Source of the DNA: Steroidobacteraceae bacterium | GTDB taxonomy: Bacteria; Pseudomonadota; Gammaproteobacteria; Steroidobacterales; Steroidobacteraceae | Reading direction: 5' to 3' | Length of the DNA: 64,000 bases | NCBI GenBank assembly: GCA_025458905.1 | Contig: JALORN010000004.1 | Coordinates: 62,001-126,000 of the forward strand | Part shown: positions 1-64,000 of the stretch, piece by piece | Numbering within the stretch: the stretch's first letter is position 1 | Layout of the letters: every line of letters starts with the position of its first letter | The notes under the pieces: model-generated | Told to the model about the DNA's origin: nothing | What the model saw: the letters and a program-made list of their open reading frames with translations, nothing else | Databases searched by the model: none | Made by a program: the position numbers and the translations under genes

Positions 1-148
1 CCACGGCGTGGCGCCGGCGCTCGAGACGCCGCTGGTAGGTCTCGCCGGCGAGCCACAGCGCGCGCCCGAACAGCCAGGCGAGGCCGAGCAGCGTCGGCAG
101 CAGCAGCCCGTTCGACAGCCAGTAGAGTGCGTCCGCGAACCACTTCAT
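1..148 (-). CDS. ExbB/TolQ/MotA-like proton channel protein, 5' end only
   Basis: Only the first 49 codons lie in the window; the gene runs off the left edge. The visible part starts with a short amphipathic stretch, has one hydrophobic segment (about residues 8-30), then a basic helix rich in Arg, the usual opening of MotA/TolQ/ExbB proton-channel subunits. The ATG (146-148) overlaps the TGA of the upstream membrane-protein gene as ATGA, so translation is probably coupled. Position as last visible gene of a CobN-like / membrane protein operon facing a TonB receptor fits a dedicated energiser for that receptor or for the chelatase. The family call rests on a short N-terminus plus context. Confidence 0.6.
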   Translation of the reverse strand, partial: MKWFADALYWLSNGLLLPTLLGLAWLFGRALWLAGETYQRRLERRRHAV

Positions 149-819
149 CGACGGGACCTCCGGCGTTCGCGGACGAAGCCCGCCGCCGCGACCAGCAAGC
201 CACCCGCGGCGATCGCGGCCAGGGCGACCAGGTCGAGCGGCGGGGCGGTGCCCCCGGGCGGCGCGCTGGCGAGTGCGGCGAGCCAGGCGGCCACGGGCAG
301 CATCGGCAGCGCGCCGGCGAGGCGCAGTTCGAGACGCGCGGCCGGCGCGCGTGTCGCCATGGCGAGCAGGGTGGCGCCGGCGAACGTCGCGGCGAGCACG
401 CCGGCCGCGACCCGCACGCGCAGCGTGCCGAAGGCCAGCGTGTCCGCCGACTGGGCGGCGATCACGCACGCACCGAAGACGGCGAGCGGGGCGGTGAGCG
501 GTGGGCTCCAGCGCAGCAGCGCCTGCTCGCGCCCGCTCGCGGTTCCCCAGAGCGCACGGACCGTGAGCGCGCCGCCGGCCATCGCGTCGAGCGTCGCCAA
601 CGCCGCGAGGTCCCGGGCGCGTTCCGCCTCGCCGAGCCAGAGCGTCAGGTCGCGCAGCCCGGTCTCGAGTGCGAGTGGCAGCAGCAGCCACGTCAGCAGC
701 GCGAGCAGCGACGCCGCGACCAGCCGGGCTGGTGCGCCGGGCAGCGCGGCTGCCCAGGCCAGCAGCGACAGCGCGGCCAGCGACGCGAGCAGCGTTGCGG
801 CAACCAGCGGTGCGCTCAC
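145..819 (-). CDS. polytopic inner-membrane protein of the CobN-like operon
   Basis: A 224-residue, strongly hydrophobic protein with about six or seven membrane segments and a basic C-terminal tail. I chose the GTG at 819 because it overlaps the TGA of the CobN-like gene (GTGA); the frame stays open upstream only inside that gene. Its own TGA overlaps the ATG of the ExbB-like gene. I recognise no specific family. Membrane proteins of this sort accompany CobN-like plus ExbB-like modules in proteobacteria and methanogens, so a role in the same metal-uptake or metal-insertion complex is inferred from context only. Confidence 0.7.
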   Translation of the reverse strand: MSAPLVAATLLASLAALSLLAWAAALPGAPARLVAASLLALLTWLLLPLALETGLRDLTLWLGEAERARDLAALATLDAMAGGALTVRALWGTASGREQALLRWSPPLTAPLAVFGACVIAAQSADTLAFGTLRVRVAAGVLAATFAGATLLAMATRAPAARLELRLAGALPMLPVAAWLAALASAPPGGTAPPLDLVALAAIAAGGLLVAAAGFVRERRRSRR

Positions 820-3800
820 GCGGCAGCGGGACGGCGGCGGCGGACCGCGAACAGCAGGCCGCCGAGGCCGGCGAGCGCGGCGAGCCACCACAGCCAGGAG
901 GGCGCCGCGAAGCGCGCGGCCTCGTCGCTCGACGCCCGGCGCGCCGGGGCGTCCTCGGCCTTCAGCACGACCGCGGCAGGTGCCTCGGCCGCGAGCCTCT
1001 CGGTCGCCGCCTTGCGGGCCTGCTCGTAGGCGTCACGGGCCGCCGGCTCGATCCTGGCGGCGATGAACTGCGCGAGCGGTGCGTTGTCGCAGGTGAAGCC
1101 GGTGCAGGAGAGTCCGTGCGCGGCGACCAGTGCCTGATGCAGCCGGGCGAGCTCGCGCAGCTGCGTGGCGTCGGCCTGCCAGAGGCCCTTGCGTGCGGTC
1201 TCGAGCATCACCGCCGTGATCTCCTGCAGCGCCGCCGGGTTCTCGCGCTCGAAGAAGCGGCGTACCCCGAGACCGTAGCGGTCGCGGACGTAGACCTCGT
1301 GCAGGTCGTTCCAGAGCGAGTCCTTGATCACCTCCGGCTTCATCACGTTCCAGCCATAGGTGTTGCGGAAGGTCTCGGCGAACTTCTCGGCCGACGAGGC
1401 GCCGCCGGCCGCGAGGTCGGCGATGTACTTCGGGTTCAGCAGCGTGGCGCGCGACTCGACTGCGATCGCCTCGCCGGCTTCCTGCACGTAGGCATTGCCC
1501 GCGGCGCGGAAGTCGTTGAAGTATGCGTCCGGGTCCTGGCCGGTGACCTCGCGCACCGCGAGGTTCAGGCCGCCCATGAACTCGTACACGTGGTCCAGCG
1601 ACAGCGGGCCCCAGGTGTTGCTCTCGCGCGGCTGGATCACCGCCTCGGTGCCCATCAGGGCGGCTTCGAACACGCCTTCGGTGTACTGGCTCCAGAGCTC
1701 GCCCTCGGCATAGGTCGCACCCATGTTGGAGAGGTAGGTGCGCGCGACCTCCGAGTCCTCGCTCCAGCGCCCGCCGGACTCGACCATCTGCATGATGCCG
1801 GTGCCGTAGGCGCCGTTCGCGCCGCCGAACACCCGCACCCCGGCGAGGCGCCGGGCCTGCGCCGGCGCGAGGCCGCGCGCCTTCAGCGCGCGCTCGCTGG
1901 CAGCGACGCTCTCGGCGACGGCGTTCGGCGCCTCGGCGGTGGCCGTCTCCTGCGCCGCCAGCGCGACCGCCTTGTTGATCAGGTAGAGGCGCGAGGCCGC
2001 CAGGTCGCGGAACTGCCCGGCGGTCTGCACCACCACGTCGACCCGCGGGCGGCCGAGGCGCGCGGCCGGCACGGCGACCACGTCGACGACGCGGCCGAAC
2101 GGATCGCGCACCGGCTCGACGCCGAGCAGCCACAGCACCTGGGCCAGCGTCGCGCCCTCGGTCTGGACGAAGTCGCCGGGCCAAAGCGTCACGCTGACCT
2201 TGCGCGGCCAGGCGCCGCCGTGGGTGCGGCGGTGCTGCTCGACCAGCGACTGCGCGAGCAGCGTGCCGGTCTGCCACGCGGCGGCCGACGGCGTCTTCTC
2301 GGCATCGATCGAATACATGTTGCGGCCGGTCGGCAGGCTCGCCGGGCTGGTGATCGGGTCGCCACCGGTGGACGGCGGCACGAAGCCGCCGGCCAGCGCG
2401 TTGACCAGCGCATCGAGCTCGCGCGGCGTGCTCGCGCGCAGGTCGACGGGATAGCGGGGCACCGCGGCGAGCTGCTCGCGGACCGTGGCAACGGCGCGCG
2501 CGATCGACTGTTCGCGGCCCTCGAGGGCGGCGCGATGCGCCAGCAGGCGTTCGCGGAACGCCGTGGTGGCCGCATCGAAGCCGGGCGCGGCGAGCTGGGC
2601 GGCGACGCTCGCGGCCCGCGCGTCGTCGCGTTGCCGGATCGCCGCGGCGAGCTCGCGATGCTCGCGGTAGAAGTCCAGCGCCTCCAGCACCGGCCCGATG
2701 TCGTCGAGCGTCAGGGCATCGACGAAGCGCGAGTCGGCGGCGGTGGCCATCGACTGCGCGAGCACGGCGACGTTCGCAGGCTCGAGCGCGCGGCGCACCC
2801 GCTCGTCCTGCACCGCGCGCCGCGCGACCGCCACCTTCGCTTCCAGCGCCGGGTCGGCGAGCAGTTGCAGGGCGAGCGTGCGGGCCGGCGGCGCCTGCAT
2901 CGCCTGCAGCAGCGCGCGCACGTCGGGGTCCCCCGCGACCGCCAGTGCCTTGGCCATCGCCGGGATCACTCGGGCGATCTTGCGGGCGCGTTCCATCTGC
3001 GCGGGGTCGAGCGTCTGCGACGCCTGGGCGAACTCGCGGTCGGAACGCAGCGTCTCGATGAACGCCTTTTTCTCCGGATGCGGCAGCACCTTCGCCAGCA
3101 GCTCGCGCAGCGCCTGCGCATCGGCCGGGGCGGCGGCGGTCGCGGGCGCGGCCGGCCTCGCGCCGCCCGCGCCCATCTGGATGAAGCCGACGATGATCTC
3201 GTCGTCCGACGGACGCCTGCGCGCGTCCGTCCAGGCCGCGGCCCGTTGCTGGTCGGCGCGCGGCACCGCGGCGTCGAGTGCGGCGGCCGGCCCGGCCCCG
3301 AGGGCCTTGCGGATCAACTCGTCCGCCGGCTCGCGGTAACGGGTGCGCATCAGCCGCTCGTCGCGCCGGGCCCCGGGCGCGAGCCGGCCGCGCGCCTCGT
3401 CGAGCGTGGCGAGCGAGTAGCTGAGCGGGTCGATCGCGATCAGCCGGGCCGTGGCCGCGGCCGCCTCGGCGTCGTAGCCGCGGCCGAGCGCATAGAGCCC
3501 GCGGCTGATCTTCTCGCGCGCGAGCCGCTCGACGTGGTTCGCGAGGCGCTCGACCTGTGCCTCGTCCCAGGGCGTCGCGGCCGGCAGCGACAGGTCCTCG
3601 TGCAGCTTCAGGCGCACCGCGAGCTGCTGCACGTCGCGCAGTGCCTGGGTGCGGACCGCGCCGGCCTCGAGGCCGCCGAGCGCATTGAGGCGCGCGCCGA
3701 GGGTGCGCAGCTCGGAGTAGAGCCCGGACTCCTGGAACGGTGGCGTCAGGTGCGTCACCGTCGTCGTGTAGCTGCGCCGCTTGGCGATGATCGCCTCGCC

Positions 3801-5558
3801 CACGTTGCCCATCGTGTAGACGTAGAAGTGCGGCGTGTTGCCGATCAGCGCGTCGGACCAGTCGCGATCCGACAGCGCGACCTGCTTCCAGGGCGTGAAC
3901 TCCAGGCTGCCGTGGGTGCCGAAGTGCACGATCGCATCCGCCGCGAAGCCACGGCGCACCCAGAGGTAGGCGGCGAGGTAGGCGTGGGGCGGCGCCTCCT
4001 TCGTGCCGTGCACCACCTTGAACGTGTCGCGGCCGACGCCGGCCAGCGGCTGCGGCAGGATCGCGACGTTGCCGAACTCGATCCGCGCGACCGTGACCGG
4101 CTCGTCGCGGCCGTCGCGCACGCCCATGTAGTCGCCCGGCGGCGGGCCGAACTTCGCATCGACGGCCGCGCACATCTCGTCCGCCAGCTCCTCGCGACAC
4201 CACTGCGCAAACTGCTTCGCGGGGATCCGCACCGGGTTGCCGTCCGCGAGGAAGCGCTCGAAGTCGCCCCGGGCGTACGGCCCGATGATCGGACCCTGGC
4301 GCTGGATCAGCTCGCCGAACGCCTGCTCGCTCTCGGGCAGCCCGGTCACGGTGTAGCCCGCGTCCCGCAGCCGTCGCAGCGTCGCATACAGCGAGGGCAG
4401 CACCTCGAGGTCGGCCGCCGCCATCGCGTTCTGGCCCGGCCCCTTGTAGTAGACGATCGCGACGCGCTTGTCGGCGTTGGCGGCACGCCGGAGCTTCAGC
4501 CACTTCTCGACCATGCCGACGAAGCGCTCGAGACGCTCCGGGATCGCCTTGAACACCTGGTTGCCGTCGGCGTCGGGGAACTGGGCGTTGACCGCATAGG
4601 GCGCCACGGCCCCGTCGATCTCCGGCAGCACCACGTTCATCGTCAGCAGGGCGCCGGCGAAGCCCTGCTGGTCCTCGAGCCAGTCGGCGTGGGGCTGGAA
4701 CAGCGAAACCGGCGCGAGCATCGGGATGTTGCGAGCCGTCAGCCAGTCGCGCGCCTCGTCGGCCTGGCCGAGCGTGAGCCGGCCGTGCGGCATCATCACC
4801 ACCAGGTCCGGGTCGATTGCCTGCAGGAACTCGAGGCGCTTCTGCGCCGCGGCGATCGGGTAGACGCGCAGCCCGCGCTCCTCCAGCGCGCCGATCATTG
4901 CATCGAGGTGGTCGCGGTTGGCGTTGAAGGGTCCGGGTACGCTGGTGAGCAGCGCGATCTTCGGGCCGTCGGCCCGGAACTGCGGCTGGGTCGCGTACCA
5001 GCGCTCGAAGCCCGCGACGTCGGTGAACAGCAGCGCCTCGTCGAGGTGGAACAGCAGGTCCGAGCCGATCTGCTCGGGCGGCGCGACCTGCGCGGCGAAC
5101 AGCCGCTTGCCGTCGAGCGCGCTGCGCGCGTATTCGAGCAGGCGCCGGTAGTTGGTCGTGCCGCCGTTGCGGAGGTAGGCGCCGACGTAGTCGAGGTCGC
5201 GGCCCGCGAGATTGGTGACGTCGATGTCCGGGTTGGTCGGCGCCTCCATGTAGAGCCGCGTGCCTGCCGCACCGGCGCGGCGCACCAGCGCCTGCTGGGC
5301 CGCGTCGAGCTGCAGCGCGCGGCCGAACAGCAGCGCCACGTCGTAGCGGCCGATCTGCCCGAGTTCCTCGAGCGGCAGCACTTCCGCGCGCACCCAGGCG
5401 GGCTGGGACTTGATGATCCGCGACGCCTGGAAGCCGGGATAGTTGACGAGCGCGACGCGCGTCGGCGCGGCGTACCGCGACCAGGCGAGCCAGCCGGCTC
5501 CGGCCAGCAGCAGCGCGGCGAGCGCGAGGGCGACGGCGCGCAGCGGTGGCCGGCGCAT
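816..5558 (-). CDS. membrane-anchored CobN-like chelatase subunit (CobN/BchH family)
   Basis: About 1580 residues, longer than classical CobN. The core has the family hallmarks, including the GTHGSLEF motif followed by TPWKQ, and the FERFLADGNP stretch. Unlike cytoplasmic CobN, it begins with an uncleaved-looking signal anchor (residues 7-26 hydrophobic) and ends with a hydrophobic segment followed by Arg-rich residues. The large domain is therefore probably tethered and periplasm-facing. The ATG at 5558 overlaps the TGA of the DUF1826 gene. CobN-like genes next to TonB receptors and ExbB-like genes occur in Zur-controlled loci, for example the zinc-responsive PA1922-PA1925 cluster of Pseudomonas aeruginosa. 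I infer metal acquisition, not cobalamin synthesis: no cob genes are nearby. Confidence 0.88.
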   Translation of the reverse strand: MRRPPLRAVALALAALLLAGAGWLAWSRYAAPTRVALVNYPGFQASRIIKSQPAWVRAEVLPLEELGQIGRYDVALLFGRALQLDAAQQALVRRAGAAGTRLYMEAPTNPDIDVTNLAGRDLDYVGAYLRNGGTTNYRRLLEYARSALDGKRLFAAQVAPPEQIGSDLLFHLDEALLFTDVAGFERWYATQPQFRADGPKIALLTSVPGPFNANRDHLDAMIGALEERGLRVYPIAAAQKRLEFLQAIDPDLVVMMPHGRLTLGQADEARDWLTARNIPMLAPVSLFQPHADWLEDQQGFAGALLTMNVVLPEIDGAVAPYAVNAQFPDADGNQVFKAIPERLERFVGMVEKWLKLRRAANADKRVAIVYYKGPGQNAMAAADLEVLPSLYATLRRLRDAGYTVTGLPESEQAFGELIQRQGPIIGPYARGDFERFLADGNPVRIPAKQFAQWCREELADEMCAAVDAKFGPPPGDYMGVRDGRDEPVTVARIEFGNVAILPQPLAGVGRDTFKVVHGTKEAPPHAYLAAYLWVRRGFAADAIVHFGTHGSLEFTPWKQVALSDRDWSDALIGNTPHFYVYTMGNVGEAIIAKRRSYTTTVTHLTPPFQESGLYSELRTLGARLNALGGLEAGAVRTQALRDVQQLAVRLKLHEDLSLPAATPWDEAQVERLANHVERLAREKISRGLYALGRGYDAEAAAATARLIAIDPLSYSLATLDEARGRLAPGARRDERLMRTRYREPADELIRKALGAGPAAALDAAVPRADQQRAAAWTDARRRPSDDEIIVGFIQMGAGGARPAAPATAAAPADAQALRELLAKVLPHPEKKAFIETLRSDREFAQASQTLDPAQMERARKIARVIPAMAKALAVAGDPDVRALLQAMQAPPARTLALQLLADPALEAKVAVARRAVQDERVRRALEPANVAVLAQSMATAADSRFVDALTLDDIGPVLEALDFYREHRELAAAIRQRDDARAASVAAQLAAPGFDAATTAFRERLLAHRAALEGREQSIARAVATVREQLAAVPRYPVDLRASTPRELDALVNALAGGFVPPSTGGDPITSPASLPTGRNMYSIDAEKTPSAAAWQTGTLLAQSLVEQHRRTHGGAWPRKVSVTLWPGDFVQTEGATLAQVLWLLGVEPVRDPFGRVVDVVAVPAARLGRPRVDVVVQTAGQFRDLAASRLYLINKAVALAAQETATAEAPNAVAESVAASERALKARGLAPAQARRLAGVRVFGGANGAYGTGIMQMVESGGRWSEDSEVARTYLSNMGATYAEGELWSQYTEGVFEAALMGTEAVIQPRESNTWGPLSLDHVYEFMGGLNLAVREVTGQDPDAYFNDFRAAGNAYVQEAGEAIAVESRATLLNPKYIADLAAGGASSAEKFAETFRNTYGWNVMKPEVIKDSLWNDLHEVYVRDRYGLGVRRFFERENPAALQEITAVMLETARKGLWQADATQLRELARLHQALVAAHGLSCTGFTCDNAPLAQFIAARIEPAARDAYEQARKAATERLAAEAPAAVVLKAEDAPARRASSDEAARFAAPSWLWWLAALAGLGGLLFAVRRRRPAAA

Positions 5559-6145
5559 CAGAGTGCGTCCAGCGTGAGCAGCACGCGTGTCTCGCCGGGG
5601 CGCAGCCCGGGCGAGCGGTGCAGGCAGGGATCGCAGGCGAGCCCCGGCCAGGTCTCGCCCTTGGCGAACAGCACGTCGTGCGCCTGCGCCTGGTGCACGG
5701 TGTCGCCCGCGAGCCACTCGGTGGCCGGACCGCGATAGGTCGTCATCAGCCGCAACGCGACCCGATCGACGTGGAACCGCGGGCAGGTCGCGCGCTCGGT
5801 GACGTCGACCCTCAGCCCCAGCGTGTCGGCGCCCGTGAGCGTCGCGAACACGTCGCAGAGCAGCGCGACGTCGCGCGCCAGCGCCGAGCGCGGCGCGATG
5901 CCGAGCTCGTGGGCCAGCGTGTCGGCATCGGCCCGCGCGCTGCGGAGCGTGCGCATCAGGCGCAAGGGCTCGCGGGGCCACAGGCGCGCGCCTGCTGCTG
6001 CGGCGCCGAGTCGGCGCTTCCACACGACCAGGTTCACCTGCGGGTCGAACAGCCGTTCCACCTCGGCGAGCGCGCTGACCTCGACCGCGGCCGGGGCGAC
6101 GCGGGGGCGCAGGGACGGCGAGGACGCGAGCGCAGTGGCGGTCAT
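5558..6145 (-). CDS. DUF1826 family protein
   Basis: A 195-residue soluble protein with no signal peptide. It carries the conserved block CPRFHVDRVALRL followed by TTYRGPATEW and a C-terminal CDPCLHRSPG segment; the Cys and His residues look like possible metal ligands. DUF1826 members are repeatedly found in zinc-starvation (Zur) regulons with COG0523 or TonB genes, which matches the operator just upstream. First gene of the operon; its TGA overlaps the ATG of the CobN-like gene by one base. I prefer the ATG at 6145, preceded by GGAG at nine bases, over an in-frame GTG at 6160. Biochemical function unknown. Confidence 0.82.
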   Translation of the reverse strand: MTATALASSPSLRPRVAPAAVEVSALAEVERLFDPQVNLVVWKRRLGAAAAGARLWPREPLRLMRTLRSARADADTLAHELGIAPRSALARDVALLCDVFATLTGADTLGLRVDVTERATCPRFHVDRVALRLMTTYRGPATEWLAGDTVHQAQAHDVLFAKGETWPGLACDPCLHRSPGLRPGETRVLLTLDAL

Positions 6146-6191
6146 GCGGCGGGTCTCCACATCGAGCCCTCGACGGGGGACTCGTAAAGTA

Positions 6192-6206
6192 TGTTATATC
6201 ATAACA
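6192..6206. promoter_or_regulatory. Zur-type operator (perfect inverted repeat)
   Basis: TGTTAT-ATC-ATAACA, a perfect 6-3-6 inverted repeat in the 94 bp between the divergent DUF1826 and TonB-receptor genes. It closely matches the gammaproteobacterial Zur consensus (ATGTTATA..TATAACAT). It is an AT-rich island in very GC-rich DNA and sits where it would cover both promoters. Zinc-dependent repression of both transcripts is inferred. Confidence 0.8.
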
Positions 6207-6239
6207 ACATCACGGCCTCGCCCGCCAAGGAGATCCCTC

Positions 6240-8273
6240 GTGCGCCATCCCTCATCGTCCCTCGCGACGGCCGCAGCCTTGCTCGTACCCCCGCTGCTCG
6301 CCGCCACGGCGTTCGGCCAGGCCGCAACCGACCCCGCGGAGCCGCTGGAGGAGGTCGTCGTCAGTGCCAGCAAGCACGCCGCACCGCCGCGCGACGTCGC
6401 CGCGTCGGTGAGCGTCGTCGAAGGCGAGCTGCTGCGCAGCCTGCAGGCGAACAGCCTCGCCGACGTGCTGCTGGGCCTGCCCAACGTGCGCATGGAAGGC
6501 GGGCCGCGTGCCAACGGCGAGCTGCCGCAGATCCGCGGGCTCGGCGGCAACCGCGTCATCGTGCTGGTCGATGGCGCCCGCCAGTCGTTCCTGAACGCCC
6601 GCAAGGGCGGCATCTTCCTCACGCCCGACCTCGTGAAGCGCGTCGAGGTCGTGCGCGGCCCGATGTCCTCGCTCTATGGCAGCGGCGCGCTCGGCGGCGT
6701 CCTGACCGTCGAGACCAAGCGCGCGGCGGACCTGCTGCTGCCGGGCCAGACGCTCGGCGGATTCGCCACCGCCGGCTTCGAGAGCGCCAGCGATGCTCAG
6801 GTGCTGACGGGAGGCCTCGCCGCAACCCTTGGCGGCCTCGACCTGATGCTGGCCGCCACCGATCGCCAGGCCGAGAACCTCGCGCTGAGCGACGGCAGCG
6901 AGCTGCCGTTCTCGGCTGCCGACGGTCGCGATCTCGTGCTGAGCGCCGCCTGGTCGCCCGCCGCCGGCCACTCGCTGAACGCCGGCGTCAACCGTTACCG
7001 CGAGACCGGGCTGTCGCCGGTGCTGCCCGATGCGGTGATCGGCGGCGCCAACGTGATCGCCGATCGCGAGACGCTGCGCGACACCGCCCACCTGCGCTAC
7101 CGCTTCCGGCCGCAGGGCAACGACGCGATCGACCTGAGCGCCGTCGTGTACCGCAACGAGCTGGAGGTCGAGGAGCGCCGTCTCGACGGCCAGAACGAGT
7201 CCGAGCGGCTCGCGACCCTCGGCGCCGACGTGTTCAACCGCGCCCGCTTCGCCACCGGATCGCTGCAGCACACGGTGATCCTCGGCGCCGAGTACTTCCG
7301 GGACGAGTTCCGTGGCGCGCTGAACGGCGGTCGCAAGCCCGCCTTCCCGGACGGCGACGGCAGCGCCTGGGGCATCTACCTGCAGGACGAGATCGCCTTC
7401 GGCGCCGAGGGCCGCTTCGCGCTGATCCCCGGCCTGCGTTACGACTCCTACGAGCTGCGCGGCGACGCCTTCGCGACGCGCAACGAAGACAGCGAGGTGT
7501 CGGCGAAGTTCGCGGCGCGCTGGCGCGCGACCGAAGCCCTGACCCTGTTCGGCTCCTGGGGCGAAGGCTTCAACAAGCCCCTGCTGCAGGACATCTACCG
7601 CACCGGCGTGCACTTCCCGGTGCGCATCAGCCCGCCGCCGCCGGTGTTCAACTTCTTCGTGCCGAATCCGGGTCTGCGCGCCGAACGCGCCGACACCTGG
7701 GAACTCGGCGCCCGCGATGCGCGCACCCTCGATGCGGCGCCGGACCTCCGCATCTCCAGCGAGGTCGTCTACTTCCAGACCCGCGCCCAGGACTTCATCG
7801 CCCTGCAGGTGAACGCACCACCCACAAACACCACCTTGCTGCAGAACCTCGATCGGGTCGAGCTCGACGGAGTGGAAGCCTCGCTGCGCATCGATCACGC
7901 GCGGGCCTGGGCGAGCCTCGCCTACGGCCAGGTGCGCGGCGAGGTCGTGTCCGCGGCGACGCCGCTGCGCGACGTGCCGGGCGACACCTGGACCGCCGAC
8001 CTCGGGCTGCGGATCGCGCCGCTCGACGCGTCGATCGGCTGGCGCCTCATCTACGGCGAAGCGCAGGACCGCGCACCGACGCCCGCCGAGCGCGCCGCGA
8101 GCTATGCGGTGAACGACCTGTACGTCGCGTGGGAGCCCGAGGTGCGCTGGGCGCGCCGCCTGGAGGTGCGGCTGCGCGTCAACAACCTGTTCGACCGCCA
8201 GTACCAGCCTGCCGGCAACCGCATCCCCGAGGTCGGACGCGACCTTCGGCTCGGCGTCAGCGTGCAACCCTAG
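6240..8273 (+). CDS. TonB-dependent outer-membrane receptor (zinc-locus, CirA/HmuR-like)
   Basis: 677 residues. A Sec signal ends near FGQA, followed by the plug domain (EEVVVSASK TonB box, RIRGLGGNRVIVLVDG-type plug motif, RVEVVRGPMSSLYGSGALGG) and a beta-barrel ending in a C-terminal strand. The start is decided by a strong ribosome site: AAGGAG seven bases before GTG 6240; longer in-frame extensions run back through the operator and into the opposite-strand gene. It stands alone on this strand, divergent from the CobN-like operon and sharing its Zur-type operator. The ligand is probably a zinc chelate or a metal-tetrapyrrole-like compound; this is inference from context. Confidence 0.9.
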   Translation: MRHPSSSLATAAALLVPPLLAATAFGQAATDPAEPLEEVVVSASKHAAPPRDVAASVSVVEGELLRSLQANSLADVLLGLPNVRMEGGPRANGELPQIRGLGGNRVIVLVDGARQSFLNARKGGIFLTPDLVKRVEVVRGPMSSLYGSGALGGVLTVETKRAADLLLPGQTLGGFATAGFESASDAQVLTGGLAATLGGLDLMLAATDRQAENLALSDGSELPFSAADGRDLVLSAAWSPAAGHSLNAGVNRYRETGLSPVLPDAVIGGANVIADRETLRDTAHLRYRFRPQGNDAIDLSAVVYRNELEVEERRLDGQNESERLATLGADVFNRARFATGSLQHTVILGAEYFRDEFRGALNGGRKPAFPDGDGSAWGIYLQDEIAFGAEGRFALIPGLRYDSYELRGDAFATRNEDSEVSAKFAARWRATEALTLFGSWGEGFNKPLLQDIYRTGVHFPVRISPPPPVFNFFVPNPGLRAERADTWELGARDARTLDAAPDLRISSEVVYFQTRAQDFIALQVNAPPTNTTLLQNLDRVELDGVEASLRIDHARAWASLAYGQVRGEVVSAATPLRDVPGDTWTADLGLRIAPLDASIGWRLIYGEAQDRAPTPAERAASYAVNDLYVAWEPEVRWARRLEVRLRVNNLFDRQYQPAGNRIPEVGRDLRLGVSVQP

Positions 8274-8311
8274 TTCGCCGCGCCGGCCACACGCGTCGGC
8301 GGGCCGCGCGC

Positions 8312-9334
8312 TCAGCCGTAGTCGAGCGCCCGCGCCTTGCCGCCGAAGATGCGGTAGGCGAACACCGAGTACGCGACGATCACCGGCAGCACGATGACGG
8401 CGCCGACGAAGATGATCATCAGCGACTCCGGCGCGCTCGCGGCCTGCCAGACGTCGATGCGGTCGACGACGAGGTAGGGGAAGGTGCTGTAGGCGAGGCC
8501 GTAGAAGGCGAGCAGGTACAGGCCGACCGTGCAGGCGAAGGGCACCGAGGCGCCGTATTCGTTGCCCTGCGCGAGGCGCACGGGCAGGCGCGCGAGCGAG
8601 CGGTCGGTGGCGAACAGCAGCGCCAGCGTCGCGAGCGGGACCGGCAGCAGCAGCAGGAACTCCGGCAGCGCGAACCAGCGCTCGAACACGCGCTCGTTGA
8701 CCCAGGGCGTCACGATCGACACCGCGCCGATCCCGGCGGCCGCGACCCACAGTGCGCGGCGCGCCCAGCCGACGGCGCGGCGCTGCAGCTCGCCCTCGGT
8801 CTTCATGATCAGCCAGGATGCGCCGATCAGCACGTAGCCCGCGCCGAGACAGACGGCGATCAGCGCACCGAAGGCGTGGCCGGCGAGGCCGCGCTCGAAG
8901 CCGACGATGTAGAGGCCGAGCATGTAGCCCTGCGAGGCCGCGGCGAGCGCCGAGCCGGCGGCGAACAGCCGGTTCCAGCGGCCCTTGTGCGCGGCGCGCG
9001 CCTTGACGCGGAAGTCGAACGAGACGCCGCGCAGGATCAGGCCCACGAGCATCAGCGCCACCGGCAGGTAGAGCGAGGTGAGGATCACGCCGTGCGCCAG
9101 CGGGAACGCCACCAGCAGCACGCCGATGCCGAGCACCAGCCAGGTCTCGTTCGCGTCCCAGAACGGGCCGATCGAGGCGACCATCGTGTCCTTCTCGGGC
9201 TCGCTGCCGAGCGGCAGCAGGATGCCGACGCCGAGGTCGTAGCCGTCGAGGATGACGTAGGCGAGCATCGCGAGGCCCATGACGGCCAGGAATGCGAGCG
9301 GCAGCCAGCCCTCCGGGGTGCCGAGGTCAGGCAT
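8312..9334 (-). CDS. cydB: cytochrome bd-type quinol oxidase subunit II
   Basis: 340 residues with eight to nine membrane segments. The family start LAYVILDGYDLGVGIL and the PFWDANETWLV segment are diagnostic for CydB/CioB. The ATG at 9334 overlaps the end of cydA by 8 bp, so the two are translated together. It forms the membrane partner of CydA in the terminal oxidase that reduces O2 with quinol without pumping protons. No CydX-like small ORF is evident after it; the gene ends 38 bp from the convergent TonB receptor gene. Confidence 0.95.
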   Translation of the reverse strand: MPDLGTPEGWLPLAFLAVMGLAMLAYVILDGYDLGVGILLPLGSEPEKDTMVASIGPFWDANETWLVLGIGVLLVAFPLAHGVILTSLYLPVALMLVGLILRGVSFDFRVKARAAHKGRWNRLFAAGSALAAASQGYMLGLYIVGFERGLAGHAFGALIAVCLGAGYVLIGASWLIMKTEGELQRRAVGWARRALWVAAAGIGAVSIVTPWVNERVFERWFALPEFLLLLPVPLATLALLFATDRSLARLPVRLAQGNEYGASVPFACTVGLYLLAFYGLAYSTFPYLVVDRIDVWQAASAPESLMIIFVGAVIVLPVIVAYSVFAYRIFGGKARALDYG

Positions 9335-10733
9335 GGGCGGAGCCTCCGATAGGGCCGGCGGCGGTCGGGATCGCAGGCGCGCGCGTCGCGCCGCCGGGCG
9401 GCTCGGCAGGCGCCGGCGGGGTCGTGGCCTCGGGGGCATGCGTGCCGGCCTTGCGCGCGAGGTAGAACACCACGCTGACGTAGGCCGACAGCAGCAGCAC
9501 GTAGAGCGTCAGGTACAGCGTCAGCGAGGTGCCGATCAGTGGCGCCGGCACCTTCGAGGCGGCCTCGGCGGTGCCCAGCACGCCGTAGACCAGGAAGGGC
9601 TGCCGACCGATCTCGGTGACGTACCAGCCGGCAAGCGTCGCGACCCAGCCGGAGAAGGTCATCGCGACCAGGCCCCGCAGCAGCCACGGCGGCAGCTGCC
9701 CGCGACGCTTCAGCATCGCGGCCGCGACCCAGGACACGGCGAACATCAGCAGTCCGGTGCCGACCATCACCCGGAACGACCAGAACACCGGCGCGACCGG
9801 CGGGTGTGCGCCCTCGAACTCGGCGAGACCCCGCAGTTCGCCGTCGCGCTGGTGGGTGAGGATCAGGCTCGCGCCACCGGGGATCTCCAGCGCCCAGCGA
9901 TTGGTGCGGCCCTCCACGTCTGGGATGCCGAACAGCACCAGCGGCGCGCCGCGCGTCGTCTCCCAGAGGCCCTCCATCGCCGCGACCTTCGCCGGCTGGT
10001 GCTTCAGCGTGTTCAGGCCGTGCAGGTCGCCGGCGAGGATCTGCAGCGGGATCAGCAGTGCCGCGAGCGAGACGCCGAAGCGCAGGCTCAGGCGCACGTC
10101 CTCGGCGCGGTCGCCGCGCAGCCAGCGATATGCCGATATGCCGGCGACCAGGAACGCGACGGTGAGACCCGAGGCGAGCAGCTTGTGCACCAGGCGATAG
10201 GGCATCGAAGGCGAGAACAGGATCTGCATCCAGTCGGTCGCGTGCACCACGCCGTCGCGGACCTCGAAGCCCGCCGGCGTCTGCATCCAGGAGTTCAGCA
10301 CCAGGATCCAGAAGGCCGAGAGCGTGGTGCCCGCGGCCACCAGGAAGGTGGCGATGGTGTGCAGCCGGTCGGAGACGCGGCCGATGCCGAACAGCATGAT
10401 CGCGAGGAAAGTCGCCTCGAGGAAGAACGCGGTCAGCACCTCGTAGGCGAGCAGCGGCCCGGCGACGTTGCCGACGCGTTCCATGAAGCCCGGCCAGTTG
10501 GTGCCGAACTGGAAGCTCATCGTGACGCCGCTGACCACGCCGAGCGCGAACGACACCGCGAACACCTTGACCCACAGGCGATACGCCTCGAGCCATGCGG
10601 GGTTCCCGGTGCGACGGTGGCGCAGCTTGAACCACAGCAGCACCCAGCCGAGCGCGATCGTGATCGTCGGGAACAGGATGTGGAAGCTGATGTTCGTCGC
10701 GAACTGGATGCGGGCGAGCAGTACGGCGTCCAT
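9327..10733 (-). CDS. cydA: cytochrome bd-type quinol oxidase subunit I (cyanide-insensitive, short Q-loop type)
   Basis: 468 residues. Haem-ligand candidates are present: His18, His183 and Met323 (RVMVG), plus the conserved acidic pair Glu98 and Glu106. The GRQP motif is GRQPF, and the Q-loop between about residues 240 and 310 is short, as in the CioA branch rather than E. coli CydA. The C-terminus is extended and Pro/Ala-rich. ATG 10733 lies 110 bp downstream of the GbsR-type regulator on the same strand, so regulator and oxidase may be co-transcribed. Function: oxygen reduction at the inner membrane, probably under low oxygen or with cyanide, sulfide or NO present. Confidence 0.95.
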   Translation of the reverse strand: MDAVLLARIQFATNISFHILFPTITIALGWVLLWFKLRHRRTGNPAWLEAYRLWVKVFAVSFALGVVSGVTMSFQFGTNWPGFMERVGNVAGPLLAYEVLTAFFLEATFLAIMLFGIGRVSDRLHTIATFLVAAGTTLSAFWILVLNSWMQTPAGFEVRDGVVHATDWMQILFSPSMPYRLVHKLLASGLTVAFLVAGISAYRWLRGDRAEDVRLSLRFGVSLAALLIPLQILAGDLHGLNTLKHQPAKVAAMEGLWETTRGAPLVLFGIPDVEGRTNRWALEIPGGASLILTHQRDGELRGLAEFEGAHPPVAPVFWSFRVMVGTGLLMFAVSWVAAAMLKRRGQLPPWLLRGLVAMTFSGWVATLAGWYVTEIGRQPFLVYGVLGTAEAASKVPAPLIGTSLTLYLTLYVLLLSAYVSVVFYLARKAGTHAPEATTPPAPAEPPGGATRAPAIPTAAGPIGGSAHA

Positions 10734-10844
10734 GTCTGCGTGCTCCTGGGGCTTCGACCCCGGTGTCCGCGCCCGGTTCCTCGTCCTGGGGTCCCGGGCG
10801 CGACCTGCGTGCGGCGTGCGGGCGCCGCGGGTTCGTCTCGCCGC

Positions 10845-11402
10845 TCAGCCGCCGCCGCGGCGGCCGCCGACCAGCGTCATGCGGTTCTTCGCCTCGAGCA
10901 GGCGCTGTACGCGCGAGCCGAGGCGCATCAACTGCATCAGCGTCTTCGAGTCGAGGCGCTGCACGTCGTCGAACCAGCGGCTGGCGAGCTCGATCAGCTC
11001 GTGCATCGCGCGGATGCGCTGCATCGCGTGCGCCGCGCCCGCCTCGCCCGGGGGCTCCAGCAGCGCCTCGCGCAGCATCGAGAGCGTCGGGTCGACCTCG
11101 CGCTTGCGCTTCTCGGCCGCGAGCGTGCGGAAGATCGCCCAGACGTCGTCGGGCGTGGAGTAGTACTCCTTGCGGTCGCCCGCCTGGTGCTGCAGCCGCA
11201 CCAGGCTCCAGCTCTCGAGCTCCTTCAGGCCCATGCTGACGTTCGAGCGCGAGAAGCCGAGCCGCTCGGCGATCTCGTCGGCGTTCAGCGGCCGCTCCGC
11301 GAGATACAGCAGGGCGTAGATCTGGCCGACCGTGCGGTTGATGCCCCAGCGGCTGCCCATCTCGCCGAAGTGCTGTACGAAGCGCTGCTCGACCGGGGTC
11401 AC
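10845..11402 (-). CDS. GbsR/MarR-type winged-helix transcriptional regulator
   Basis: 185 residues from the preferred GTG at 11402 (GGA six bases upstream). The MGSRWGINRTVGQIYALLYL segment and the following helix-turn-helix (ADEIAERLGFSRSNVSMGLKEL) are typical of the GbsR branch of MarR-like regulators. An alternative TTG at 11444 would place the N-terminus across the AT-rich promoter and inverted repeat, so I reject it. It precedes cydAB on the same strand, suggesting it controls the bd oxidase or itself. The inducing signal cannot be read from sequence. Confidence 0.85.
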   Translation of the reverse strand: MTPVEQRFVQHFGEMGSRWGINRTVGQIYALLYLAERPLNADEIAERLGFSRSNVSMGLKELESWSLVRLQHQAGDRKEYYSTPDDVWAIFRTLAAEKRKREVDPTLSMLREALLEPPGEAGAAHAMQRIRAMHELIELASRWFDDVQRLDSKTLMQLMRLGSRVQRLLEAKNRMTLVGGRRGGG

Positions 11403-11417
11403 GTTCTGTCCAGTACG

Positions 11418-11433
11418 TTCAGGAATTACTGAA
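11418..11433. promoter_or_regulatory. inverted repeat upstream of gbsR-type gene (candidate operator)
   Basis: TTCAG-GAATTA-CTGAA, a perfect 5-6-5 inverted repeat in an AT-rich stretch (11415-11450) between the regulator and the divergent cytochrome c gene. Location 16 bp before the chosen regulator start suggests autoregulation. Binding by the adjacent GbsR-type protein is inference. Confidence 0.45.
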
Positions 11434-11561
11434 AATTCTATCAAGAATCACTCTCGATTGCACCCTGGCCGGCGCGCATTCGCCGGGCGGATGGCGGCGC
11501 GGCCGGCCTTTGACAGTCCGGGGCCCAACCCGGCAGCGTCCGGGCCAGGAGAGGGGGTGGC

Positions 11562-12554
11562 ATGGGCAAGTGGTTGCTGCGCGGCGCGATCGCGCTGCTG
11601 GCTGTGGGGGCGGCAGGCGCCGCCTGGGTGTTCGGTTTCCTGCCGCGGACCCACCCGCCGGCGCCGGTGCGCGTGGCCGCGACCCCCGAGGTGATCGAGC
11701 GCGGCCGCTACCTCGCGATCAACGTGCTGCAGTGCGTGGACTGCCACTCGGTGCGCGACTGGACGAAATACGGTGGCCCGCCGGTGGCGCCGATCGGCGC
11801 GGGCCGGCCGTGCATGGACCGCAAGACGCCGACCGCGGGGGTCAACGTCAACCAGGAATACTTCCCCGGCGTGCTCTGCATCCGCAACATCACCCCGGAC
11901 CGGGCCACCGGCATCGGCGAATGGAGCGACGGCGAGATCATCCGCGCGGTGCGCGAGGGCATCGGCCGCGACGGCCGCGGACTCTTCCCGATCATGCCGT
12001 ACTTCATCTACCGGCATCTGTCCGACGAGGACGTGCAGGCGGTGGTGGCGTACCTGCGCACGCTGCCGGCGGCCGACTCCGGCATCACGCCCGAGCGCCA
12101 GATCGAGTTCCCGCTGAACCTGCTGGTGCGACTCTGGCCCGAGCCGCTCGAGGCGCCCGTGGTCGCGCCCGACCGCGCCAAGGACCGGCTTGCCTACGGC
12201 GAGTACCTCGCGCGCATCGCGCGCTGCGAGTTCTGCCACACCCCGCGCGAGCCGAACGCGATGGAGGGGTTCGAGGGCCGGCGCTTCGCCGGCGGCATGC
12301 CTTTCCACCTCGGCAAGGAACGCGTGATGTACCCGATGAACCTCACGCCGCACGCCAGCGGCCTCGGGGGCTGGACGCGCGAGCAGTTCGTCGCCCGCTT
12401 CCGCGCGCACGCCACGCCGCAGACGGTCACGCCGGCCGAGAACACGCTGATGAACTGGAACGCGTTCTCGGGGATGACCGACGACGACCTCGACCTGCTC
12501 TGGGACTTCTTCATGACGCTGCCGCCGGTGCCGTACCGGCAGGAGCCGCTCTGA
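11562..12554 (+). CDS. dihaem cytochrome c family protein
   Basis: 330 residues. It has an N-terminal membrane anchor or signal (residues 5-25) and two CXXCH haem-c sites: Cys58/Cys61/His62 (CVDCH) and Cys222/Cys225/His226 (CEFCH). The two halves resemble the cytochrome subunits of alcohol/aldehyde dehydrogenases. The ATG has a strong AGGAGAGGGGG ribosome site. It is divergent from the regulator and bd oxidase and is followed 39 bp later by a CPBP protease gene. It probably carries electrons in the periplasm, facing the inner membrane; the partner dehydrogenase is not in the window. Confidence 0.88.
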   Translation: MGKWLLRGAIALLAVGAAGAAWVFGFLPRTHPPAPVRVAATPEVIERGRYLAINVLQCVDCHSVRDWTKYGGPPVAPIGAGRPCMDRKTPTAGVNVNQEYFPGVLCIRNITPDRATGIGEWSDGEIIRAVREGIGRDGRGLFPIMPYFIYRHLSDEDVQAVVAYLRTLPAADSGITPERQIEFPLNLLVRLWPEPLEAPVVAPDRAKDRLAYGEYLARIARCEFCHTPREPNAMEGFEGRRFAGGMPFHLGKERVMYPMNLTPHASGLGGWTREQFVARFRAHATPQTVTPAENTLMNWNAFSGMTDDDLDLLWDFFMTLPPVPYRQEPL

Positions 12555-12593
12555 TCGCACGCGGCGCGCGACGCGCGCCCGGAGGTGCCGACG

Positions 12594-13472
12594 ATGCACG
12601 CCAGCACGCCGTCGACGACGGACCGCGCGTCGTTCCCGGATCGCCTGGGTGGGCCGGCGAACGCCACGCCGCAGCCGGCGCCATCGGCGCCGTTCGCGGA
12701 CCCGCTCCTGGCGTACGTCGCCGTCGCCTACGGCTTCACCTGGCTCGTGATGCAGGCCCTGCACCTCGAGCCGCTCGCGGCGTTCGGCCCGACGCTGGCG
12801 GCGCTGCTGGTCATCGTCGGCTGGCGCGCACGGCATGCCGCGGCGCCGGGCAGTGTCGACGACCTCGCCGAATGGCGCGCGAGCCTGGTGCGCTGGCCCG
12901 CGACGCGCACCGGCCGCTGGCTGACCTTCGGCGCGCCCTTCGGCTTCCTCGCGGTGGCGCTGCTCGCCGTCGCCGCTGCGCCGGGCGATTTCGACTGGAG
13001 CCGCCTCGCGAACGGCCCGCTCGCGACCCCGACGGGTCTGTTCGAACTGCTGGTCTTCGGCTCGCTGCTGCAGGCGCTCGGCGAGGAGCCCGGCTGGCGC
13101 GGCTGGTTCCTGCCGAAGCTGCGCGAGCGCCTCGGGGCCTGCGCCGCGACCCTGGTGCTGTTCCCGGTCTGGCTGCTGTGGCACCTGCCGATGTTCCTCG
13201 CCCGCCCCGAGTTCGGCCTGCCGCAGTTCGCCGGCTTCGCGCTCGGCATCCTCTCGGCGGCCGTCTGGATGACCGCGATCTACGAGCACACCAAGAGCGC
13301 GCTCGCGGCGATCGCCTTCCATCTCCTGATCAACGCGACGCGCGGGGTGGCGCTCGCGATCTCGACGCCGGCGTTCCTGTCATACGGGATGGCGGTGACG
13401 CTCGGCGCGATCGCGATCGCCGTGGTTGCGTGGCGGCGCAGGCCCGAGCGCGGGCGCGACGCAGCCGCCTGA
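12594..13472 (+). CDS. CPBP family intramembrane glutamic protease (Abi/CAAX-like)
   Basis: 292 residues with about seven membrane segments. The three CPBP motifs are visible: EEPGWRGW (EExxxR), LLWHLP (FxxxH-type) and AFHLLIN. The ATG at 12594 has GGAGG eight bases upstream; an in-frame GTG nine bases earlier would lose that site. The family includes Rce1-like CAAX proteases and bacteriocin-immunity proteins. Substrate unknown. It follows the cytochrome c gene closely and may share its transcript, though no functional link is obvious. Confidence 0.88.
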   Translation: MHASTPSTTDRASFPDRLGGPANATPQPAPSAPFADPLLAYVAVAYGFTWLVMQALHLEPLAAFGPTLAALLVIVGWRARHAAAPGSVDDLAEWRASLVRWPATRTGRWLTFGAPFGFLAVALLAVAAAPGDFDWSRLANGPLATPTGLFELLVFGSLLQALGEEPGWRGWFLPKLRERLGACAATLVLFPVWLLWHLPMFLARPEFGLPQFAGFALGILSAAVWMTAIYEHTKSALAAIAFHLLINATRGVALAISTPAFLSYGMAVTLGAIAIAVVAWRRRPERGRDAAA

Positions 13473-13572
13473 GGTCGCGCCGCGCGCGCCGCCCGCCCGG
13501 TCGGCCCCTTTCTGCAGCTGACGCGCGGGGAACTGGCTTGAGATCCGCGCGCGACCCCCCTACATTTCGCCG

Positions 13573-14424
13573 ATGCAACCGAACCAAGGAAGGTTCCGGC
13601 GGCATGTCGTCGTGGTTGCGTGCCTCTGCGCCACGGCCGCGACCGCGCCGGCACATGCAGTACGCCCGTTCGTCACGGACGACGCCCGGATCGTCGACGA
13701 AGGCCAGTTTACGAGCGAGCTGTGGCTCGAGCACGTGCGCGTCGGCGGCACGGGCGAGAACAGCCTGCACGCGCTCGCCGGCGTGGCGTTGACCCAATGG
13801 CTCGAGCTGACCGCCGTCGGGTCGGCCGGGCTGGACACGACCCCGTGGCGCGAGCTGTCGAACCCCGTGCTGCAGGCGAAGCTGCTGCTCCGCCGCAGCG
13901 AAGCCGACGGTGCGACCGGCATCGCGGTCAGTACCGGCTACATCCCGAACGCCGGCAGCGGGTCGGCACGCGTGCAAGGCGATGGCGCCTATGCCCTCAT
14001 GCTGCTGACCAAGCGGCTGCGCGACGACGCGCTGCTGCTGCACGCCAACCTCGGCATGACCGGCAGCCGCACCGCCGCGGCGGGCGATCGCCTCCGGCCC
14101 TACTGGGGTTTCGGCGCCGAGTTCGCGCTCGGCCCCGATCCCCGTTGGCGCGGCGTCGCCGAGGTGTTCTCGGGCGACCCGTTCGATCCGCAGCGCAGCC
14201 GCGTCGCAGCACAGCTCGGCCTGCGCTGGCTCAAGGACGACAAGTTCAACTTCGACCTGATCGCCGGCTGGCAGCCCGAGGTAAACCCCGACCTCACGCG
14301 GACCGGCCGCAACGAGCTGTGGCTGCAGGCCGGCGTGCGGATCACCCTCGACTGGCGCGTGCCGGGTGGACGTCGCGGGCGCGCGGAAGGGGGCGATGGG
14401 CTGTTCCGCCGCCGGACCGACTAG
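13573..14424 (+). CDS. secreted outer-membrane beta-barrel protein, transporter-like
   Basis: 283 residues with a signal peptide ending near AHA. The mature start VRPFVTDDARIVDEGQF is characteristic of small outer-membrane proteins often annotated as transporter or phenol-degradation MetA-type proteins. The rest alternates polar and hydrophobic residues as in an 8-12 strand barrel. Starts at ATG 13573. It stands alone; the next 225 bp hold only a pseudogene scrap and an operator. Substrate unknown. Confidence 0.7.
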   Translation: MQPNQGRFRRHVVVVACLCATAATAPAHAVRPFVTDDARIVDEGQFTSELWLEHVRVGGTGENSLHALAGVALTQWLELTAVGSAGLDTTPWRELSNPVLQAKLLLRRSEADGATGIAVSTGYIPNAGSGSARVQGDGAYALMLLTKRLRDDALLLHANLGMTGSRTAAAGDRLRPYWGFGAEFALGPDPRWRGVAEVFSGDPFDPQRSRVAAQLGLRWLKDDKFNFDLIAGWQPEVNPDLTRTGRNELWLQAGVRITLDWRVPGGRRGRAEGGDGLFRRRTD

Positions 14425-14513
14425 CGAGTCGGGCGCCCCTGCCGGCGCCCCGAGCATGTCGGCCAACGGTCGGCTCTCGGATGCGGCGCGCCAGGTTTCG
14501 GTACGCCGGGCGA

Positions 14514-14620
14514 GTGATCGATGCGCGCTTCAGCGTGCTGCGCGCCGAGGCGCCCTCTACGTAGTCCTGTCGACCGGCACGGTCCAGGGGCACTTGACGC
14601 CTGCTGCAACCCACCAGTAA
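14514..14620 (+). pseudogene. remnant of a paralogue of the lipoprotein gene at 17713-18567
   Basis: Two pieces match the C-terminus of the lipoprotein encoded at 17713-18567. VIDARFSVLRAE matches its PIDARFSLLRAE (near 18348-18380) and ALYVVLSTGTVQGHLT matches its SLYLLLTGTVQGRLT (near 18494-18537), but in a different frame and with about 110 bp missing between them. No start codon or upstream domain remains. This is a decayed duplicate, ending just inside the palindromic operator of the next TonB receptor gene. Confidence 0.7.
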
Positions 14621-14637
14621 CGTAATGTTATTACGTT
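14619..14637. promoter_or_regulatory. palindromic operator of TonB receptor gene, metalloregulator-like
   Basis: AACGTAAT-GTT-ATTACGTT, a perfect 8-3-8 inverted repeat 13 bp before the receptor ATG at 14650. A TTGACG hexamer at 14594-14599 could be the -35 element, which would put the repeat over the -10. The central GTAATGTTAT resembles Fur-family boxes but differs from the Zur-type site at 6192. The metal or effector sensed is unknown. Confidence 0.6.
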
Positions 14638-14649
14638 GCTGGAGTGACC

Positions 14650-16830
14650 ATGCCTTCGCCCATCCGGGTTTCGACGTGTCCGATGCGTTCGGGACCGGGC
14701 ATGCCCATCGTGCGTGCCATCAGCGTCAGCTCCGTGGCGATGGCCGCGATGCTCCTGTCGTCTTCGCCGGCGCTCGCGCAGCCGGCCCCGGCGGGTTTCA
14801 TGGACGAGATCGTGGTCGCTGCAGAGCGTCCCGACTCGGTCGGGTTGCGCGCCAATGCCGGCGTGGCCACCGGCCTCGGTCTCACCTCGATCGAGACCCC
14901 CGCATCGCTCGAAACGGTCGATCTCGGCAACCAGACGCGCCTCGGCTTTCGCAGCGTGGCGGAAGCCACCAAGGGCGTGACCGGGCTGACGTTCACCACC
15001 CGCGCGGGCGCACCTGGCGTGTTCCAGAGCCGCGGCTTCACCGAGAACGCGCTGGTGACGTTGAACGACGGCGTGCGGATTCAATCCGCCACGGTCACGG
15101 CCCGCGCCCTGGATCCGTTCAACTACGAACGCATCGAGGTGCTGCGCGGCCCCTCGTCGCTGCTGTACGGCGAAGGCGCGACGGCCGGGGTGGTCAACTA
15201 TGTGCGCCGCAAGCCGCGGCTGGGGCCGGCGCAAGCCGAGGTCCTCGCGGAGGGCGGGATGCAGGGGCGCGCCCGGCTGGGCGTGGCCGCCAGCGGCGGC
15301 CTGACGGAGCAGGTCGGGGCGACCGTTTCGGCGAGCTACCAGGAGCTCGGCAGCTTCGTGGAGAGCCTCGACAGCCAGACAGTGCATGCCGTCGCTGCGA
15401 TCGGCGGCAGGCTAGCCGAAGAGACGGGATTCCTGCTCGAGGCCGACCACTTCCGCGGCCGTGTGGACGATGCCTACTGGGGCGCACCGCTGGTGAACGG
15501 CGGCATCGAGCCGTCGATCCGCGACCGCAACTACAACCAGTCGCCGGCCAACCGCATGGCCGACGACGTCACCTGGCTACGCGGGGTGATCACGCATCGC
15601 TTCTCCGACGCCGTCGACTATCGCGGCCAGGTCTATGCCTACGAGGCCGATCGCGACTGGCGCAACCTGTACGCCTTCCGCTTCGTGCCCGGCACGACGC
15701 CGCTGGTCGAGCCCCGCAACGTGGAGAGCCTGGGCTACGACCATGCCTTCTCGGGCCTGCGCAACGACCTGAAGATCGACTGGTCCGTGGGCGGCGTGGA
15801 GGCACGCACGGCGCTGCTGCTGGAACACAACGTCAATGACTTCTCGAGCCCACGGCGGGACGGTCCGCCGGCCTCAGGGGCGCCACGTCCGCTGCTCGAC
15901 CTGGCACGGCCACGGCCCGTCGTCTTCGATCAAGGGCCGCGCCTGCGGCAGCGCGATGCCGACCTGAGGCAGACGAGCCTCGCCATCGAACAGCGCCTCG
16001 ACTTCGGTCGGGTCGAGCTGATCGGCGGCGCCAGGACGACCGTGATCGACGGCACGATCGCACGCCCGGAAGCCAGCCCGCCGGTGCCGGGCTTCGATGT
16101 GTCCTTCCGCCCGTTCGACTTCCGTGCGGCTGCCCTCTTCCGGCCGACGGACGACCACAGTCTCTACGCCACCCTCACCAGCGGTGCCGAGCCGGTGGAG
16201 AGCCTGCTGCTGCTGCCGCTGAACCAGGCGGACTTTCGCCTCACCCAGGCGCGCGGCATCGAGGCCGGCTACAAGGGCATCTTTGGCGCGATCGAGTTGA
16301 ACCTGGCCGCCTATCGCCTCGTGAAACGGCGCCTGCCCAGCATCAATCCGTCCGATCCCAACCTGCCGCCACAGGTGGGCCGCCAGGTCAGCAAGGGCTT
16401 CGAGGCCGGCCTGCGCTATGCCGACGACAGGTTCGACGTGAGTGCGAACGTCGCGCACGTCGATGCCACGTTCGAACAGTTCAACGATTTCGGCGCGTTC
16501 CGCGACGGCGTGACGCCGGCGAACGTGCCCGGCTGGCAGGCCAACCTGAATGCCGCGGCGAACGTCCATCGCAAGGTCACGGTGGGTGGCCTGCTGCAGC
16601 ACGTCGGCAGCCGGTTCTCCAACAATGCCAATGCGCTGAGGCTGCCGGCCTACACGGCGCTGGACCTGTTCGTCGAGACGCGGTTGACGACGTCGCTGAC
16701 CGCGACCCTGCGGGCCGCGAACGTGTTCGACGAGGGGTACGTGGAATGGGCCACCCAGACTTTCGGGCAGAACAACCTCTATTTCGGCTCGCCGCGGCGG
16801 GTGGAAGCTGCGCTCTCGCTGCGCTTCTGA
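14650..16830 (+). CDS. TonB-dependent receptor (siderophore/metal-chelate type)
   Basis: 726 residues from ATG 14650, preceded by GGAG at five bases; an alternative ATG at 14701 gives a shorter, cleaner signal peptide ending ALAQ. Plug motifs are FQSRGFTENALVTLNDG and RIEVLRGPSSLLYGEGATAG, the FhuE/FpvA-like subclass. The barrel ends with the expected aromatic LSLRF. A palindromic operator lies just upstream. The DUF4198 gene overlaps its 3' end by 85 bp, so the two form an operon. A metal-chelate substrate, perhaps nickel or cobalt, is suggested by that partner. Confidence 0.9.
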   Translation: MPSPIRVSTCPMRSGPGMPIVRAISVSSVAMAAMLLSSSPALAQPAPAGFMDEIVVAAERPDSVGLRANAGVATGLGLTSIETPASLETVDLGNQTRLGFRSVAEATKGVTGLTFTTRAGAPGVFQSRGFTENALVTLNDGVRIQSATVTARALDPFNYERIEVLRGPSSLLYGEGATAGVVNYVRRKPRLGPAQAEVLAEGGMQGRARLGVAASGGLTEQVGATVSASYQELGSFVESLDSQTVHAVAAIGGRLAEETGFLLEADHFRGRVDDAYWGAPLVNGGIEPSIRDRNYNQSPANRMADDVTWLRGVITHRFSDAVDYRGQVYAYEADRDWRNLYAFRFVPGTTPLVEPRNVESLGYDHAFSGLRNDLKIDWSVGGVEARTALLLEHNVNDFSSPRRDGPPASGAPRPLLDLARPRPVVFDQGPRLRQRDADLRQTSLAIEQRLDFGRVELIGGARTTVIDGTIARPEASPPVPGFDVSFRPFDFRAAALFRPTDDHSLYATLTSGAEPVESLLLLPLNQADFRLTQARGIEAGYKGIFGAIELNLAAYRLVKRRLPSINPSDPNLPPQVGRQVSKGFEAGLRYADDRFDVSANVAHVDATFEQFNDFGAFRDGVTPANVPGWQANLNAAANVHRKVTVGGLLQHVGSRFSNNANALRLPAYTALDLFVETRLTTSLTATLRAANVFDEGYVEWATQTFGQNNLYFGSPRRVEAALSLRF

Positions 16831-17570
16831 TCGCCGCGCTGCTGGCGTCCTCCGCCGCCGACGCCCACGGCCTGTGGGTGACCCAGCGCCTCGGCCGCCT
16901 GGTGTTGACCCTCGGCCATGACGACCGGGAAGACGACTATCCCGCGGCGAAGCTGACCGCCGTGCTCGGCCAGCGCGCCGATGGCAGCACGCTGCCGCCG
17001 CTCGACGTGGACAGCCGCGAGGCACCCTACTGGTCGATCCCGGCGCCGCCGGGGCTCGCGATGCTGACGGTCAGCTATCGTGGCGGGCTCTCGGGCCAGC
17101 GGCCGGACGATGTCTGGGTCGACGGCCCGCGCGGCACCGATCCGCGGGTGATCAAGGTCGGTCGCTACGACAAGTACCTGCTGGCCCTGCTCGACCGCTC
17201 GGCCGACCCCGCCGCCGCACCCCCGACCCGGCTACAGCTGCGCCCAGCGAGCAACCCGCTCCTGCTGCGGCGCGGTGCGCCGCTGCGGGTGCAGCTGTCG
17301 TTCGACGGCAAGCCGCGGGCCGGCGTGGCGATCATGGCCGACTATGCCGGGAACGCCGACGTCAAGCACGCCGTGACCGACGCCGACGGCTGGGCCGAGG
17401 TGACGGTCCAGAACCAGGGGCTGAACGTCGTCGCGGCGATGGTGATCGAGCCCGTCGCGGGCGATGCCGAACTCGACTTCGTCGAGCATCTCGCGACGCT
17501 GAGCTTCGCATTGCGGCCGTTCTCGCACCTGCCGGGTTACCGTCACCCGGCGATGCGGCCTGACGAGTAG
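16746..17570 (+). CDS. DUF4198-like periplasmic protein, metal-uptake associated
   Basis: 274 residues. A signal peptide (hydrophobic about 16-38) is followed by DAHGLWVT, the histidine-containing mature start typical of DUF4198/NikM-like proteins, and an Ig-like C-terminal part (LRVQLSFDGKPRAGV... VTDADGWAEV). The only sensible start is ATG 16746, inside the receptor gene, giving an 85 bp overlap; a frameshifted boundary cannot be excluded. Family members often accompany TonB receptors and nickel/cobalt uptake. It probably acts in the periplasm on the receptor's cargo. Confidence 0.75.
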   Translation: MGHPDFRAEQPLFRLAAAGGSCALAALLIAALLASSAADAHGLWVTQRLGRLVLTLGHDDREDDYPAAKLTAVLGQRADGSTLPPLDVDSREAPYWSIPAPPGLAMLTVSYRGGLSGQRPDDVWVDGPRGTDPRVIKVGRYDKYLLALLDRSADPAAAPPTRLQLRPASNPLLLRRGAPLRVQLSFDGKPRAGVAIMADYAGNADVKHAVTDADGWAEVTVQNQGLNVVAAMVIEPVAGDAELDFVEHLATLSFALRPFSHLPGYRHPAMRPDE

Positions 17571-17581
17571 CCAGAGTCACG

Positions 17582-17610
17582 CGCATCGCGCCCATCGGCC
17601 CTGCGATGCG
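17582..17610. terminator. hairpin after the receptor/DUF4198 operon
   Basis: CGCATCGC and GCGATGCG form a perfect 8 bp stem with a 13-base loop, 12 bp after the DUF4198 stop. There is no T-run after it, so intrinsic termination is uncertain. Confidence 0.4.
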
Positions 17611-17712
17611 GCACAGGCAGGCGGGCAGGACGCCATGGCGCCGGACAGGCACCCGGTCACGAATCCGTCGACCCGTATTGCCCGGGCAGCGCAACTCCGG
17701 TCTCATGGGGCC

Positions 17713-18567
17713 ATGAGGGCTTCAGGTTGCCTCTCGGGCGTTGCCGCGGCGTCGATGCTCGCCGCGTGTGGCGGTGGCGACGGTGGCGGTGGTGTGGGTG
17801 CAGCGCCTGCGCCCGTGTCGGCCCTGCCCAGCGCCGGCGGCGTATGGGCCGCCCCACTCGGTGACGGGCCCGGCACGCTCTACATCGCGGAGAACGGGCA
17901 GCTGCAGTACACGGGGTCGTGCTTCGGCGCCGGCTCCGTCACGGTGTCGGCCGATGGCGAGGTGTCCGGTACGGTGCGGGAGGTGGCCACGGGAGCCGTC
18001 TTCGTCGGGGCGGTCTCGGCCGAGTTTTCGCCCCCCGTGCCGCCGATCATCGGCGGCCGATTCCCGGAACGCTCCTGCGCGGTGACGGGAACGGTGAACC
18101 CCCGCGTGGCCCTGGAGGCCACCTTCACCTGCACCAGTTCCAGCGGTAGCACGACCACCCGGCGCCATGGCTTCGTCTACACGGCGCAGCTGTACGAAAC
18201 CCCTTCGTCGCTGGTGAGCCTCGGCGGGAACTACACGATGGCGTTCGGGCCCGCCGGCAACATGCTGAACGTCAACTCCGACGGCGAAGTCTTCGGGATG
18301 TACGACAACGGCTGGCGTTGCACCGTGAATGGGCGCTTCAGCCCGATCGACGCCCGCTTCAGCCTGCTGCGCGCCGAATGGACCTTCTCGAGCTGCATCG
18401 GCACGGTCTCGCAGGGCTTCGAAGGCACGACCTTCTCCGGGTTCGTGCAGCGCTTCGACGAGACGCTGTCCTCGTCGACCATCGCCCCCGGATCGCTGTA
18501 CCTGCTGCTGACCGGGACCGTGCAGGGGCGGTTGACGCAGGTCAGCGTCATCTACCGGAGGACCTGA
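17713..18567 (+). CDS. lipoprotein of unknown function
   Basis: 284 residues. MRASGCLSGVAAASMLAAC gives a signal with lipobox LAAC, then a Gly-rich linker. The mature protein is beta-rich and appears to contain two similar halves, each with a GG-x-W/Y-opening, GTLYI / NMLNV-type strands, a Ser-Asp-Gly-Glu-Val turn, a short Cys-containing segment (CAVTGT, CTVNGR) and an IDARFSLLRAE-like strand in the second. This resembles repeated small beta-barrel or lipocalin-like modules. ATG 17713 is chosen because it directly begins the lipoprotein signal. A decayed paralogue lies at 14514-14620. No function recognised. Confidence 0.7.
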   Translation: MRASGCLSGVAAASMLAACGGGDGGGGVGAAPAPVSALPSAGGVWAAPLGDGPGTLYIAENGQLQYTGSCFGAGSVTVSADGEVSGTVREVATGAVFVGAVSAEFSPPVPPIIGGRFPERSCAVTGTVNPRVALEATFTCTSSSGSTTTRRHGFVYTAQLYETPSSLVSLGGNYTMAFGPAGNMLNVNSDGEVFGMYDNGWRCTVNGRFSPIDARFSLLRAEWTFSSCIGTVSQGFEGTTFSGFVQRFDETLSSSTIAPGSLYLLLTGTVQGRLTQVSVIYRRT

Positions 18568-18630
18568 ACGCCGCGCACTGCCGGTCGTAGGGGGCGGCGC
18601 TCGCGTACCGCGGCAGGAAAATCAGAAGAT

Positions 18631-18707
18631 TGGCGCGCCCGACAAGATTCGAACTTGTGACCCCTGCCTTCGGAGGGCAGTACTCTATCCAGCTGAGCTA
18701 CGGGCGC
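18631..18707 (-). tRNA. tRNA-Arg(CCG)
   Basis: 77 nt read on the minus strand. Acceptor stem GCGCCCG/CGGGCGC, D-arm with AGCTCAGCTGGATAGAGT, anticodon stem CTGCC/GGCAG with loop CTCCGAA giving anticodon CCG, T-arm with GTTCGAATC, discriminator G, and CCA encoded at 18633-18631. It decodes CGG arginine codons, which are abundant in this GC-rich DNA. Confidence 0.97.
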
Positions 18708-18729
18708 GTCGAGGGTCGGTTACATGACG

Positions 18730-18735
18730 ATTATA
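18730..18735 (-). promoter_or_regulatory. -10 element of the tRNA-Arg promoter
   Basis: A perfect TATAAT on the minus strand, 22 bp before the tRNA 5' end. No clear -35 is seen at the usual distance. Confidence 0.5.
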
Positions 18736-18835
18736 CGACGGTTCCGGGTAGCTCGCCGCCTCTGACCGACCGGTAGCGACCCGCTCGAGCCCTCGGCTGC
18801 GCCCGGCCGGCAAGAGGCGTCGCCGGGCGGCGTAA

Positions 18836-18855
18836 ACGGATCGTCATCGATCCGT
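18836..18855. promoter_or_regulatory. perfect palindrome upstream of TonB receptor pseudogene
   Basis: ACGGATCG-TCAT-CGATCCGT is a perfect 8-4-8 inverted repeat, 54 bp before the receptor ATG at 18909. Its form suits a dimeric repressor; no regulator gene is adjacent, so the binder is unknown. Confidence 0.5.
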
Positions 18856-18908
18856 AAGCCAACCGACATCGGGTCTCGCGAGGCTTCCCCGCGTTCACGG
18901 GAGGCTCC

Positions 18909-21900
18909 ATGAAGAAGAGAACCATCATCGCCCGCGCGTCGCGGGCGCGGTCCCTCGTCGCGGCCATCGTCTCGGCGACGCTCGCGAGCGCCGCACTGGC
19001 GCAGGATCCGACGGCCGCCGGCGCAGCGCCTGAGGCCGGCGGCGGCGCCGAGGAGATCGAGTCCGTCACCGTCACGGGCTCGCGCATCCGCCGCACCGAC
19101 GTCGAGAGCGTCGTGCCGATCACCGTGATCGGCGAGGACGCGATGGAGGTGCGCAACGCGGTGTTGCCGGTGGACCTGCTGACCTCGCTGCCCTCGGTGG
19201 TCAACCTGCCGGAGAACGAGACGCGGCTCGGCTCCTCGGGGGCGCGCGGCGACAACGCCAACGTCAACCTGCGCAACATGGGCGCGACCGCGACGCTGAT
19301 CCTGCTGAACGGCCGCCGCATGACGATCAACCCGATGACCGCGGGCCTCTCGCAGGCGGTCAACGTCAACCAGCTGCCGGTGATGGGCATCGAGCGGGTC
19401 GAGGTACTGCGCGACGGTGCCTCGGCGATCTACGGCTCGGACGCGGTCGGCGGCGTCATCAACTACGTGATGAAGCGCGACTACGAGGGCCTGGAGACGA
19501 CGCTGCGGGTCGGCGCGCCGGAGGCGGGCGGGGGCGAGAACCTGCAGCTCGGCGTCGCCTTCGGCACGCCGTTCGCCGGCGGCCGCGGGCGGATCTTCGG
19601 CACGATCGACGCGCTGTATCGCGATGCGACGCTGCTGACCGACCGCGCGTTCAGCCGCAGCGCGCTGAACGCCGACCGCGCGCCGCCGCCGTTCAACGCG
19701 CTCGGCGGGCCGTTCGACGGCCGCTCGGCGCGCGGCTTCTGGCCCACCTTCCGCATCGGCACGGGCACCGCCAACAATTTCTTCCGGCCGGTCAACGGCA
19801 CGCCGACGCTGACCAGCGTCGCGCCGACGCGCGCCGCCAACCCGGAGTTCTTCCTCGACCTCAACACCTTCGGCTTCGCCTCGCCGCGCACCTCGCGCGG
19901 CAACGCGTTCCTGAACGCCGAGTTCGAGCTCACCGACCGCGTCACCGCGTTCGCCGAGCTCGGCTACTACCGGGCGGTCTCGACGATGCGTCGCCAGCCG
20001 CTGGCGCTGAACGCGCCGACCTCCGACCAGCTGGTCGTGATGCCGGTCGGCAACCCGTACAACCCCTATGGCTCGCGCTTCTTCAGCCCGACGGGCGCGC
20101 CGAACGCCGACGGCACGCCGCGGCTCACCGGCACGCCGCGGACCGTCAGCTTCACGCAGCTGACGCTGCGCGACCTCGCGGCCGAGAGCATCGACATCGA
20201 CTCCGATGCGTTGCGCGCCGTGGTCGGGCTCGAGGGACGCTTCGGCGAGTCGGACTGGGAGTGGCAGGGCTCGCTGTTCTACAACGAGGTCAACGGCCAG
20301 GACGACGCCAACCCCGACGTGCGCGAGAGCCTACTGCAGGCCGCCGTCGCGCGCACCGATGCCGGCGCCTACAACCCCTTCGGCTACACCTTCCGCGTCC
20401 AGGGCGGGGCAGTGGTCGCCGACCAGCCGTACACCAACCCTGCGGCGACCGTCGACTCCTTCTCGGCGGTCTACGAGCGCACCGCGAAGAGCTCGATCAC
20501 CAGCGCCGAGCTGCGCGCCAACGGGCGGCTGTTCGAGTTCCGCGGCATCGAGGTGCAGGCCGCGGTGGGCGCCGAATTCCGGCGCGAGACGCTCGACGAC
20601 GTGCGCCCGCCCTTCAGCGGCGAGAACCCACCGGGCTCGGGCCTCGACCCGCTGAACAACGACTTCCTGCTGCATCCGCCGCGGCCCGACGTGTTCGGCG
20701 ACCGGGACGTCGCCAGTGTCTACGCCGAGGTGGTCGCGCCGCTGATCACGGCCGATCGTGGCGTGCCGCTGGTCCACAGCTTCGAGCTCTCCGGCTCGGT
20801 GCGCTACGAGGATTACAGCGACTTCGGCACGACCCTGAACCCGAAGTACGGTGCCAACTGGCGGCCGGTCGAGTGGCTGATGCTGCGCGGCTCCTACAAC
20901 GAGGGCTTCATGGCGCCGACCCTCGCCGCGCTCTATACCAGCCCGCGCTGGACCATCACCGCGGGCGCCGGCGACATCGACACCTACCGCAACCCCTTCC
21001 TCAACGAGGGGCCGTACGTGATGCGCACCGACTTCCCGATGCCTGGAAGATCACGCGCACCAACCTGCTCGGCCAGCGCAGCCTCGCGCAGATCAACGAC
21101 AGCGACACCGCGCTGCTGCGCGCCTGGACCGCGGCGCAGATCGCCGCCGGCGTGCCGGCGAACCAGATCGACGCCGGCAGCGGCGGGCCGAACTACCGCG
21201 GCGACCCCGACGTGATCCGCCTGCCGCTGACGGCCGAGGATCGCGCCGCGTTCGCCGCCTACAACGCCGCCAACCCGATGAACCCGGCGGCGCCGGTGGG
21301 CCGGATCTTCTCGCGCAACCGGCCGTTCCTGAACATCTCCTCGAGCGAGCACTCGGGCGTCGACTTCGGCTTCCGCTACGCGCTGCCGCGCTTCTCCTGG
21401 GGTCGCGTGGTCGTGAACTCCGACTGGAGCTACCTCGGTCGCTCGCGCTCGGTGCTCGCCGCGGCGAACGTCGCCCCGGTCGTCAACGACGAGCTGTACG
21501 CCGACGGCGCCGCGAAGTGGCGCAGCACCACCAACCTGCTGTGGGAGAACGGCGCCTGGAACGCCGGCCTCGGCATCTACCACGTCGGCAAGACCCACGA
21601 TGCCGGGGCGACGACGACCCGCGCGATCTACGAGAGCCTCGGCAGCCCCTCGTACATCGAGCCTTTTTTCACCCAGGGGCAGACGGTGTACCGGCTGGTC
21701 ATCGACCCGGTCGTCACCTACAACCTCTCGCTCGGCTACCGCTTCGGCGAGCGCGGCTCCAGCTGGCTCGGCGACACCCGCATGCGGCTCGCGGTCTCGA
21801 ACCTCACCGACGAGCCGCCGCCGCTCGCCTCGGGCGCGTTCGGCTACGATCCGGCGGTGAACCAGGCGCTGCTGATCGGCCGCATGTGGACGCTCGAGTT

Positions 21901-21916
21901 CACGACGCGTTTCTGA
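18909..21916 (+). pseudogene. TonB-dependent receptor, frameshifted and internally deleted
   Basis: Starts at ATG 18909 with GGGAGG four bases upstream, a signal peptide ending ALAQ, a plug with VTVTGSRIRRTD TonB box, RIEVLRDGASAIYGSDAVGG-type motif, and most of a large barrel. At about 21036-21041 the frame shifts by one base: the first frame reads YVMRTDFP then nonsense, while the second resumes with DAWKITRTNLLG and continues to a normal barrel end (WTLEFTTRF). Relatives have a PDLxPE-type stretch of some 35-45 residues between these points, which is absent here. So this is a deletion plus frameshift, or an assembly collapse. Otherwise a siderophore/carbohydrate-class receptor. Confidence 0.82.
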
Positions 21917-21923
21917 GGCGACG

Positions 21924-22856
21924 ATGGCGTCGTTCCGCGCCGTGAGCCTGCGCGTCGCGTCGCGGGCCTTCGCCAGCGCGGTGTGCTGCGCCGCATTGCT
22001 GGGGCCCGTGCGCGGCGCCGCGTGGGTCGCTGGGGCGGATGCCGCTGCTGCAGGTGTGGACCGTATGCTGGCTGCCGGGTCTGCGCCGGAGCAGGCCCAT
22101 GCGCCGGCTGCACCCACGCGCCAGCCCGCCGAGGTTCTGCGCCGCTACGCAGTCCCCGAAGCACGGCAGGGCGTCGCGGTCGATCGCGAGCACGTCTACG
22201 CGGTGTCGAACAGCACGCTCGCGAAGTACGACAAGGCGAGCGGCGCCAAGCTCGCCGAGTGGAACGGCGATCGCCGGCGCTTCCCGCACCTCAACTCCTG
22301 CACGGTGATCGCGGGCGAGCTCGTGTGCGCGAACTCGAACTTCCCGGCGGTGCCGCACTGGAGCAGCGTCGAGTTCTTCGATCCGCGCACCCTCCGGCAC
22401 CTTCGCAGCGTGCCGCTCGGCCCGGGACGTGGCTCGCTGACCTGGGTCGAGCGGCGCGATGGCGCGTGGTTCGCGACCTTCGCGAACTACGACGGCAACG
22501 GCGGCGAAGCGCCGCGCGACCACCGCCACACCGTGCTCGTGCGCTTCGACGACGACTGGCGCCAGACCATGGCGTGGACCTTCCCTGCAGAGGTGCTGCA
22601 GCGCTTCGCGCCGATGAGTTCCTCGGGCGGGGGCTTCGGGCCCGGAGGCCTGCTGTACGTCACCGGCCACGATCACCCGGAGCTGTACGCGCTGCGCCTG
22701 CCGGACGCGGGCGCGGAACTGGAGTACGTCGCAACGATCCCGGCGCCGATCGAGGGCCAGGCGATCGACTGGGACGAGACCGCGCCGGGCGAGCTCTACG
22801 GGATCAGCCGCGAGAGGCGCGAGATCCTGCGCCTGCGCCTGCCGGCGATCGACTGA
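21924..22856 (+). CDS. secreted beta-propeller-like protein of unknown function
   Basis: 310 residues starting 7 bp after the receptor pseudogene, so co-transcribed with it. An N-terminal hydrophobic signal is followed by repeated blade-like units: GVAVDREHVYAVSNSTLAKYD, then LNSCTVIAGELVCANSN, FDPRTLRHLRSV, FGPGGLLYVTGHDHPELYALRLP and GQAIDWDETAPGELYGISR. This pattern fits a five- to six-bladed propeller such as in glutaminyl-cyclase-like or SMP30-like folds, but no catalytic motif is recognised. Probably periplasmic; partner of the receptor's substrate by context. Confidence 0.75.
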   Translation: MASFRAVSLRVASRAFASAVCCAALLGPVRGAAWVAGADAAAAGVDRMLAAGSAPEQAHAPAAPTRQPAEVLRRYAVPEARQGVAVDREHVYAVSNSTLAKYDKASGAKLAEWNGDRRRFPHLNSCTVIAGELVCANSNFPAVPHWSSVEFFDPRTLRHLRSVPLGPGRGSLTWVERRDGAWFATFANYDGNGGEAPRDHRHTVLVRFDDDWRQTMAWTFPAEVLQRFAPMSSSGGGFGPGGLLYVTGHDHPELYALRLPDAGAELEYVATIPAPIEGQAIDWDETAPGELYGISRERREILRLRLPAID

Positions 22857-22950
22857 CGACGGCCCGGCCGGTGGCCGCCGCGAGGGTGGCTGCGAAGCCG
22901 ATTGCGGCGAAGTCGTCGAACTCGTCTCGGTCACGACCGGTCCGAGGGGC

Positions 22951-24030
22951 ATGGATCTCTCGCTGATCGCTTTGCCCGCGGTGGGGCAGGTGCTCCTGCC
23001 GCTCGGCCTGCTCGCCTGGCAGGTGGCGGCCCGGCCCGCCTTGCGCCAAGCCTGGTTCCTGCAGTCGCTGGTCGTCCTCGGCTACCTCGCCGGTGTGCTC
23101 GCCGCCGGGCTCTGGCTCGCGATCCCGCGAACGATCGGTTGGCTCTGGCTGGCGCTCGCGATCGCCCTCGCGGCGCGCGGCGCGCGACGGATCGGCCGGG
23201 AGCCGGGAGCGACGTCGCGTGGCCTGCGGCGCGCCGGCACATCGTCTTCCCGCGCTCGCGTGCCGGTCTCGACAGGGCTTGCGTTCGCGCTGCGCGCGGT
23301 CCCGGCGGTCGCCGTGATCGCCTGGATCGCGGTCGCGTTCGCCGGCCATCGGCCGCTGCCCGGTACGCCGCTCGAGCTGCGCCTGCCGTTCGGCGAGGGC
23401 CGCTACCTCGTCGTCAACGGCGGCAGCCATCCGCTGGTGAACGCGCACCTCGCGACGCTCGCGCCGCTGCCGCGCTACGCGCCGTGGCGCGGCCAGAGCT
23501 ACGGCGTCGACTTCGTGCGCGTCGACGCGCTCGGGGTCCGTGCCCGCGGCCTGCAGCCGCAGGACCCGCAACGCTATGCGATCTTCGCCACCCCGGTGCT
23601 CGCACCCTGCGACGGCGAGGTGGTGCGCACCGAGGACGGCCGGCCGGACATGCCGCCGCCGCAGCCGGACCCCGATCGCACGCGGCTGGCCGGAAACCAC
23701 GTGATCCTGCGCTGTGACGGCCAGCGCGACCGCGCGAACGGCGGTACGCGCGACGGCATCGGAGGCGGCGCACGCGAGGATCCTGCACGCGTCGAGGTGG
23801 TACTCGCCCACCTGCGGCGTGGCACCGTGCGGGTCGCCGCGGGCCGGCGGGTCGCGGTGGGCGAGGTGCTCGGCGAGGTCGGCAACTCCGGCAACAGCAA
23901 CGAGCCGCACCTGCACCTGAGCGCGCAACGGCGCGACCCCGGTGACCCGCCGCTCGGTGGCGAGCCGGTGCCCGTGACCTTCGGCGGCGACGCGCCGGTG
24001 CGCAACGAGGTCTATCATGCGTACCCGTGA
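22951..24030 (+). CDS. membrane-anchored M23 (LytM-like) peptidase-fold protein
   Basis: 359 residues: four N-terminal membrane segments (about residues 5-85 and 110-132), then a LytM fold. Visible family motifs are YGVDFVR (metal Asp), LAPCDGEVV, GNHVILRC, LAHLRRGTV (HxH-type region) and GNSGNSNEPHLHL. The position four residues before the conserved Asp, normally the first zinc-ligand His, is Ser in SYGVD, so activity is questionable unless another His substitutes. Start ATG 22951 directly opens the first membrane segment. It stands 94 bp after the propeller gene. Confidence 0.75.
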   Translation: MDLSLIALPAVGQVLLPLGLLAWQVAARPALRQAWFLQSLVVLGYLAGVLAAGLWLAIPRTIGWLWLALAIALAARGARRIGREPGATSRGLRRAGTSSSRARVPVSTGLAFALRAVPAVAVIAWIAVAFAGHRPLPGTPLELRLPFGEGRYLVVNGGSHPLVNAHLATLAPLPRYAPWRGQSYGVDFVRVDALGVRARGLQPQDPQRYAIFATPVLAPCDGEVVRTEDGRPDMPPPQPDPDRTRLAGNHVILRCDGQRDRANGGTRDGIGGGAREDPARVEVVLAHLRRGTVRVAAGRRVAVGEVLGEVGNSGNSNEPHLHLSAQRRDPGDPPLGGEPVPVTFGGDAPVRNEVYHAYP

Positions 24031-24090
24031 GACCCGCCTGCTCGGGCAAGACAGGCTCCTCGATGAACTCCCTGGGGCCAAGGAGCGCGG

Positions 24091-25137
24091 ATGGCTGACG
24101 CGTTCATCGAATGGCAGATCGACCCCCGCGATCATCCGGGTCGGGGCACGGCCGAGGAGCGGATCCGCTTCCTGCTCGGCTATGCAATCCTGGCGCCCTC
24201 TGGCCACAACACGCAGCCCTGGTTGTTCCGGGTGCGGCCCGACGGGGTCGACCTGATCGCGGATCGCACGCGCTGCCTGCCGGTGGTCGATCCGTTCGAC
24301 CGCGCGCTGGTGATCTCCTGCGGGGCGGCACTGGGCCATCTGCGGACCGCCATGCGCTTCTTCGGCAGCGACGCCTGCATCGAGCTGCTGCCGGATGCGA
24401 ACGATGCCGACCTGCTCGCCCGCGTGACCTTCGGCGACGCCATCACGCCATCGTCCCGGGACGTCGCCCGATTCCATGCGATCACCCGCCGCCGCACGAC
24501 CCGCAAGCGCTATCCCGACGAGCCCCTGCCCGAGGGCCTGGGTGCAGAGCTGCTCGCCGCCGCAGCCTACGAAGGATGCGAGCTGTCGATCCTCGTCGAC
24601 GCGCAGCGCAAGCGGGCGGTCGCCGCGCTGGTGGCGGACGGCGACCGCGCGCAGTTCGCCGACCCCGCTTTCCGCCGCGAACTCGCCTCCTGGGTGCATT
24701 CCCGTCGCGCCGCGACCCGTGACGGCATGTCGGGCGCAGCGTTCGGAATGCCGGACGTGCTGTCCGCGGTGGGCGGACTGGTCATCCGCACCTTCGACAT
24801 GGGGGACCGCCAGGGTGCGACGGACGAAGCCATCGCGACCGGCTCGCCGGCGCTGCTGGCGCTCGCCACCGCGCACGACGATCCGCCAGCCTGGCTGCAC
24901 GCGGGGATGGCCCTCTCGTCGATCCTGCTGTCGGTCACGGCAGCGGGCTGGACGTCCGCCTATCTCAACCAGCCGATCGAGACCGACGCGCTGCGGCCGA
25001 GGCTCCGCGCGACGGCCGGACTCGCCGGCCATCCGCAGCTGCTGTTCCGCATCGGCCGGGCGCAACCGATCGACCCTGCCGTCCGCCGCGTGGTGAGCGA
25101 AGTGCTGGTCGAGGACCGACGGCACGCGATCCCGTGA
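24091..25137 (+). CDS. Acg-type nitroreductase-family flavoprotein
   Basis: 348 residues. APSGHNTQPWLFRV near the N-terminus is the FMN-binding signature of the Acg branch of nitroreductases (two nitroreductase-like halves per chain). TTRKRYPDEPLP and the C-terminal GWTSAYLNQPIE and HPQLLFRIG also fit. ATG 24091 is preceded by AAGGAG at nine bases. In mycobacteria Acg proteins sequester FMN under stress; oxidoreductase activity here is unproven. No signal peptide, so cytoplasmic. Confidence 0.85.
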   Translation: MADAFIEWQIDPRDHPGRGTAEERIRFLLGYAILAPSGHNTQPWLFRVRPDGVDLIADRTRCLPVVDPFDRALVISCGAALGHLRTAMRFFGSDACIELLPDANDADLLARVTFGDAITPSSRDVARFHAITRRRTTRKRYPDEPLPEGLGAELLAAAAYEGCELSILVDAQRKRAVAALVADGDRAQFADPAFRRELASWVHSRRAATRDGMSGAAFGMPDVLSAVGGLVIRTFDMGDRQGATDEAIATGSPALLALATAHDDPPAWLHAGMALSSILLSVTAAGWTSAYLNQPIETDALRPRLRATAGLAGHPQLLFRIGRAQPIDPAVRRVVSEVLVEDRRHAIP

Positions 25138-25159
25138 ACGGGGACGCGGCACGCAGCCG

Positions 25160-25600
25160 ATGGAAGTCCGGCCGAAGCCCGGTGCACGATCGCCGATGAA
25201 CGGCGCCATCCTCGGCGGCGCCGCCTATTTCCTGGTGATGTTCGCGCTGGGATTCGTCTTGGGCACCGTGCGCGTGTTGCTGCTCGCGCCCCGTCTCGGC
25301 GAGTGGAGTGCAACCTTCGTCGAGCTGCCCGTCATGCTCGCGATCTCCTGGGTCGTCTGCCGGTGGCTCGTGGGAAGACTCGGCGTGCCGGAACGGGCCA
25401 CGCCCCGGCTCGTCATGGGGGCAGTGGCTTTCGTCCTGCTGATGATCGCGGAGGTGGTGCTCGGCACGTCCCTCTTCGATCGCAGCCTGTCGCAACAGGT
25501 ACAGGCGATGACCGGCGGACCCGGTCTCGCCGGGCTGCTCGGGCAGATGGTCTTCGCCGCGTTCCCGCTCGCCCAGATGCGATCGAGCGGCAGGGCATGA
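25160..25600 (+). CDS. small polytopic membrane protein
   Basis: 146 residues with four predicted membrane segments, starting 22 bp after the Acg-type gene. An internal ATG at 25196 gives MNGAILGGAAYFLV and may be the true start, since the first 12 residues are polar; neither has a clear ribosome site. No family recognised. Confidence 0.65.
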   Translation: MEVRPKPGARSPMNGAILGGAAYFLVMFALGFVLGTVRVLLLAPRLGEWSATFVELPVMLAISWVVCRWLVGRLGVPERATPRLVMGAVAFVLLMIAEVVLGTSLFDRSLSQQVQAMTGGPGLAGLLGQMVFAAFPLAQMRSSGRA

Positions 25601-25614
25601 GCCCACGCGGGTGA

Positions 25615-26619
<1,005 letters not shown>

Positions 26620-26794
26620 CGCGCCGGCTCCCCGTCCGTCCCTGGGCTGCCATCATCCTCCAAATACGGTTCGCTCTCGCAGTGCCTGGCCTGCTGGCGT
26701 GGCCATCCCCCGGTCCGGGCCGATGCGTCGCGCTCGCCACGACGGGCGGTTGCGATTAAGTTCACGGCGACTTGCACCAGAGGGGGGAGTGCCG

Positions 26795-28300
26795 ATGGAT
26801 CGTCGTACGCTGTTGAAGTCGGGCGCCGCGCTCGGGCTGGTGTCGTCGGTGCCTGGCTACGTGCTGGCGGCGGGCAGCTCGTCGGGCCCGGCCGTCGCCG
26901 GCGCGCTGACCGACCTCGCCGCGGTCCGCGGCGATCGCAGCCCGGTGGTGATCGGCGCGGACGCGCTGCGCAACCTCCGGGCGAGCCTGCGCGGGCGGCT
27001 GCTGCTCGCCGCCGACCCGGGCTACGACGAGGCGCGGCAGGTGCTGAACGGCGCCATCGACCGCCGTCCGGCGCTGATCGTGCAGCCGACCGGTGCCGCG
27101 GACGTCTGCACTGCGGTGTCGTTCGCGAGCTCGCTCGGCCTGCTGGTCGCGGTGAAGTGCGGTGGACACAGCTACTCGGGGCAGTCCACCTGCGATGGCG
27201 GCCTGCAGATCGACCTCGGCGCGATGCGCGGCGTGCGCGTCGACCCGACGGCGCGGCGCGCCTGGGTGGCGGGAGGCACGCTGCTCGGCGCGGTCGACCA
27301 CGAGGCACTGGCGCAGGGGCTCGCGGCGCCGCTCGGCACGGTCTCGCACACGGGCGTCGGCGGGCTCACGACCGGCGGCGGGTTCGGCCGGCTGGCGCGC
27401 CGCTTCGGCCTCGCGCTCGACAACGTGACCTCGGTGGACATCGTCACCGCCGACGGCACGCTGCGCCGCGCGAGCCGCGACGAGAACCCCGACCTCTACT
27501 GGGCAGTGCGCGGCGGCGGCGGCAACTTCGGCGTCGTCACCGCGTTCGAGTTCCAGCTGCATCCCGTGCAGCGCACGGTGATCGGCGGCACGCTGGTGTT
27601 CCCGGTGGCGCGGGCACGCGAGCTGCTGCAGCGCTACGCCGAGGTGTCGGTCTCGGCGCCGGACGAGCTCTACGTCGACTGCTTCATCGTGCAACCTGCA
27701 CAGGGCACGCCGTCCTGCGGCTTCGACATCTGCTGGTCCGGGCCGGAGCGTGACGCGGAGCGGGTGCTGGCGCCGCTGCGCAAGGTGGGCACGCCGGTCG
27801 TCGACCGGGTCGCCGCGATCAACTACGCCGCGCTGCAGCGCTCCGGCGACGTCACGGATCCGCGCTCCCAGGGCAGCTACACCAAGAGCGGCTTCACGAC
27901 CGAGCTCTCGGAGCGGACGATCGATGCGATCCTGCGCGGCCTGAAGGGCGACGCGACGCGCAACTCGACCGTGTATTTCCAGCACCTCGGCGGCGCGATC
28001 GGCCGCGTCGCGCCCGACGCCACTGCATTCCCGTTCCGCTATGCGCGGCAGAACATGATGGTGTTCTCCGACTGGAAGGCGCGCGAGGACGGCACCGGCC
28101 CGATCGCCTGGGTGCGCGAATACTGGAAGACCCTGGAGCCCGCGACCCGTGGCGTCTACATCAACGAGATGGACGCCTCGGACGGCGCGGCGGTGGTGAA
28201 CGCCAACTTCCTCGGCAACTATCCGCGGCTCGCGGCGCTGAAGCGCCGCTACGATCCTGCGAACCTGTTCCGGTTGAACGCGAACATCACGCCGTCCTGA
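26795..28300 (+). CDS. Tat-exported FAD-linked oxidase (PCMH/BBE type)
   Basis: 501 residues. DRRTLLKSGAALG is a Tat-type signal, followed by a PCMH FAD-binding domain (PTGAADVCTAVSFAS, KCGGHSYSG with the flavin-linking His, VGGLTTGGGFGRLAR) and a C-terminal berberine-bridge segment (RYDPANLFRLNANI). The Cys for a second covalent FAD bond is absent, GTVSHTGVGG occupying its place, so mono-covalent FAD is expected. ATG 26795 has GGGGGGAG at six bases. Substrate likely a small alcohol or sugar-like molecule oxidised in the periplasm. Neighbours are unrelated. Confidence 0.88.
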   Translation: MDRRTLLKSGAALGLVSSVPGYVLAAGSSSGPAVAGALTDLAAVRGDRSPVVIGADALRNLRASLRGRLLLAADPGYDEARQVLNGAIDRRPALIVQPTGAADVCTAVSFASSLGLLVAVKCGGHSYSGQSTCDGGLQIDLGAMRGVRVDPTARRAWVAGGTLLGAVDHEALAQGLAAPLGTVSHTGVGGLTTGGGFGRLARRFGLALDNVTSVDIVTADGTLRRASRDENPDLYWAVRGGGGNFGVVTAFEFQLHPVQRTVIGGTLVFPVARARELLQRYAEVSVSAPDELYVDCFIVQPAQGTPSCGFDICWSGPERDAERVLAPLRKVGTPVVDRVAAINYAALQRSGDVTDPRSQGSYTKSGFTTELSERTIDAILRGLKGDATRNSTVYFQHLGGAIGRVAPDATAFPFRYARQNMMVFSDWKAREDGTGPIAWVREYWKTLEPATRGVYINEMDASDGAAVVNANFLGNYPRLAALKRRYDPANLFRLNANITPS

Positions 28301-28357
28301 GCCCGCGCTGCACCGCACTCCACCGTGCGTGGCGTGTCCGCGGGCGCGGGCGCCCCG

Positions 28358-28697
28358 CCGCTAGGCCCGCACCACGCGCAGGGTGCGGCGTGAGGCGCCG
28401 CTTCAGCCAGGCCTGGTTGGCGACGTCCTCGTTCGGCACCAGCATCTCGAGCGGATGCTCGGCGAAGAAGTCCATCTTGTAGCCGTCGATGAACTTGGCG
28501 CGGCGCTTCTCCCAGGAGTCGGGCCAGGAGCCGTCTGGCCGGCGCATCACCGCGGCCGGGCGCTCGCGGGTCGGCACCAGCGTGTCGAAGTAGACGAGGT
28601 GGCCGATGCACTCGCGCAGATCGTCGAGCGAGGCCGCGGCCAGCTTGGCGATCGCGGTCACGTCATCGAGCAGTGCAATCAGACCCGTGCTCATCAC
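28358..28697 (-). pseudogene. chimeric gene fossil: DUF808 start fused to alpha/beta-hydrolase fragment
   Basis: An open frame starts with ATG 28697 and reads 25 codons of a DUF808 N-terminus, then joins in frame to the middle of the alpha/beta hydrolase encoded at 42942-43853 (ERIGHLVYFDALVP onward). 28375-28619 matches 43204-43448 with about ten substitutions in 245 bp. At the far end, 28358-28379 matches 42939-42960, the hydrolase stop region, so about 248 bp were deleted between short CGCGC repeats. That puts the tail out of frame and the open frame runs on to 28287. The catalytic Ser motif is missing; a functional product is unlikely. Confidence 0.85.
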
Positions 28698-28732
28698 CCC
28701 GGCTCCCTGTCCGCTCCCGGGCTGCCATCATC
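28621..28732 (-). repeat. 112 bp duplicated segment, copy B
   Basis: Second copy of the DUF808 start and leader (copy A at 26546-26657). It supplies the start codon and ribosome site of the chimeric fossil. The upstream junction at 28733 is where similarity ends abruptly. Confidence 0.9.
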
Positions 28733-28871
28733 TCCGAAACGCCTTCCGGTCTCGCGTCCATTGCGGGATGCCGCCGAACGGTCGCGCCACCACCCGTTGC
28801 GGCCGTACGAGACGCGGCCGCGTTGCGACGGTAGGATCCGTATCGATCGGTGACGACGCGGGAGACTGACG

Positions 28872-29645
28872 ATGCGCAAGCAGTTCAAAGCCGGCGTGGT
28901 GTTCACGATGGCGGCGCTGCTGCTCGCGCCGACCCCTGCTTCTTCGCAGTCGCGCAAGCCTCGGCCCTTCACGGTGTCGGGTATCGTACTGGACACCGCC
29001 GGCAAGCCGCTGCAAGGCGCCCAGGTCTGGCTGCGCGCGGATTTCGTCTATGGGCGCGCGACGGCAACGACCGGGCCGGACGGGCGTTTCGTCATCGGCG
29101 ACCTGATCAAGGCAACCTATCGTGCGGAGGCGTTCTTCGAAACGAAGTACGCCGGGTCCACGGTCTGCCACCGACTCGCGATGCCGAAGCCCACCGATTA
29201 CAACTCGTTCCCCGTCAGCGAGGGCGCCGAACGTGATTTCCGCTGGCAGCTGACGGGAAAGATCGGCTTCACCGACACCTACTTCGGGGCCTCCATCCGC
29301 ATCTGGCAGATGGATGCCGCGCTGCTCGATGCGGCCCGCGCCGTCGAGTTCACGCTCGCACCCACCGGGCCTCTGCTCGACGGCAGCCAGGGGTCGGTCA
29401 TCGTCAGGGAGGCTTTGCTCGAGTATCCGGCAAGCGACGATGGCCTCGACGACCTGCCGCTGGGCACCTATCGCCTCACGGCAGTGCTGATCGGCAAGGA
29501 CGGTCGTCGCGCGCCGCTGCGGGTCAAGGCGCTGGAGTCGCAGGACTTCCGACCCGAGCTCGCGCTGGTGTGGCGCTCGGAAGGCAGTTGCGGCATGGGT
29601 TCGGACAACGGCGTCAAGCCGTTCTTCGTGGAGCTCGCGCGCTAG
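28872..29645 (+). CDS. secreted protein with carboxypeptidase-regulatory-like domain
   Basis: 257 residues. Signal peptide ending ASSQS, then a CarboxypepD-regulatory-like beta sandwich: FTVSGIVLDTAGKPLQGAQVWLRA and GRATATTGPDGRFVIGDLIKATYRAEAFF. The C-terminal half (DFRWQLTGKIGFTD onward) is beta-rich without a recognised family. ATG 28872 with a GGGAGACTGACG leader. Such domains act in adhesion or as accessory folds of surface proteins. It stands alone next to the gene fossil. Confidence 0.78.
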   Translation: MRKQFKAGVVFTMAALLLAPTPASSQSRKPRPFTVSGIVLDTAGKPLQGAQVWLRADFVYGRATATTGPDGRFVIGDLIKATYRAEAFFETKYAGSTVCHRLAMPKPTDYNSFPVSEGAERDFRWQLTGKIGFTDTYFGASIRIWQMDAALLDAARAVEFTLAPTGPLLDGSQGSVIVREALLEYPASDDGLDDLPLGTYRLTAVLIGKDGRRAPLRVKALESQDFRPELALVWRSEGSCGMGSDNGVKPFFVELAR

Positions 29646-29660
29646 CACCGGCAGTACCGG

Positions 29661-29680
29661 CGCGGCATTGCTCTGCCGCG
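29661..29680. terminator. hairpin between convergent genes
   Basis: CGCGGCA-TTGCTC-TGCCGCG, a perfect 7 bp stem with 6-base loop in the 45 bp between two convergent genes. It could serve both strands; no T-run, so termination is uncertain. Confidence 0.45.
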
Positions 29681-29690
29681 TCGTGCCCGT

Positions 29691-30125
29691 TCAACGCGTG
29701 GCCGGCTCGTCCTCGCCGATGAGACGCAGCTGTGCGAGCCGCCACCAGCCGCGTTCGGGCACCCAGGTCGCGAGCCAGCGTGCGTGCGCGTGGCGGCGGC
29801 CGGGCGGCGCGCGGGCCCACAGGTCGAGCCTGTTCTCGTACTCGAGCACCAAGTGCCCGTCCTTGACGGCCGAGGCCAGTGCGCGTTCCGGCGGCCAGTC
29901 GCTGGCCGAGACGCGCAGCGCCTGCAGTGGAGACACGCGCAGCGGTACGGGGCACCAGCTGAGGCCACCGTCCCGGCTTTCGCTCACCTCGAGGTAACGG
30001 TCGCTGACCTGGCCGCGGATGCGCTTTCGCCCCATGCCGCGCACCGCCATCCATACACCGGAGGGCAGTGCGTGTACCTGCTCTTCGGCCAGGAAAGCGC
30101 CTTCTTCGATCGACGAGGTGTTCAC
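29691..30125 (-). CDS. hypothetical protein with Asp-box-like motif
   Basis: 144 residues, no signal peptide. One SESRDGGLSW segment resembles a BNR/Asp-box turn; the C-terminus WLATWVPERGWWRLAQLRLIG is rich in Trp. Start GTG 30125 is chosen because GGAG lies eight bases before it, whereas the in-frame GTG at 30134 has the site immediately abutting. It lies 66 bp downstream of the nitrilase-fold gene on the same strand and may end that operon. No family recognised. Confidence 0.55.
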   Translation of the reverse strand: MNTSSIEEGAFLAEEQVHALPSGVWMAVRGMGRKRIRGQVSDRYLEVSESRDGGLSWCPVPLRVSPLQALRVSASDWPPERALASAVKDGHLVLEYENRLDLWARAPPGRRHAHARWLATWVPERGWWRLAQLRLIGEDEPATR

Positions 30126-30191
30126 CTTCGGCACTCCGATCAGACGGGGCCGATGCCACCGTCAGAGATCGCATGCTATCCGACGCGGCAG

Positions 30192-31385
30192 TCAGTACCG
30201 CCAGCGCCGCTGACCCTCGATCAGTTCCGCGGCTTCCGCGAACGAGCCGGGCACGCGCTGCGCGTAGCCGTTGGGCGGGAAGCGCGAGACGTACTCGGCG
30301 TAGATCGGCGCATAGAGTTGCATCGGCACGTCCGGGATCGCGGGCCGGCGGCGACGCTCGCCGAGGTCGAGCGTCGCGCCGATCGCGGTCTCGTGGACGT
30401 CACAGTCGTCCAGCACCTCGCCGCGCGTGCCGAAGATCGCACTGCGCCCGAGCATGCCGTTATCGGGGAAGTAGCCCTTGTTGCCCGGCGAGAGCGCATT
30501 CGAGGCATAGAGGGTGTAGAGCCGGTTGACGCGCGACGTCAGCTCGCCGTCGTAGCGCGAATAGCCGCCGAGCCCGCTGCGGATCACGACTTCGGCGCCC
30601 TTCATCGCCATGCAGCGGATCAACTCGGGCTCGCGGAGGATCGAGCTCATCGCGATGTTCCCGAGTTCCGTGCGTGCGACCGGGATCACCGCATCGAGCC
30701 CGTAGCGCTCCACGTAGGCGTCGTGCACGTCGTAGACGCTGGTGACGAAGTAGTCGGAGCCGGCGACCTGGTTGCGGGTGTGGAAGGCCTTCCAGTGGCG
30801 TGCCGCGATGGTGCCGTCGGGCCGCAGCAGCAGGTACTGTTCGAGCAGGTGGCCCTTCCAGTCCGGGTCGCGCACGTAGGCGCCGAAGGCGATCCAGCAC
30901 GCGTACTCGCGTGCCTTCGCGGCGAGCCGCTCGACCTCGGGCCCGGGAACCTCGATCGCGACGCGCTCCAGCGCAGGCCTGTCCCAGCGATCCCAGCCTT
31001 GCAGCGCGAACGCATGGAAGGCCACGAGGTCCTTGCGGCCGAAGTACCCGTGCGTCGCGTCCACCTGCTCGCAGAGGTGGTCGGCGTTGGCGCGCAGGCC
31101 GGCGGCGGCATTCGCGGGGTCGACGGCGAGCAGCCGCGACTGCACGACCGCGGCGGCGATGCGTTCCTTGCGCAGGGGAACGCTCGCATACGTGCCGTCG
31201 GCGGCAACCAGCCGTCCCGCGCCGGCGGCGGACTGCCCCGGGGCGCTCGCGGGTGTCACGGCCTTCCGCTCGGCGGCCTCGAGCGTGCCGAGCAAGGCCG
31301 CGGTGGCGCCGCCGGCGGCGATGCTCCGCAGCAGTTGGCGGCGCTCGCGCCGCCGCCGCCGGGCCGTTCCTGGGTCGATGCTCAT
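30192..31385 (-). CDS. nitrilase-fold (carbon-nitrogen hydrolase) protein, catalytic residues replaced
   Basis: 397 residues. The Arg-rich N-terminus (RRRRRERRQLLRSIAAGG) is a Tat-like signal. The nitrilase fold is clear from IAAAVVQSRLL, KDLVAFHAFALQGW, RHWKAFHTRN and GNIAMSSILREPELIRCMAMKGAEVVI. Aligned to the family, the catalytic Glu is Ala (FHAFALQG against FPEL..G) and the nucleophile Cys is Ser (AMSSILREPEL against ICYDLRFPEL); the Lys seems kept. So either a pseudoenzyme or altered chemistry. ATG 31385 has AGGAG at seven bases and overlaps the TGA of the CpcT-like gene. Fourth gene of the TonB receptor operon. Confidence 0.82.
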   Translation of the reverse strand: MSIDPGTARRRRRERRQLLRSIAAGGATAALLGTLEAAERKAVTPASAPGQSAAGAGRLVAADGTYASVPLRKERIAAAVVQSRLLAVDPANAAAGLRANADHLCEQVDATHGYFGRKDLVAFHAFALQGWDRWDRPALERVAIEVPGPEVERLAAKAREYACWIAFGAYVRDPDWKGHLLEQYLLLRPDGTIAARHWKAFHTRNQVAGSDYFVTSVYDVHDAYVERYGLDAVIPVARTELGNIAMSSILREPELIRCMAMKGAEVVIRSGLGGYSRYDGELTSRVNRLYTLYASNALSPGNKGYFPDNGMLGRSAIFGTRGEVLDDCDVHETAIGATLDLGERRRRPAIPDVPMQLYAPIYAEYVSRFPPNGYAQRVPGSFAEAAELIEGQRRWRY

Positions 31386-32518
31386 GGTGCAACTCCTGCG
31401 GACCGCGACGCCGCCTGGTCGCCGGCGCGCTGCGGGGGCTCGACGCGCTCGCAGGCCACGGCGATCCACCCGAGGTTCAGGCCGATGAAGGCCGCATCGG
31501 GGTCGTGCAGCGAATAGCCGGCGAACGGCTGCTCGCCCTCGCGTATCGATAGGAACATGAAGTCCGCGCGCTGGGTGTAGTAAGGGTACTCCTTGTCGCG
31601 CAGCCGCAGCTGGAAGACACGGCCGTCGCCTCGCGCGAGGCGCAGCGTGCCGCCCTGGCTGTGCAGCCGCTGGCGCTCGTAGCGCCGGTCGCCGGGGCTC
31701 GTGCCCTCGAGGTAGCTCCTGGCGTAGAAGTCGACGTCGCATTCGAACACCTTGGCCCGGTGCAGCTTGTGCGGCACGCCGGTCGGGTGTCCCGCGAGCA
31801 GGCGGCCGCTGGCGAGCTCGAAACTGCGGTCGGTGCGCCAGTACTTGGTGGCCGAGAGCACGAGGTCATGCTGCGACCAGCGACGCGCGGCGCCCTCGCG
31901 GAAGATGCAGGCGCGGCCGTCCATGCCGCCGACGTACTGGTCCGCCTCGGGCCGCCACAGCACTTCGCAGCCCTCGATCCAGGTCAGGTCGCCCGGCTGC
32001 AGCGCCCGGAGCCGCGCGGGATCGAGGTGCGCGCCGCGCACGGCGCCGGGGTCGCGGAACAGCCCCTGCCGCATGCGCACGCCGCGCGCCCGCGCCGACT
32101 CGAACGTCACCAGGCGCTGCCGGAACACCTTCGAGGGATCGTCCCCGAGATACTCCTCGACGTAGAAGACGATCGCGCCGAACGCCGGCAGTTCGATGCG
32201 GCGGTGCACGGCATGCACGCGCTCGTGCCGCTCGGCCTCGGGCACCTGCGCGCGCCCCTCGGTCTCGAACCAGACCTGCTCCTGGTTGTCCCAGGTGCCC
32301 TCGAACCAGCGCACGAGGCGCACCAGGTCGCGTGCGCTGGGGTCGTCCCGCGGGTCGGCGGCCGGCGCCGCGGCGGCCGACACGAGCGCGGCGAACGGCA
32401 GCAGGCCCTTCAGCAGCCGGCGCGGTAGGCCTAGCGAGGACCCCCGGGCGTTCGTGGAGCGAGAGGTGCGGGCCGGCGCGTCCGGGCCGCCCGCCGTGTC
32501 AGATCCGTTCCAGTACAT
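31382..32518 (-). CDS. CpcT/CpeT-family (DUF1001) secreted protein
   Basis: 378 residues. A signal-like segment (LLKGLLPFAALVSAAAAPAAD) precedes a CpcT/CpeT lipocalin-like domain: LVRLVRWFEGTWDNQEQVWFE, RQRLVTF, LRALQPGDLTWIEGCEVLWRP and GRACIFR. In cyanobacteria this fold attaches bilins to phycobiliproteins; no such substrates are expected here, so the fold may bind another small molecule. ATG 32518 is used; a GTG at 32530 is also possible. It overlaps the end of the amine-oxidase gene by 20 bp and its TGA overlaps the next ATG. Confidence 0.85.
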   Translation of the reverse strand: MYWNGSDTAGGPDAPARTSRSTNARGSSLGLPRRLLKGLLPFAALVSAAAAPAADPRDDPSARDLVRLVRWFEGTWDNQEQVWFETEGRAQVPEAERHERVHAVHRRIELPAFGAIVFYVEEYLGDDPSKVFRQRLVTFESARARGVRMRQGLFRDPGAVRGAHLDPARLRALQPGDLTWIEGCEVLWRPEADQYVGGMDGRACIFREGAARRWSQHDLVLSATKYWRTDRSFELASGRLLAGHPTGVPHKLHRAKVFECDVDFYARSYLEGTSPGDRRYERQRLHSQGGTLRLARGDGRVFQLRLRDKEYPYYTQRADFMFLSIREGEQPFAGYSLHDPDAAFIGLNLGWIAVACERVEPPQRAGDQAASRSAGVAP

Positions 32519-34013
32519 CGAGCGCGGCACGCTCGCCGGATTCGAACGCGCCCTCCATGCCCCGCTGCATGATCGCGGTGTGCTCGCCGCAGAACACGAC
32601 GTGCGGCAGGCCTTCGCGCAGGTGGTTCCCGAAACGCACGATCTGGCCCGGCTGCCAGTACACCCAGTCGCCGGCGCCGAACGGGTCGCGCGCGCAGGAC
32701 TGGATCGTCAGCAGCTCGAGCTGGCCGCGCGTGGATGGCCGGATCCGCGCTGCGACCGCCGTCACGTACTCGAAGCACTGTGTGTCGCTCATGAACGCGA
32801 AGCGGCGCGCCTCGGCGCCGTTGATGAACGCGATGACCGAGGAGATTCCCCCGTCGGGCCCACGGTCGAGCGGCGTGAAGCGTTCGATGCCGGTGTCGGT
32901 CCACATGCCCGGCGGCAGGCCGTCCTTGTCCCAGTACGGTTCGCGCAGCCGCATGTGCACCTGGATCGACAGCCCGTACTCGATCTCGCGGACCGCCGAG
33001 GCAAGCGGCTCGGGCAGTGTCGGCTGGAACAGCACGTCGCGCAGGCGCGGCATCGGCATCGAGACGACGGCGAAGCGTGCCCGCAGGTCCGTGTCATCGG
33101 TGCAGCGCACGATCGCGCCGTCGGTCCCGCTCTCGATGCTCCATGCGGCCTTGCCGAGCGCCACCGGGCGGCGCAGGGAGCGCGCCATCGCCTCGGGCAT
33201 CCGCGAATTGCCGCCCCGCACCTGCAGCCCCTCCATCTGGCCAGGCTTGAGGTTGCCGCGCGAGGAGTCGCCGACGTGATAGCGCCGCATCTCGTGCAGG
33301 GCCGAGGTGTTGGCGAGCCGGTCGGTGTGCACGACGATGCCGGCGAGCCGGATCGTCTCTGCGGAATGGCCCTTGGCCCGCAGGTAGTCGGTGGCCGGGA
33401 TGTCCCAGCGCGCGAATTCCGGCGTCAGCCAGGCATCGAGCGAGCGGCCGCGCAGCGGCGCATCGCGATACATCAGGGTCTGCAGCAGCTGGTGCGGCAG
33501 GATCCTGCGGTCGTCGCCGGAGAGGGGATTGGCGCGGTGCGTCGGCCACTCGTCCTTGCGGATCGCCTGCCCGCCGATGTGGTACATCCAGTCGGTCGGC
33601 GGGGCGAGGGTCTTCGGCGAATGCAGTTCGAGCTTGAGTTTGCGCGCCGCCTCGATCATGCGTCCGTAGCTCGCGCCGATGACCTCGCCGCCGGCTTCGA
33701 CGCCACCGGGCACGTTCATCAGTGTATAGACGCGTCCGCCGACGCGCCGGCGACCCTCGATCACCTGGACCTCGAGGCCCTGCTCTTCGAGCAGCATCGC
33801 GGCATGCAGTCCCGCGAGGCCGGCGCCGACCACGACGGCGTCGAGCGGCCGTTCCCCCGCGGCGTACAGCGGGCGCGGGAGCGTGCCGGCAGCGGCGGCC
33901 GCACCGAGCAGGCGCAGCGCGTGCCGCCGCGGAAGTCGTCGCAGGCGGCTCAGAACCGGTACCCCAGCTCTATTCCGATCTCGCGGCCGCGCGGGATGCC
34001 GACGAACTGGCAC
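32499..34013 (-). CDS. exported flavin-containing amine oxidase (paralogue 1)
   Basis: About 504 residues. LPRRHALRLLGAAAAAG is a Tat-like signal. The Rossmann motif VVVGAGLAGLHAAMLLEEQG, then EGRRRVGGRVYT, and the C-terminal CGEHTAIMQRGMEGAFESGE are those of monoamine-oxidase-type flavoproteins. The start is uncertain: GTG 34013 lies inside the receptor gene, while a CTG at 33953 overlaps the receptor TGA as CTGA and fits the signal better. The enzyme probably oxidises an amine in the periplasm after uptake by the preceding receptor. Two further paralogues lie at 37812-39326 and 39329-40816. Confidence 0.88.
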   Translation of the reverse strand: MPVRRHPARPRDRNRAGVPVLSRLRRLPRRHALRLLGAAAAAGTLPRPLYAAGERPLDAVVVGAGLAGLHAAMLLEEQGLEVQVIEGRRRVGGRVYTLMNVPGGVEAGGEVIGASYGRMIEAARKLKLELHSPKTLAPPTDWMYHIGGQAIRKDEWPTHRANPLSGDDRRILPHQLLQTLMYRDAPLRGRSLDAWLTPEFARWDIPATDYLRAKGHSAETIRLAGIVVHTDRLANTSALHEMRRYHVGDSSRGNLKPGQMEGLQVRGGNSRMPEAMARSLRRPVALGKAAWSIESGTDGAIVRCTDDTDLRARFAVVSMPMPRLRDVLFQPTLPEPLASAVREIEYGLSIQVHMRLREPYWDKDGLPPGMWTDTGIERFTPLDRGPDGGISSVIAFINGAEARRFAFMSDTQCFEYVTAVAARIRPSTRGQLELLTIQSCARDPFGAGDWVYWQPGQIVRFGNHLREGLPHVVFCGEHTAIMQRGMEGAFESGERAALDVLERI

Positions 34014-36481
34014 AGCTGCGTGGCGCGCGTCGCAGCGGGCAGCGGCGTCTCGGGGAAGTAGCAGGTGCTCGAGCCGGTGAGGCCGGCGCCGAGCAGCGTC
34101 TCCTCGTCCGTGAGGTCGCGGCCAAAAAGGCTCGCGCTCCAGCGGCCGTCGTCGCTCGACAGCGTGGCGCGGGCGTTGAAGCGGGTGACGGCCTCGATCG
34201 AGGCGCGGTTGGCGAGGTCGATGTAGCGCCGGCCGGTGTGCAGCGCATCGAGGCGGAACGCCAGGTCCATGGCGCCGCCCGCGACCGGCATGCGGTACTC
34301 GCCGGAGAGGTTGCCGGTCACGCGCGGCGAGTTGATCGAGGTCTTGCCCTCGAGCGTCTCGCCCGGCAGGAACAGCTGCGGGTCGGTGTTGCGGAACGGA
34401 CCGACGGCATCGACGAACTCGTGGCGGGCATAGCCCACCCCGTAGGTCAGCGAGAAGCGCTCGGTCGCCTGCCAGCGACCCTCGAGCTCGGCGCCGTAAA
34501 TCTCCGAACCGCCGACGGACTGCACGCCGGCGAGCGTCGGCGTCGTACCCGGGGGGCAGTTCGAGATCGCGCCGGTGACGGGATTGAAGGTGCAGGCCGG
34601 GTTCGGCACCTGCACCAGCAGCTGCTGGCCGGTGATGTCCTGCTGGAACAGCGATACGTTCAGGATCAGCGCCCCGTCGAGCAGCGTCGACTTCAGGCCG
34701 AGCTCCAGGTTCTCGAGCTCCTCGGGCGGCACGAAGGCGAAGTTGAACGCGGCGGCAGAGGTGTTGAGACGGCCGCTCTTGACGCCCTTGGACCAGTACA
34801 GATACCCGTTGACCTCGTCGGTGAAGGCGTACTGTGCGGTGATGCGCGGCAGGAAGTCCGACTCCTCGGCCGCACGGTCCGCGGGGTTCGGCACGGTGCA
34901 GGTCGTGCAGGCGTCGAGGTAGACGGTCTCGCGCTGGTAGCGGCCTTCGACCGACAGCGTGAGGCGGTCGGTGACATCGTAGGCGAGGTCGCCGAACACC
35001 GCTTCGTTCCGGAAGCGCTCGAGGCCGCGCGACTGGCGTACGACGGTCGGTCCAGGATTGACGAGCGAGGTCGGTGCGACGACAGCCTTGTTGCGGTTGT
35101 CCTCCTCGAAGTAATACAGGCCGGCGGACCAGCGCAGGCGCTGCTCGCCGGACGAGGCGAGCTGTAGCTGGTGGCTCTGGTTGCGGAACAGTTCCTCGAA
35201 CGCCGGTATCAGGCCGCCGGCCTTGCTGGCTCCGGTCACGCCGAGCGGTCCCCAGACCGGATCGTTGGCGATCGCCCGCCGGCGAAAGTCCTCCACCGCC
35301 CAGTATTCCTGCTCGAACCAGCCGAAGCGGTAGCTCAGGTCGAGCCCGGCGACGCGGCTCGCGAACAGCGCGGAGGCGAACTGCCGCTTGCGGTTGCGAC
35401 CGCCGAAGTCGGCGTACTCGGCCGGCAGGAAGCCGACCGGAAACACCGAGGTCACGTCGGTCCCGACGAGGCCGGCGCCGGTGTTCGGGATGTCGCCGTC
35501 GATCCAGACCGTGCCGATGCCAGCGCAGGCCGCGGGACAACCCGCGGTGATCGGGTTCACCGAGGTGATCGTGTACAGGCCGCCGATGTTGTACGGCCGA
35601 CCGCCCCAGTCGGTCGGCTGCACGACGGTGGCGAGCGGCGGCCCGTCTTCCTCGAAGTCGACCGCGTAGCGCAACTTCAGGGTCGTGTCCTCGGAGAAGC
35701 GCGCGAACAGCGTGGTGCCGTAGCTGTTGGTGCTCTCGGCGCCGATCCGGCCGCCGTCCCGGCCGCGATTCGGGTAGAGGCCGCCTACGCGGATGCGGGT
35801 CGCATTGAGCGACGCCCAGAGGCGATCCTTCAGGATCGGGAAGGCCACGTCGCCCGTGGCGAACACGTTCGAGGCGCTGTCCTCGCCACTCTGGTCGCCA
35901 TAGCGCACCCGCAGCCCGCCCTGGATCTCGTCGACCTCCGGGGTCTTGGTGATGTAGTCGATGGCACCGGAGTAGGTGGCGCGGCCGTACTTGGCGCTCT
36001 GCGGACCCTTGAGGATCTCGACGCGCTGCATCTGCGACAGGTCGATGCCGGCGAGCTGGCCGCTGACGTAGATGCCGTCGACGAACACCGAGAGCCCCTG
36101 GTAGCGCTCGTCGGAGGTCTGCGGCGAGAGCCCGCGCACCACCAGGGCGGTCAGGTCCGCCCGACCGGATCCGGAATAAAACGTCAGGGAAGGGGTGAAG
36201 GCGACCAGGTCGCGCACGTCGAGCACGGTGCGGGCCTGCAGCGCCTCGCCCGACAGCACCGTGATCGCGATCGGGACGTCCTGGACGTCCTCCTCACGCC
36301 CGCGCGCCGTGACGATCACCTCCTGCAGCACCTCGGGTGCTCCAGCGTCCGGGGCGCGGGGAGCGGAGGATTGCTGGGCGAGCCCGGGGGCGCTGGACAG
36401 CGCAGCCATTGCGAGCAGGGTGCCTCGGGCGGCCGGAACGACCCGCGTGGCGACGGCGCGACGATCGACAGTGAGTGACAT
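33950..36481 (-). CDS. TonB-dependent receptor of the amine-oxidase cluster
   Basis: 843 residues. The start is decided by the ribosome site: AGGAG lies six bases before ATG 36481, but directly abuts the in-frame ATG at 36487. Signal ends near GLAQQ; plug motifs are EVIVTARGREEDVQDVP, ALVVRGLSPQ and RVEILKGPQSAKYGRATYSGAIDY; the barrel ends IGIELGYRF. This is the iron-complex/secondary-metabolite class common in sphingomonads and Steroidobacter relatives. The gene follows the LytTR regulator by 60 bp and is overlapped by the amine-oxidase start, suggesting uptake and oxidation of one substrate. Confidence 0.92.
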   Translation of the reverse strand: MSLTVDRRAVATRVVPAARGTLLAMAALSSAPGLAQQSSAPRAPDAGAPEVLQEVIVTARGREEDVQDVPIAITVLSGEALQARTVLDVRDLVAFTPSLTFYSGSGRADLTALVVRGLSPQTSDERYQGLSVFVDGIYVSGQLAGIDLSQMQRVEILKGPQSAKYGRATYSGAIDYITKTPEVDEIQGGLRVRYGDQSGEDSASNVFATGDVAFPILKDRLWASLNATRIRVGGLYPNRGRDGGRIGAESTNSYGTTLFARFSEDTTLKLRYAVDFEEDGPPLATVVQPTDWGGRPYNIGGLYTITSVNPITAGCPAACAGIGTVWIDGDIPNTGAGLVGTDVTSVFPVGFLPAEYADFGGRNRKRQFASALFASRVAGLDLSYRFGWFEQEYWAVEDFRRRAIANDPVWGPLGVTGASKAGGLIPAFEELFRNQSHQLQLASSGEQRLRWSAGLYYFEEDNRNKAVVAPTSLVNPGPTVVRQSRGLERFRNEAVFGDLAYDVTDRLTLSVEGRYQRETVYLDACTTCTVPNPADRAAEESDFLPRITAQYAFTDEVNGYLYWSKGVKSGRLNTSAAAFNFAFVPPEELENLELGLKSTLLDGALILNVSLFQQDITGQQLLVQVPNPACTFNPVTGAISNCPPGTTPTLAGVQSVGGSEIYGAELEGRWQATERFSLTYGVGYARHEFVDAVGPFRNTDPQLFLPGETLEGKTSINSPRVTGNLSGEYRMPVAGGAMDLAFRLDALHTGRRYIDLANRASIEAVTRFNARATLSSDDGRWSASLFGRDLTDEETLLGAGLTGSSTCYFPETPLPAATRATQLCQFVGIPRGREIGIELGYRF

Positions 36482-36541
36482 CGGCATCTCCTGAAGCGTT
36501 GCTGTCGATCAAACGCTCGGGAGTCACGCGGTCGCAAGACG

Positions 36542-37666
36542 TCATTCGCGAGTTGGCGGGTCTCGTTCGCGAAATTGCAGTCCGTCCGGCCGATCCGGCG
36601 GTGGCGCGCAGACGACAAGTGCGGCCGGACCGCCCCGTCGCGGCTTCGGCGCGAGCATGGGCCGGGCCGATAGCAAGGCGGGCAGGTAGGTCGAACTCAC
36701 GGGAACCTTGATGCCGCCCGGCATCACCGCGAGATGCCGGCGTCCGCGCCGCTCGATACCGGCGACGTGCCGAGCATCGATGCAGAACGAGCGATGCACG
36801 CGCAGCAGGCCATGGCTCGCCATTTCCCGTGCGGCATCCTCGAAGCGGTGCAGCAGTCGCAACGAACCCGCCGCGCATTGCACCTCGACGTAGTGATCGA
36901 GTGCGCGCAGTACCCGGACGGCGCCGCAATCCCCCGGCAGCCGCTCGACGAACGGCCGCGACGGGAACTCGACCGCGGGGGCCGGGGCGGTCGTCTCGGA
37001 GGTTGCGAGCGAGGACGAGGGAGCCGGCGACGGCGCGCGCGACGGCGAGTGCGCGGGCCTGGCGGAGGGCATTGGCGAGGGCGGCGCGGCGACGTCCGCC
37101 GGATCGACGACCGGGTGGCGCACGGCACCGTCGCGCGCGGCGGGCAGCACGGTCACGCCCAGCCAGCGCTCGTAGAACGCCGTGGTCAGGATCCACGCGA
37201 GCATCGTCGGGCTGTAGGCAACGAGCATGGTCGCGAATTCGCCGGCGGACAACGGCATCCAGCCGGCGAAGGCGGGTGGGCTCGCGTCGAACACCGGGGA
37301 GAGTGCGCTGACGACGGCGCGGTGCAGGGGCCGCGCCAGGAACTCCGCTAGGACGGCCGCCAGGGGCAGCAGCAGCGGCCACGGGAGGCGGCCGGGCGCG
37401 CCGGCCTGCCGCAATGTGGCAGCCACCATCCACTTGAGCTGCCACAGCAACATCGAGATCGTGGCGCAATAGATCACCGAGATCTCGCGGGGCATCGCGG
37501 CGGCCAGCGTGCCGAACTGCGCCCAGCCGAAGCAGGCGCCGAACGTGACGGGCACGCCGACGAAATAGACGAGTCGCAGGCGGCGCCTGCGTTCGTCCTC
37601 CGTCCATTGTGGCCCGACGGCTGCCGCGAACGACAGTTCCCCACGTCCCGCGTCGACTGCGCGCAT
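36542..37666 (-). CDS. membrane-bound LytTR-domain transcriptional regulator
   Basis: 374 residues from ATG 37666. Four membrane segments (about residues 20-165) are followed by a Pro/Ala/Ser-rich linker and a C-terminal LytTR DNA-binding domain (VRVLRALDHYVEVQCAAGSLRLL, then LLRVHRSFCIDARHVAGIERRGRR). There is no receiver domain, so it is a one-component membrane sensor of the LytTR family. An in-frame GTG at 37735 would extend it over the divergent promoter. It lies first in the run regulator, receptor, oxidase, CpcT-like, nitrilase-like, and is divergent from a second amine oxidase. Both flanking promoter regions carry similar repeats. Confidence 0.88.
   Translation of the reverse strand: MRAVDAGRGELSFAAAVGPQWTEDERRRRLRLVYFVGVPVTFGACFGWAQFGTLAAAMPREISVIYCATISMLLWQLKWMVAATLRQAGAPGRLPWPLLLPLAAVLAEFLARPLHRAVVSALSPVFDASPPAFAGWMPLSAGEFATMLVAYSPTMLAWILTTAFYERWLGVTVLPAARDGAVRHPVVDPADVAAPPSPMPSARPAHSPSRAPSPAPSSSLATSETTAPAPAVEFPSRPFVERLPGDCGAVRVLRALDHYVEVQCAAGSLRLLHRFEDAAREMASHGLLRVHRSFCIDARHVAGIERRGRRHLAVMPGGIKVPVSSTYLPALLSARPMLAPKPRRGGPAALVVCAPPPDRPDGLQFRERDPPTRE
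36545..36585. promoter_or_regulatory. 21-bp-spaced direct repeats upstream of TonB receptor (candidate LytTR operator)
   Basis: TTCGCGA occurs at 36545-36551 and 36566-36572, exactly 21 bp apart. The flanks are also similar: TTCGCGAGTTGGCGGGTC against TTCGCGAAATTGCAGTCC. Paired direct repeats two helical turns apart are the usual LytTR-domain operator layout. The second unit is preceded by CG, giving CGTTCG as in AlgR sites. They overlap the last codons of the LytTR gene, 64-104 bp before the receptor start. Confidence 0.55.
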
Positions 37667-37712
37667 GCGAACCCCCGCCTGCCCGGCCTGCCACCCCGAT
37701 TTCACGCGAGAC

Positions 37713-37732
37713 TTCGCGAAATCGCCAGTCCC
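37713..37732. promoter_or_regulatory. third copy of the LytTR-type repeat, in the divergent promoter
   Basis: TTCGCGAAATCGCCAGTCCC closely matches the two repeats at 36545 and 36566 (shared TTCGCGAAATnGC and AGTCC). It lies 47 bp before the LytTR start and 80 bp before the divergent amine oxidase. It suggests autoregulation and control of both directions. A partner half-site 21 bp away is not obvious; a CGCGAGAC echo lies 10 bp to the left. Confidence 0.5.
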
Positions 37733-37811
37733 CACCTACCCGGACCGTTGGCGGGGGTACGGGTCCATGCGAGCCTGCGTCCGTTCTTCCGCCGGGAGAC
37801 TGCCGCGAGCC

Positions 37812-39326
37812 ATGGTCCGACCCGACCCGACCCGACCCCTCCCGTCCCCTGCATCGTCGGGGCATGCGCCGGGCGTTCAGCCCGCCGCCGCCGGCGGCTG
37901 GACCCGGCGCGACAGCTTGCAGTTGCTGGGCGCCGCGCCACTCGCGGCGCTCGCAGCGGACGACCAGCCCCGGCGCGCCGGCAAGCTGCGGGCGCCGCGC
38001 GTCGCGATCGTCGGCGCCGGCCTCTCGGGCCTCTACTGCGCCTTGCTTCTGGAACAGGAGGGGGTCGAGGTCACGTTGCTGGAGGGGCGCGACCGGACCG
38101 GGGGACGGGTGTACACACTCCATGACATCCCGGGCCGGCCCGAAGCCGGTGGCGAGGTGTTCGGGCCGCGCTACGCGCGTTGCCTGGACGTCCTGAAGTC
38201 GCTCGGGGTCGCGCAGCGGGCGCCGCGCCCGCGTACCCAGGCCGACGACGCCGAGCTGGTGATGAACGTGCGCGGGCAGACGATCCGCCTCGAACAATGG
38301 GCCACCCATCCCCTGAACCCGCACCCGGCGGCGCTCAAGGCGCTCACGCCCTGGCGGTTGTTCTTCGAATATCTGCCCCGGCAGATGGGCTTCCAGGACC
38401 TGGCCGAGTGGATGGACCCCAGGCATGCCGCGCTCGACGTGTCCTACGCCAGCCACCTGCGCACCTTGGGCTTCGACGACGAGACGATCCGTCTGCAGCA
38501 GGCGAACTCGGCCTACGGCAACACGTTGCACGAGGTGTCGACCCTGCACCTGCTGCACTACTTCACCTGGGCACGCCTGAACGCCACGGGTGCCGGCCGC
38601 ACGCAGTGCGCCGGCGGCAACCAGCAGCTGCCCGACGGCATGCGCGGCCGGCTCCGGGGCGACGTGCTGTTGCGATCCGTGGTCTCGACGCTCGAGGATC
38701 GCGTCACCGGGGTGCGCCTGCGGACCCGCGACGGACGCACGTTCGACGCCGATCGCGTGGTCGTCACGGTGCCGTTCTCGCTGGCGCGGTTCCTCGACTT
38801 CGACCCGCCGCTGCGCGGCGTGCAGTGGGAGGCGGTCGAGACGCTGCCGTACTACGCGACGTTCCAGATCCACTACGAATTCCGCGGGCGCTTCTGGGAG
38901 AACGACGGCCTGCCGCCTTCGCTGTGGACCGATGGTCCCGTCGGCCGCGTGAACCTGCTGCGCGACGAAGCCGGTGCGCCGGCCTGCCTGCTGGTGTATG
39001 TCAACGGGGTGCAGGCCCAGTACCTCGACCGCCTCGCGCCCGCGGAGGCGGATGCGTTCGTGCAGTCGGAGCTCGCCCGACTGCGCCCCTCGACCCGCGG
39101 CCAGCTGCGCGCGATCCGCATCCATTCGAACCAGAACGACCCGTTCTTCGGCGGCTCGTACGCGTACTGGAAGCCGGGCATGCCGCTGCGCTTCCCCGGG
39201 GCGATGGCGCAGCCGCACGGCAGGATCCACTTCGCCGGCGAGCACACCGCCACCCTGCACCGGGGCATGGAGGGCGCGATGGAATCGGGCGAACGCGCGG
39301 CGCTCGAGGTCCTCGCGGCGCTGTGA
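37812..39326 (+). CDS. Tat-exported flavin-containing amine oxidase (paralogue 2)
   Basis: 504 residues from ATG 37812; an upstream ATG at 37767 is possible. TRRDSLQLLGAAPLAALA is a Tat signal. FAD motifs: VAIVGAGLSGLYCALLLEQEG, EGRDRTGGRVYTL and FAGEHTATLHRGMEGAMESGE. Mid-protein QWATHPLNPHP, GNTLHEVSTLHLLHYFTWAR and CAGGNQQLPDGMR align with paralogue 3, its closest relative here. It is divergent from the LytTR regulator and convergent, with 2 bp between stops, with paralogue 3. Expected periplasmic amine oxidase; substrate unknown. Confidence 0.9.
   Translation: MVRPDPTRPLPSPASSGHAPGVQPAAAGGWTRRDSLQLLGAAPLAALAADDQPRRAGKLRAPRVAIVGAGLSGLYCALLLEQEGVEVTLLEGRDRTGGRVYTLHDIPGRPEAGGEVFGPRYARCLDVLKSLGVAQRAPRPRTQADDAELVMNVRGQTIRLEQWATHPLNPHPAALKALTPWRLFFEYLPRQMGFQDLAEWMDPRHAALDVSYASHLRTLGFDDETIRLQQANSAYGNTLHEVSTLHLLHYFTWARLNATGAGRTQCAGGNQQLPDGMRGRLRGDVLLRSVVSTLEDRVTGVRLRTRDGRTFDADRVVVTVPFSLARFLDFDPPLRGVQWEAVETLPYYATFQIHYEFRGRFWENDGLPPSLWTDGPVGRVNLLRDEAGAPACLLVYVNGVQAQYLDRLAPAEADAFVQSELARLRPSTRGQLRAIRIHSNQNDPFFGGSYAYWKPGMPLRFPGAMAQPHGRIHFAGEHTATLHRGMEGAMESGERAALEVLAAL
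37817..37836. repeat. four tandem CCGAC units near the amine-oxidase start
   Basis: CCGAC repeated four times directly after the chosen ATG of amine oxidase 2. A pentanucleotide repeat in coding sequence could shift the frame by slippage, but four copies is few. Confidence 0.6.
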
Positions 39327-39328
39327 TC

Positions 39329-40816
39329 TCAGGCGCGCTGCAGGATCTCCAGCGCCACCCGCTCGCCGGACTCGAGCGCGCCTTCCATGCCGCGCGCCAT
39401 GAGGCTGGTGTGCTCGCCGCAGAGGTGCATGCGGCCGTGCGGTGCCCGCATGGCCTGAGCGAAGCGCGGGATCTGCCCCGGCGCCCACGAGGCATAGGCG
39501 CCGCCGGAAAACGGCGTCTGCTGCCAGGACCAGGCGCGCAGCGGGCGCAGGGCGCCCTTGGCGGCGGGCCGGATCCGCTCGACCTCCGCCATGATCCAGC
39601 GTGCCGCCGCATCGGGGTCCATGCGGTCGAAGCGCGCCGTGCTGTCGCCGTTCGAGTAGTGCATGAACGAGGAGATGGTGCCGTTCGGCCCATAGTTCAG
39701 CGCATTGAAGCGCTCGACCGGGCCATCGGACCAGAACGAGGGCGGCAGCCCGTCCTTTTCCCAGAACGGCTTCTCGATCGCGAAATGCACCTGGAAGGCC
39801 GCGTGGTACGGCAGGGTAGCGACCGCCTCGGCCTGCGGCCCCGTGAACCACGGATCCACCGTGATCAGACGCAGCGCGGAAAACGGCATCGACATCACCA
39901 GGAAGCGCGCACGATGCATGCTGCCGTCGGCGCAGCGCGCCTCGACGCCGTTCTCGTCGAGTCGTACGCCCTCGACGGCGCGGCCGAGCAGCACGTCGCC
40001 GCGCAGCGCGTTGGCCATCGCCTCCGGCATGCGCTGGTTGCCGCCCTCGACGCTCATCGGGCCGCCGCGACCCTGGCCGATCCGGGCCGAGACGCGCGCG
40101 AACGCGAACACGTGGCAGAGCTGCAGCAGCGAGCTCTGCCAGAGGTTGGTGCCGTAGGAGCTGAACTTGTCGGCCAGCCGGATCGTCTCGTCGTCGAGCC
40201 CGAGCCCGCGCAGGAAGCTCGCGACCGGCACGTCGAGGTCGGCGCGCGCCGCGGACTGCCAGGCGTCGAGCTCGAGCTCCGGCAGCTTGCCGTTCAGGAA
40301 ACCGAAGATCACCTGCCAGGGCCCGAGCTTGCGCAGCGCCGGCGGGTGCGGGTTCAGTGGATGGTTCTCCCATTCGGTGAGCGGGATGAACTGCCCGTGC
40401 AGGTGCAGCGCGCTGTCGTCGCGCGGCTCGGTGCGCAATCTCTCCGGCACCAGGCGCACCCCGAGCCGGCGGGCCAGGTCGAGGAAGCGGGCGTAGGACC
40501 AGCCGATGCCGTTGCCGCCCGCCTCGGGCCGACCCGGCAGGTCGTCGAGCGTGAAGAGACGACCACCGATGCGTTCGCGGCCCTCGAGCACCGTCACCGC
40601 GAGGCCCTCGTCCTGCAAGGTCAGCGCGGCGTTGAGGCCGGACAGGCCGGCACCGATCACCAGCACGTCCGAGCGCGTCGTCGGAAGCGCGCGCCGTGCC
40701 GCGACCACGGCCGCGTGGGCCTGCCGGCCCGATGCCACGTGCCAGGCCATGGCGCCCAGCAGGCCGCCCGCGAGACGACGGCGCGTCAGGGCGATGCGAT
40801 TGCGTGGTCGGGTCAT
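39329..40816 (-). CDS. Tat-exported flavin-containing amine oxidase (paralogue 3)
   Basis: 495 residues from ATG 40816. TRRRLAGGLLGAMAWHVA is a Tat-type signal. FAD motifs: VLVIGAGLSGLNAALTLQDEG, EGRERIGGRLFTL and CGEHTSLMARGMEGALESGE. It shares WxxHPLNPHP and EGGNQRMPEAM blocks with paralogues 1 and 2. It is divergent from the DUF1838 gene across a 70 bp spacer. The three paralogues may form a heteromeric set or act in sequence on one amine; this is inference. Confidence 0.9.
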   Translation of the reverse strand: MTRPRNRIALTRRRLAGGLLGAMAWHVASGRQAHAAVVAARRALPTTRSDVLVIGAGLSGLNAALTLQDEGLAVTVLEGRERIGGRLFTLDDLPGRPEAGGNGIGWSYARFLDLARRLGVRLVPERLRTEPRDDSALHLHGQFIPLTEWENHPLNPHPPALRKLGPWQVIFGFLNGKLPELELDAWQSAARADLDVPVASFLRGLGLDDETIRLADKFSSYGTNLWQSSLLQLCHVFAFARVSARIGQGRGGPMSVEGGNQRMPEAMANALRGDVLLGRAVEGVRLDENGVEARCADGSMHRARFLVMSMPFSALRLITVDPWFTGPQAEAVATLPYHAAFQVHFAIEKPFWEKDGLPPSFWSDGPVERFNALNYGPNGTISSFMHYSNGDSTARFDRMDPDAAARWIMAEVERIRPAAKGALRPLRAWSWQQTPFSGGAYASWAPGQIPRFAQAMRAPHGRMHLCGEHTSLMARGMEGALESGERVALEILQRA

Positions 40817-40886
40817 CGCGCAGAGTATTCCACGAGCGGCGCAGCCTGCGCCAAGCCCACATCCACATGACGGAAGGAGCATCAGC

Positions 40887-41828
40887 ATGAGCGCCAGCGG
40901 CAAAGACGAACTGCACCAGGCCACGCGGCGCGACGCGCTCGCCTCGCTCGCCCTCGCCGGCGGTGCCCTGGCGGCAGCCGGCGCGGCCGATGCCCTGCTG
41001 CAGCCGGCACATGCGGCCTCGCCGACGCCGCGGAGGCTGCGCGAGCTCGAGCGCCTGGCTTCGGCGCTGCCGGTCCGCGACCCGGCCTTCAACGTGCGCA
41101 CGCTCGGCCGACTGCAGGGCGACCTGTCCGGACGGACGATCTGGTCGTTCAGCACCGGCCGCGTGTTCGGCCTGGTTCCCGGCGAGGGGCCGCCGCTCGC
41201 GGAGTACGGTCGCCTGATGTACCGGACCGACGGCGTCGCCGTGAAGATGTCGCGCCAGCGCGCCGATGGCGCCGTGGAGGACCGGTCGCGCAACTGGATG
41301 TTCTACAAGGATCCGGAAACGAACGCCTACCTGACCGAGTTCCGCAATCCCTACACCGGCGAAACCCTGCCGGTGCCGACGTTCCGCGGCGGCATCGGCG
41401 GCACGGTGATGACCGTCGACGGGCCGCAGGTCAGCGCCAACTTCACGATGGAGAGCACCGTGTTCGGCCGGCCGGTGCTGCTCGACTGGCGCTTCCTCGG
41501 CGAGCACGCCTTCATCCACCGACACGCCTTCACCCGCTGGAAGGAAGGCTCGACCGGCTTCCACAAGACCGAGATGACGCTCGACGCCTGGGTGTGCCGC
41601 ATCGAGGACGTCGCGAACGACAAGCTCACGATGATCCCGAGCACCTACTCCTGGACCAGCCAGACCGAGTGGCAGTCGTGGCTGAAGATGCGCGGCCGGC
41701 CCGGCGCCATGCTGTGGCGCAACGAAAGCGTCAAGCTGCGCTCGATCGACGAGTTGCCGCCGGACTTCGTCGCGCAGAGCGAGAAGGCGATGCCCGGCAA
41801 GCTCACGGAGTCCTTGACCTGGGCGTGA
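40887..41828 (+). CDS. Tat-exported DUF1838 family protein
   Basis: 313 residues. ATRRDALASLALAGGALAAAG is a Tat-type signal. The DUF1838 core is clear: FNVRTLGRLQGDLSG, GRLMYRTDGVAVKMSRQRADGAVEDRSRNWMFYKD (partly), EFRNPYTGE and TQTEWQSWLKMRGRPG. ATG 40887 has AAGGAG at seven bases. DUF1838 proteins have no assigned activity and often sit beside oxidoreductases and TonB receptors in soil proteobacteria. The shared export route and divergent promoter link it to amine oxidase 3. Confidence 0.88.
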   Translation: MSASGKDELHQATRRDALASLALAGGALAAAGAADALLQPAHAASPTPRRLRELERLASALPVRDPAFNVRTLGRLQGDLSGRTIWSFSTGRVFGLVPGEGPPLAEYGRLMYRTDGVAVKMSRQRADGAVEDRSRNWMFYKDPETNAYLTEFRNPYTGETLPVPTFRGGIGGTVMTVDGPQVSANFTMESTVFGRPVLLDWRFLGEHAFIHRHAFTRWKEGSTGFHKTEMTLDAWVCRIEDVANDKLTMIPSTYSWTSQTEWQSWLKMRGRPGAMLWRNESVKLRSIDELPPDFVAQSEKAMPGKLTESLTWA

Positions 41829-41936
41829 GGCGGCCGACGCCGCATCGCCGAGCGGCGGTCGACCGAGTGTCGCCAAAACTTACAACAAACGCGAATGGCT
41901 GCGGTAAGCCACTGATCGGAAAAACTCCCTTTTCCC

Positions 41937-41951
41937 GGCACGTGAGTTGCA
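41937..41951 (+). promoter_or_regulatory. sigma-54 (-24/-12) promoter of PEP-CTERM gene
   Basis: GGCACGTGAGTTGCA matches GGCAC-N5-TTGCA with GG at 41937 and GC at 41949, the invariant 12 bp spacing. It lies 44 bp before the ATG at 41995. Sigma-54 promoters driven by the PrsK/PrsR system are known for PEP-CTERM genes; no PrsR gene is in the window. Confidence 0.82.
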
Positions 41952-41994
41952 TGGTCGGAACCGGCGGGGCAGATGTTGCCTCCGGGAGGTCCTG

Positions 41995-42945
41995 ATGCGA
42001 TCGAGACGTAAGGCTTGCAGGTCCGAGGTTTTGATGCGGGTCGTCGCACTCGCCCTGACGGGGCTGTCGTCGCACGCTTCGGCTGCAGTCGTGTTCTGGG
42101 ACGGGGAGTTCAACGCTGACTGGACGCTGGGGACGAACTGGTCGCTGAATGCAGCGCCTGGAGCAGCGGACACCGCCGTGATCCTCAGTGCCGGCTTTGT
42201 CAATCAGCCCGTGGTGGACCGCAACGTGACGGTCGCACGGACCGACGTGGTGAGCGGCACGCTGAGGGTGGCCGCGGAGCTCACTTCGCCGGTCGACGTG
42301 TCGCAGCGGCTGGGAAACCTGGTCGTCGATGCTCTCGGCGGCATCACCGGCGACGTCAATTTCGGAGACATCTTCGCCGCTGATGGCGGAATCGCCACCA
42401 ACAACGGGACCATCACCGGCAACGTGACCATGTGGGGGGGTACGTTCAACAACGCGGGCGTGATCACCGGCAACACGACGATCAACGGCGGCACGTTCAA
42501 CCTGCTGGACGGCTCGAATCTTCGCAACAGTTCCTCGCTCTCCGTGTTCTCAGGGGCGCTGCGCCTCGGGACGCCGGAGACGATCGGTAGTCTCTCGCTG
42601 GCATCGGACTCGGAACTGATCGCCGAACGGCTCCTGAGCGTCCAAGGTATCGCGAGTCTCGGCGGTACGTTGCGCTTCGACGCCACCGGCCTCGCGCTGG
42701 GCGGCGACTTCATCGAGGCAGAGATCCTCCGCGCAGGCAGCATCGTCAGTGGTTTCTCGGCCTTGGACATCTCGGGATTGTCTGGGTACACCGTGAGCTC
42801 GCGCATTGCGCAAGGGGACCGGTCTGCCAGCTACTTGCTCGGCTTCTCCCGGGCGACGCAGGTCCCGGAACCCTCTTCGCTCGTGTTGATGCTGCCGCTG
42901 CTGGGTTTGCTGACGGCCGTATCGAGACGCCGCGCCATCCGCTAG
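41995..42945 (+). CDS. PEP-CTERM surface/exopolysaccharide-associated protein
   Basis: 316 residues. Signal peptide ends ASA; the C-terminus is a PEP-CTERM sorting signal, VPEPSSLVLMLPLLGLL, then Arg-rich end. The body has repeated beta-helix-like units (NNGTITGNVTMWGGTFNNAG, ITGNTTINGGTFNL), resembling passenger repeats. ATG 41995 has GGGAGG five bases upstream, and a sigma-54 promoter precedes it. EpsH/exosortase would cleave and sort it; no exosortase gene is in the window. The last four bases, CTAG, are shared with the stop of the convergent hydrolase gene. Confidence 0.9.
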   Translation: MRSRRKACRSEVLMRVVALALTGLSSHASAAVVFWDGEFNADWTLGTNWSLNAAPGAADTAVILSAGFVNQPVVDRNVTVARTDVVSGTLRVAAELTSPVDVSQRLGNLVVDALGGITGDVNFGDIFAADGGIATNNGTITGNVTMWGGTFNNAGVITGNTTINGGTFNLLDGSNLRNSSSLSVFSGALRLGTPETIGSLSLASDSELIAERLLSVQGIASLGGTLRFDATGLALGGDFIEAEILRAGSIVSGFSALDISGLSGYTVSSRIAQGDRSASYLLGFSRATQVPEPSSLVLMLPLLGLLTAVSRRRAIR

Positions 42946-43853
42946 GCCCGCACCCCGCGCGCGATGTTCGCAAGCATGATCGCCGTCTCGCGCGGGTGCG
43001 TGATCATCGCATCGCGCGGCGTCGGCAGTTCGACGAGGTTCCAGGGGTCGGGCGCACCGCTCGCGGTCTTCGGCGCGGCCGTCAGCGCTGGGCCCGCCAT
43101 CTCGCGGCTGCTCGGGCTGAAGGTCTGCGCGGTGCAACGCACGATGGTCTTCGGCAGGCCCTCGTAGCCGCCGTTGGCGAACGACACCGGGTCGGTCCAG
43201 CCGCGCGCAGGGTGCGGCGTGAGGCGCCGCTTCAGCCAGGCCTGGTTGGCGACGTCCTCGTTCGGCACCAGCATCTCAAGCGGGTACTCGGCGAAGAAAT
43301 CCATCTTGTAGCCGTCGATGAACTTGGCGCGGCGCTTCTCCCAGGAGTCGGGCCAGGAACCGTCCGGCCGGCGCATCACTGCGGCCGGGCGCTCGCGGGT
43401 CGGCACCAGGGCGTCGAAGTAGACGAGGTGGCCGATGCGCTCGCGCAGGCGGTCGGCGACGCCGGTGATCGTGACCCCGGCGAACGAGTGGCCGACCAGC
43501 ACCACGCGCTGCAGCTCCTCGGCCTCGATCAGGCCGCAAATGTCCTGCACGTGCGTGTCGAGGCCGACGTCCGGCGTCAGCAGGTGGGCGCGGTCGCCGC
43601 AGCCGGTGCAGCTCGGGGCATGCACCTCGTGGCCCGCCGCCGACAGCAGGCGCCGCACCCGGCCCCAGGCCCAGCCGCCGTGCCAGGTGCCGTGCACCAG
43701 CACGATCGGCGCGGCGTTCTCCTCATGCGCGCGCGGGATCGCGCCTGCGCCGGTGGTGGCCGCGGCGCTCGCGGTCGCCGAGCCGAGGGTGGCGCTCGCC
43801 GCGGTGGCGGCGATCGTCTTCCCGAGCAGGCTGCGACGTGTATGCGTTCTCAT
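42942..43853 (-). CDS. Tat-exported alpha/beta hydrolase
   Basis: 303 residues from ATG 43853. TRRSLLGKTIAATAAS is a Tat signal. Alpha/beta-hydrolase features: PIVLVHGTWHGGWAW (oxyanion HG), VVLVGHSFAGVTI (nucleophile Ser) and the late His in DAMITHPRE; an acid lies in the middle. It resembles esterases of the salicylate-binding-protein type (MenH-like pattern). Its stop shares CTAG with the PEP-CTERM gene. An internal part is the source, or a sister, of the fossil at 28358-28697. Confidence 0.9.
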   Translation of the reverse strand: MRTHTRRSLLGKTIAATAASATLGSATASAAATTGAGAIPRAHEENAAPIVLVHGTWHGGWAWGRVRRLLSAAGHEVHAPSCTGCGDRAHLLTPDVGLDTHVQDICGLIEAEELQRVVLVGHSFAGVTITGVADRLRERIGHLVYFDALVPTRERPAAVMRRPDGSWPDSWEKRRAKFIDGYKMDFFAEYPLEMLVPNEDVANQAWLKRRLTPHPARGWTDPVSFANGGYEGLPKTIVRCTAQTFSPSSREMAGPALTAAPKTASGAPDPWNLVELPTPRDAMITHPRETAIMLANIARGVRA

Positions 43854-43874
43854 CGGTCTGACTCCCTGACGACG

Positions 43875-43910
43875 GGAAACGGAAACGGAAACGGAGACGG
43901 AAGCGGCAAC
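43875..43910. repeat. hexanucleotide tandem repeat (GGAAAC-type, six units)
   Basis: Three perfect GGAAAC units followed by GGAGAC, GGAAGC and GGCAAC, in the spacer between corA and the hydrolase gene, 22 bp upstream of the hydrolase ATG. Copy-number change could alter hydrolase expression; no coding frame is involved. Confidence 0.85.
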
Positions 43911-43939
43911 GGAGCAGCCGGCCCGCCGGCGCAGGCGCC

Positions 43940-44911
43940 TCAGAGCCAGCCGCGCCGCTTGAACACGAGGTAGGGCACGACCGCCGACAGCACCATCATG
44001 CCGATCGCGATCCAGAAGCCATAGGGGTTCGCCGAGGTCGGGATGACCTCGAAGTTCATGCCGAACATCGCGCCGATCACCGACGGCGGCAGCAGGAACA
44101 CCGTGACGACCGAGAAGATCTTCAGGATGTTGTTCTGGTCGATGTTGATCATCCCGAGCGTCGCGTCGAGGATGAAGTTGACCTTGTTGGCGAGGAAGGT
44201 CGCGTGGTCGGCCATCTGGGTGACGTCGCGCGAGATGGTGCGCAGCCGGCCGCGCACGTCGGGGCTGAAGCTCACGGTCGTCGCCTGCTGCGCGAACACC
44301 AGCAGCCGGCCGAGCGAGGCCAGGGTCTCGCGCGCCTTGCCGGCGAGGTCGCCGTTCTGGCCGACGCGCTCGAGGATCTCGCGGAAGTCGCGCGCCGGGC
44401 GGTTGCGTCGCGGTGGCGTGAACACCTCGAGCGAGAGCGCGTCGAGGTTCGCCCCGACGCGCTCGATCACGTCGGCGATGCGGTTGATGGTCGCCTCCAG
44501 CAGCCCCGCGAGCACTGCGGCGCCGCTCGCGCACTGCTGCGGGTGGCGCTCGGCGTAGGCGACGTAGCGGCGGAACGGCAGCGGGTCGACGTAGCGGTTG
44601 GTGATCAGCCGGTTGCCGGCGAGGATGAACGTGACCTGGCTGTTCTCGGGGGTCGCCGTGTCGATCTTGGTGGTGATGGTCGCGGTCATGTAGAGCGCGC
44701 CATCCTCCTCGTAGAGGCGGTTCGAGGTCTCGATCTCGCGCATCTCCTCGCGCGTCGGCACCTCGATGCCGAGGAACTTCTCGAGCTTGGCCTCTTCCTC
44801 GGGCGTGGGCTCGAGCAGGTCGATCCACACGGCCTCGGCGGGCACCGCCTCGCCGAGGCCGTTCTCGCGCCGGTGCAGGCCCTGCGCGTCGAGCAGGAAG
44901 ACGCTGATCAG
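43940..44911 (-). CDS. corA: CorA-type magnesium/cobalt transporter
   Basis: 323 residues. Long N-terminal cytoplasmic domain (WIDLLEPTPEEEAKLEKFLGI, MREIETSNRLYEEDGALYMT) and two C-terminal membrane segments with the signature GMNFE. No ATG, GTG or TTG is found near the expected start. A CTG at 44911, overlapping the dsbA TGA as CTGA, gives (M)ISVFLLDAQGL, which matches the usual CorA opening, so CTG is likely the real start; the first GTG (44845) would lose 22 conserved residues. Pentameric Mg2+ channel of the inner membrane. Confidence 0.92.
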   Translation of the reverse strand: MISVFLLDAQGLHRRENGLGEAVPAEAVWIDLLEPTPEEEAKLEKFLGIEVPTREEMREIETSNRLYEEDGALYMTATITTKIDTATPENSQVTFILAGNRLITNRYVDPLPFRRYVAYAERHPQQCASGAAVLAGLLEATINRIADVIERVGANLDALSLEVFTPPRRNRPARDFREILERVGQNGDLAGKARETLASLGRLLVFAQQATTVSFSPDVRGRLRTISRDVTQMADHATFLANKVNFILDATLGMINIDQNNILKIFSVVTVFLLPPSVIGAMFGMNFEVIPTSANPYGFWIAIGMMVLSAVVPYLVFKRRGWL

Positions 44912-45792
44912 CGGCGCTTCTCGGACGCGGCGAGGTCGTTGAGCAGCGTGATCAGCTGGCTGTGGCCGCCGGCCGACCCGACGTCGGTGGAGTACTTGCC
45001 GTTGACGACCATCAGCGGCACGCCTTCGACGCGGTAGCGCTTGGTGAGGTCCTCGGCCTGGCGCAGCTTGGTGTCGACAAACATCGAGCGGTAGGTCTCG
45101 GCGAACTTCTTCTCGTCGACGCCGTTGGCCTTGGCGAAGGCGAGCTGCGCGCGGTAGCTCGACTCCTCGTCGTTGCCGAGCAGCGGGTTGTTGCCGCGAT
45201 GGATGGTGTCGAAGGCCTTGGCGTGCAGGTCCTTGTCGCGGCCGAGCGCCTGCAGCGTGTAGTAGAAGCGGGCGTGCGACTTGTGCGCCGGGCCCCACAT
45301 CACGGGCAGGCGCACGAACTCGACGTAGGCGGGCTTGTTGGCCTTCCAGCTCTCGAGGAAGGGGTCGAGGGCGTAGCAGTGGTTGCAGCCGTACCAGAAG
45401 ACCTCGATCACCTCGACCTTGCCGGGGCCGACGTTGGTCGGCTGGGCGGGCACGATCGGCTTGTAGTTCTTGCCGACCTGCCACTTTCCGGCCGGCAGCT
45501 GGTCCTGCGCGGGCAGCTGCGCGAGCCGCTCGAGCGAGGCGTCGCTCTTCGAGGGCGCGTCCTCGGCACCGGTGGCGGCGTCCGCCGACTCCTGCACCGG
45601 GGCCACGGGCTTGTCGGAGGCGCTGGCCACGGCCGGCGCAGGGGCGGCGGCCTCGGCCGCGGCGTCGGCGCCCGAGGCCGGCTCGTCGGCGACCTCGGCG
45701 GTCTCGGCCGGCTCGCGTGCGCAACCGGCGGCGCCGAGTGCGCCGAGGAACGTCAGGCCCACGATCGCGAGCCGCAGGGTGGGTGTGCTCAT
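44908..45792 (-). CDS. dsbA: DsbA-type thiol:disulfide oxidoreductase, predicted lipoprotein
   Basis: 294 residues. The N-terminus has a lipobox (GAAGC near residue 24), then an unusual Ala/Glu/Pro-rich linker of about 70 residues before the thioredoxin domain. The active site is CNHC in FWYGCNHCYALDP, and the cis-Pro loop is VEGVPLMVVNG. Pseudomonas-type DsbA is a soluble periplasmic protein of about 210 residues, so the lipid anchor and spacer are distinctive. ATG 45792. It follows cytochrome c4 and overlaps corA by four bases. Introduces disulfides into exported proteins. Confidence 0.93.
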   Translation of the reverse strand: MSTPTLRLAIVGLTFLGALGAAGCAREPAETAEVADEPASGADAAAEAAAPAPAVASASDKPVAPVQESADAATGAEDAPSKSDASLERLAQLPAQDQLPAGKWQVGKNYKPIVPAQPTNVGPGKVEVIEVFWYGCNHCYALDPFLESWKANKPAYVEFVRLPVMWGPAHKSHARFYYTLQALGRDKDLHAKAFDTIHRGNNPLLGNDEESSYRAQLAFAKANGVDEKKFAETYRSMFVDTKLRQAEDLTKRYRVEGVPLMVVNGKYSTDVGSAGGHSQLITLLNDLAASEKRR

Positions 45793-45873
45793 CACGGTGC
45801 CTCGGGCCAGTGGTCGATGGGTATCACGGGCCGCCGGGCCGTGCCCGGCTCCCTGGTCGGGTCGGCGCAAACC

Positions 45874-46569
45874 TCAGCGCAAGCCCTGGATGTAGGCGGC
45901 GAGGTCGCGGATGTCGTCGGCGGTCAGGCGCTTCGAGATCGTGGTCATCATGTGACCGTTGCGCGAGCGCGCCGGCTGGCCGGCCTGGTCGACATAACGC
46001 TGCTCGTTGGCGTAGTCCGTGAGCTGCTTGACCGTATAGACCGAGTGCTGGGCCACGAGTGCCGGATAGCCGGCGCCCGGATTGCCGCGGCCGACCGGGC
46101 CGTGGCAGGCCTTGCAGGAGGGGATCTGGCGGTTGCGGTCGCCGGCGCGGTAGAGGCGCTCGCCGTTCTTGTAGTGCTCGGGGTCGGCCTCGAGGCCGGC
46201 CGGGGTCTGCACCGAGAAGTAGGCGGCGAGGTCGTGGATGTCCTCGTCGGTCAGCGGCGCGGCCAGCGGGTACATGATGGGGTTGTTGCGGGTGCCGGCG
46301 CGGAACATCGCCAGCTGCTCGCGGATGTAGGCCGCGTTCTGGCCCGCGAGGCTCGGCCATTCGGGGTTGACGCTGTTGCCGTTCTGGCCGTGGCAGGCGG
46401 TGCAGACCGCGGCCTTGGTGGCACCGGCTTCGACGTTGCCCGCGGGGGCGAGCTTGCCGGGGATGATCGGGGTGGGCGCGGTGGCGGCCAGGGCGGTCGG
46501 CGCCACGGGGGTGACGGACAGGCCCAGCAGGGCGACGGCGGCCCACGCTACACGCTTCGCGTTCGACAT
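45874..46569 (-). CDS. cytochrome c4-type dihaem cytochrome
   Basis: 231 residues. Signal peptide ends ALAA. Two similar halves, each with a CXXCH site (CTACH near 57, CKACH near 152) and LAAYxxxQ/I closing helix, with axial Met candidates in PIMYPLA and HMMTTISK. Cytochrome c4 carries electrons to terminal oxidases. Gene order engB (divergent), cc4, dsbA matches Pseudomonas. ATG 46569; 199 bp divergent spacer to engB. Confidence 0.94.
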   Translation of the reverse strand: MSNAKRVAWAAVALLGLSVTPVAPTALAATAPTPIIPGKLAPAGNVEAGATKAAVCTACHGQNGNSVNPEWPSLAGQNAAYIREQLAMFRAGTRNNPIMYPLAAPLTDEDIHDLAAYFSVQTPAGLEADPEHYKNGERLYRAGDRNRQIPSCKACHGPVGRGNPGAGYPALVAQHSVYTVKQLTDYANEQRYVDQAGQPARSRNGHMMTTISKRLTADDIRDLAAYIQGLR

Positions 46570-46768
46570 GACTTCGAGGGCTCCAGGACAGGGGGGTCGG
46601 GAGGCGCGGATAGTACACTAACTGTCCGGCCGCCGGCCCGGCCCGGGCGCGTGTCAAGTGCCGGAATATCCAGGGTTGTCGCCACGGAGTGAGCATGTCG
46701 GTCACGGGCCAGGAATCGAGGGCGAACGGGCACCCGCAGGCCGGCCGCGCCGGCCGGGGGGCAGCCCT

Positions 46769-47368
46769 TTGAGCCGCTTCCCGCGGGTCGAGTTCATGTT
46801 GAGCGTCGCCGCCCCGGCGCAGTTCCCGCCGGACTCCGGGGTCGAGGTCGCGTTCGCCGGCCGCTCGAACGCCGGCAAGTCGAGCGCGATCAACGCGCTC
46901 TGCGAGCGCAAGGCGCTGGCGCGCACCAGCAAGACCCCGGGCCGCACGCAGCTGCTGAACTATTTCCAGGTCGAGCCCGGCGAGCGGCTGGTGGACCTGC
47001 CCGGCTACGGCTTCGCCGACGTGCGCGCCGACGAGCGGCGCAAGTGGGCACCCTTGATCGACGCGCTGCGCGAACGCGAGTCGCTGCGGGCGCTGTTCCT
47101 GATCGTCGACTCGCGACGCGGCATCCGCGACGAGGACGTGGCGCTGGTCGAGTGGGCGCAGCCCGAGCGACGCGCCGTCCACGTGCTGCTCGCCAAGTGC
47201 GACAAGCTGAACCGCGCCGAGCAGTCGAAGCTCATGCGCGAGTCGCGCGCGATCCTCGGCGACGCGGCGAGCGCGCAGCTGTTCTCCGCGCACGACGGGC
47301 AGGGCGTGCGCGAGGCGCAGAATGCGCTGCTCGCGGCGTTCGGGCGGCACGGCGCGGCGGGAGCCTGA
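46769..47368 (+). CDS. engB: ribosome biogenesis GTP-binding protein EngB (YihA/YsxC)
   Basis: 199 residues from TTG 46769, chosen because the extra nine residues align with the family N-terminus; ATG 46796 gives a shorter form. All G motifs are present: GRSNAGKSS (G1), TSKTPGRTQ (G2), DLPGYGFAD (G3), AKCDK (G4, slightly unusual) and FSAH (G5). Essential GTPase in 50S subunit assembly. Divergent from cytochrome c4. Confidence 0.95.
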   Translation: MSRFPRVEFMLSVAAPAQFPPDSGVEVAFAGRSNAGKSSAINALCERKALARTSKTPGRTQLLNYFQVEPGERLVDLPGYGFADVRADERRKWAPLIDALRERESLRALFLIVDSRRGIRDEDVALVEWAQPERRAVHVLLAKCDKLNRAEQSKLMRESRAILGDAASAQLFSAHDGQGVREAQNALLAAFGRHGAAGA

Positions 47369-47440
47369 GTTCGCCCGCCACCGGCTTCACCACCGGGTCC
47401 GGCTGCGGTATCGGGCCAGGAGCCTCGGCGTCGGTCCGCG

Positions 47441-47499
47441 CCGGACTGTGTTCGGCAGGTCCGAGAAACAGTCCGGACCGCTTTTCGGACCTCCGAAAA
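47441..47499. repeat. nested inverted repeats downstream of engB
   Basis: CCGGACTGT (47441-47449) pairs with ACAGTCCGG (47468-47476), a 9 bp stem with 18-base loop. Next, TTTTCGGA-CC-TCCGAAAA (47482-47499) is a perfect 8-2-8 palindrome. The first could end engB transcription; the second has the form of a protein-binding site. Neither belongs to a recognised element. Confidence 0.6.
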
Positions 47500-47557
47500 A
47501 TGGACCACCCTGCCAGGCAGCGGCTCTGCACGGCCGTCGTCCCGGCGCGCAGGCGGC

Positions 47558-47899
47558 TCAGCCAGCTGCTCTGAGTCGCCTGCAAGCCGGGCTCGGCCTC
47601 GGTCGGGGCTTCGAGCCGGTCGTCCCGCCGCGTTCGCATCGCCCTCGAAGTCCTCGACGATGGATCCGCGCTTCCGACTGCGGCGCGATCGAGGCGAAAC
47701 GATAGCCTTCAGCAAGGGGACGACCGTCGACCGTCAGCTCGGCGTCCCGCGACGCCCGTTCCGCGAAGATCGCTTCCGACATCGGGATCTCGATGCCGTG
47801 CTCGACCAAGAGGCCCACGATGTTTCGCGCCGTCCCGGTCGGCACCAGCAGCGCGGCGATCCAGACATGGGTGTCGAGGGCCAGTCGCTCAGCTTTCAT
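47558..47899 (-). pseudogene. truncated PIN-domain toxin (VapC-like)
   Basis: MKAERLALDTHVWIAALL is the PIN-domain start with the first acidic residue (LDTH), continuing plausibly to EIPMSEAIFAE. After that the frame reads Arg/Gly-rich sequence without the remaining PIN acids (later Asp/Glu, usually LPxxD), so the domain is cut or frameshifted and the open frame ends at 47558. Start ATG 47899 overlaps the antitoxin's end by 11 bp, the standard layout for a toxin-antitoxin pair. Probably inactive. Confidence 0.65.
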
Positions 47900-48138
47900 C
47901 GGCGAGCAACTGCTCGAGCGACTCCTCGGTCATGCCCTGGGCGGCCGCCTGCTCCCCGGCGCGGGCCAGCGCCTGTCGCAGCCGTTCACGCACCATGCGC
48001 TGACGACGGGCATGGCTTTCGGCGGAAACCACCACCACGGACGGGCTGCCGTTGCGGGTGATGCTCTGGCTGTCGCTGGGCGGCTTCCAGGACCGCGCCG
48101 AGACGCATCTTGGCGTCGAGGGCCGTGACGGTCTTCAT
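47889..48138 (-). pseudogene. frameshifted Phd/YefM-type antitoxin
   Basis: Starts MKTVTALDAKMRLGAVLEAAQ, the Phd/YefM N-terminus, then shifts frame near 48060-48072. The second frame continues SITRNGSPSVVVVSAESH, then RRQRMVRERLRQALARAGE and ends EQLLADES at 47889. The whole is 250 bp, one base more than a multiple of three, so one inserted base would explain it. Together with the truncated PIN toxin it is a decaying type II toxin-antitoxin locus. Confidence 0.75.
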
Positions 48139-48296
48139 GACAGCGACAATAGCTAGTCCGGCTGTGACGGTCACCGCTGGGTCCCGGGTCGCTGCGCGTG
48201 CTGGCGTGACGGACGAGCGGAGGCGATCCCGAACGCAAGTCGCAGGAGCTGGTGATTGCCGCCACGTTGCTGCCGCGTCTCCAGCGGAGAGGGGGC

Positions 48297-49250
48297 CTAC
48301 GGGTCGCGGCCGGCCGTCATCCCCGCGGCCCTGCACCCTTCGCCCACGTCCGTCGCCGCGGCGGCATCGGGTACGGGCAGGCGCAGCGCCACGATGCCGA
48401 GGGCATGCGGCGTCGCGGATCGCGCATGCTGCGCACCGCGCGCCCCGTCGAAGGCCATGACGGCGAGCGTGCCGTCCGACGCACCGGCACCATCCGGATG
48501 CAGCCAGCGCAGTCGACGCGTGACGCGCGGCATCTCGTCCCAGGGCAGGCCGAAGATGTTCGGGCCCGCCGGTCCGAGTGGCCCGGCTTCGTCGCGCAGG
48601 CTGCGGAACCCGAGTCCGTCCTCGTAGAAACGCATGGCGCGCCCGAAGTCGGCGACGACCTCGAAGGCGTTGAACGGCCGGGACAGTCCGTCGCCGAGCG
48701 ACCAGCCCTCGAGCGGCGGCGCGACCCGCTGCAGCGGGGTGAGCGTGATGCCGTCCGGGTCGGTCAGCATCGCCTCGATCACCGTGAACTCCTGCAGCGT
48801 GAAGCGCACCGGCGCGCTGTGGCCCTGGAAGCCCGCGCGGCGGAACGCCGGCAGCAGCGCCTCGAAGGAGCGGATGCGCACGTTGAGGCCGCCGATGCCA
48901 CCGGGCTCCCAGGTACGCGCCTCGGCCCGCAGTGGCGTGAGCGACGCCGCGTCGTCGAACTGGACGAGTCGCACGCTGCCGCGCGGCGAATCGGGCGCGC
49001 GCAGCAGGACATAGCGCCCGCCGACCCCGGGCGGCAGTCGCCACAGCTCGCGTTCTGCGGGAGCGAGCGTGCCGGTTGCCTCGCGGCGCCATCCGCCGAC
49101 ACCGACGAGGAAGGCCTCCAGTCGCGCGACGTCCGATACCGAAAAGACGGCTTCCTGCCAGCCTGCGGCTCTGCCGGGAATCGGCGCCAGGGCCAGCAGG
49201 ACGACGAGCGACAGCGACAAGAGGCACGGCCGTGCACGGGAGGGCTGCAT
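48297..49250 (-). CDS. exported VOC (glyoxalase-fold) superfamily protein
   Basis: 317 residues. A signal peptide (LLSLSLVVLLALAPIPGRAAG) is followed by two or more VOC beta-alpha-beta units: EAVFSVSDVARLEAFLVGVGGW, GGLNVRIRSFEALLPAFRRAGFQG and FEVVADFGRAMRFYEDGLGFR. Residue spacing suggests a bidomain glyoxalase/dioxygenase fold, but metal ligands are not clear. Exported VOC proteins are unusual. ATG 49250. The C-terminus ends soon after LRLPVPDA, perhaps a little short. Function unknown. Confidence 0.78.
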   Translation of the reverse strand: MQPSRARPCLLSLSLVVLLALAPIPGRAAGWQEAVFSVSDVARLEAFLVGVGGWRREATGTLAPAERELWRLPPGVGGRYVLLRAPDSPRGSVRLVQFDDAASLTPLRAEARTWEPGGIGGLNVRIRSFEALLPAFRRAGFQGHSAPVRFTLQEFTVIEAMLTDPDGITLTPLQRVAPPLEGWSLGDGLSRPFNAFEVVADFGRAMRFYEDGLGFRSLRDEAGPLGPAGPNIFGLPWDEMPRVTRRLRWLHPDGAGASDGTLAVMAFDGARGAQHARSATPHALGIVALRLPVPDAAAATDVGEGCRAAGMTAGRDP

Positions 49251-49443
49251 GGACGACAGCGTACCCGACGCCCAATGCCGGCACGGCTGGCACGGGTCAT
49301 CGGTTCGCGCGACCGCCGACGGCGCTTCGACCGCCGCGACTGTCAGGTAGGCGCCCGAAGGCGTCGACGTTCCTTACATCTCCGTGCCGCCGGCCGAGTC
49401 CCTGAGCTCCAAGTTCTTGACCGAGCGAGAGTCATGATTACCC

Positions 49444-49458
49444 GGCACGCTTCTTGCC
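49444..49458 (+). promoter_or_regulatory. sigma-54 (-24/-12) promoter of second PEP-CTERM gene
   Basis: GGCACGCTTCTTGCC has GG at 49444 and GC at 49456 with the invariant spacing, nearly the same as the site at 41937. It lies 35 bp before the chosen ATG 49493 and rules out the longer in-frame start at 49454. A CTTACA hexamer lies upstream of both promoters (41879 and 49373), at different distances. Confidence 0.82.
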
Positions 49459-49492
49459 TGTGATGGGACACACTGTCCTGGACGCCCCGCTC

Positions 49493-50593
49493 ATGACGAA
49501 AAAGTCGATGTTTCGAGCGCCTCGTCTCGCGGCGCTTGCCGTGCTCGCGATGTTCGCGGCGACGGATGCCAGCGCTGGCCTGCTGGTGGCGAACTCTCGT
49601 TCCGGCAGCATCGTCCGCTTCGACCCGGTGCTCGGATCGACCACGACGTTCATCGCTGCGGGCCTCGGCGGTCTCGCGGCGCCGGAGACGATGGCCTATG
49701 GACCTGACGGGCACCTGTACGTCGGCAGCGGCAGCGGCGCGAACGGTGCGATCCTGCGCTACGACGGCGTGACCGGTGCGTTCCTCGGCCGGTTCGACCA
49801 GGGCGGATCCCTGAGGGCACCGTCCGCGATCGCGTTCGGGCCGGACGGGCGTCTCTACGTGGCCAGCGGTGCAGACGATCGCATCGTTCGCTTCGACGCC
49901 GCGAGCGGCGCTTTCGTCGACACGTTCGCAACCGGGAACGGGACCGACGGGGGCCTCAACGGACCCCGGGAACTGCGCTTCGGACCCGATGGAGCCTTGT
50001 ACGTCGCGACGACCGGCTCCGTGCTGGGCAGCTTCGACCTCGGCTTGCCGAGCAACGTCCTGCGCTTCGATCTCGCGACCGGAGCGAGCACGGTATTCGT
50101 CGCGATGCCGGCGCCCCTTCCCTCTTCTTTCGGCTTCGTCTCGTTCGAGGGCCTCGCGTTCGATCCGAGCGGCAACGGCAACCTGTGGACCAGCGATTTT
50201 GCGGGCGGCCTGCGCGTCTACTCGACTTCGCCTTCGACTCCCGGAGCGTTGCAGTTCCTGGCGGATACCAACTACACCGGCACGGTGCCGTCGAACAACT
50301 TCGTCGGGGACATCGCCTTCTTCGGTGGCGCGCTCTACGCCGTCGGATTCGACTTCACCACCACCGACCCCGCGAACCTCGGCTCCATCCTGCGATTCGG
50401 GGCCGACGGCGCGCCATTGCCGGGCTTCGGCAACGGCACGGGCGGGTTGGTCAGCCTGAACAACCCGCTGCTGTCCCGACCGATCTCGATCGTTGCGATG
50501 CCCTCCACGCAGGTTCCGGAACCTGCGACGTGGGCGCTCCTCGGGCTGGGGCTCGCCGGTCTCGGTATCGCGCGACGTCGGCGCGCTCTCTGA
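49493..50593 (+). CDS. PEP-CTERM protein with beta-propeller (NHL-like) repeats
   Basis: 366 residues from ATG 49493, which lies downstream of the sigma-54 promoter. Signal ends ASAG. The body has repeated NHL/SMP30-like blades: MAYGPDGHLYVGSGSG, IAFGPDGRLYVASGADDRIVRFD, LRFGPDGALYVATTGS and LAFDPSGNGNLWTSD. It ends with a PEP-CTERM signal VPEPATWALLGLGLAGLG plus RRR. Exported and sorted by an exosortase elsewhere in the genome, with a likely role at the surface or in the extracellular polymer matrix. Confidence 0.92.
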   Translation: MTKKSMFRAPRLAALAVLAMFAATDASAGLLVANSRSGSIVRFDPVLGSTTTFIAAGLGGLAAPETMAYGPDGHLYVGSGSGANGAILRYDGVTGAFLGRFDQGGSLRAPSAIAFGPDGRLYVASGADDRIVRFDAASGAFVDTFATGNGTDGGLNGPRELRFGPDGALYVATTGSVLGSFDLGLPSNVLRFDLATGASTVFVAMPAPLPSSFGFVSFEGLAFDPSGNGNLWTSDFAGGLRVYSTSPSTPGALQFLADTNYTGTVPSNNFVGDIAFFGGALYAVGFDFTTTDPANLGSILRFGADGAPLPGFGNGTGGLVSLNNPLLSRPISIVAMPSTQVPEPATWALLGLGLAGLGIARRRRAL

Positions 50594-50706
50594 GCGGCGG
50601 CTCGACCGGCCGGGCACGCTCGTCCGTCCGGATGAACGCCCTCCGGCGCGAGGCCGCAGCGATCTGCCAATAAAGCGTCAGTCGCCTGCCGGCCTGCGTC
50701 GCAACT

Positions 50707-51873
50707 TCATCCTTCCCGCGGCGCCACGCCGGTCAGCACGCGATGGACGAGCTGCGACTGCGTATGCACTCCGATCTTCTGCATCGCTCGCTTGAGATGC
50801 GTCCGCACCGTATGCAGCGAGACGCCCAGTTCCGCCGCGATCGACGCGGATGACCTGCCGGCCGCCAGCAGCGCGGCGCAGCGCGCCTCGGATCTCGTCA
50901 CGCCGTACAGCACCGCCAAGGCATCGGCATCCCGCATTCCGGCGGCTGCGTCGTGGATCGTCAGCAGCGCGACCGACCGTGACTCGATCGGGCCTCCCAG
51001 GTCGAGGAGCGCGCGCAGCGGCTCCGGTATGCGGTGGATCCGCAGTTCCCAGGGCGCGAGGCTGGCCGTGCGGATCCTCCAGACCGACTCGGCGGCTTCG
51101 AGATCGGCGGGTGCCGTGAGCCGCGAGTGCAGCCACGCGTGGCCGGCGCGTTCGCGCACGTGGAGAATGCCTGCGCTGCAACGGATCGGGTTGCGCGGGT
51201 CCTTCGCGTCGAGCAGTGCTCCAGCCAGCGTCGTCCGGTCGATGATCCGGGCGCCGGCGCCCAGGAGGACCGCGGCCATCCTGTTCTGCTCTAGCGCCCC
51301 CAGGATCCCGGACCGGGCCCCGCGGACCTGCAGCAGCATCTCGTGCGTCCGCAGCGCCCGGCCGATGTGGCCGAGGAGCAACTGCAGGAACTCGCTCTCG
51401 GTGTCGTCGAACACCCCGGCATGCCCGCCACGCATGAAGGAAATCATGGCGTCGCAATCGGGGCGCCGGTTCACGACGGCGGCGGCCATGTGCTGCGCGC
51501 CGAGCGGAGCATAGAACTCGTTGTAGATCACGCTCGACCTGTAGGCGGCGCTATCCAGCCCGCTCGTGTCGGTGATCGCCGTGCCCGGAGGCAGGCGGAA
51601 CGCCGGTTCCATACGGACGTCTATCCGGGCGTAGTGATTCTCGTAGGCACGCCAGTCGGAATCATGCACCCCACACCGGTGCGAGAGCCGCACCGCGCCG
51701 TTCGATGGATCGCGATCGAAGAGCACCGTCGCATTCGCATTCATCGACGCGGCGATGCGGTCGATCACGGCCGGCCAGCCGGACGCGTCCCATCCCGCCT
51801 GGTGGATCTGCTCGACCAATCGCAGCGCCTCGGCGAGGCCGATTCCACGCGAGACCGCGCTTCGGGACGTCAT
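50707..51873 (-). CDS. LuxR-type HTH transcriptional regulator (1)
   Basis: 388 residues from ATG 51873. The N-terminal 300 residues have no clear family; the C-terminus is a GerE/LuxR helix-turn-helix: YGVTRSEARCAALLAAGRSS, then IAAELGVSLHTVRTHLKRAMQKIGVHTQSQLV. It shares the general design of the regulator at 55940-57070. Convergent with a PEP-CTERM gene; divergent from a second LuxR-type gene across a spacer with two perfect inverted repeats. Confidence 0.85.
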   Translation of the reverse strand: MTSRSAVSRGIGLAEALRLVEQIHQAGWDASGWPAVIDRIAASMNANATVLFDRDPSNGAVRLSHRCGVHDSDWRAYENHYARIDVRMEPAFRLPPGTAITDTSGLDSAAYRSSVIYNEFYAPLGAQHMAAAVVNRRPDCDAMISFMRGGHAGVFDDTESEFLQLLLGHIGRALRTHEMLLQVRGARSGILGALEQNRMAAVLLGAGARIIDRTTLAGALLDAKDPRNPIRCSAGILHVRERAGHAWLHSRLTAPADLEAAESVWRIRTASLAPWELRIHRIPEPLRALLDLGGPIESRSVALLTIHDAAAGMRDADALAVLYGVTRSEARCAALLAAGRSSASIAAELGVSLHTVRTHLKRAMQKIGVHTQSQLVHRVLTGVAPREG

Positions 51874-52035
51874 GGGGCGGCACGGGCTCCACGTGAGAGG
51901 ACCGGCGAACGCATGCAGGCGTGTCCAAATTCTGGCACGTCGTGCCGGCGTGTGCACGGCGCGTGTCCCGACAGCGCGGATGCTTCAGCACCCTCCTTGA
52001 TCCACCGTCGTCCTGCAGCGAGCCGGGCGCATCGT

Positions 52036-52055
52036 CATCACCCAGATGGGTGATG
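52036..52055. promoter_or_regulatory. perfect inverted repeat between divergent LuxR-type genes (A)
   Basis: CATCACCC-AGAT-GGGTGATG, 8-4-8, about 74 bp before the ATG at 52129. Form and position suit a dimeric regulator operator, possibly for one of the adjacent LuxR-type proteins. Confidence 0.55.
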
Positions 52056-52080
52056 CTTCCGCGATCTCGCCCGCCTAGCG

Positions 52081-52105
52081 TCGAGGTCCCGGGGGGCGAC
52101 CTCGA
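52081..52105. promoter_or_regulatory. perfect inverted repeat between divergent LuxR-type genes (B)
   Basis: TCGAGGTC and GACCTCGA flank nine bases; the 8-9-8 repeat ends 23 bp before the ATG at 52129. It could be an operator or an mRNA hairpin covering the ribosome site. Confidence 0.5.
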
Positions 52106-52128
52106 GAGCTGGAGCGGCACGTCGCGTC

Positions 52129-52872
52129 ATGACATCCCTGCTAAGCGTGTCATCGACCCCGTCCACGAGCGTTGCGCCTTCGACGTCTTCAGCCCCGGTC
52201 GGCATCGACCGCCGTCGCGCGGGCCGGCATGGCGGGCTCTGCAAGCAGTTGAACGGTCCGGACACGACCGACCACAGCTGCCCGGCTTGTGCGGGAGCCC
52301 GATTCCTGCTCGAGGAAGCGATCCATCGAATGGGCCACCCGATCGCGATCCTCTCGGAAGAGTCGAAAGCGCTGTTCCTGAATCGTCCGGCCCGTCGGCT
52401 ACTGGGACTCGAACGGGCCGTAGTCCTGCGGCGCGGCGCGCTATGTGTATCGACGGCCCGCGGGGCCGTCGAGATCCTGCAGCTCGCGACCCATCGCCAG
52501 GGCGGTGGACGGGCCAGGCCAGTCGTCGCAGTGGACGGTCTGCTCATCACCCTGCACAAGTTGCCTGCCATGAATGCCGATTCGAGCGCCCCAGCCCGTG
52601 CGCGCTGGCTCGCGCAACTGCACGCCCGGCCGTCGTCTTCCCGCGGCGTGGTCGCGACCCTGGAAGCCACCTTCGGGCTGTCTGCAGCCGAGTCCCGGCT
52701 GGTTGCCCGGATCTACTCTGGCGAGCCTCTGAAGGCCGCTGCGCGCAGCCTCGGCCGTTCATACAACACGACCAAGTCGCAGCTGCGCAGCGTGTTCACG
52801 AAGCTCGGCGTGCGGTCCCAGGCACAGCTGCTGTTGCTGCTGTCGCAGAGTGCGCTGCTGCAAGACGAATGA
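52129..52872 (+). CDS. LuxR-type HTH transcriptional regulator (2)
   Basis: 247 residues. A Ser/Thr-rich N-terminus with HSCPACAGARF (possible CxxC), a PAS-like stretch (AILSEESKALFLNRPARRLLGLE), then an HTH: FGLSAAESRLVARIYSGEPLK, RSLGRSYNTTKSQLRSVFTKLGVRSQAQLL. Start ATG 52129 follows two inverted repeats. It is divergent from regulator 1 and 162 bp before the dockerin-type gene, which it may control. Smaller than the other two regulators. Confidence 0.8.
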   Translation: MTSLLSVSSTPSTSVAPSTSSAPVGIDRRRAGRHGGLCKQLNGPDTTDHSCPACAGARFLLEEAIHRMGHPIAILSEESKALFLNRPARRLLGLERAVVLRRGALCVSTARGAVEILQLATHRQGGGRARPVVAVDGLLITLHKLPAMNADSSAPARARWLAQLHARPSSSRGVVATLEATFGLSAAESRLVARIYSGEPLKAAARSLGRSYNTTKSQLRSVFTKLGVRSQAQLLLLLSQSALLQDE

Positions 52873-53034
52873 TGGATGGACGCAGTCGGCTTCACAGCCG
52901 CCTCGGTTCCGGATCGCCGCGACGGTCTGCAGACCCGTCGTTCACCCCCGCGGGTGATGTCGCTGGCCCGTGTCGCGTGATTCCATCCCGGCTCGTGGAC
53001 CAAGTATTCGTCTGCGCACCTTAGGGAGGTGGCC

Positions 53035-55230
53035 ATGAAGAAGCCGAACACGGCTTGGGTCTGCACGCGCGATCGCGGCGAGGCTGGGATGCCGTCAAGA
53101 GCCCGGCTAGGCAGACATGCCGCCATGCTACTAGGCGCACTCGTTGCCGCTACCCAGGCGTCGCCCTATTACTCGATCACGCCGATCGTCGGGATTGCGC
53201 AGGGGGGCGGATCCGAGCCGGTCGTCGCTTCCCTCAGCATCAACTGCATTGCACTGGATGCGATCGGTCGCGTGACATGGGCCGAGGACCGCGGTCTCTC
53301 GGGGCTAGGCACGGACATGCTCCGTGGCAACGGAGGTGCGATCGAATTGCTATTCGACGGACCTTCCGATCCGAATCAGGTGGGTGCGCTGCGGCTGAGT
53401 TGCGGAATCGGAACCCCGCTGGCGGTCAACTCGAGAGGGCAGGTGGCGTTCAATGCGATCACGAAGTCTGCGCCGGGACTGCGGGATGACGATGCCCTGT
53501 GGTTGCTCACTCCGCCCGGCGTAGTGCCGCGTCCCGGTGAGATCTTGCCTCCGTCGTTGCTGCGGCTGGTAGGCGGCTTGCAGGGCACGAATCCGACACC
53601 GTCGGCGAGCTCGTCGCAGTTGACGCTCTCGGGCGCACTCGCGTTTTCGCTCGGGGGCCAGGCTTCCTCGAGCCCGCGATCGCTTTGGACCGCTGACCCT
53701 TCGGGATTCTCGCAAGTCACTCAATTCACCCCGACGTCGAGTTTCACCACCTCTGAGCCTTCGATCAACGAACTGAGCGACGTCGTCATTGGCCAGGAGA
53801 CTTCTACGGAGACGCGGATCGAGTTTGCGTCTCGTAGCTTGAACGCCACCGCAGCACTCACATTGCCTGTTGGTACCTTCGGCCTGCGAAATGCCGCAGG
53901 GCAGCGCGGCATAGCGTTCAACGACAGGGGATACGTCGGCTTCTTCACTCGCAGCACCACCGTTCCCACCCGATGGTCTCTCGTATTCGGCAGCTTCGAT
54001 CCGGACCTGGGTCTTCCCGCTTGGCGAGCGATTGCGGATAGCACGTCGATGGCTTTCCAAGGTGGATTCCAGGGGCGCGCGGCGCTCAACAACTTCAACC
54101 AGATCGCGATCGGTAGCTCCGGCACGCTCAACAGCAATGCCGCGTCGCGAATCAGTGTGTTTTCTCCCAACGGCAACTCCCCCATTCCCGCCGCCTTGGT
54201 ACAGGACAGGTTCGTCCACGACGGGGAAACCTGGCGCATCTTGAATTTCCAGCAGGGCCTGACGTCATCTCAGGCGTTGAACGACCTGGGACAGATCGTC
54301 CTTTCGGCGTCGGCGCAGTCCATCAACCCTGTGACGGGCCAGACGACGGGCAAGTCGCGCCGCTATGTCCTGCGCCTCGATCCTTTGCCGGGCGTGATGC
54401 CGGGCACGCCTATCATCCCCGATCCCTCCAGCCTGCTTCCCGGAGGCGGCTGGCGCATCCGCGGCTGCGGACCCGTCGCCAGGCAGTCGGCGCTGGATGC
54501 GCTGCGCATCCCGTGCTTCATCGACCCCCCCGTCGCCGTGGGCTACAGCTACAGCGTCAGCGCCGACGGCCCGGCGGTCGAGTCGGTGCTGGTGCCGGCG
54601 CCGCTGCCGGGTGGTGATGCCGAGTTCACGATCGAGTACGCAGGCCGTACTGCGACCATCCGCGCCGGCGAGCCGTTCAGCTTCACGGACACGGTACCCG
54701 AGGGCGTTCGTTCGTTCCGCCTCAAGGACATCGCGCTCGAAGAAGGGCTCGACCCAGGCGATCCCGTGGCTTTCGTCACCGGGCTGACTTTCCTGGGCGC
54801 GACCAATGCGCCGGCAGACTTCGCGGTCGACATGGTGCCGCTGGTCGAGAACACCGACGACCCGGATGGCGACGGCGTCATCCTGTCTCGCGACAACTGT
54901 CCGGCCATCGCCAATGCAGACCAGGCCGATGGTGACGGTGACGGCGTGGGCACGGCCTGCGACAACTGTCCCGCGGTCGCCAATCCGGACCAGCGTGACG
55001 ACGATGGCGATGGCACTGGCAACGCGTGCCAGCTCGCACCGCGTGTCTGCTCGGTCGATGCTGACGGCGACATCGACCGCAACGACATTGCGCTGATCAC
55101 TGCGGTGCTCGGTCAGCGCGCTTCGGGTCCGACGGATCCACGCGATCCCGATCGCAGCGGCACCATCACCGTGCTCGACGCGCGACAGTGCAGCCTGCGT
55201 TGCGACCGGCCCAGCTGCGCGGTGCAGTAA
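53035..55230 (+). CDS. secreted protein with thrombospondin type-3 and dockerin-like calcium repeats
   Basis: 731 residues from ATG 53035 (GGGAGG five bases before). A signal region ends near TQASP. Residues about 45-450 are long beta-rich repeats with NDxGxV/I-like units (ALDAIGRVTW, AVNSRGQVAF, AFNDRGYVGF, ALNDLGQIVL). Near the C-terminus are thrombospondin type-3 calcium repeats (DDPDGDGVILSRDNCPAIANA, ADGDGDGVGTACDNCPAVANP) and a dockerin type I-like pair (DADGDIDRNDIALI and DPDRSGTITVLDA). It has no PEP-CTERM tail. It is followed 13 bp later by a PEP-CTERM protein with cohesin-like fold. Confidence 0.85.
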   Translation: MKKPNTAWVCTRDRGEAGMPSRARLGRHAAMLLGALVAATQASPYYSITPIVGIAQGGGSEPVVASLSINCIALDAIGRVTWAEDRGLSGLGTDMLRGNGGAIELLFDGPSDPNQVGALRLSCGIGTPLAVNSRGQVAFNAITKSAPGLRDDDALWLLTPPGVVPRPGEILPPSLLRLVGGLQGTNPTPSASSSQLTLSGALAFSLGGQASSSPRSLWTADPSGFSQVTQFTPTSSFTTSEPSINELSDVVIGQETSTETRIEFASRSLNATAALTLPVGTFGLRNAAGQRGIAFNDRGYVGFFTRSTTVPTRWSLVFGSFDPDLGLPAWRAIADSTSMAFQGGFQGRAALNNFNQIAIGSSGTLNSNAASRISVFSPNGNSPIPAALVQDRFVHDGETWRILNFQQGLTSSQALNDLGQIVLSASAQSINPVTGQTTGKSRRYVLRLDPLPGVMPGTPIIPDPSSLLPGGGWRIRGCGPVARQSALDALRIPCFIDPPVAVGYSYSVSADGPAVESVLVPAPLPGGDAEFTIEYAGRTATIRAGEPFSFTDTVPEGVRSFRLKDIALEEGLDPGDPVAFVTGLTFLGATNAPADFAVDMVPLVENTDDPDGDGVILSRDNCPAIANADQADGDGDGVGTACDNCPAVANPDQRDDDGDGTGNACQLAPRVCSVDADGDIDRNDIALITAVLGQRASGPTDPRDPDRSGTITVLDARQCSLRCDRPSCAVQ

Positions 55231-55243
55231 CCAGGAGAAGACC

Positions 55244-55849
55244 ATGTACTCACGACTTCTCAGAATTCTGCTGGTGTTGTTCTCCCTGGGCGTCGCCGAC
55301 CCGATACGCGCCGCGCCCATCGTCCAGGTCTCGAGCGGTAGCGTCGGGCTCGGAGGCACGATCGCCTTGCCCGTCAGTGTCTCGGTGACGAACGAGCTGA
55401 TCGGCGCCTACGACCTGACGCTGGTGTGGAACACGTCCCTGCTCGAGTTCGAGACGCTCTCGTTCGGCCCCTTCCTCGACGGACCACTCGACTCGTTCCA
55501 GGACTTCCTCGGCGGAGCAGGCAGCGTGCGGGTAACGGAGTTCTCCTTCCTGGCACCAGGACTCGCGAACCAGTCCGGACTCGGAACGTTTACCCTGTTC
55601 ACCCTGTCCTTCCGGGCGGTGGGCACCGGTCTCGCCACCGTCGGATTCGCGGCCAACGTGGATCAGGTACTTGGTGACGAGCTCGGGCTACCCTACGCGG
55701 ATCCCATGCTCGCCAGCGGCCTCGCCACAGTCCGCGAAGCCACTACGTCGGTACCAGAGCCGGCGACGCTCGGCCTTCTGGTAGGGGGGCTCGGATTGCT
55801 GCGGCTGGCGAACCGGAAGCGCGGCGCTCAGGCGCAGCCGGTGGGTTGA
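55244..55849 (+). CDS. PEP-CTERM protein with cohesin-like domain
   Basis: 201 residues. AGGAG six bases before ATG 55244. The signal ends RAAP; the body resembles a cohesin/CBM-type fold: VQVSSGSVGLGGTIALPVSVS, IGAYDLTLVWNTSLLEFETLSFG, FTLFTLSFRAVGTGLATVGF. It ends with PEP-CTERM (VPEPATLGLLVGGLGLLRL, then NRKR). Co-transcribed with the upstream dockerin-type gene. It may hold that protein at the surface through cohesin-dockerin binding; this is inference. Confidence 0.85.
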   Translation: MYSRLLRILLVLFSLGVADPIRAAPIVQVSSGSVGLGGTIALPVSVSVTNELIGAYDLTLVWNTSLLEFETLSFGPFLDGPLDSFQDFLGGAGSVRVTEFSFLAPGLANQSGLGTFTLFTLSFRAVGTGLATVGFAANVDQVLGDELGLPYADPMLASGLATVREATTSVPEPATLGLLVGGLGLLRLANRKRGAQAQPVG

Positions 55850-55939
55850 CGTTGCGGTCGCTGGCGTCGCGCCGCACTTGCGAAGAGGCGCCCCTGCTTG
55901 GCATCGTCGGGTCCTCGGCGCCTTCGACCGGAGGACGGG

Positions 55940-57070
55940 ATGGATGCACGAGGCCTGGCGAGCACTCCCGAGCGCATAGTCGAGCTGCTGTACGAAGGCA
56001 CGCTCGACGACCAGGCCTGGTCGAAGGCGATCCGGTCGCTGACGTGCCTGGTCGGCGGCGCGAGCGCGATCCTGTTCGGGGTGGACCCGAGGTCGCGGAC
56101 GACGTTCCGTGCCGAGCCGCACGCCTTCGATCAGAAGGTGCTGGACGACTTCTGCGCGCATTGGTTCGACCAGGAGGTGCGTCTTCCTCCGGCGCTCGCG
56201 GTGCCGCTCGATGAGCCGATCGTGGATGCACGACTCATGCCCGTCCGGGTCTGGAAGCGCACGCCGATCTTCAACGACTTCCTGAGACCGATCGATCGCC
56301 CCTGGTTCCTGTGTTTCTGGCTGCACAAGACCGCCGAGAAACTCAGCATCCTCGCGATCCACGGGACGCGCAAGCGGGGCCCGTTCGATGCGCGTGATGG
56401 CGCGCTGTTGCAGCCGCTCATTCCACATCTGCGCCGCGCGATCACGATTCGGGACCACGTCTCGTCCCTGCGCGCCCGTACCGAAGCGATGGAGCAGGCC
56501 CTGCAGCGCCTGCCTTTCGGCGCGATCGTGCTGGACGAACGTGGCCGGGTGGTCGAGGCCAGCGCAACCGCGAGCGCGCTGATGGTCGCCGGCTCCGGGT
56601 TGCGATGTGCGCAGGACGGGTCGGTTCGCATACACGGTCCGTCGGGCGCGCGGCTCGACCGGTGGATCCGCCGTGGTCCGATTCTGTCCGGCGGCGGCGA
56701 TGCCTTGTTGCGGACTCATGGCCCCAACGGAACGACGCTCTCCGTTTTGGTCGCGCCGCTGGCGCGTCCCACGCCCTCTTGGGCCGAGCGCGACCCCTGC
56801 TGGTTGCTGATGGTCTTCAAGTCCGATACGCGCCGCCTGGTCCGGGCGTCGTTGCTGGCGGAGTCGATGGGTCTCACGGAGCGTGAAGCCGAGCTCGCCG
56901 CGAGGCTCGCCGAAGGCGTCGAACTCAAGGCGGTGGCGGGCTCGATGGCGATCTCCATACATACCGCTCGCACCCACCTCAAGGCAGTCTTCCGCAAGAC
57001 AGGCTGCAGCTCGCAGGCGGACCTGGTGAGGGCGGTCATCAGCGGGCCGGCAGGTTGGTCATGCGCTTGA
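55940..57070 (+). CDS. LuxR-type HTH transcriptional regulator (3)
   Basis: 376 residues from ATG 55940, with GGAGG five bases upstream. N-terminal region of unknown fold (LYEGTLDDQAWSKAIRSLT) and a PAS-like part (LPFGAIVLDERGRVVEASATASALM), then a C-terminal LuxR HTH: LTEREAELAARLAEGVELK, MAISIHTARTHLKAVFRKTGCSSQADLV. Similar in layout and length to regulator 1 (50707-51873), so the two are probable paralogues. It lies 90 bp after the cohesin-like gene on the same strand. No autoinducer-binding domain. Confidence 0.88.
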   Translation: MDARGLASTPERIVELLYEGTLDDQAWSKAIRSLTCLVGGASAILFGVDPRSRTTFRAEPHAFDQKVLDDFCAHWFDQEVRLPPALAVPLDEPIVDARLMPVRVWKRTPIFNDFLRPIDRPWFLCFWLHKTAEKLSILAIHGTRKRGPFDARDGALLQPLIPHLRRAITIRDHVSSLRARTEAMEQALQRLPFGAIVLDERGRVVEASATASALMVAGSGLRCAQDGSVRIHGPSGARLDRWIRRGPILSGGGDALLRTHGPNGTTLSVLVAPLARPTPSWAERDPCWLLMVFKSDTRRLVRASLLAESMGLTEREAELAARLAEGVELKAVAGSMAISIHTARTHLKAVFRKTGCSSQADLVRAVISGPAGWSCA

Positions 57071-57516
57071 AGGAAGATGCGTGAACGGGTCCCGTACCCC
57101 CTACCGTTCAGCATCGTGCACGCGCAGGATCACGACGATGGCAACGGGCACGACTCTGTGCGGTCTCGTGCGGTCGCAAGCCTTGGGCATGGCGAAGTCG
57201 AGCTGCGCAATCTGCGGTCGCGTGCGCTGTGACTCGGCGTGCGCGGGTCGGGAAACGCCTCGCCAGCAGCGTGCCCACCACACGGCGCCCTGGCTGTCTC
57301 GAGAGATGCATGTCGCTGTCATGCCCCGGCAACCCCCAATCGCCGCCGGCATGCCTGGAAGACCCGCCACCGCCCCGGTAACCGGGTCGTCACCAAAACT
57401 TCACCGTTCCGTCGTGGATCCACGCGGCGTGCGTCCATAGAGTTCCGCCCCTCTCAGGGACACGCGCGCCTGCCCGCACCGGGCGAGCCGCCGAACCAGA
57501 AGGAACTGGAACGACC
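57071..57516. other. 446 bp intergenic region without a recognised gene
   Basis: Between a LuxR-type gene and a TonB receptor gene. A short Cys-containing open frame begins at 57189 (MAKSSCAICGRVRC), but has no ribosome site and no family. A sigma-54-like GGCACG near 57145 has wrong spacing. Promoter and regulatory sequences of the receptor are presumably here but I see no clear motif. Confidence 0.5.
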
Positions 57517-59754
57517 ATGTCGGATTCTTTCGCCGGGCGGGCGATCTTGCCCGCTGTCTGCTCGTGGGTGCTGGTCGCCGGAACGCCGATCGCGGCTACG
57601 GCGGCCGAGGATGCGCTCGAGGAAGTCATCGTCACCGCGCAGAAGCGCGAGCTGCGCCTCGAGAACGTGCCGGTCGCGATCACCGCGCTGAGCGGGGACG
57701 AGGTGACGCGCCGGGCGATCAGCAACTTCGCCGACCTGATGGACGAGGTCACCGGCGTCTCGATCAACTATGCCTTCGGCGGCAGCAGCTACGGGCTGCT
57801 CAGCATCCGCGGCGTCGGCGGGGCGGACGACTACAAGCCGAATGGCAGCCCCTCGGTCGCGCTGCACGTGGACGGCATCTACCAGACGTCCAACGCCTAC
57901 CTGACCATGCCGCTGTTCGACATCGAACGGCTCGAGGTGCTCAAGGGCCCGCAGGGCACGCTTTACGGACGCAACACCACCGCGGGTGTCGTCAATGCGC
58001 TCACGCGACGCCCGACGACGGAATTCGCCGGCTATGCCGACTTCCGTGCCGGAAACTACGGGGCCTATGCCGCGGAGGCGGCGCTCGGCGGCGCGGTGTC
58101 CGACGCGGTGCGCGTGCGCGTCGCGGCACTCGCGGAGCGCGGCGGGGGCTTCATGGACGGCCGCGGGGCGGGGCTGGTCGCCGGCTTCCAGCCGACGATC
58201 GGCGGGGTGCGCCAGACGCAGGTGCCGCCGGTCAACGACCCCGGCCCTCGCAACGGCTTCGGCGACGACGACATCACGGCGCTGCGCGCCACGATGGAGG
58301 CGGACCTCGGGGACGACACGCTGCTGACGCTGCGTGGCTTCCTGGCGCGCGACCGTGGCGAGATCCAGCCCTTCGACCGCATCGCGCGCAGCCGCGACAA
58401 CACCATCTTCAACGCCGGCGAGGACGAGGATCCGTTCGTGTTCTTCTCGAACCAGTACTTCGAGAAGGACATCGATCTGGGTGGCGTCTCGGCGCAGCTT
58501 GATCACCGCTTCGCCGACGACCTGGATCTCAAGGTGCTGGCGGGCTGGCAGCAGACGGACCGGAAGCTCGGCGGCAACGGCGACGGCACGCCCTATCCGC
58601 AGTTCGAGTGGCTGTTCGACGAGCGCCTGAGCCAGTTCTCGGTCGAGGCGCAGCTGTCGGATGCCGCGGGCGGGCCGGTCGACTGGATCGTCGGTGCGTT
58701 CTACATCGCGGACGAGGCCGACTTCCTCAGCACCTGGACGAGCCTGTCCGTGCGTTCGATCTACGATTCGCCCTACGACCAGGACCGCAGCAGCATTGCT
58801 GCGTTCGGCCAGGTCGACTACGCCCTGACGGATACGCTGCGGCTCGGTGTCGGGCTTCGCTACACCTGGGACGAGGCCGACTACGTGGGGCGCAACACGG
58901 ATCGCAATCCGTGGCGCATCTCGACCTTCGCGACGGCCTTCGGGACGACCAGCGGGTTCGCCTGGGACGAGTCGTTCGACGACGCCCAGCCGTCGGGTCG
59001 CGTGTCGCTGCAGTACTCGCCTACCGAGGCGCTGAACGTCTTCGTCAGCTGGGGCCGCGGCTACCGGGCCGGCGGTTTCGACGGCACCTCGATCTTCACG
59101 CTCGAGGAGACCCTGCCGTTCGACTCCGAGACGGTGGACGCGATCGAGGCGGGCTTGCGCTGGAGCAACGACCGGGCGCGCGTCGCGCTGGACGTCTTCG
59201 ACAACCGCTTCCGCAACCTGCAGGCGACCACGCGCCTCGCGAACGACACCAATGGCCGCACCAACGTCGGCCGGGCCGAGACCCGCGGCATCGAGGGCTC
59301 GGTCTCGGCGCTGCTGCTGCGGTCGGCGTCGCAGCGGCTCGACCTCAACCTCGGGGTCGCCTGGCTCGACAGCGAGATCACCGAGTTCCGCTCGGCGCGG
59401 GTCGTCGACGTGCAGGGCACGGTCGGTGATCCGCTGCCAGGAGCCCCGGACTGGACCGCGAACCTCGCCCTGACGCACCAGTATTCCTTCGGCGACGGCT
59501 GGTCCTGGACCTCGCGGGCGACGGTGGCGTACCACGGCGAGGAGTCGAACCGCCTGAACGCGCTGCCCAACAACACGGTCGAGCCCTACACGCTGGCGAA
59601 CCTGCGCTTCGAGCTCGCCTCGCCGTCGGGGTGGACGGCCTACGCCTACGGCCGCAACGTCACCGACGAGGTGTACTTCCCCGAACTCAACGGCGCCTCG
59701 CGGCTCGTCGGACCCCCGGCGACCTATGGCGTCGGACTGCGCTGGACGTTCTGA
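57517..59754 (+). CDS. TonB-dependent receptor (paired with PhoD-like phosphatase)
   Basis: 745 residues. Signal ends ATAAE; TonB box EEVIVTAQKRELRLENVPVA is of the class common in sphingomonads; plug motifs LLSIRGVGGADDYKP and RLEVLKGPQGTLYGRNTTAGVVN; the barrel ends GVGLRWTF. ATG 57517 with AAGGA upstream. The PhoD-like phosphatase starts 89 bp downstream, suggesting uptake of a phospho-ester-bearing compound, or of the product. Confidence 0.92.
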   Translation: MSDSFAGRAILPAVCSWVLVAGTPIAATAAEDALEEVIVTAQKRELRLENVPVAITALSGDEVTRRAISNFADLMDEVTGVSINYAFGGSSYGLLSIRGVGGADDYKPNGSPSVALHVDGIYQTSNAYLTMPLFDIERLEVLKGPQGTLYGRNTTAGVVNALTRRPTTEFAGYADFRAGNYGAYAAEAALGGAVSDAVRVRVAALAERGGGFMDGRGAGLVAGFQPTIGGVRQTQVPPVNDPGPRNGFGDDDITALRATMEADLGDDTLLTLRGFLARDRGEIQPFDRIARSRDNTIFNAGEDEDPFVFFSNQYFEKDIDLGGVSAQLDHRFADDLDLKVLAGWQQTDRKLGGNGDGTPYPQFEWLFDERLSQFSVEAQLSDAAGGPVDWIVGAFYIADEADFLSTWTSLSVRSIYDSPYDQDRSSIAAFGQVDYALTDTLRLGVGLRYTWDEADYVGRNTDRNPWRISTFATAFGTTSGFAWDESFDDAQPSGRVSLQYSPTEALNVFVSWGRGYRAGGFDGTSIFTLEETLPFDSETVDAIEAGLRWSNDRARVALDVFDNRFRNLQATTRLANDTNGRTNVGRAETRGIEGSVSALLLRSASQRLDLNLGVAWLDSEITEFRSARVVDVQGTVGDPLPGAPDWTANLALTHQYSFGDGWSWTSRATVAYHGEESNRLNALPNNTVEPYTLANLRFELASPSGWTAYAYGRNVTDEVYFPELNGASRLVGPPATYGVGLRWTF

Positions 59755-59843
59755 CGGCACTTGGCGGCGGCCTGCGCCCGGCACGGTGGCAGGTACTACA
59801 ATCGTCGGGGCGACACGGTTCGCGAAGTGGTGTCTCCCACGAC

Positions 59844-61448
59844 ATGGCCCTGACTGGCTTTCCGCTGACGACCCGCGGTCGCATCAGTCGCCGCCGCGCC
59901 CTGCAGGGCGCCGCGACGGTGCTCGGCGGCGCGCTCGCCCCGGCGATCGTGCGTGCCGCGGGCGATCGCGGGCCCGGCCGGCCGTCGGTGGCCTGGGGCA
60001 GCCAGGTCGGCGACCTTCGGGGTGACTCCGCCGTGCTGTGGAGCCGCACCGACCGGCCGGCGCGGATGCAGCTGCGCTGGTCGACCCGGCCCGACCTCGA
60101 GGGTGCCGTGATGGTGCCGGGCACCCACGCGCTGGCCGACAGCGACTTCACCACGCGCATGCTGCTCCAGGGACTGCCCTCGGACTCGCGGGTGCACTAC
60201 GAGCTGCAGTTCCTCGACCTCGACGACTACCGCACGCTCAGTGAGCCTCTGGCGGGCAGCTTTCGCACGCCGCCCGCGGGCACCCGCAGCGTCCGGTTCG
60301 TGTGGTCGGGCGATGCCGTTGGCCAGGGCTGGGGCATCAACCCGGACTTCGGCGGCTTGCGGATCTTCGACGCGATGCGCGAGGTCGAGCCGGACTTCTT
60401 CATCCACAGCGGCGACGCGGTGTACGCCGACGCTCCCCTGGTCGAGCGGGTCGTGCTGCCGGACGGCCGCGTCTGGCGCAACCTGGTCACGCCCGAGAAG
60501 GCCAAGGTGGCCGAGACGCTCGACGAGTTCCGCGGCCAGTATCGCTACAACCTGCTCGACGGCCCGCTGCGTCGTTTCAATGCCAGCGTACCGATCTACG
60601 CGCAATGGGACGACCACGAAGTCACGAACAACTGGTACTGGGAGAAGCGCCTCGACGGTGATGCGCGCTATCGCGAGCGCTCGGTGGCGAAGCTGGCCGC
60701 ACATGCGCAGCGCGCCTTCCGCGAGTACATGCCGCTGCGCTGGCATCCGCAGGACCCGGAGCGCATCTACGACAGCTTCGCCTATGGCCCATGGCTCGAG
60801 GTGTTCCGGGTCGACTTGCGCAGCTATCGCGCGGCCAACAGTGACGCGCAGCCGACGCAGCCGGACGCCGGCTCACGGTTGCTCGGTGCCGCGCAGCTCG
60901 CGTGGCTGAAGGGCGCGCTGCGCCGTTCGACCGCGACCTGGAAGATCATCGCCTCGGACATGCCGCTGGGGTTGATCGTCCACGACGATGCCAAGGCCGC
61001 GCGCGGTGCCGAGGCGGTGGCGCTGCGCGACGGAGCGCCGGCTGGACGCGAGCTCGAGATCGCGGCGCTGCTGCGATTCCTGCGCGATGAGCGGATCGAC
61101 GACGTGGTATGGCTGACCGCCGACGTGCACTACACCGCGGCGCACTACTACGACCCTGCCAGGGCGCACTTCAAGGACTTCGCACCGTTCTGGGAGTTCG
61201 TCAGCGGCCCGCTGCACGCCGGCACCTTCGGACCCAACCGGCTGGACGACACCTTCGGCCCGCAATGTGTATTCCAGCAGGCGCCCGAGGCAGGGCGCAG
61301 CAACCTGTCACCGCTCGACGGCCTGCAGTTCTTCGGCCAGGTCGACATCGACGGCGAGAGCGGCCAGCTCACCGTCACGCTGAAGGACCTCGAGGGTCGT
61401 GCGCTGTTCAGCCAGGCGCTGCACCCTGCGGGGGCCAAGAGACGCTGA
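59844..61448 (+). CDS. Tat-exported PhoD-like alkaline phosphatase/phosphodiesterase
   Basis: 534 residues. SRRRALQGAATVLGGALA is a Tat signal. PhoD-family metal-site motifs: WSGDAVGQGWGIN, HSGDAVYAD, WDDHEVTNNWYW and WLTADVHYTAAHYY, plus DLRSYR. These are the calcium/iron-dependent PhoD residues. Periplasmic or secreted; releases phosphate from mono- or di-esters. ATG 59844; an upstream start is not supported. Probably co-regulated with the receptor upstream. No Pho box was recognised. Confidence 0.92.
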   Translation: MALTGFPLTTRGRISRRRALQGAATVLGGALAPAIVRAAGDRGPGRPSVAWGSQVGDLRGDSAVLWSRTDRPARMQLRWSTRPDLEGAVMVPGTHALADSDFTTRMLLQGLPSDSRVHYELQFLDLDDYRTLSEPLAGSFRTPPAGTRSVRFVWSGDAVGQGWGINPDFGGLRIFDAMREVEPDFFIHSGDAVYADAPLVERVVLPDGRVWRNLVTPEKAKVAETLDEFRGQYRYNLLDGPLRRFNASVPIYAQWDDHEVTNNWYWEKRLDGDARYRERSVAKLAAHAQRAFREYMPLRWHPQDPERIYDSFAYGPWLEVFRVDLRSYRAANSDAQPTQPDAGSRLLGAAQLAWLKGALRRSTATWKIIASDMPLGLIVHDDAKAARGAEAVALRDGAPAGRELEIAALLRFLRDERIDDVVWLTADVHYTAAHYYDPARAHFKDFAPFWEFVSGPLHAGTFGPNRLDDTFGPQCVFQQAPEAGRSNLSPLDGLQFFGQVDIDGESGQLTVTLKDLEGRALFSQALHPAGAKRR

Positions 61449-61727
61449 AACGCCTCGCGCCGGGGCGGGCGGGCCCGGTGTGGCCGGCGAAGCGACGCAG
61501 GTCGTCGCCGTGTGCCGGTACGCCGCGATCGGACTTGGCACAGTCGTGGAATGCGCAAGCGAGGCGCTGTTCCTCGAGCACGGCCCACGGACGTCCGTGC
61601 GGACTAGATGGCCCCTCGGGAGGGCGTCGTTCGGTTCGACGGCGCGATCCCGGGCCGCGGCCTCGGCAAACACGTCCTCATCGGTGCGGTCGGGCTCGAT
61701 CCTTCTGCGAGCGGCGCGGCGCCCGGC

Positions 61728-64000
61728 TCAGGGCACCTGCGGCGCTCCCGGGCGCGGCAACGAGCTCAGGACCTGCTGCAGCACTCCGTAGTCGACCGGC
61801 TTGACTAGGTGCGCATCGAACCCGGCCGCCGCGCTCGACTCGCGGTCGCTGGGTTGGCCGTAGCCGGTGATCGCGACGATCGGGACGTGCGCGAGCTCGG
61901 GCGTCGATCGCAGGCGGTGGGCCACTTCGAAGCCGTCCATCTCCGGCATGCCGATGTCGAGCAGCACGAGGTCGGGGCGCGTGCGCCGCGCCTGCTCCAC
62001 TGCGAGCCGCGGCTGCGTGACGAACTCCGCCGAGTGCCCGTCGAGGGTGAGCAGCATCGCGAGCGACTCGGCTGCATCCGCGTTGTCGTCGACGATCAGC
62101 AGCCGGCGTGGCGGCGGGGGTTCGGGAGCGGCGGGAGTGGCGTGCTGGGTGGGCGCCGGGACCCGCGGCAGCCGCATCTCGAAGGTGCTGCCGGCGCCGA
62201 TCCCGCCGCTGCTCGCGGCGACGGTGCCGCCGTGCATCTCCACCAGGCGCCTGACCACCGAGAGGCCGATCCCGAGGCCGCCCTGCGAGCGATCGGGCGC
62301 GCGATCGTTCTGCGCGAACAGGTCGAAGACGCGCGGCAGCATGTCCGCGGCGATGCCGATTCCGCTGTCGCGGATCGCGACGACGGCCTGGTCCCCGCTC
62401 GCGTCGGCGCGCACGTCGATGCGGCCGCCGGGGTCGGTGTACTTGGCGGCGTTGTTCAGCACGTTCGAGAGTGCCTGTACGATGCGATCGAAGTCTCCCT
62501 CGATCCACAACGGCGCCTCGCCGCCGTGCACTTGCAGCGCGTGGCGGCGCTCGCGGAGCAGGGGCTCGACGGTCTCCAGCGCCTGCGCGAGGGCCATCCT
62601 CAGGTCGAGCGCTGCGCGCCGCAGCTCGATGCGCCCGCGGGTGATCCGCGAGACGTCGAGCAGGTCGTCCACGAGGCGTGCGAGCTGGGCGGACTGGCGC
62701 TGCAGCAGGCCCGATACCGGCCGCAGCGGCGAGTCCTCGGGTAGTTCACGGGCGAGCAGTTCGGCGGCGTTGCGGATCGGCGCCATCGGGTTGCGCAGTT
62801 CGTGCGCGAGCATCGCGAGGAACTCGTCCTTCTGCCTCGAGGCCTCGCGCAGCGCCTCCTCGGCCTGCCAGCGCTCGCTGACGTCGACGACCGAGCCGAT
62901 GTAGCCGGCGAAGCGCCCGGCCGCATCCCGGCGCGGCGCGGCGGCGTCGATGCACCAGCGGTAGGTCCCGTCGGCGGCACGCAGTCGGTACTCGAGCTGG
63001 AACGCCGCTTGCCGTTCCAGGGCGCGCAGGAACTCGCGCCCCGTCCGTTCGCGATCGCCTGGATGCGTGGCGTCGAGCCAGCCCATTCCGAGCGCCTCGC
63101 GCGCCGACTGGCCGGTGAACTCGTACCAGCGGGCGTTGAGGAAAGTGCACCAGCCGGTCTCGTCGGTGACCCACATCATCACCGGCGCATGCTCGGCCAT
63201 GTTGCGGAAGCGGGTCTCGCTCTCGCGCAGCGCCGCCGAGGCCTGGGCGCGCGCGACGGCCTCCCAGGTGCGCTCCGCGACGGTCCGCGCGCACTCGATC
63301 TCGTCCGCCGCGAACTCGTGGGCGCGTTCGAAGCCGGTCGCGAGGCAGGCGACCAGCTGGCCGTCCTCGACCAGCGGCACGAGCAGCGAGGCGCCGATGC
63401 CGAGCCGTAGCAACGCACGGCGATGCCCGTCGGGCAGCGTCGGGTCGTTCGCGACATCTGGCAACACGCGGAGCCTGCCCGCCTGCAGTTCTGCCTGGGT
63501 GGCGGGACCGTAGTCGTCGTAGCGGAACGTGCGCGGGAAGCCCTCGTCGGCGCCGGCGACGTGGCGGCGCGTGACGACACAGGTGCCGTCGCCCCGGTCG
63601 ATGCCGTACTCGACGCGACTCGCGCCGAGGTGCTCGGCGAGCGTGCGCGCGGCGGCGTAGCGGATCTCGTCCGGATCGGCGAGTGCCCGGAGCGCATCCC
63701 CGATGCGTACCACGAAGGCGAGGCGCTCCTCGCTGGCGCGCAGCGCGATGCCGGTGGCGCGCCGCGCGCTGATGTCCTGGAACAGGATCGCCACCTGGCG
63801 CTGCGCGGCGGACCCGGTGCGGAAGGCGTGCACCTCGAACCAGCGGCCGAGCGACTCGGAGCCGGCCTCGAATTTCACCGGCTCGCCGGTGCGCGCGACG
63901 CGGCCATAGGTCTCGAACCAGTGTTCCTCGAGCGTCGGCACCGCCTCGCGCATCCAGCGACCGATGATCTCCGGCGGCATGCCCGTGTGCTCGTGGAACG
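61728..64000 (-). CDS. hybrid sensor histidine kinase/response regulator, 5' end missing
   Basis: The C-terminal 757 or so residues are visible; the frame stays open to the right edge. Order: a PAS-like domain (EPVKFEAGSESLGRWFEVHAFR), a GAF domain (about 80-240), a PAS/PAC domain (AEHAPVMMWVTDETGWCTFLNARWYEFTG), HisKA with FLAMLAHELRNPMAPI (phospho-His), HATPase_c (NVLNNAAKYTD, DSGIGI, GGLGIGL) and a receiver domain with phospho-Asp in LVLLDIGMPEMDG. GAF features suggest a ligand or redox sensor; no phytochrome-type Cys evident. No output protein is adjacent. Confidence 0.93.
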   Translation of the reverse strand, partial: FHEHTGMPPEIIGRWMREAVPTLEEHWFETYGRVARTGEPVKFEAGSESLGRWFEVHAFRTGSAAQRQVAILFQDISARRATGIALRASEERLAFVVRIGDALRALADPDEIRYAAARTLAEHLGASRVEYGIDRGDGTCVVTRRHVAGADEGFPRTFRYDDYGPATQAELQAGRLRVLPDVANDPTLPDGHRRALLRLGIGASLLVPLVEDGQLVACLATGFERAHEFAADEIECARTVAERTWEAVARAQASAALRESETRFRNMAEHAPVMMWVTDETGWCTFLNARWYEFTGQSAREALGMGWLDATHPGDRERTGREFLRALERQAAFQLEYRLRAADGTYRWCIDAAAPRRDAAGRFAGYIGSVVDVSERWQAEEALREASRQKDEFLAMLAHELRNPMAPIRNAAELLARELPEDSPLRPVSGLLQRQSAQLARLVDDLLDVSRITRGRIELRRAALDLRMALAQALETVEPLLRERRHALQVHGGEAPLWIEGDFDRIVQALSNVLNNAAKYTDPGGRIDVRADASGDQAVVAIRDSGIGIAADMLPRVFDLFAQNDRAPDRSQGGLGIGLSVVRRLVEMHGGTVAASSGGIGAGSTFEMRLPRVPAPTQHATPAAPEPPPPRRLLIVDDNADAAESLAMLLTLDGHSAEFVTQPRLAVEQARRTRPDLVLLDIGMPEMDGFEVAHRLRSTPELAHVPIVAITGYGQPSDRESSAAAGFDAHLVKPVDYGVLQQVLSSLPRPGAPQVP

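What the first reader, a model, noticed from the sequence alone, without database searches (positions are those of the whole stretch)
29691..41828. Possible undescribed uptake/oxidation system: LytTR regulator, TonB receptor, three exported amine oxidases, CpcT-fold, nitrilase-fold and DUF1838 proteins
Five genes on the minus strand (LytTR sensor, receptor, amine oxidase, CpcT/CpeT-fold, nitrilase-fold) are tightly packed, the last four overlapping. They are flanked by two more amine oxidases and a DUF1838 protein. Nearly all have Tat or Sec signals. The combination of a bilin-lyase-like fold with three flavin amine oxidases and a receptor does not fit a pathway I know; it suggests import and periplasmic oxidative processing of an amine, or synthesis of a bound cofactor or pigment.
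Basis: partly seen in the sequence, partly recalled or inferred. Interest (0 to 1): 0.85.

Follow-up and report, generated by a model that had tools for sequence, protein, structure and literature searches.

The report
Exported oxidation gene cluster, substrate unknown
Distantly related bacteria share a set of exported oxidising enzymes, an electron-carrying protein and two barrel proteins that resemble pigment-binding folds, and genomes that have it usually also carry genes that look suited to opening a ring-shaped nitrogen compound, so it probably belongs to an undescribed pathway for degrading such a molecule, perhaps a pigment.

Summary
A minus-strand operon (LytTR, TonB receptor, flavin "amine oxidase" AO_A, CpcT-fold, nitrilase-fold) lies beside AO_B, AO_C and DUF1838. 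It is not a local accident: in 40 of 41 loci carrying AO_A, from Bacteroidota and Pseudomonadota, AO_A adjoins the CpcT-like gene on the same strand. Cytochrome c lies within 10 kb in 31, AO_C/B in 27, DUF1838 in 23. One species fuses DUF1838 to CpcT. tblastn found no LytTR relative in these loci.

"Amine oxidase" is doubtful: the superfamily's flavin lysine is Gln in 40 of 40 AO_A rows. The nitrilase-fold protein has Ser for the catalytic Cys. The DUF1838 model resembles phycobilin-lyase and nitrobindin barrels.

An isochorismatase gene elsewhere on the window's contig, next to two PuuE-like genes, has relatives in 45 of 50 CpcT-carrying genomes, against 24 of 148 relatives of the window. Such trios adjoin LeuC/LeuD-like and lyase genes in 8 of 20 stretches. 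I infer periplasmic dehydrogenation of a nitrogenous compound, then cytosolic cyclic-imide breakdown. Tetrapyrrole catabolism is the boldest reading, about 0.25. No substrate or activity is shown.

The parts
36542..37666 (-). LytTR DNA-binding regulator with an N-terminal hydrophobic region (by eye); first gene of the operon, not found in relatives' loci
   Evidence: Pfam LytTR E 2.6e-9; no tblastn match under 1e-6 in 68 loci
33950..36487 (-). TonB-dependent outer-membrane receptor
   Evidence: Pfam barrel 1.6e-31, plug 7.7e-19; below every NCBIfam cut-off, best siderophore and heme receptor models
32499..33953 (-). AO_A: flavin amine-oxidase-family protein with a Tat-like signal and Gln in place of the flavin Lys; start uncertain (CTG overlap or GTG at 34013)
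   Evidence: Pfam Amino_oxidase 6.3e-46; alignment to MAO-B; motif counts; clade support 100/100
31382..32518 (-). CpcT/CpeT-fold protein with a signal-like N-terminus and an extra C-terminal beta domain
   Evidence: Pfam CpeT 5.9e-24; model pLDDT 85.9; Z 23.0 to CpcT 4o4o over 187 residues
30192..31385 (-). Nitrilase-fold protein with a Tat-like signal, Ser for the catalytic Cys and Ala for the catalytic Glu; Lys kept
   Evidence: Pfam CN_hydrolase 1.6e-12; alignment
37812..39326 (+). AO_B: flavin amine-oxidase-family protein with a Tat-like signal, Q-x-H type
   Evidence: Pfam 7.5e-59
39329..40816 (-). AO_C: flavin amine-oxidase-family protein with a Tat-like signal, Q-x-H type
   Evidence: Pfam 1.3e-53
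40887..41828 (+). DUF1838 protein with a Tat-like signal, predicted beta-barrel; divergent from AO_C
   Evidence: Pfam 5e-17; model pLDDT 88.2; Z 10.5 to CpeS 4tq2
48297..49250 (-). Possible further member: homologue of the 330-aa VOC (glyoxalase-type) family found in the Maribacter clusters; 6.5 kb away, no Pfam match
   Evidence: 186 bits to an HMM built here; no Pfam family

Best explanation
A conserved extracytoplasmic oxidation unit of a catabolic pathway. Proposed order: the TonB receptor brings in a nitrogen-containing, probably hydrophobic or aromatic compound. The CpcT-type and DUF1838 barrels bind it in the periplasm. AO_A and AO_C dehydrogenate it and pass the electrons to a c-type cytochrome rather than to oxygen. 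The products enter the cytosol, where VOC-type enzymes, the two PuuE-like proteins and the isochorismatase-type amidase open a cyclic imide to a diacid; in other lineages a LeuC/LeuD-like hydratase plus a lyase then cleave the diacid to central metabolites. Shown: gene content, conservation, active-site substitutions, folds (by model), a DUF1838-CpcT fusion in one species, and co-occurrence. Inferred: export by Tat, cytochrome as acceptor, the order of steps, the cyclic imide, and that both modules form one pathway. Not known: the substrate.
For: AO_A and CpcT are neighbours in 40 of 41 loci carrying AO_A, all on the same strand, spacing from an 8-base overlap to 153 bases, AO_A first in 39. 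Within 10 kb of CpcT in those 41: cytochrome c in 31, AO_C/B in 27, DUF1838 in 23, 22 of them over 100 bits. The AO_A loci come from Bacteroidota and Pseudomonadota. In Arenicella L185 one 481-aa protein holds DUF1838 (4.7e-12) and CpeT (2.2e-19), both over cut-off. Twin-Arg in the first 45 residues in 36 of 40 AO_A rows. Tat signal plus neighbouring cytochrome c is the published predictor of flavin amine dehydrogenases that use cytochrome c (PMC12224317; abstract and passages seen). The window genome has a cytochrome c 60% identical to that of the nearest relative, on contig C39 about 6 kb from a PvdO-like gene, and another just upstream of a different AO on C23. Isochorismatase relative at E 1e-40 or better in 45 of 50 genomes with this CpcT family (36 of 41 with AO_A, 9 of 9 others) against 24 of 148 relatives of the window, its own genome counted. 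All 7 of these with a close CpcT orthologue have it (own genome included; Fisher 1.3e-6; 8.0e-6 without the own genome). Within 10 kb of CpcT in the 68 loci: PuuE in 11, isochorismatase in 11, LeuC/LeuD in 12.
Against: The window cluster has no cytochrome c gene of this type; published Tat enzymes without one were mostly fast oxidases. The genome of L145, which holds the nearest relative of the window's cluster, lacks the isochorismatase, as do 4 more AO_A genomes. Of the 41 AO_A loci only 5 have PuuE, 4 isochorismatase and 3 LeuC/LeuD within 10 kb; most of the direct links are in loci without AO_A. DUF1838 is present at 44 places in this genome, often beside other catabolic genes, so it is not specific to this pathway. 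The window genome has no close orthologue of the L183 LeuC-like hydratase (best 40%; genome 86% complete). Its isochorismatase-PuuE trio is about 67 kb from the cluster. Of 20 stretches around the isochorismatase 10 show no hydratase or lyase gene, among them all 5 from relatives of the window. Five of the seven relatives with close CpcT orthologues share one genus, so the Fisher test overstates independence. No background for Bacteroidota was measured. The isochorismatase is nearest to N-carbamoylsarcosine amidohydrolase among solved structures, so an N-carbamoyl substrate is equally open.
Confidence: 0.6

Rival explanations
1. An ordinary periplasmic amine or alkaloid dehydrogenase route of the nicotine type (NicA2/Pnao with CycN): the AOs oxidise a C-N bond of an amine, and the barrels are accessory solute carriers. 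No tetrapyrrole is involved.
For: AO family, Tat-like signals and neighbouring cytochrome c match the published criteria. RidA-like, aminotransferase and isochorismatase genes stand nearby in relatives.
Against: The flavin Lys shared by the family (recalled) is Gln in 40 of 40 AO_A, 29 of 34 AO_C and 3 of 3 AO_B rows; MAO-B Tyr435 falls in a gap. Solved chains 5ttj/7kho (NicA2 by recall) are distant: E 4e-11 and 8e-11 against 6.5e-31 for MAO-B. I recall no CpcT or DUF1838 protein in nicotine catabolism.
Confidence: 0.3
2. Synthesis of a pigment, siderophore or bound cofactor: exported maturation enzymes like those of pyoverdine (PvdO-like protein, flavin oxidases, TonB receptor).
For: An FGE-type neighbour is closest to PvdO (E 7.7e-50, 169.5 bits against a cut-off of 500). 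TonB receptor. Bilin-lyase-type fold.
Against: None of the neighbours scanned matched an NRPS or PKS family (not all neighbours were scanned); the scanned ones are mostly hydrolases, hydratases, lyases, oxidoreductases and transporters.
Confidence: 0.08
3. Chance neighbourhood: a regulator-receptor pair next to unrelated oxidase genes.
For: LytTR has no match in relatives' loci and the receptor is there only in some; AO_B, AO_C and DUF1838 are on other transcripts.
Against: AO_A-CpcT adjacency 40 of 41 across phyla; DUF1838-CpcT fusion. In the window genome 5 of 9 AO loci have DUF1838 within 5 kb, binomial tail 0.003.
Confidence: 0.02

Closest known systems
NicA2/Pnao-CycN flavin amine dehydrogenases (PMC12224317)
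   Same: Flavin amine oxidase family, Tat export, neighbouring Sec-exported cytochrome c
   Different: Flavin Lys replaced by Gln, two kinds of FAO with CpcT and DUF1838 barrels, cross-phylum gene set, substrate unknown; nearest solved relative is MAO-B. Whether AO_A falls in that paper's three clades was not tested
T-type phycobilin lyase CpcT/CpeT (4o4o, 5hi8)
   Same: Same barrel fold, Z 23.0; profile E 5.4e-16
   Different: Signal-like N-terminus, extra C-terminal beta domain of about 100 residues, gene next to a flavin enzyme; carriers are not phototrophs as far as their names tell
S-type lyase CpeS / nitrobindin barrels
   Same: Best matches of the DUF1838 model, Z 10.5 and 8.8
   Different: Moderate Z, no sequence match shown, larger protein
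Dimethylmaleate hydratase plus 2,3-dimethylmalate lyase end of nicotinate fermentation (recalled)
   Same: LeuC/LeuD-like pair (LeuD/DmdB subfamily model over cut-off); in L183 next to a PEP-mutase-superfamily lyase
   Different: Attached to an isochorismatase-PuuE-PuuE trio; the lyase is closer to petal death protein and 2-methylisocitrate lyase than to 3fa3

Membership tests
Flavin amine oxidoreductase superfamily | Full-length Amino_oxidase domain with FAD-binding N-terminus | tested here: met
   E 6.3e-46, 7.5e-59, 1.3e-53 over cut-off, whole profile
Flavin amine oxidoreductase superfamily | Conserved Lys near flavin N5 (MAO-B K296; role recalled) | tested here: not met
   Gln in 40 of 40 AO_A, 3 of 3 AO_B, 29 of 34 AO_C rows, the window's three included; a family member by sequence, but amine oxidation is not assumed
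Cytochrome-c-using FAO dehydrogenases | Tat signal on the FAO | tested here: met
   Twin Arg within 45 residues in 36 of 40 AO_A rows and by eye in the window's; no signal-peptide predictor was run
Cytochrome-c-using FAO dehydrogenases | Neighbouring Sec-exported cytochrome c | tested here: inconclusive
   Within 10 kb in 31 of 41 AO_A loci, but not in the window; homologue on another contig
Cytochrome-c-using FAO dehydrogenases | Fast reaction with cytochrome c, slow with O2 | not testable with these tools
   needs stopped-flow
T-type phycobilin lyase | CpcT barrel fold | tested here: met
   Z 23.0, rmsd 2.6, 187 aligned
T-type phycobilin lyase | Attaches a bilin to a phycobiliprotein | not tested
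   No phycobiliprotein search was made; bilin-contact residues not compared
Nitrilase superfamily enzyme | Glu-Lys-Cys triad | tested here: not met
   Ala, Lys, Ser in the window; Glu, Lys, Ser in 11 of 11 cluster-14 homologues; Ser in 18 of 19 aligned rows
Calycin / S-type lyase-like barrel (DUF1838) | Same fold as CpeS or nitrobindin | tested here: inconclusive
   Z 10.5 over 156 residues, rmsd 3.6; Foldseek alone gave no clear match

The most novel reading that the evidence does not exclude
A bacterial pathway that degrades tetrapyrroles (bilins, heme or chlorophyll products). The two bilin-lyase-like barrels hold the tetrapyrrole in the periplasm, and lysine-less flavin enzymes dehydrogenate its bridges into cytochrome c. 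The resulting methyl-alkyl maleimides are opened by PuuE-like imidases and an isochorismatase-type amidase, hydrated by LeuC/LeuD-like enzymes, and split by dimethylmalate-lyase-like or HMG-CoA-lyase-like enzymes to pyruvate-level products. Pyrroles of heme and chlorophyll carry a methyl beside another group (recalled), which would suit such a lyase step.
Probability: 0.25. Interest if true: 0.92.

Novelty: new variant of a known kind. Interest (0 to 1): 0.75.

Why it matters
Bacteria of several lineages in two phyla, many of them marine by name, carry this set, so the substrate is probably common (inference). The gene set names a testable pathway with two conserved unknown families (DUF1838 and non-cyanobacterial CpcT) and a flavin enzyme clade that has lost the residue its superfamily is known for. 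DUF1838 is named in one paper of the library searched. If the substrate is a tetrapyrrole, it would give a genetic handle on how bacteria take these pigments back to central metabolism; in three searches of the open library no listed title or abstract start told of such a pathway.

Tried and rejected
LytTR as a conserved part: no tblastn match under 1e-6 in 68 loci; an IclR-type regulator was identified in one relative, L147, and its family recurs in others. The nitrilase-fold protein as an active nitrilase: catalytic Cys and Glu absent. Cytosolic oxidases: unlikely given twin-Arg signals. The gene at 45874-46569 as cytochrome partner: it has two CxxCH motifs (read), and the one-heme family HMM did not pick it up. 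A LeuC-like hydratase in the window genome: no close orthologue. Literature: no paper in the library holds amine oxidase, CpcT and cytochrome c together; none holds 5 of 6 of amine oxidase, isochorismatase, polysaccharide deacetylase, glyoxalase, amidohydrolase, Maribacter; one search was swamped by chemistry papers on maleimide and says nothing; two searches gave nothing used here. Foldseek for DUF1838 gave mostly porin-like and lipid-protein barrels at E near 0.001, so the calycin reading rests on VIA-align, a second look at Foldseek's own list. The C-terminal domain of the CpcT-like protein was not modelled alone.

Rows dropped or chosen before counts: one search scanned with two peptide patterns only, so the 68 loci are not all carriers. 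Some loci share a genome (L162/L196, L159/L199, L172/L198, L210/L200). Labels come from HMMs at E 1e-6 built on the same loci; one DUF1838 count (L160, 52 bits) is weak. The AO motif table used loci rows over 400 residues and own-genome rows over 380, 85 in all; the tree used 75 of them after thinning. B and C labels are best-BLAST labels; two B rows fall among C in the tree. The isochorismatase search over carriers used 50 of 68 loci: all 41 with AO_A and 9 of 27 without. The 20 stretches were picked by me for spread, 15 from carriers and 5 from relatives of the window. The 9 AO loci leave out five weak partial matches. The DUF1838 structure alignment left out own-genome rows.
Full report
What is there. 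Gene calls on the window and Pfam give, on the minus strand, LytTR (36542-37666), TonB receptor (33950-36487), flavin amine-oxidase-family AO_A (32499-about 33953), a CpcT/CpeT-fold protein (31382-32518) and a nitrilase-fold protein (30192-31385), tightly packed, the last four overlapping. AO_B (37812-39326, +), AO_C (39329-40816, -) and DUF1838 (40887-41828, +) stand beside them in separate units. The window is part of contig C105 of a 4.28-Mb, 86% complete genome in 109 contigs.

Conservation. A scan of genome contigs with an alignment of the CpcT-like protein, limited to two peptide patterns, gave 68 loci from Flavobacteriaceae, Saprospiraceae, Gamma- and Alphaproteobacteria, Acidobacteriota and others. 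AO_A was found in 41. In 40 of these 41 it is the immediate neighbour of the CpcT-like gene, on the same strand, from an 8-base overlap to 153 bases apart, AO_A first in 39. Within 10 kb there is a cytochrome c in 31, AO_C/B in 27, DUF1838 in 23 (22 over 100 bits), a nitrilase-fold gene of the window's type in 11. The other 27 loci lack AO_A: 5 of them have an AO_C-like gene and 11 a DUF1838 gene. A typical Maribacter order is cytochrome c, AO_A, CpcT, DUF1838, AO_C, VOC-type, nitrilase-fold, VOC-type genes. In Arenicella L185 DUF1838 and CpcT are one protein. The nearest relative of the window's cluster, L145, has DUF1838 at 62% identity, CpcT at 58% and AO_A at 70%, with a cytochrome c gene between AO_A and a TonB receptor. 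AO_A rows form one clade with 100/100 support that joins Pseudomonadota and Bacteroidota. LytTR had no tblastn match in these loci. In the window's own genome 44 DUF1838 places were counted, and 5 of 9 AO loci have one within 5 kb (binomial tail 0.003).

Chemistry of the parts. AO_A aligns best with monoamine oxidase B among solved chains. At the position of MAO-B Lys296 it has Gln, at Cys397 Asp, at Tyr398 Trp, and Tyr435 falls in a gap (MAO-B numbering and roles recalled). Gln is found in 40 of 40 AO_A, 3 of 3 AO_B and 29 of 34 AO_C rows; His stands two positions on in 40, 3 and 28. Of eight other AO-like rows in the own genome 2 have Gln and 2 Lys. The nitrilase-fold protein keeps Lys but has Ser for Cys and, in the window, Ala for Glu; the 11 cluster homologues have Glu, Lys and Ser, and 18 of 19 aligned rows, the second nitrilase group among them, have Ser. 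The CpcT-like model (pLDDT 85.9) matches CpcT 4o4o at Z 23.0 over 187 residues and has a further C-terminal beta domain. The DUF1838 model (pLDDT 88.2) is matched best by the S-type lyase CpeS 4tq2 (Z 10.5, 156 residues, rmsd 3.6), BFA1 (9.6), Ycf58 3bdr (9.3; a CpcS-type lyase by recall) and, lower, nitrobindins (up to 8.8), but porins stand among them (8.9 and lower) and Foldseek alone found nothing clear; I take a calycin-like barrel as probable, not shown.

Electron acceptor. A 2025 study reports that flavin amine oxidase family members with a Tat signal and a neighbouring cytochrome c gene are cytochrome-c dehydrogenases rather than oxidases, that most Tat members without such a gene react fast with O2, and that one from Erythrobacter sp. 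1414 is an exception (PMC12224317; abstract and passages). AO_A meets both signs in most relatives. The window lacks the cytochrome gene, but the genome has a 60% identical one on C39, about 6 kb from a PvdO-like gene, and another just upstream of a different AO on C23. The terms duf, Maribacter and genome neighborhood did not occur in that paper's main text.

The second module. Around the clusters I found an isochorismatase and two PuuE-like genes, LeuC/LeuD-like genes, an HMG-CoA-lyase-like gene and a CoA-transferase. Alphaproteobacterial L183 reads LeuC, LeuD, a PEP-mutase-superfamily lyase, nitrilase-type, PuuE, PuuE, isochorismatase, TonB receptor, CpcT, AO_C; the lyase is matched by petal death protein (8.5e-56) and by 2,3-dimethylmalate lyase 3fa3 (8e-46). 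The isochorismatase is nearest to N-carbamoylsarcosine amidohydrolase and then to 4l07 (4l07 as the maleamate amidase Ami is recalled), and Asp36, Lys130 and Cys163 are invariant in 32 rows (their role as triad recalled). The window's genome has this trio on the same contig, C105:22900-25444; the isochorismatase is 66% and the first PuuE 65% identical to the alphaproteobacterial ones, and the isochorismatase is 73% identical to that of a flavobacterium, which suggests transfer between phyla. At E 1e-40 or better the isochorismatase is in 45 of 50 carrier genomes (36 of 41 with AO_A, 9 of 9 without) and in 24 of 148 relatives, own genome counted. All 7 relatives with a close CpcT orthologue (E under 1e-70), the own genome among them, have it (Fisher 1.3e-6; without the own genome 6 of 6, 8.0e-6); 18 of the 24 have any CpcT match against 45 of the other 124 (0.0006). 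Five of the seven are one genus. The five carriers without it include the genome of L145. In 20 stretches fetched around the isochorismatase, the two PuuE genes follow directly in 19 and with two small ORFs between them in one; LeuC/LeuD with a DML-type lyase lie near in 3, LeuC/LeuD with HMGL and CoA-transferase in 5 (two of these with weak LeuD scores), HMGL and CoA-transferase without an adjacent LeuC/LeuD pair in 2, none of these in 10. In four flavobacterial genomes the AO_A-CpcT cluster and the full second module are separate loci on one contig, with neighbouring ranges (L162/L196, L159/L199, L172/L198, L210/L200).

Interpretation. Co-inheritance and neighbourhood support one catabolic pathway with an exported oxidative half and a cytosolic hydrolytic half. 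The PuuE-isochorismatase-LeuC/LeuD-lyase set fits opening of a cyclic imide to a substituted maleate, hydration and cleavage. That chain is inference from families; that cyclic imide hydrolases are PuuE-like is recalled. Substituted maleimides are what oxidation of heme or chlorophyll gives (recalled; PMC10343206 and PMC9496627 seen in the listing only). Together with two barrels of bilin-lyase type this makes tetrapyrrole catabolism the boldest reading. Against it: DUF1838 is a companion of many catabolic clusters in this genome, the isochorismatase may act on N-carbamoyl compounds, and none of the neighbours scanned was a heme oxygenase or another tetrapyrrole-specific enzyme (no targeted search was made). 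I therefore give 0.6 to the general mechanism and 0.25 to tetrapyrroles.

Limits. Gene calls are from a simple codon-usage caller of my own, and cluster labels from BLAST and HMMs built here on the same loci. Signal peptides were judged by eye or by a twin-Arg pattern. No background for Bacteroidota was measured. All functional statements need biochemistry.

Noticed in passing
own genome G000, contigs: 44 DUF1838 places in one 4.28-Mb genome, next to varied catabolic genes (MFS, SDR, alpha/beta hydrolase, ring hydroxylase, PhyH, VOC): a striking expansion of an uncharacterised family.
   Followed up: partly
L185:6670-8115 (+): Natural fusion of DUF1838 (residues 61-263) and CpeT (288-461) in an Arenicella MAG, between AO_C and cytochrome c genes.
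   Followed up: partly
G000 contig C105:22900-25444 (L222:12900-15444): Isochorismatase-PuuE-PuuE trio; the isochorismatase is 73% identical to a flavobacterial one, which suggests transfer between phyla.
   Followed up: yes
G000 contig C23 (L057, L058): DUF1838 followed by a PvdO-like gene, then MDR and CoA-transferase genes, and about 15-25 kb on a PuuE-like gene and a cytochrome c-AO pair.
   Followed up: partly
window 816-5558 (-): Large CobN/Mg-chelatase family protein (E 1.4e-293), with a TonB receptor homologue at 6240-8273.
   Followed up: no
window 26795-28300 (+): Berberine-bridge-type FAD oxidase (FAD_binding_4, BBE) with a signal-like start, a further flavin enzyme 2 kb from the cluster.
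   Followed up: no
window 41995-42945 and 49463-50593: Two PEP-CTERM proteins; the second also matches the strictosidine-synthase-like N-terminal family.
   Followed up: no
window 44908-46569: DsbA-like exported protein and a cytochrome with two CxxCH motifs side by side (read from the translation, not scanned).
   Followed up: no
L158, L161, L163-L168, L171, L179, L180: Nitrilase-fold proteins, several with a lipoprotein-like start, with Glu-Lys-Ser instead of Glu-Lys-Cys in Flavobacteriaceae: a possible non-canonical nitrilase family.
   Followed up: partly
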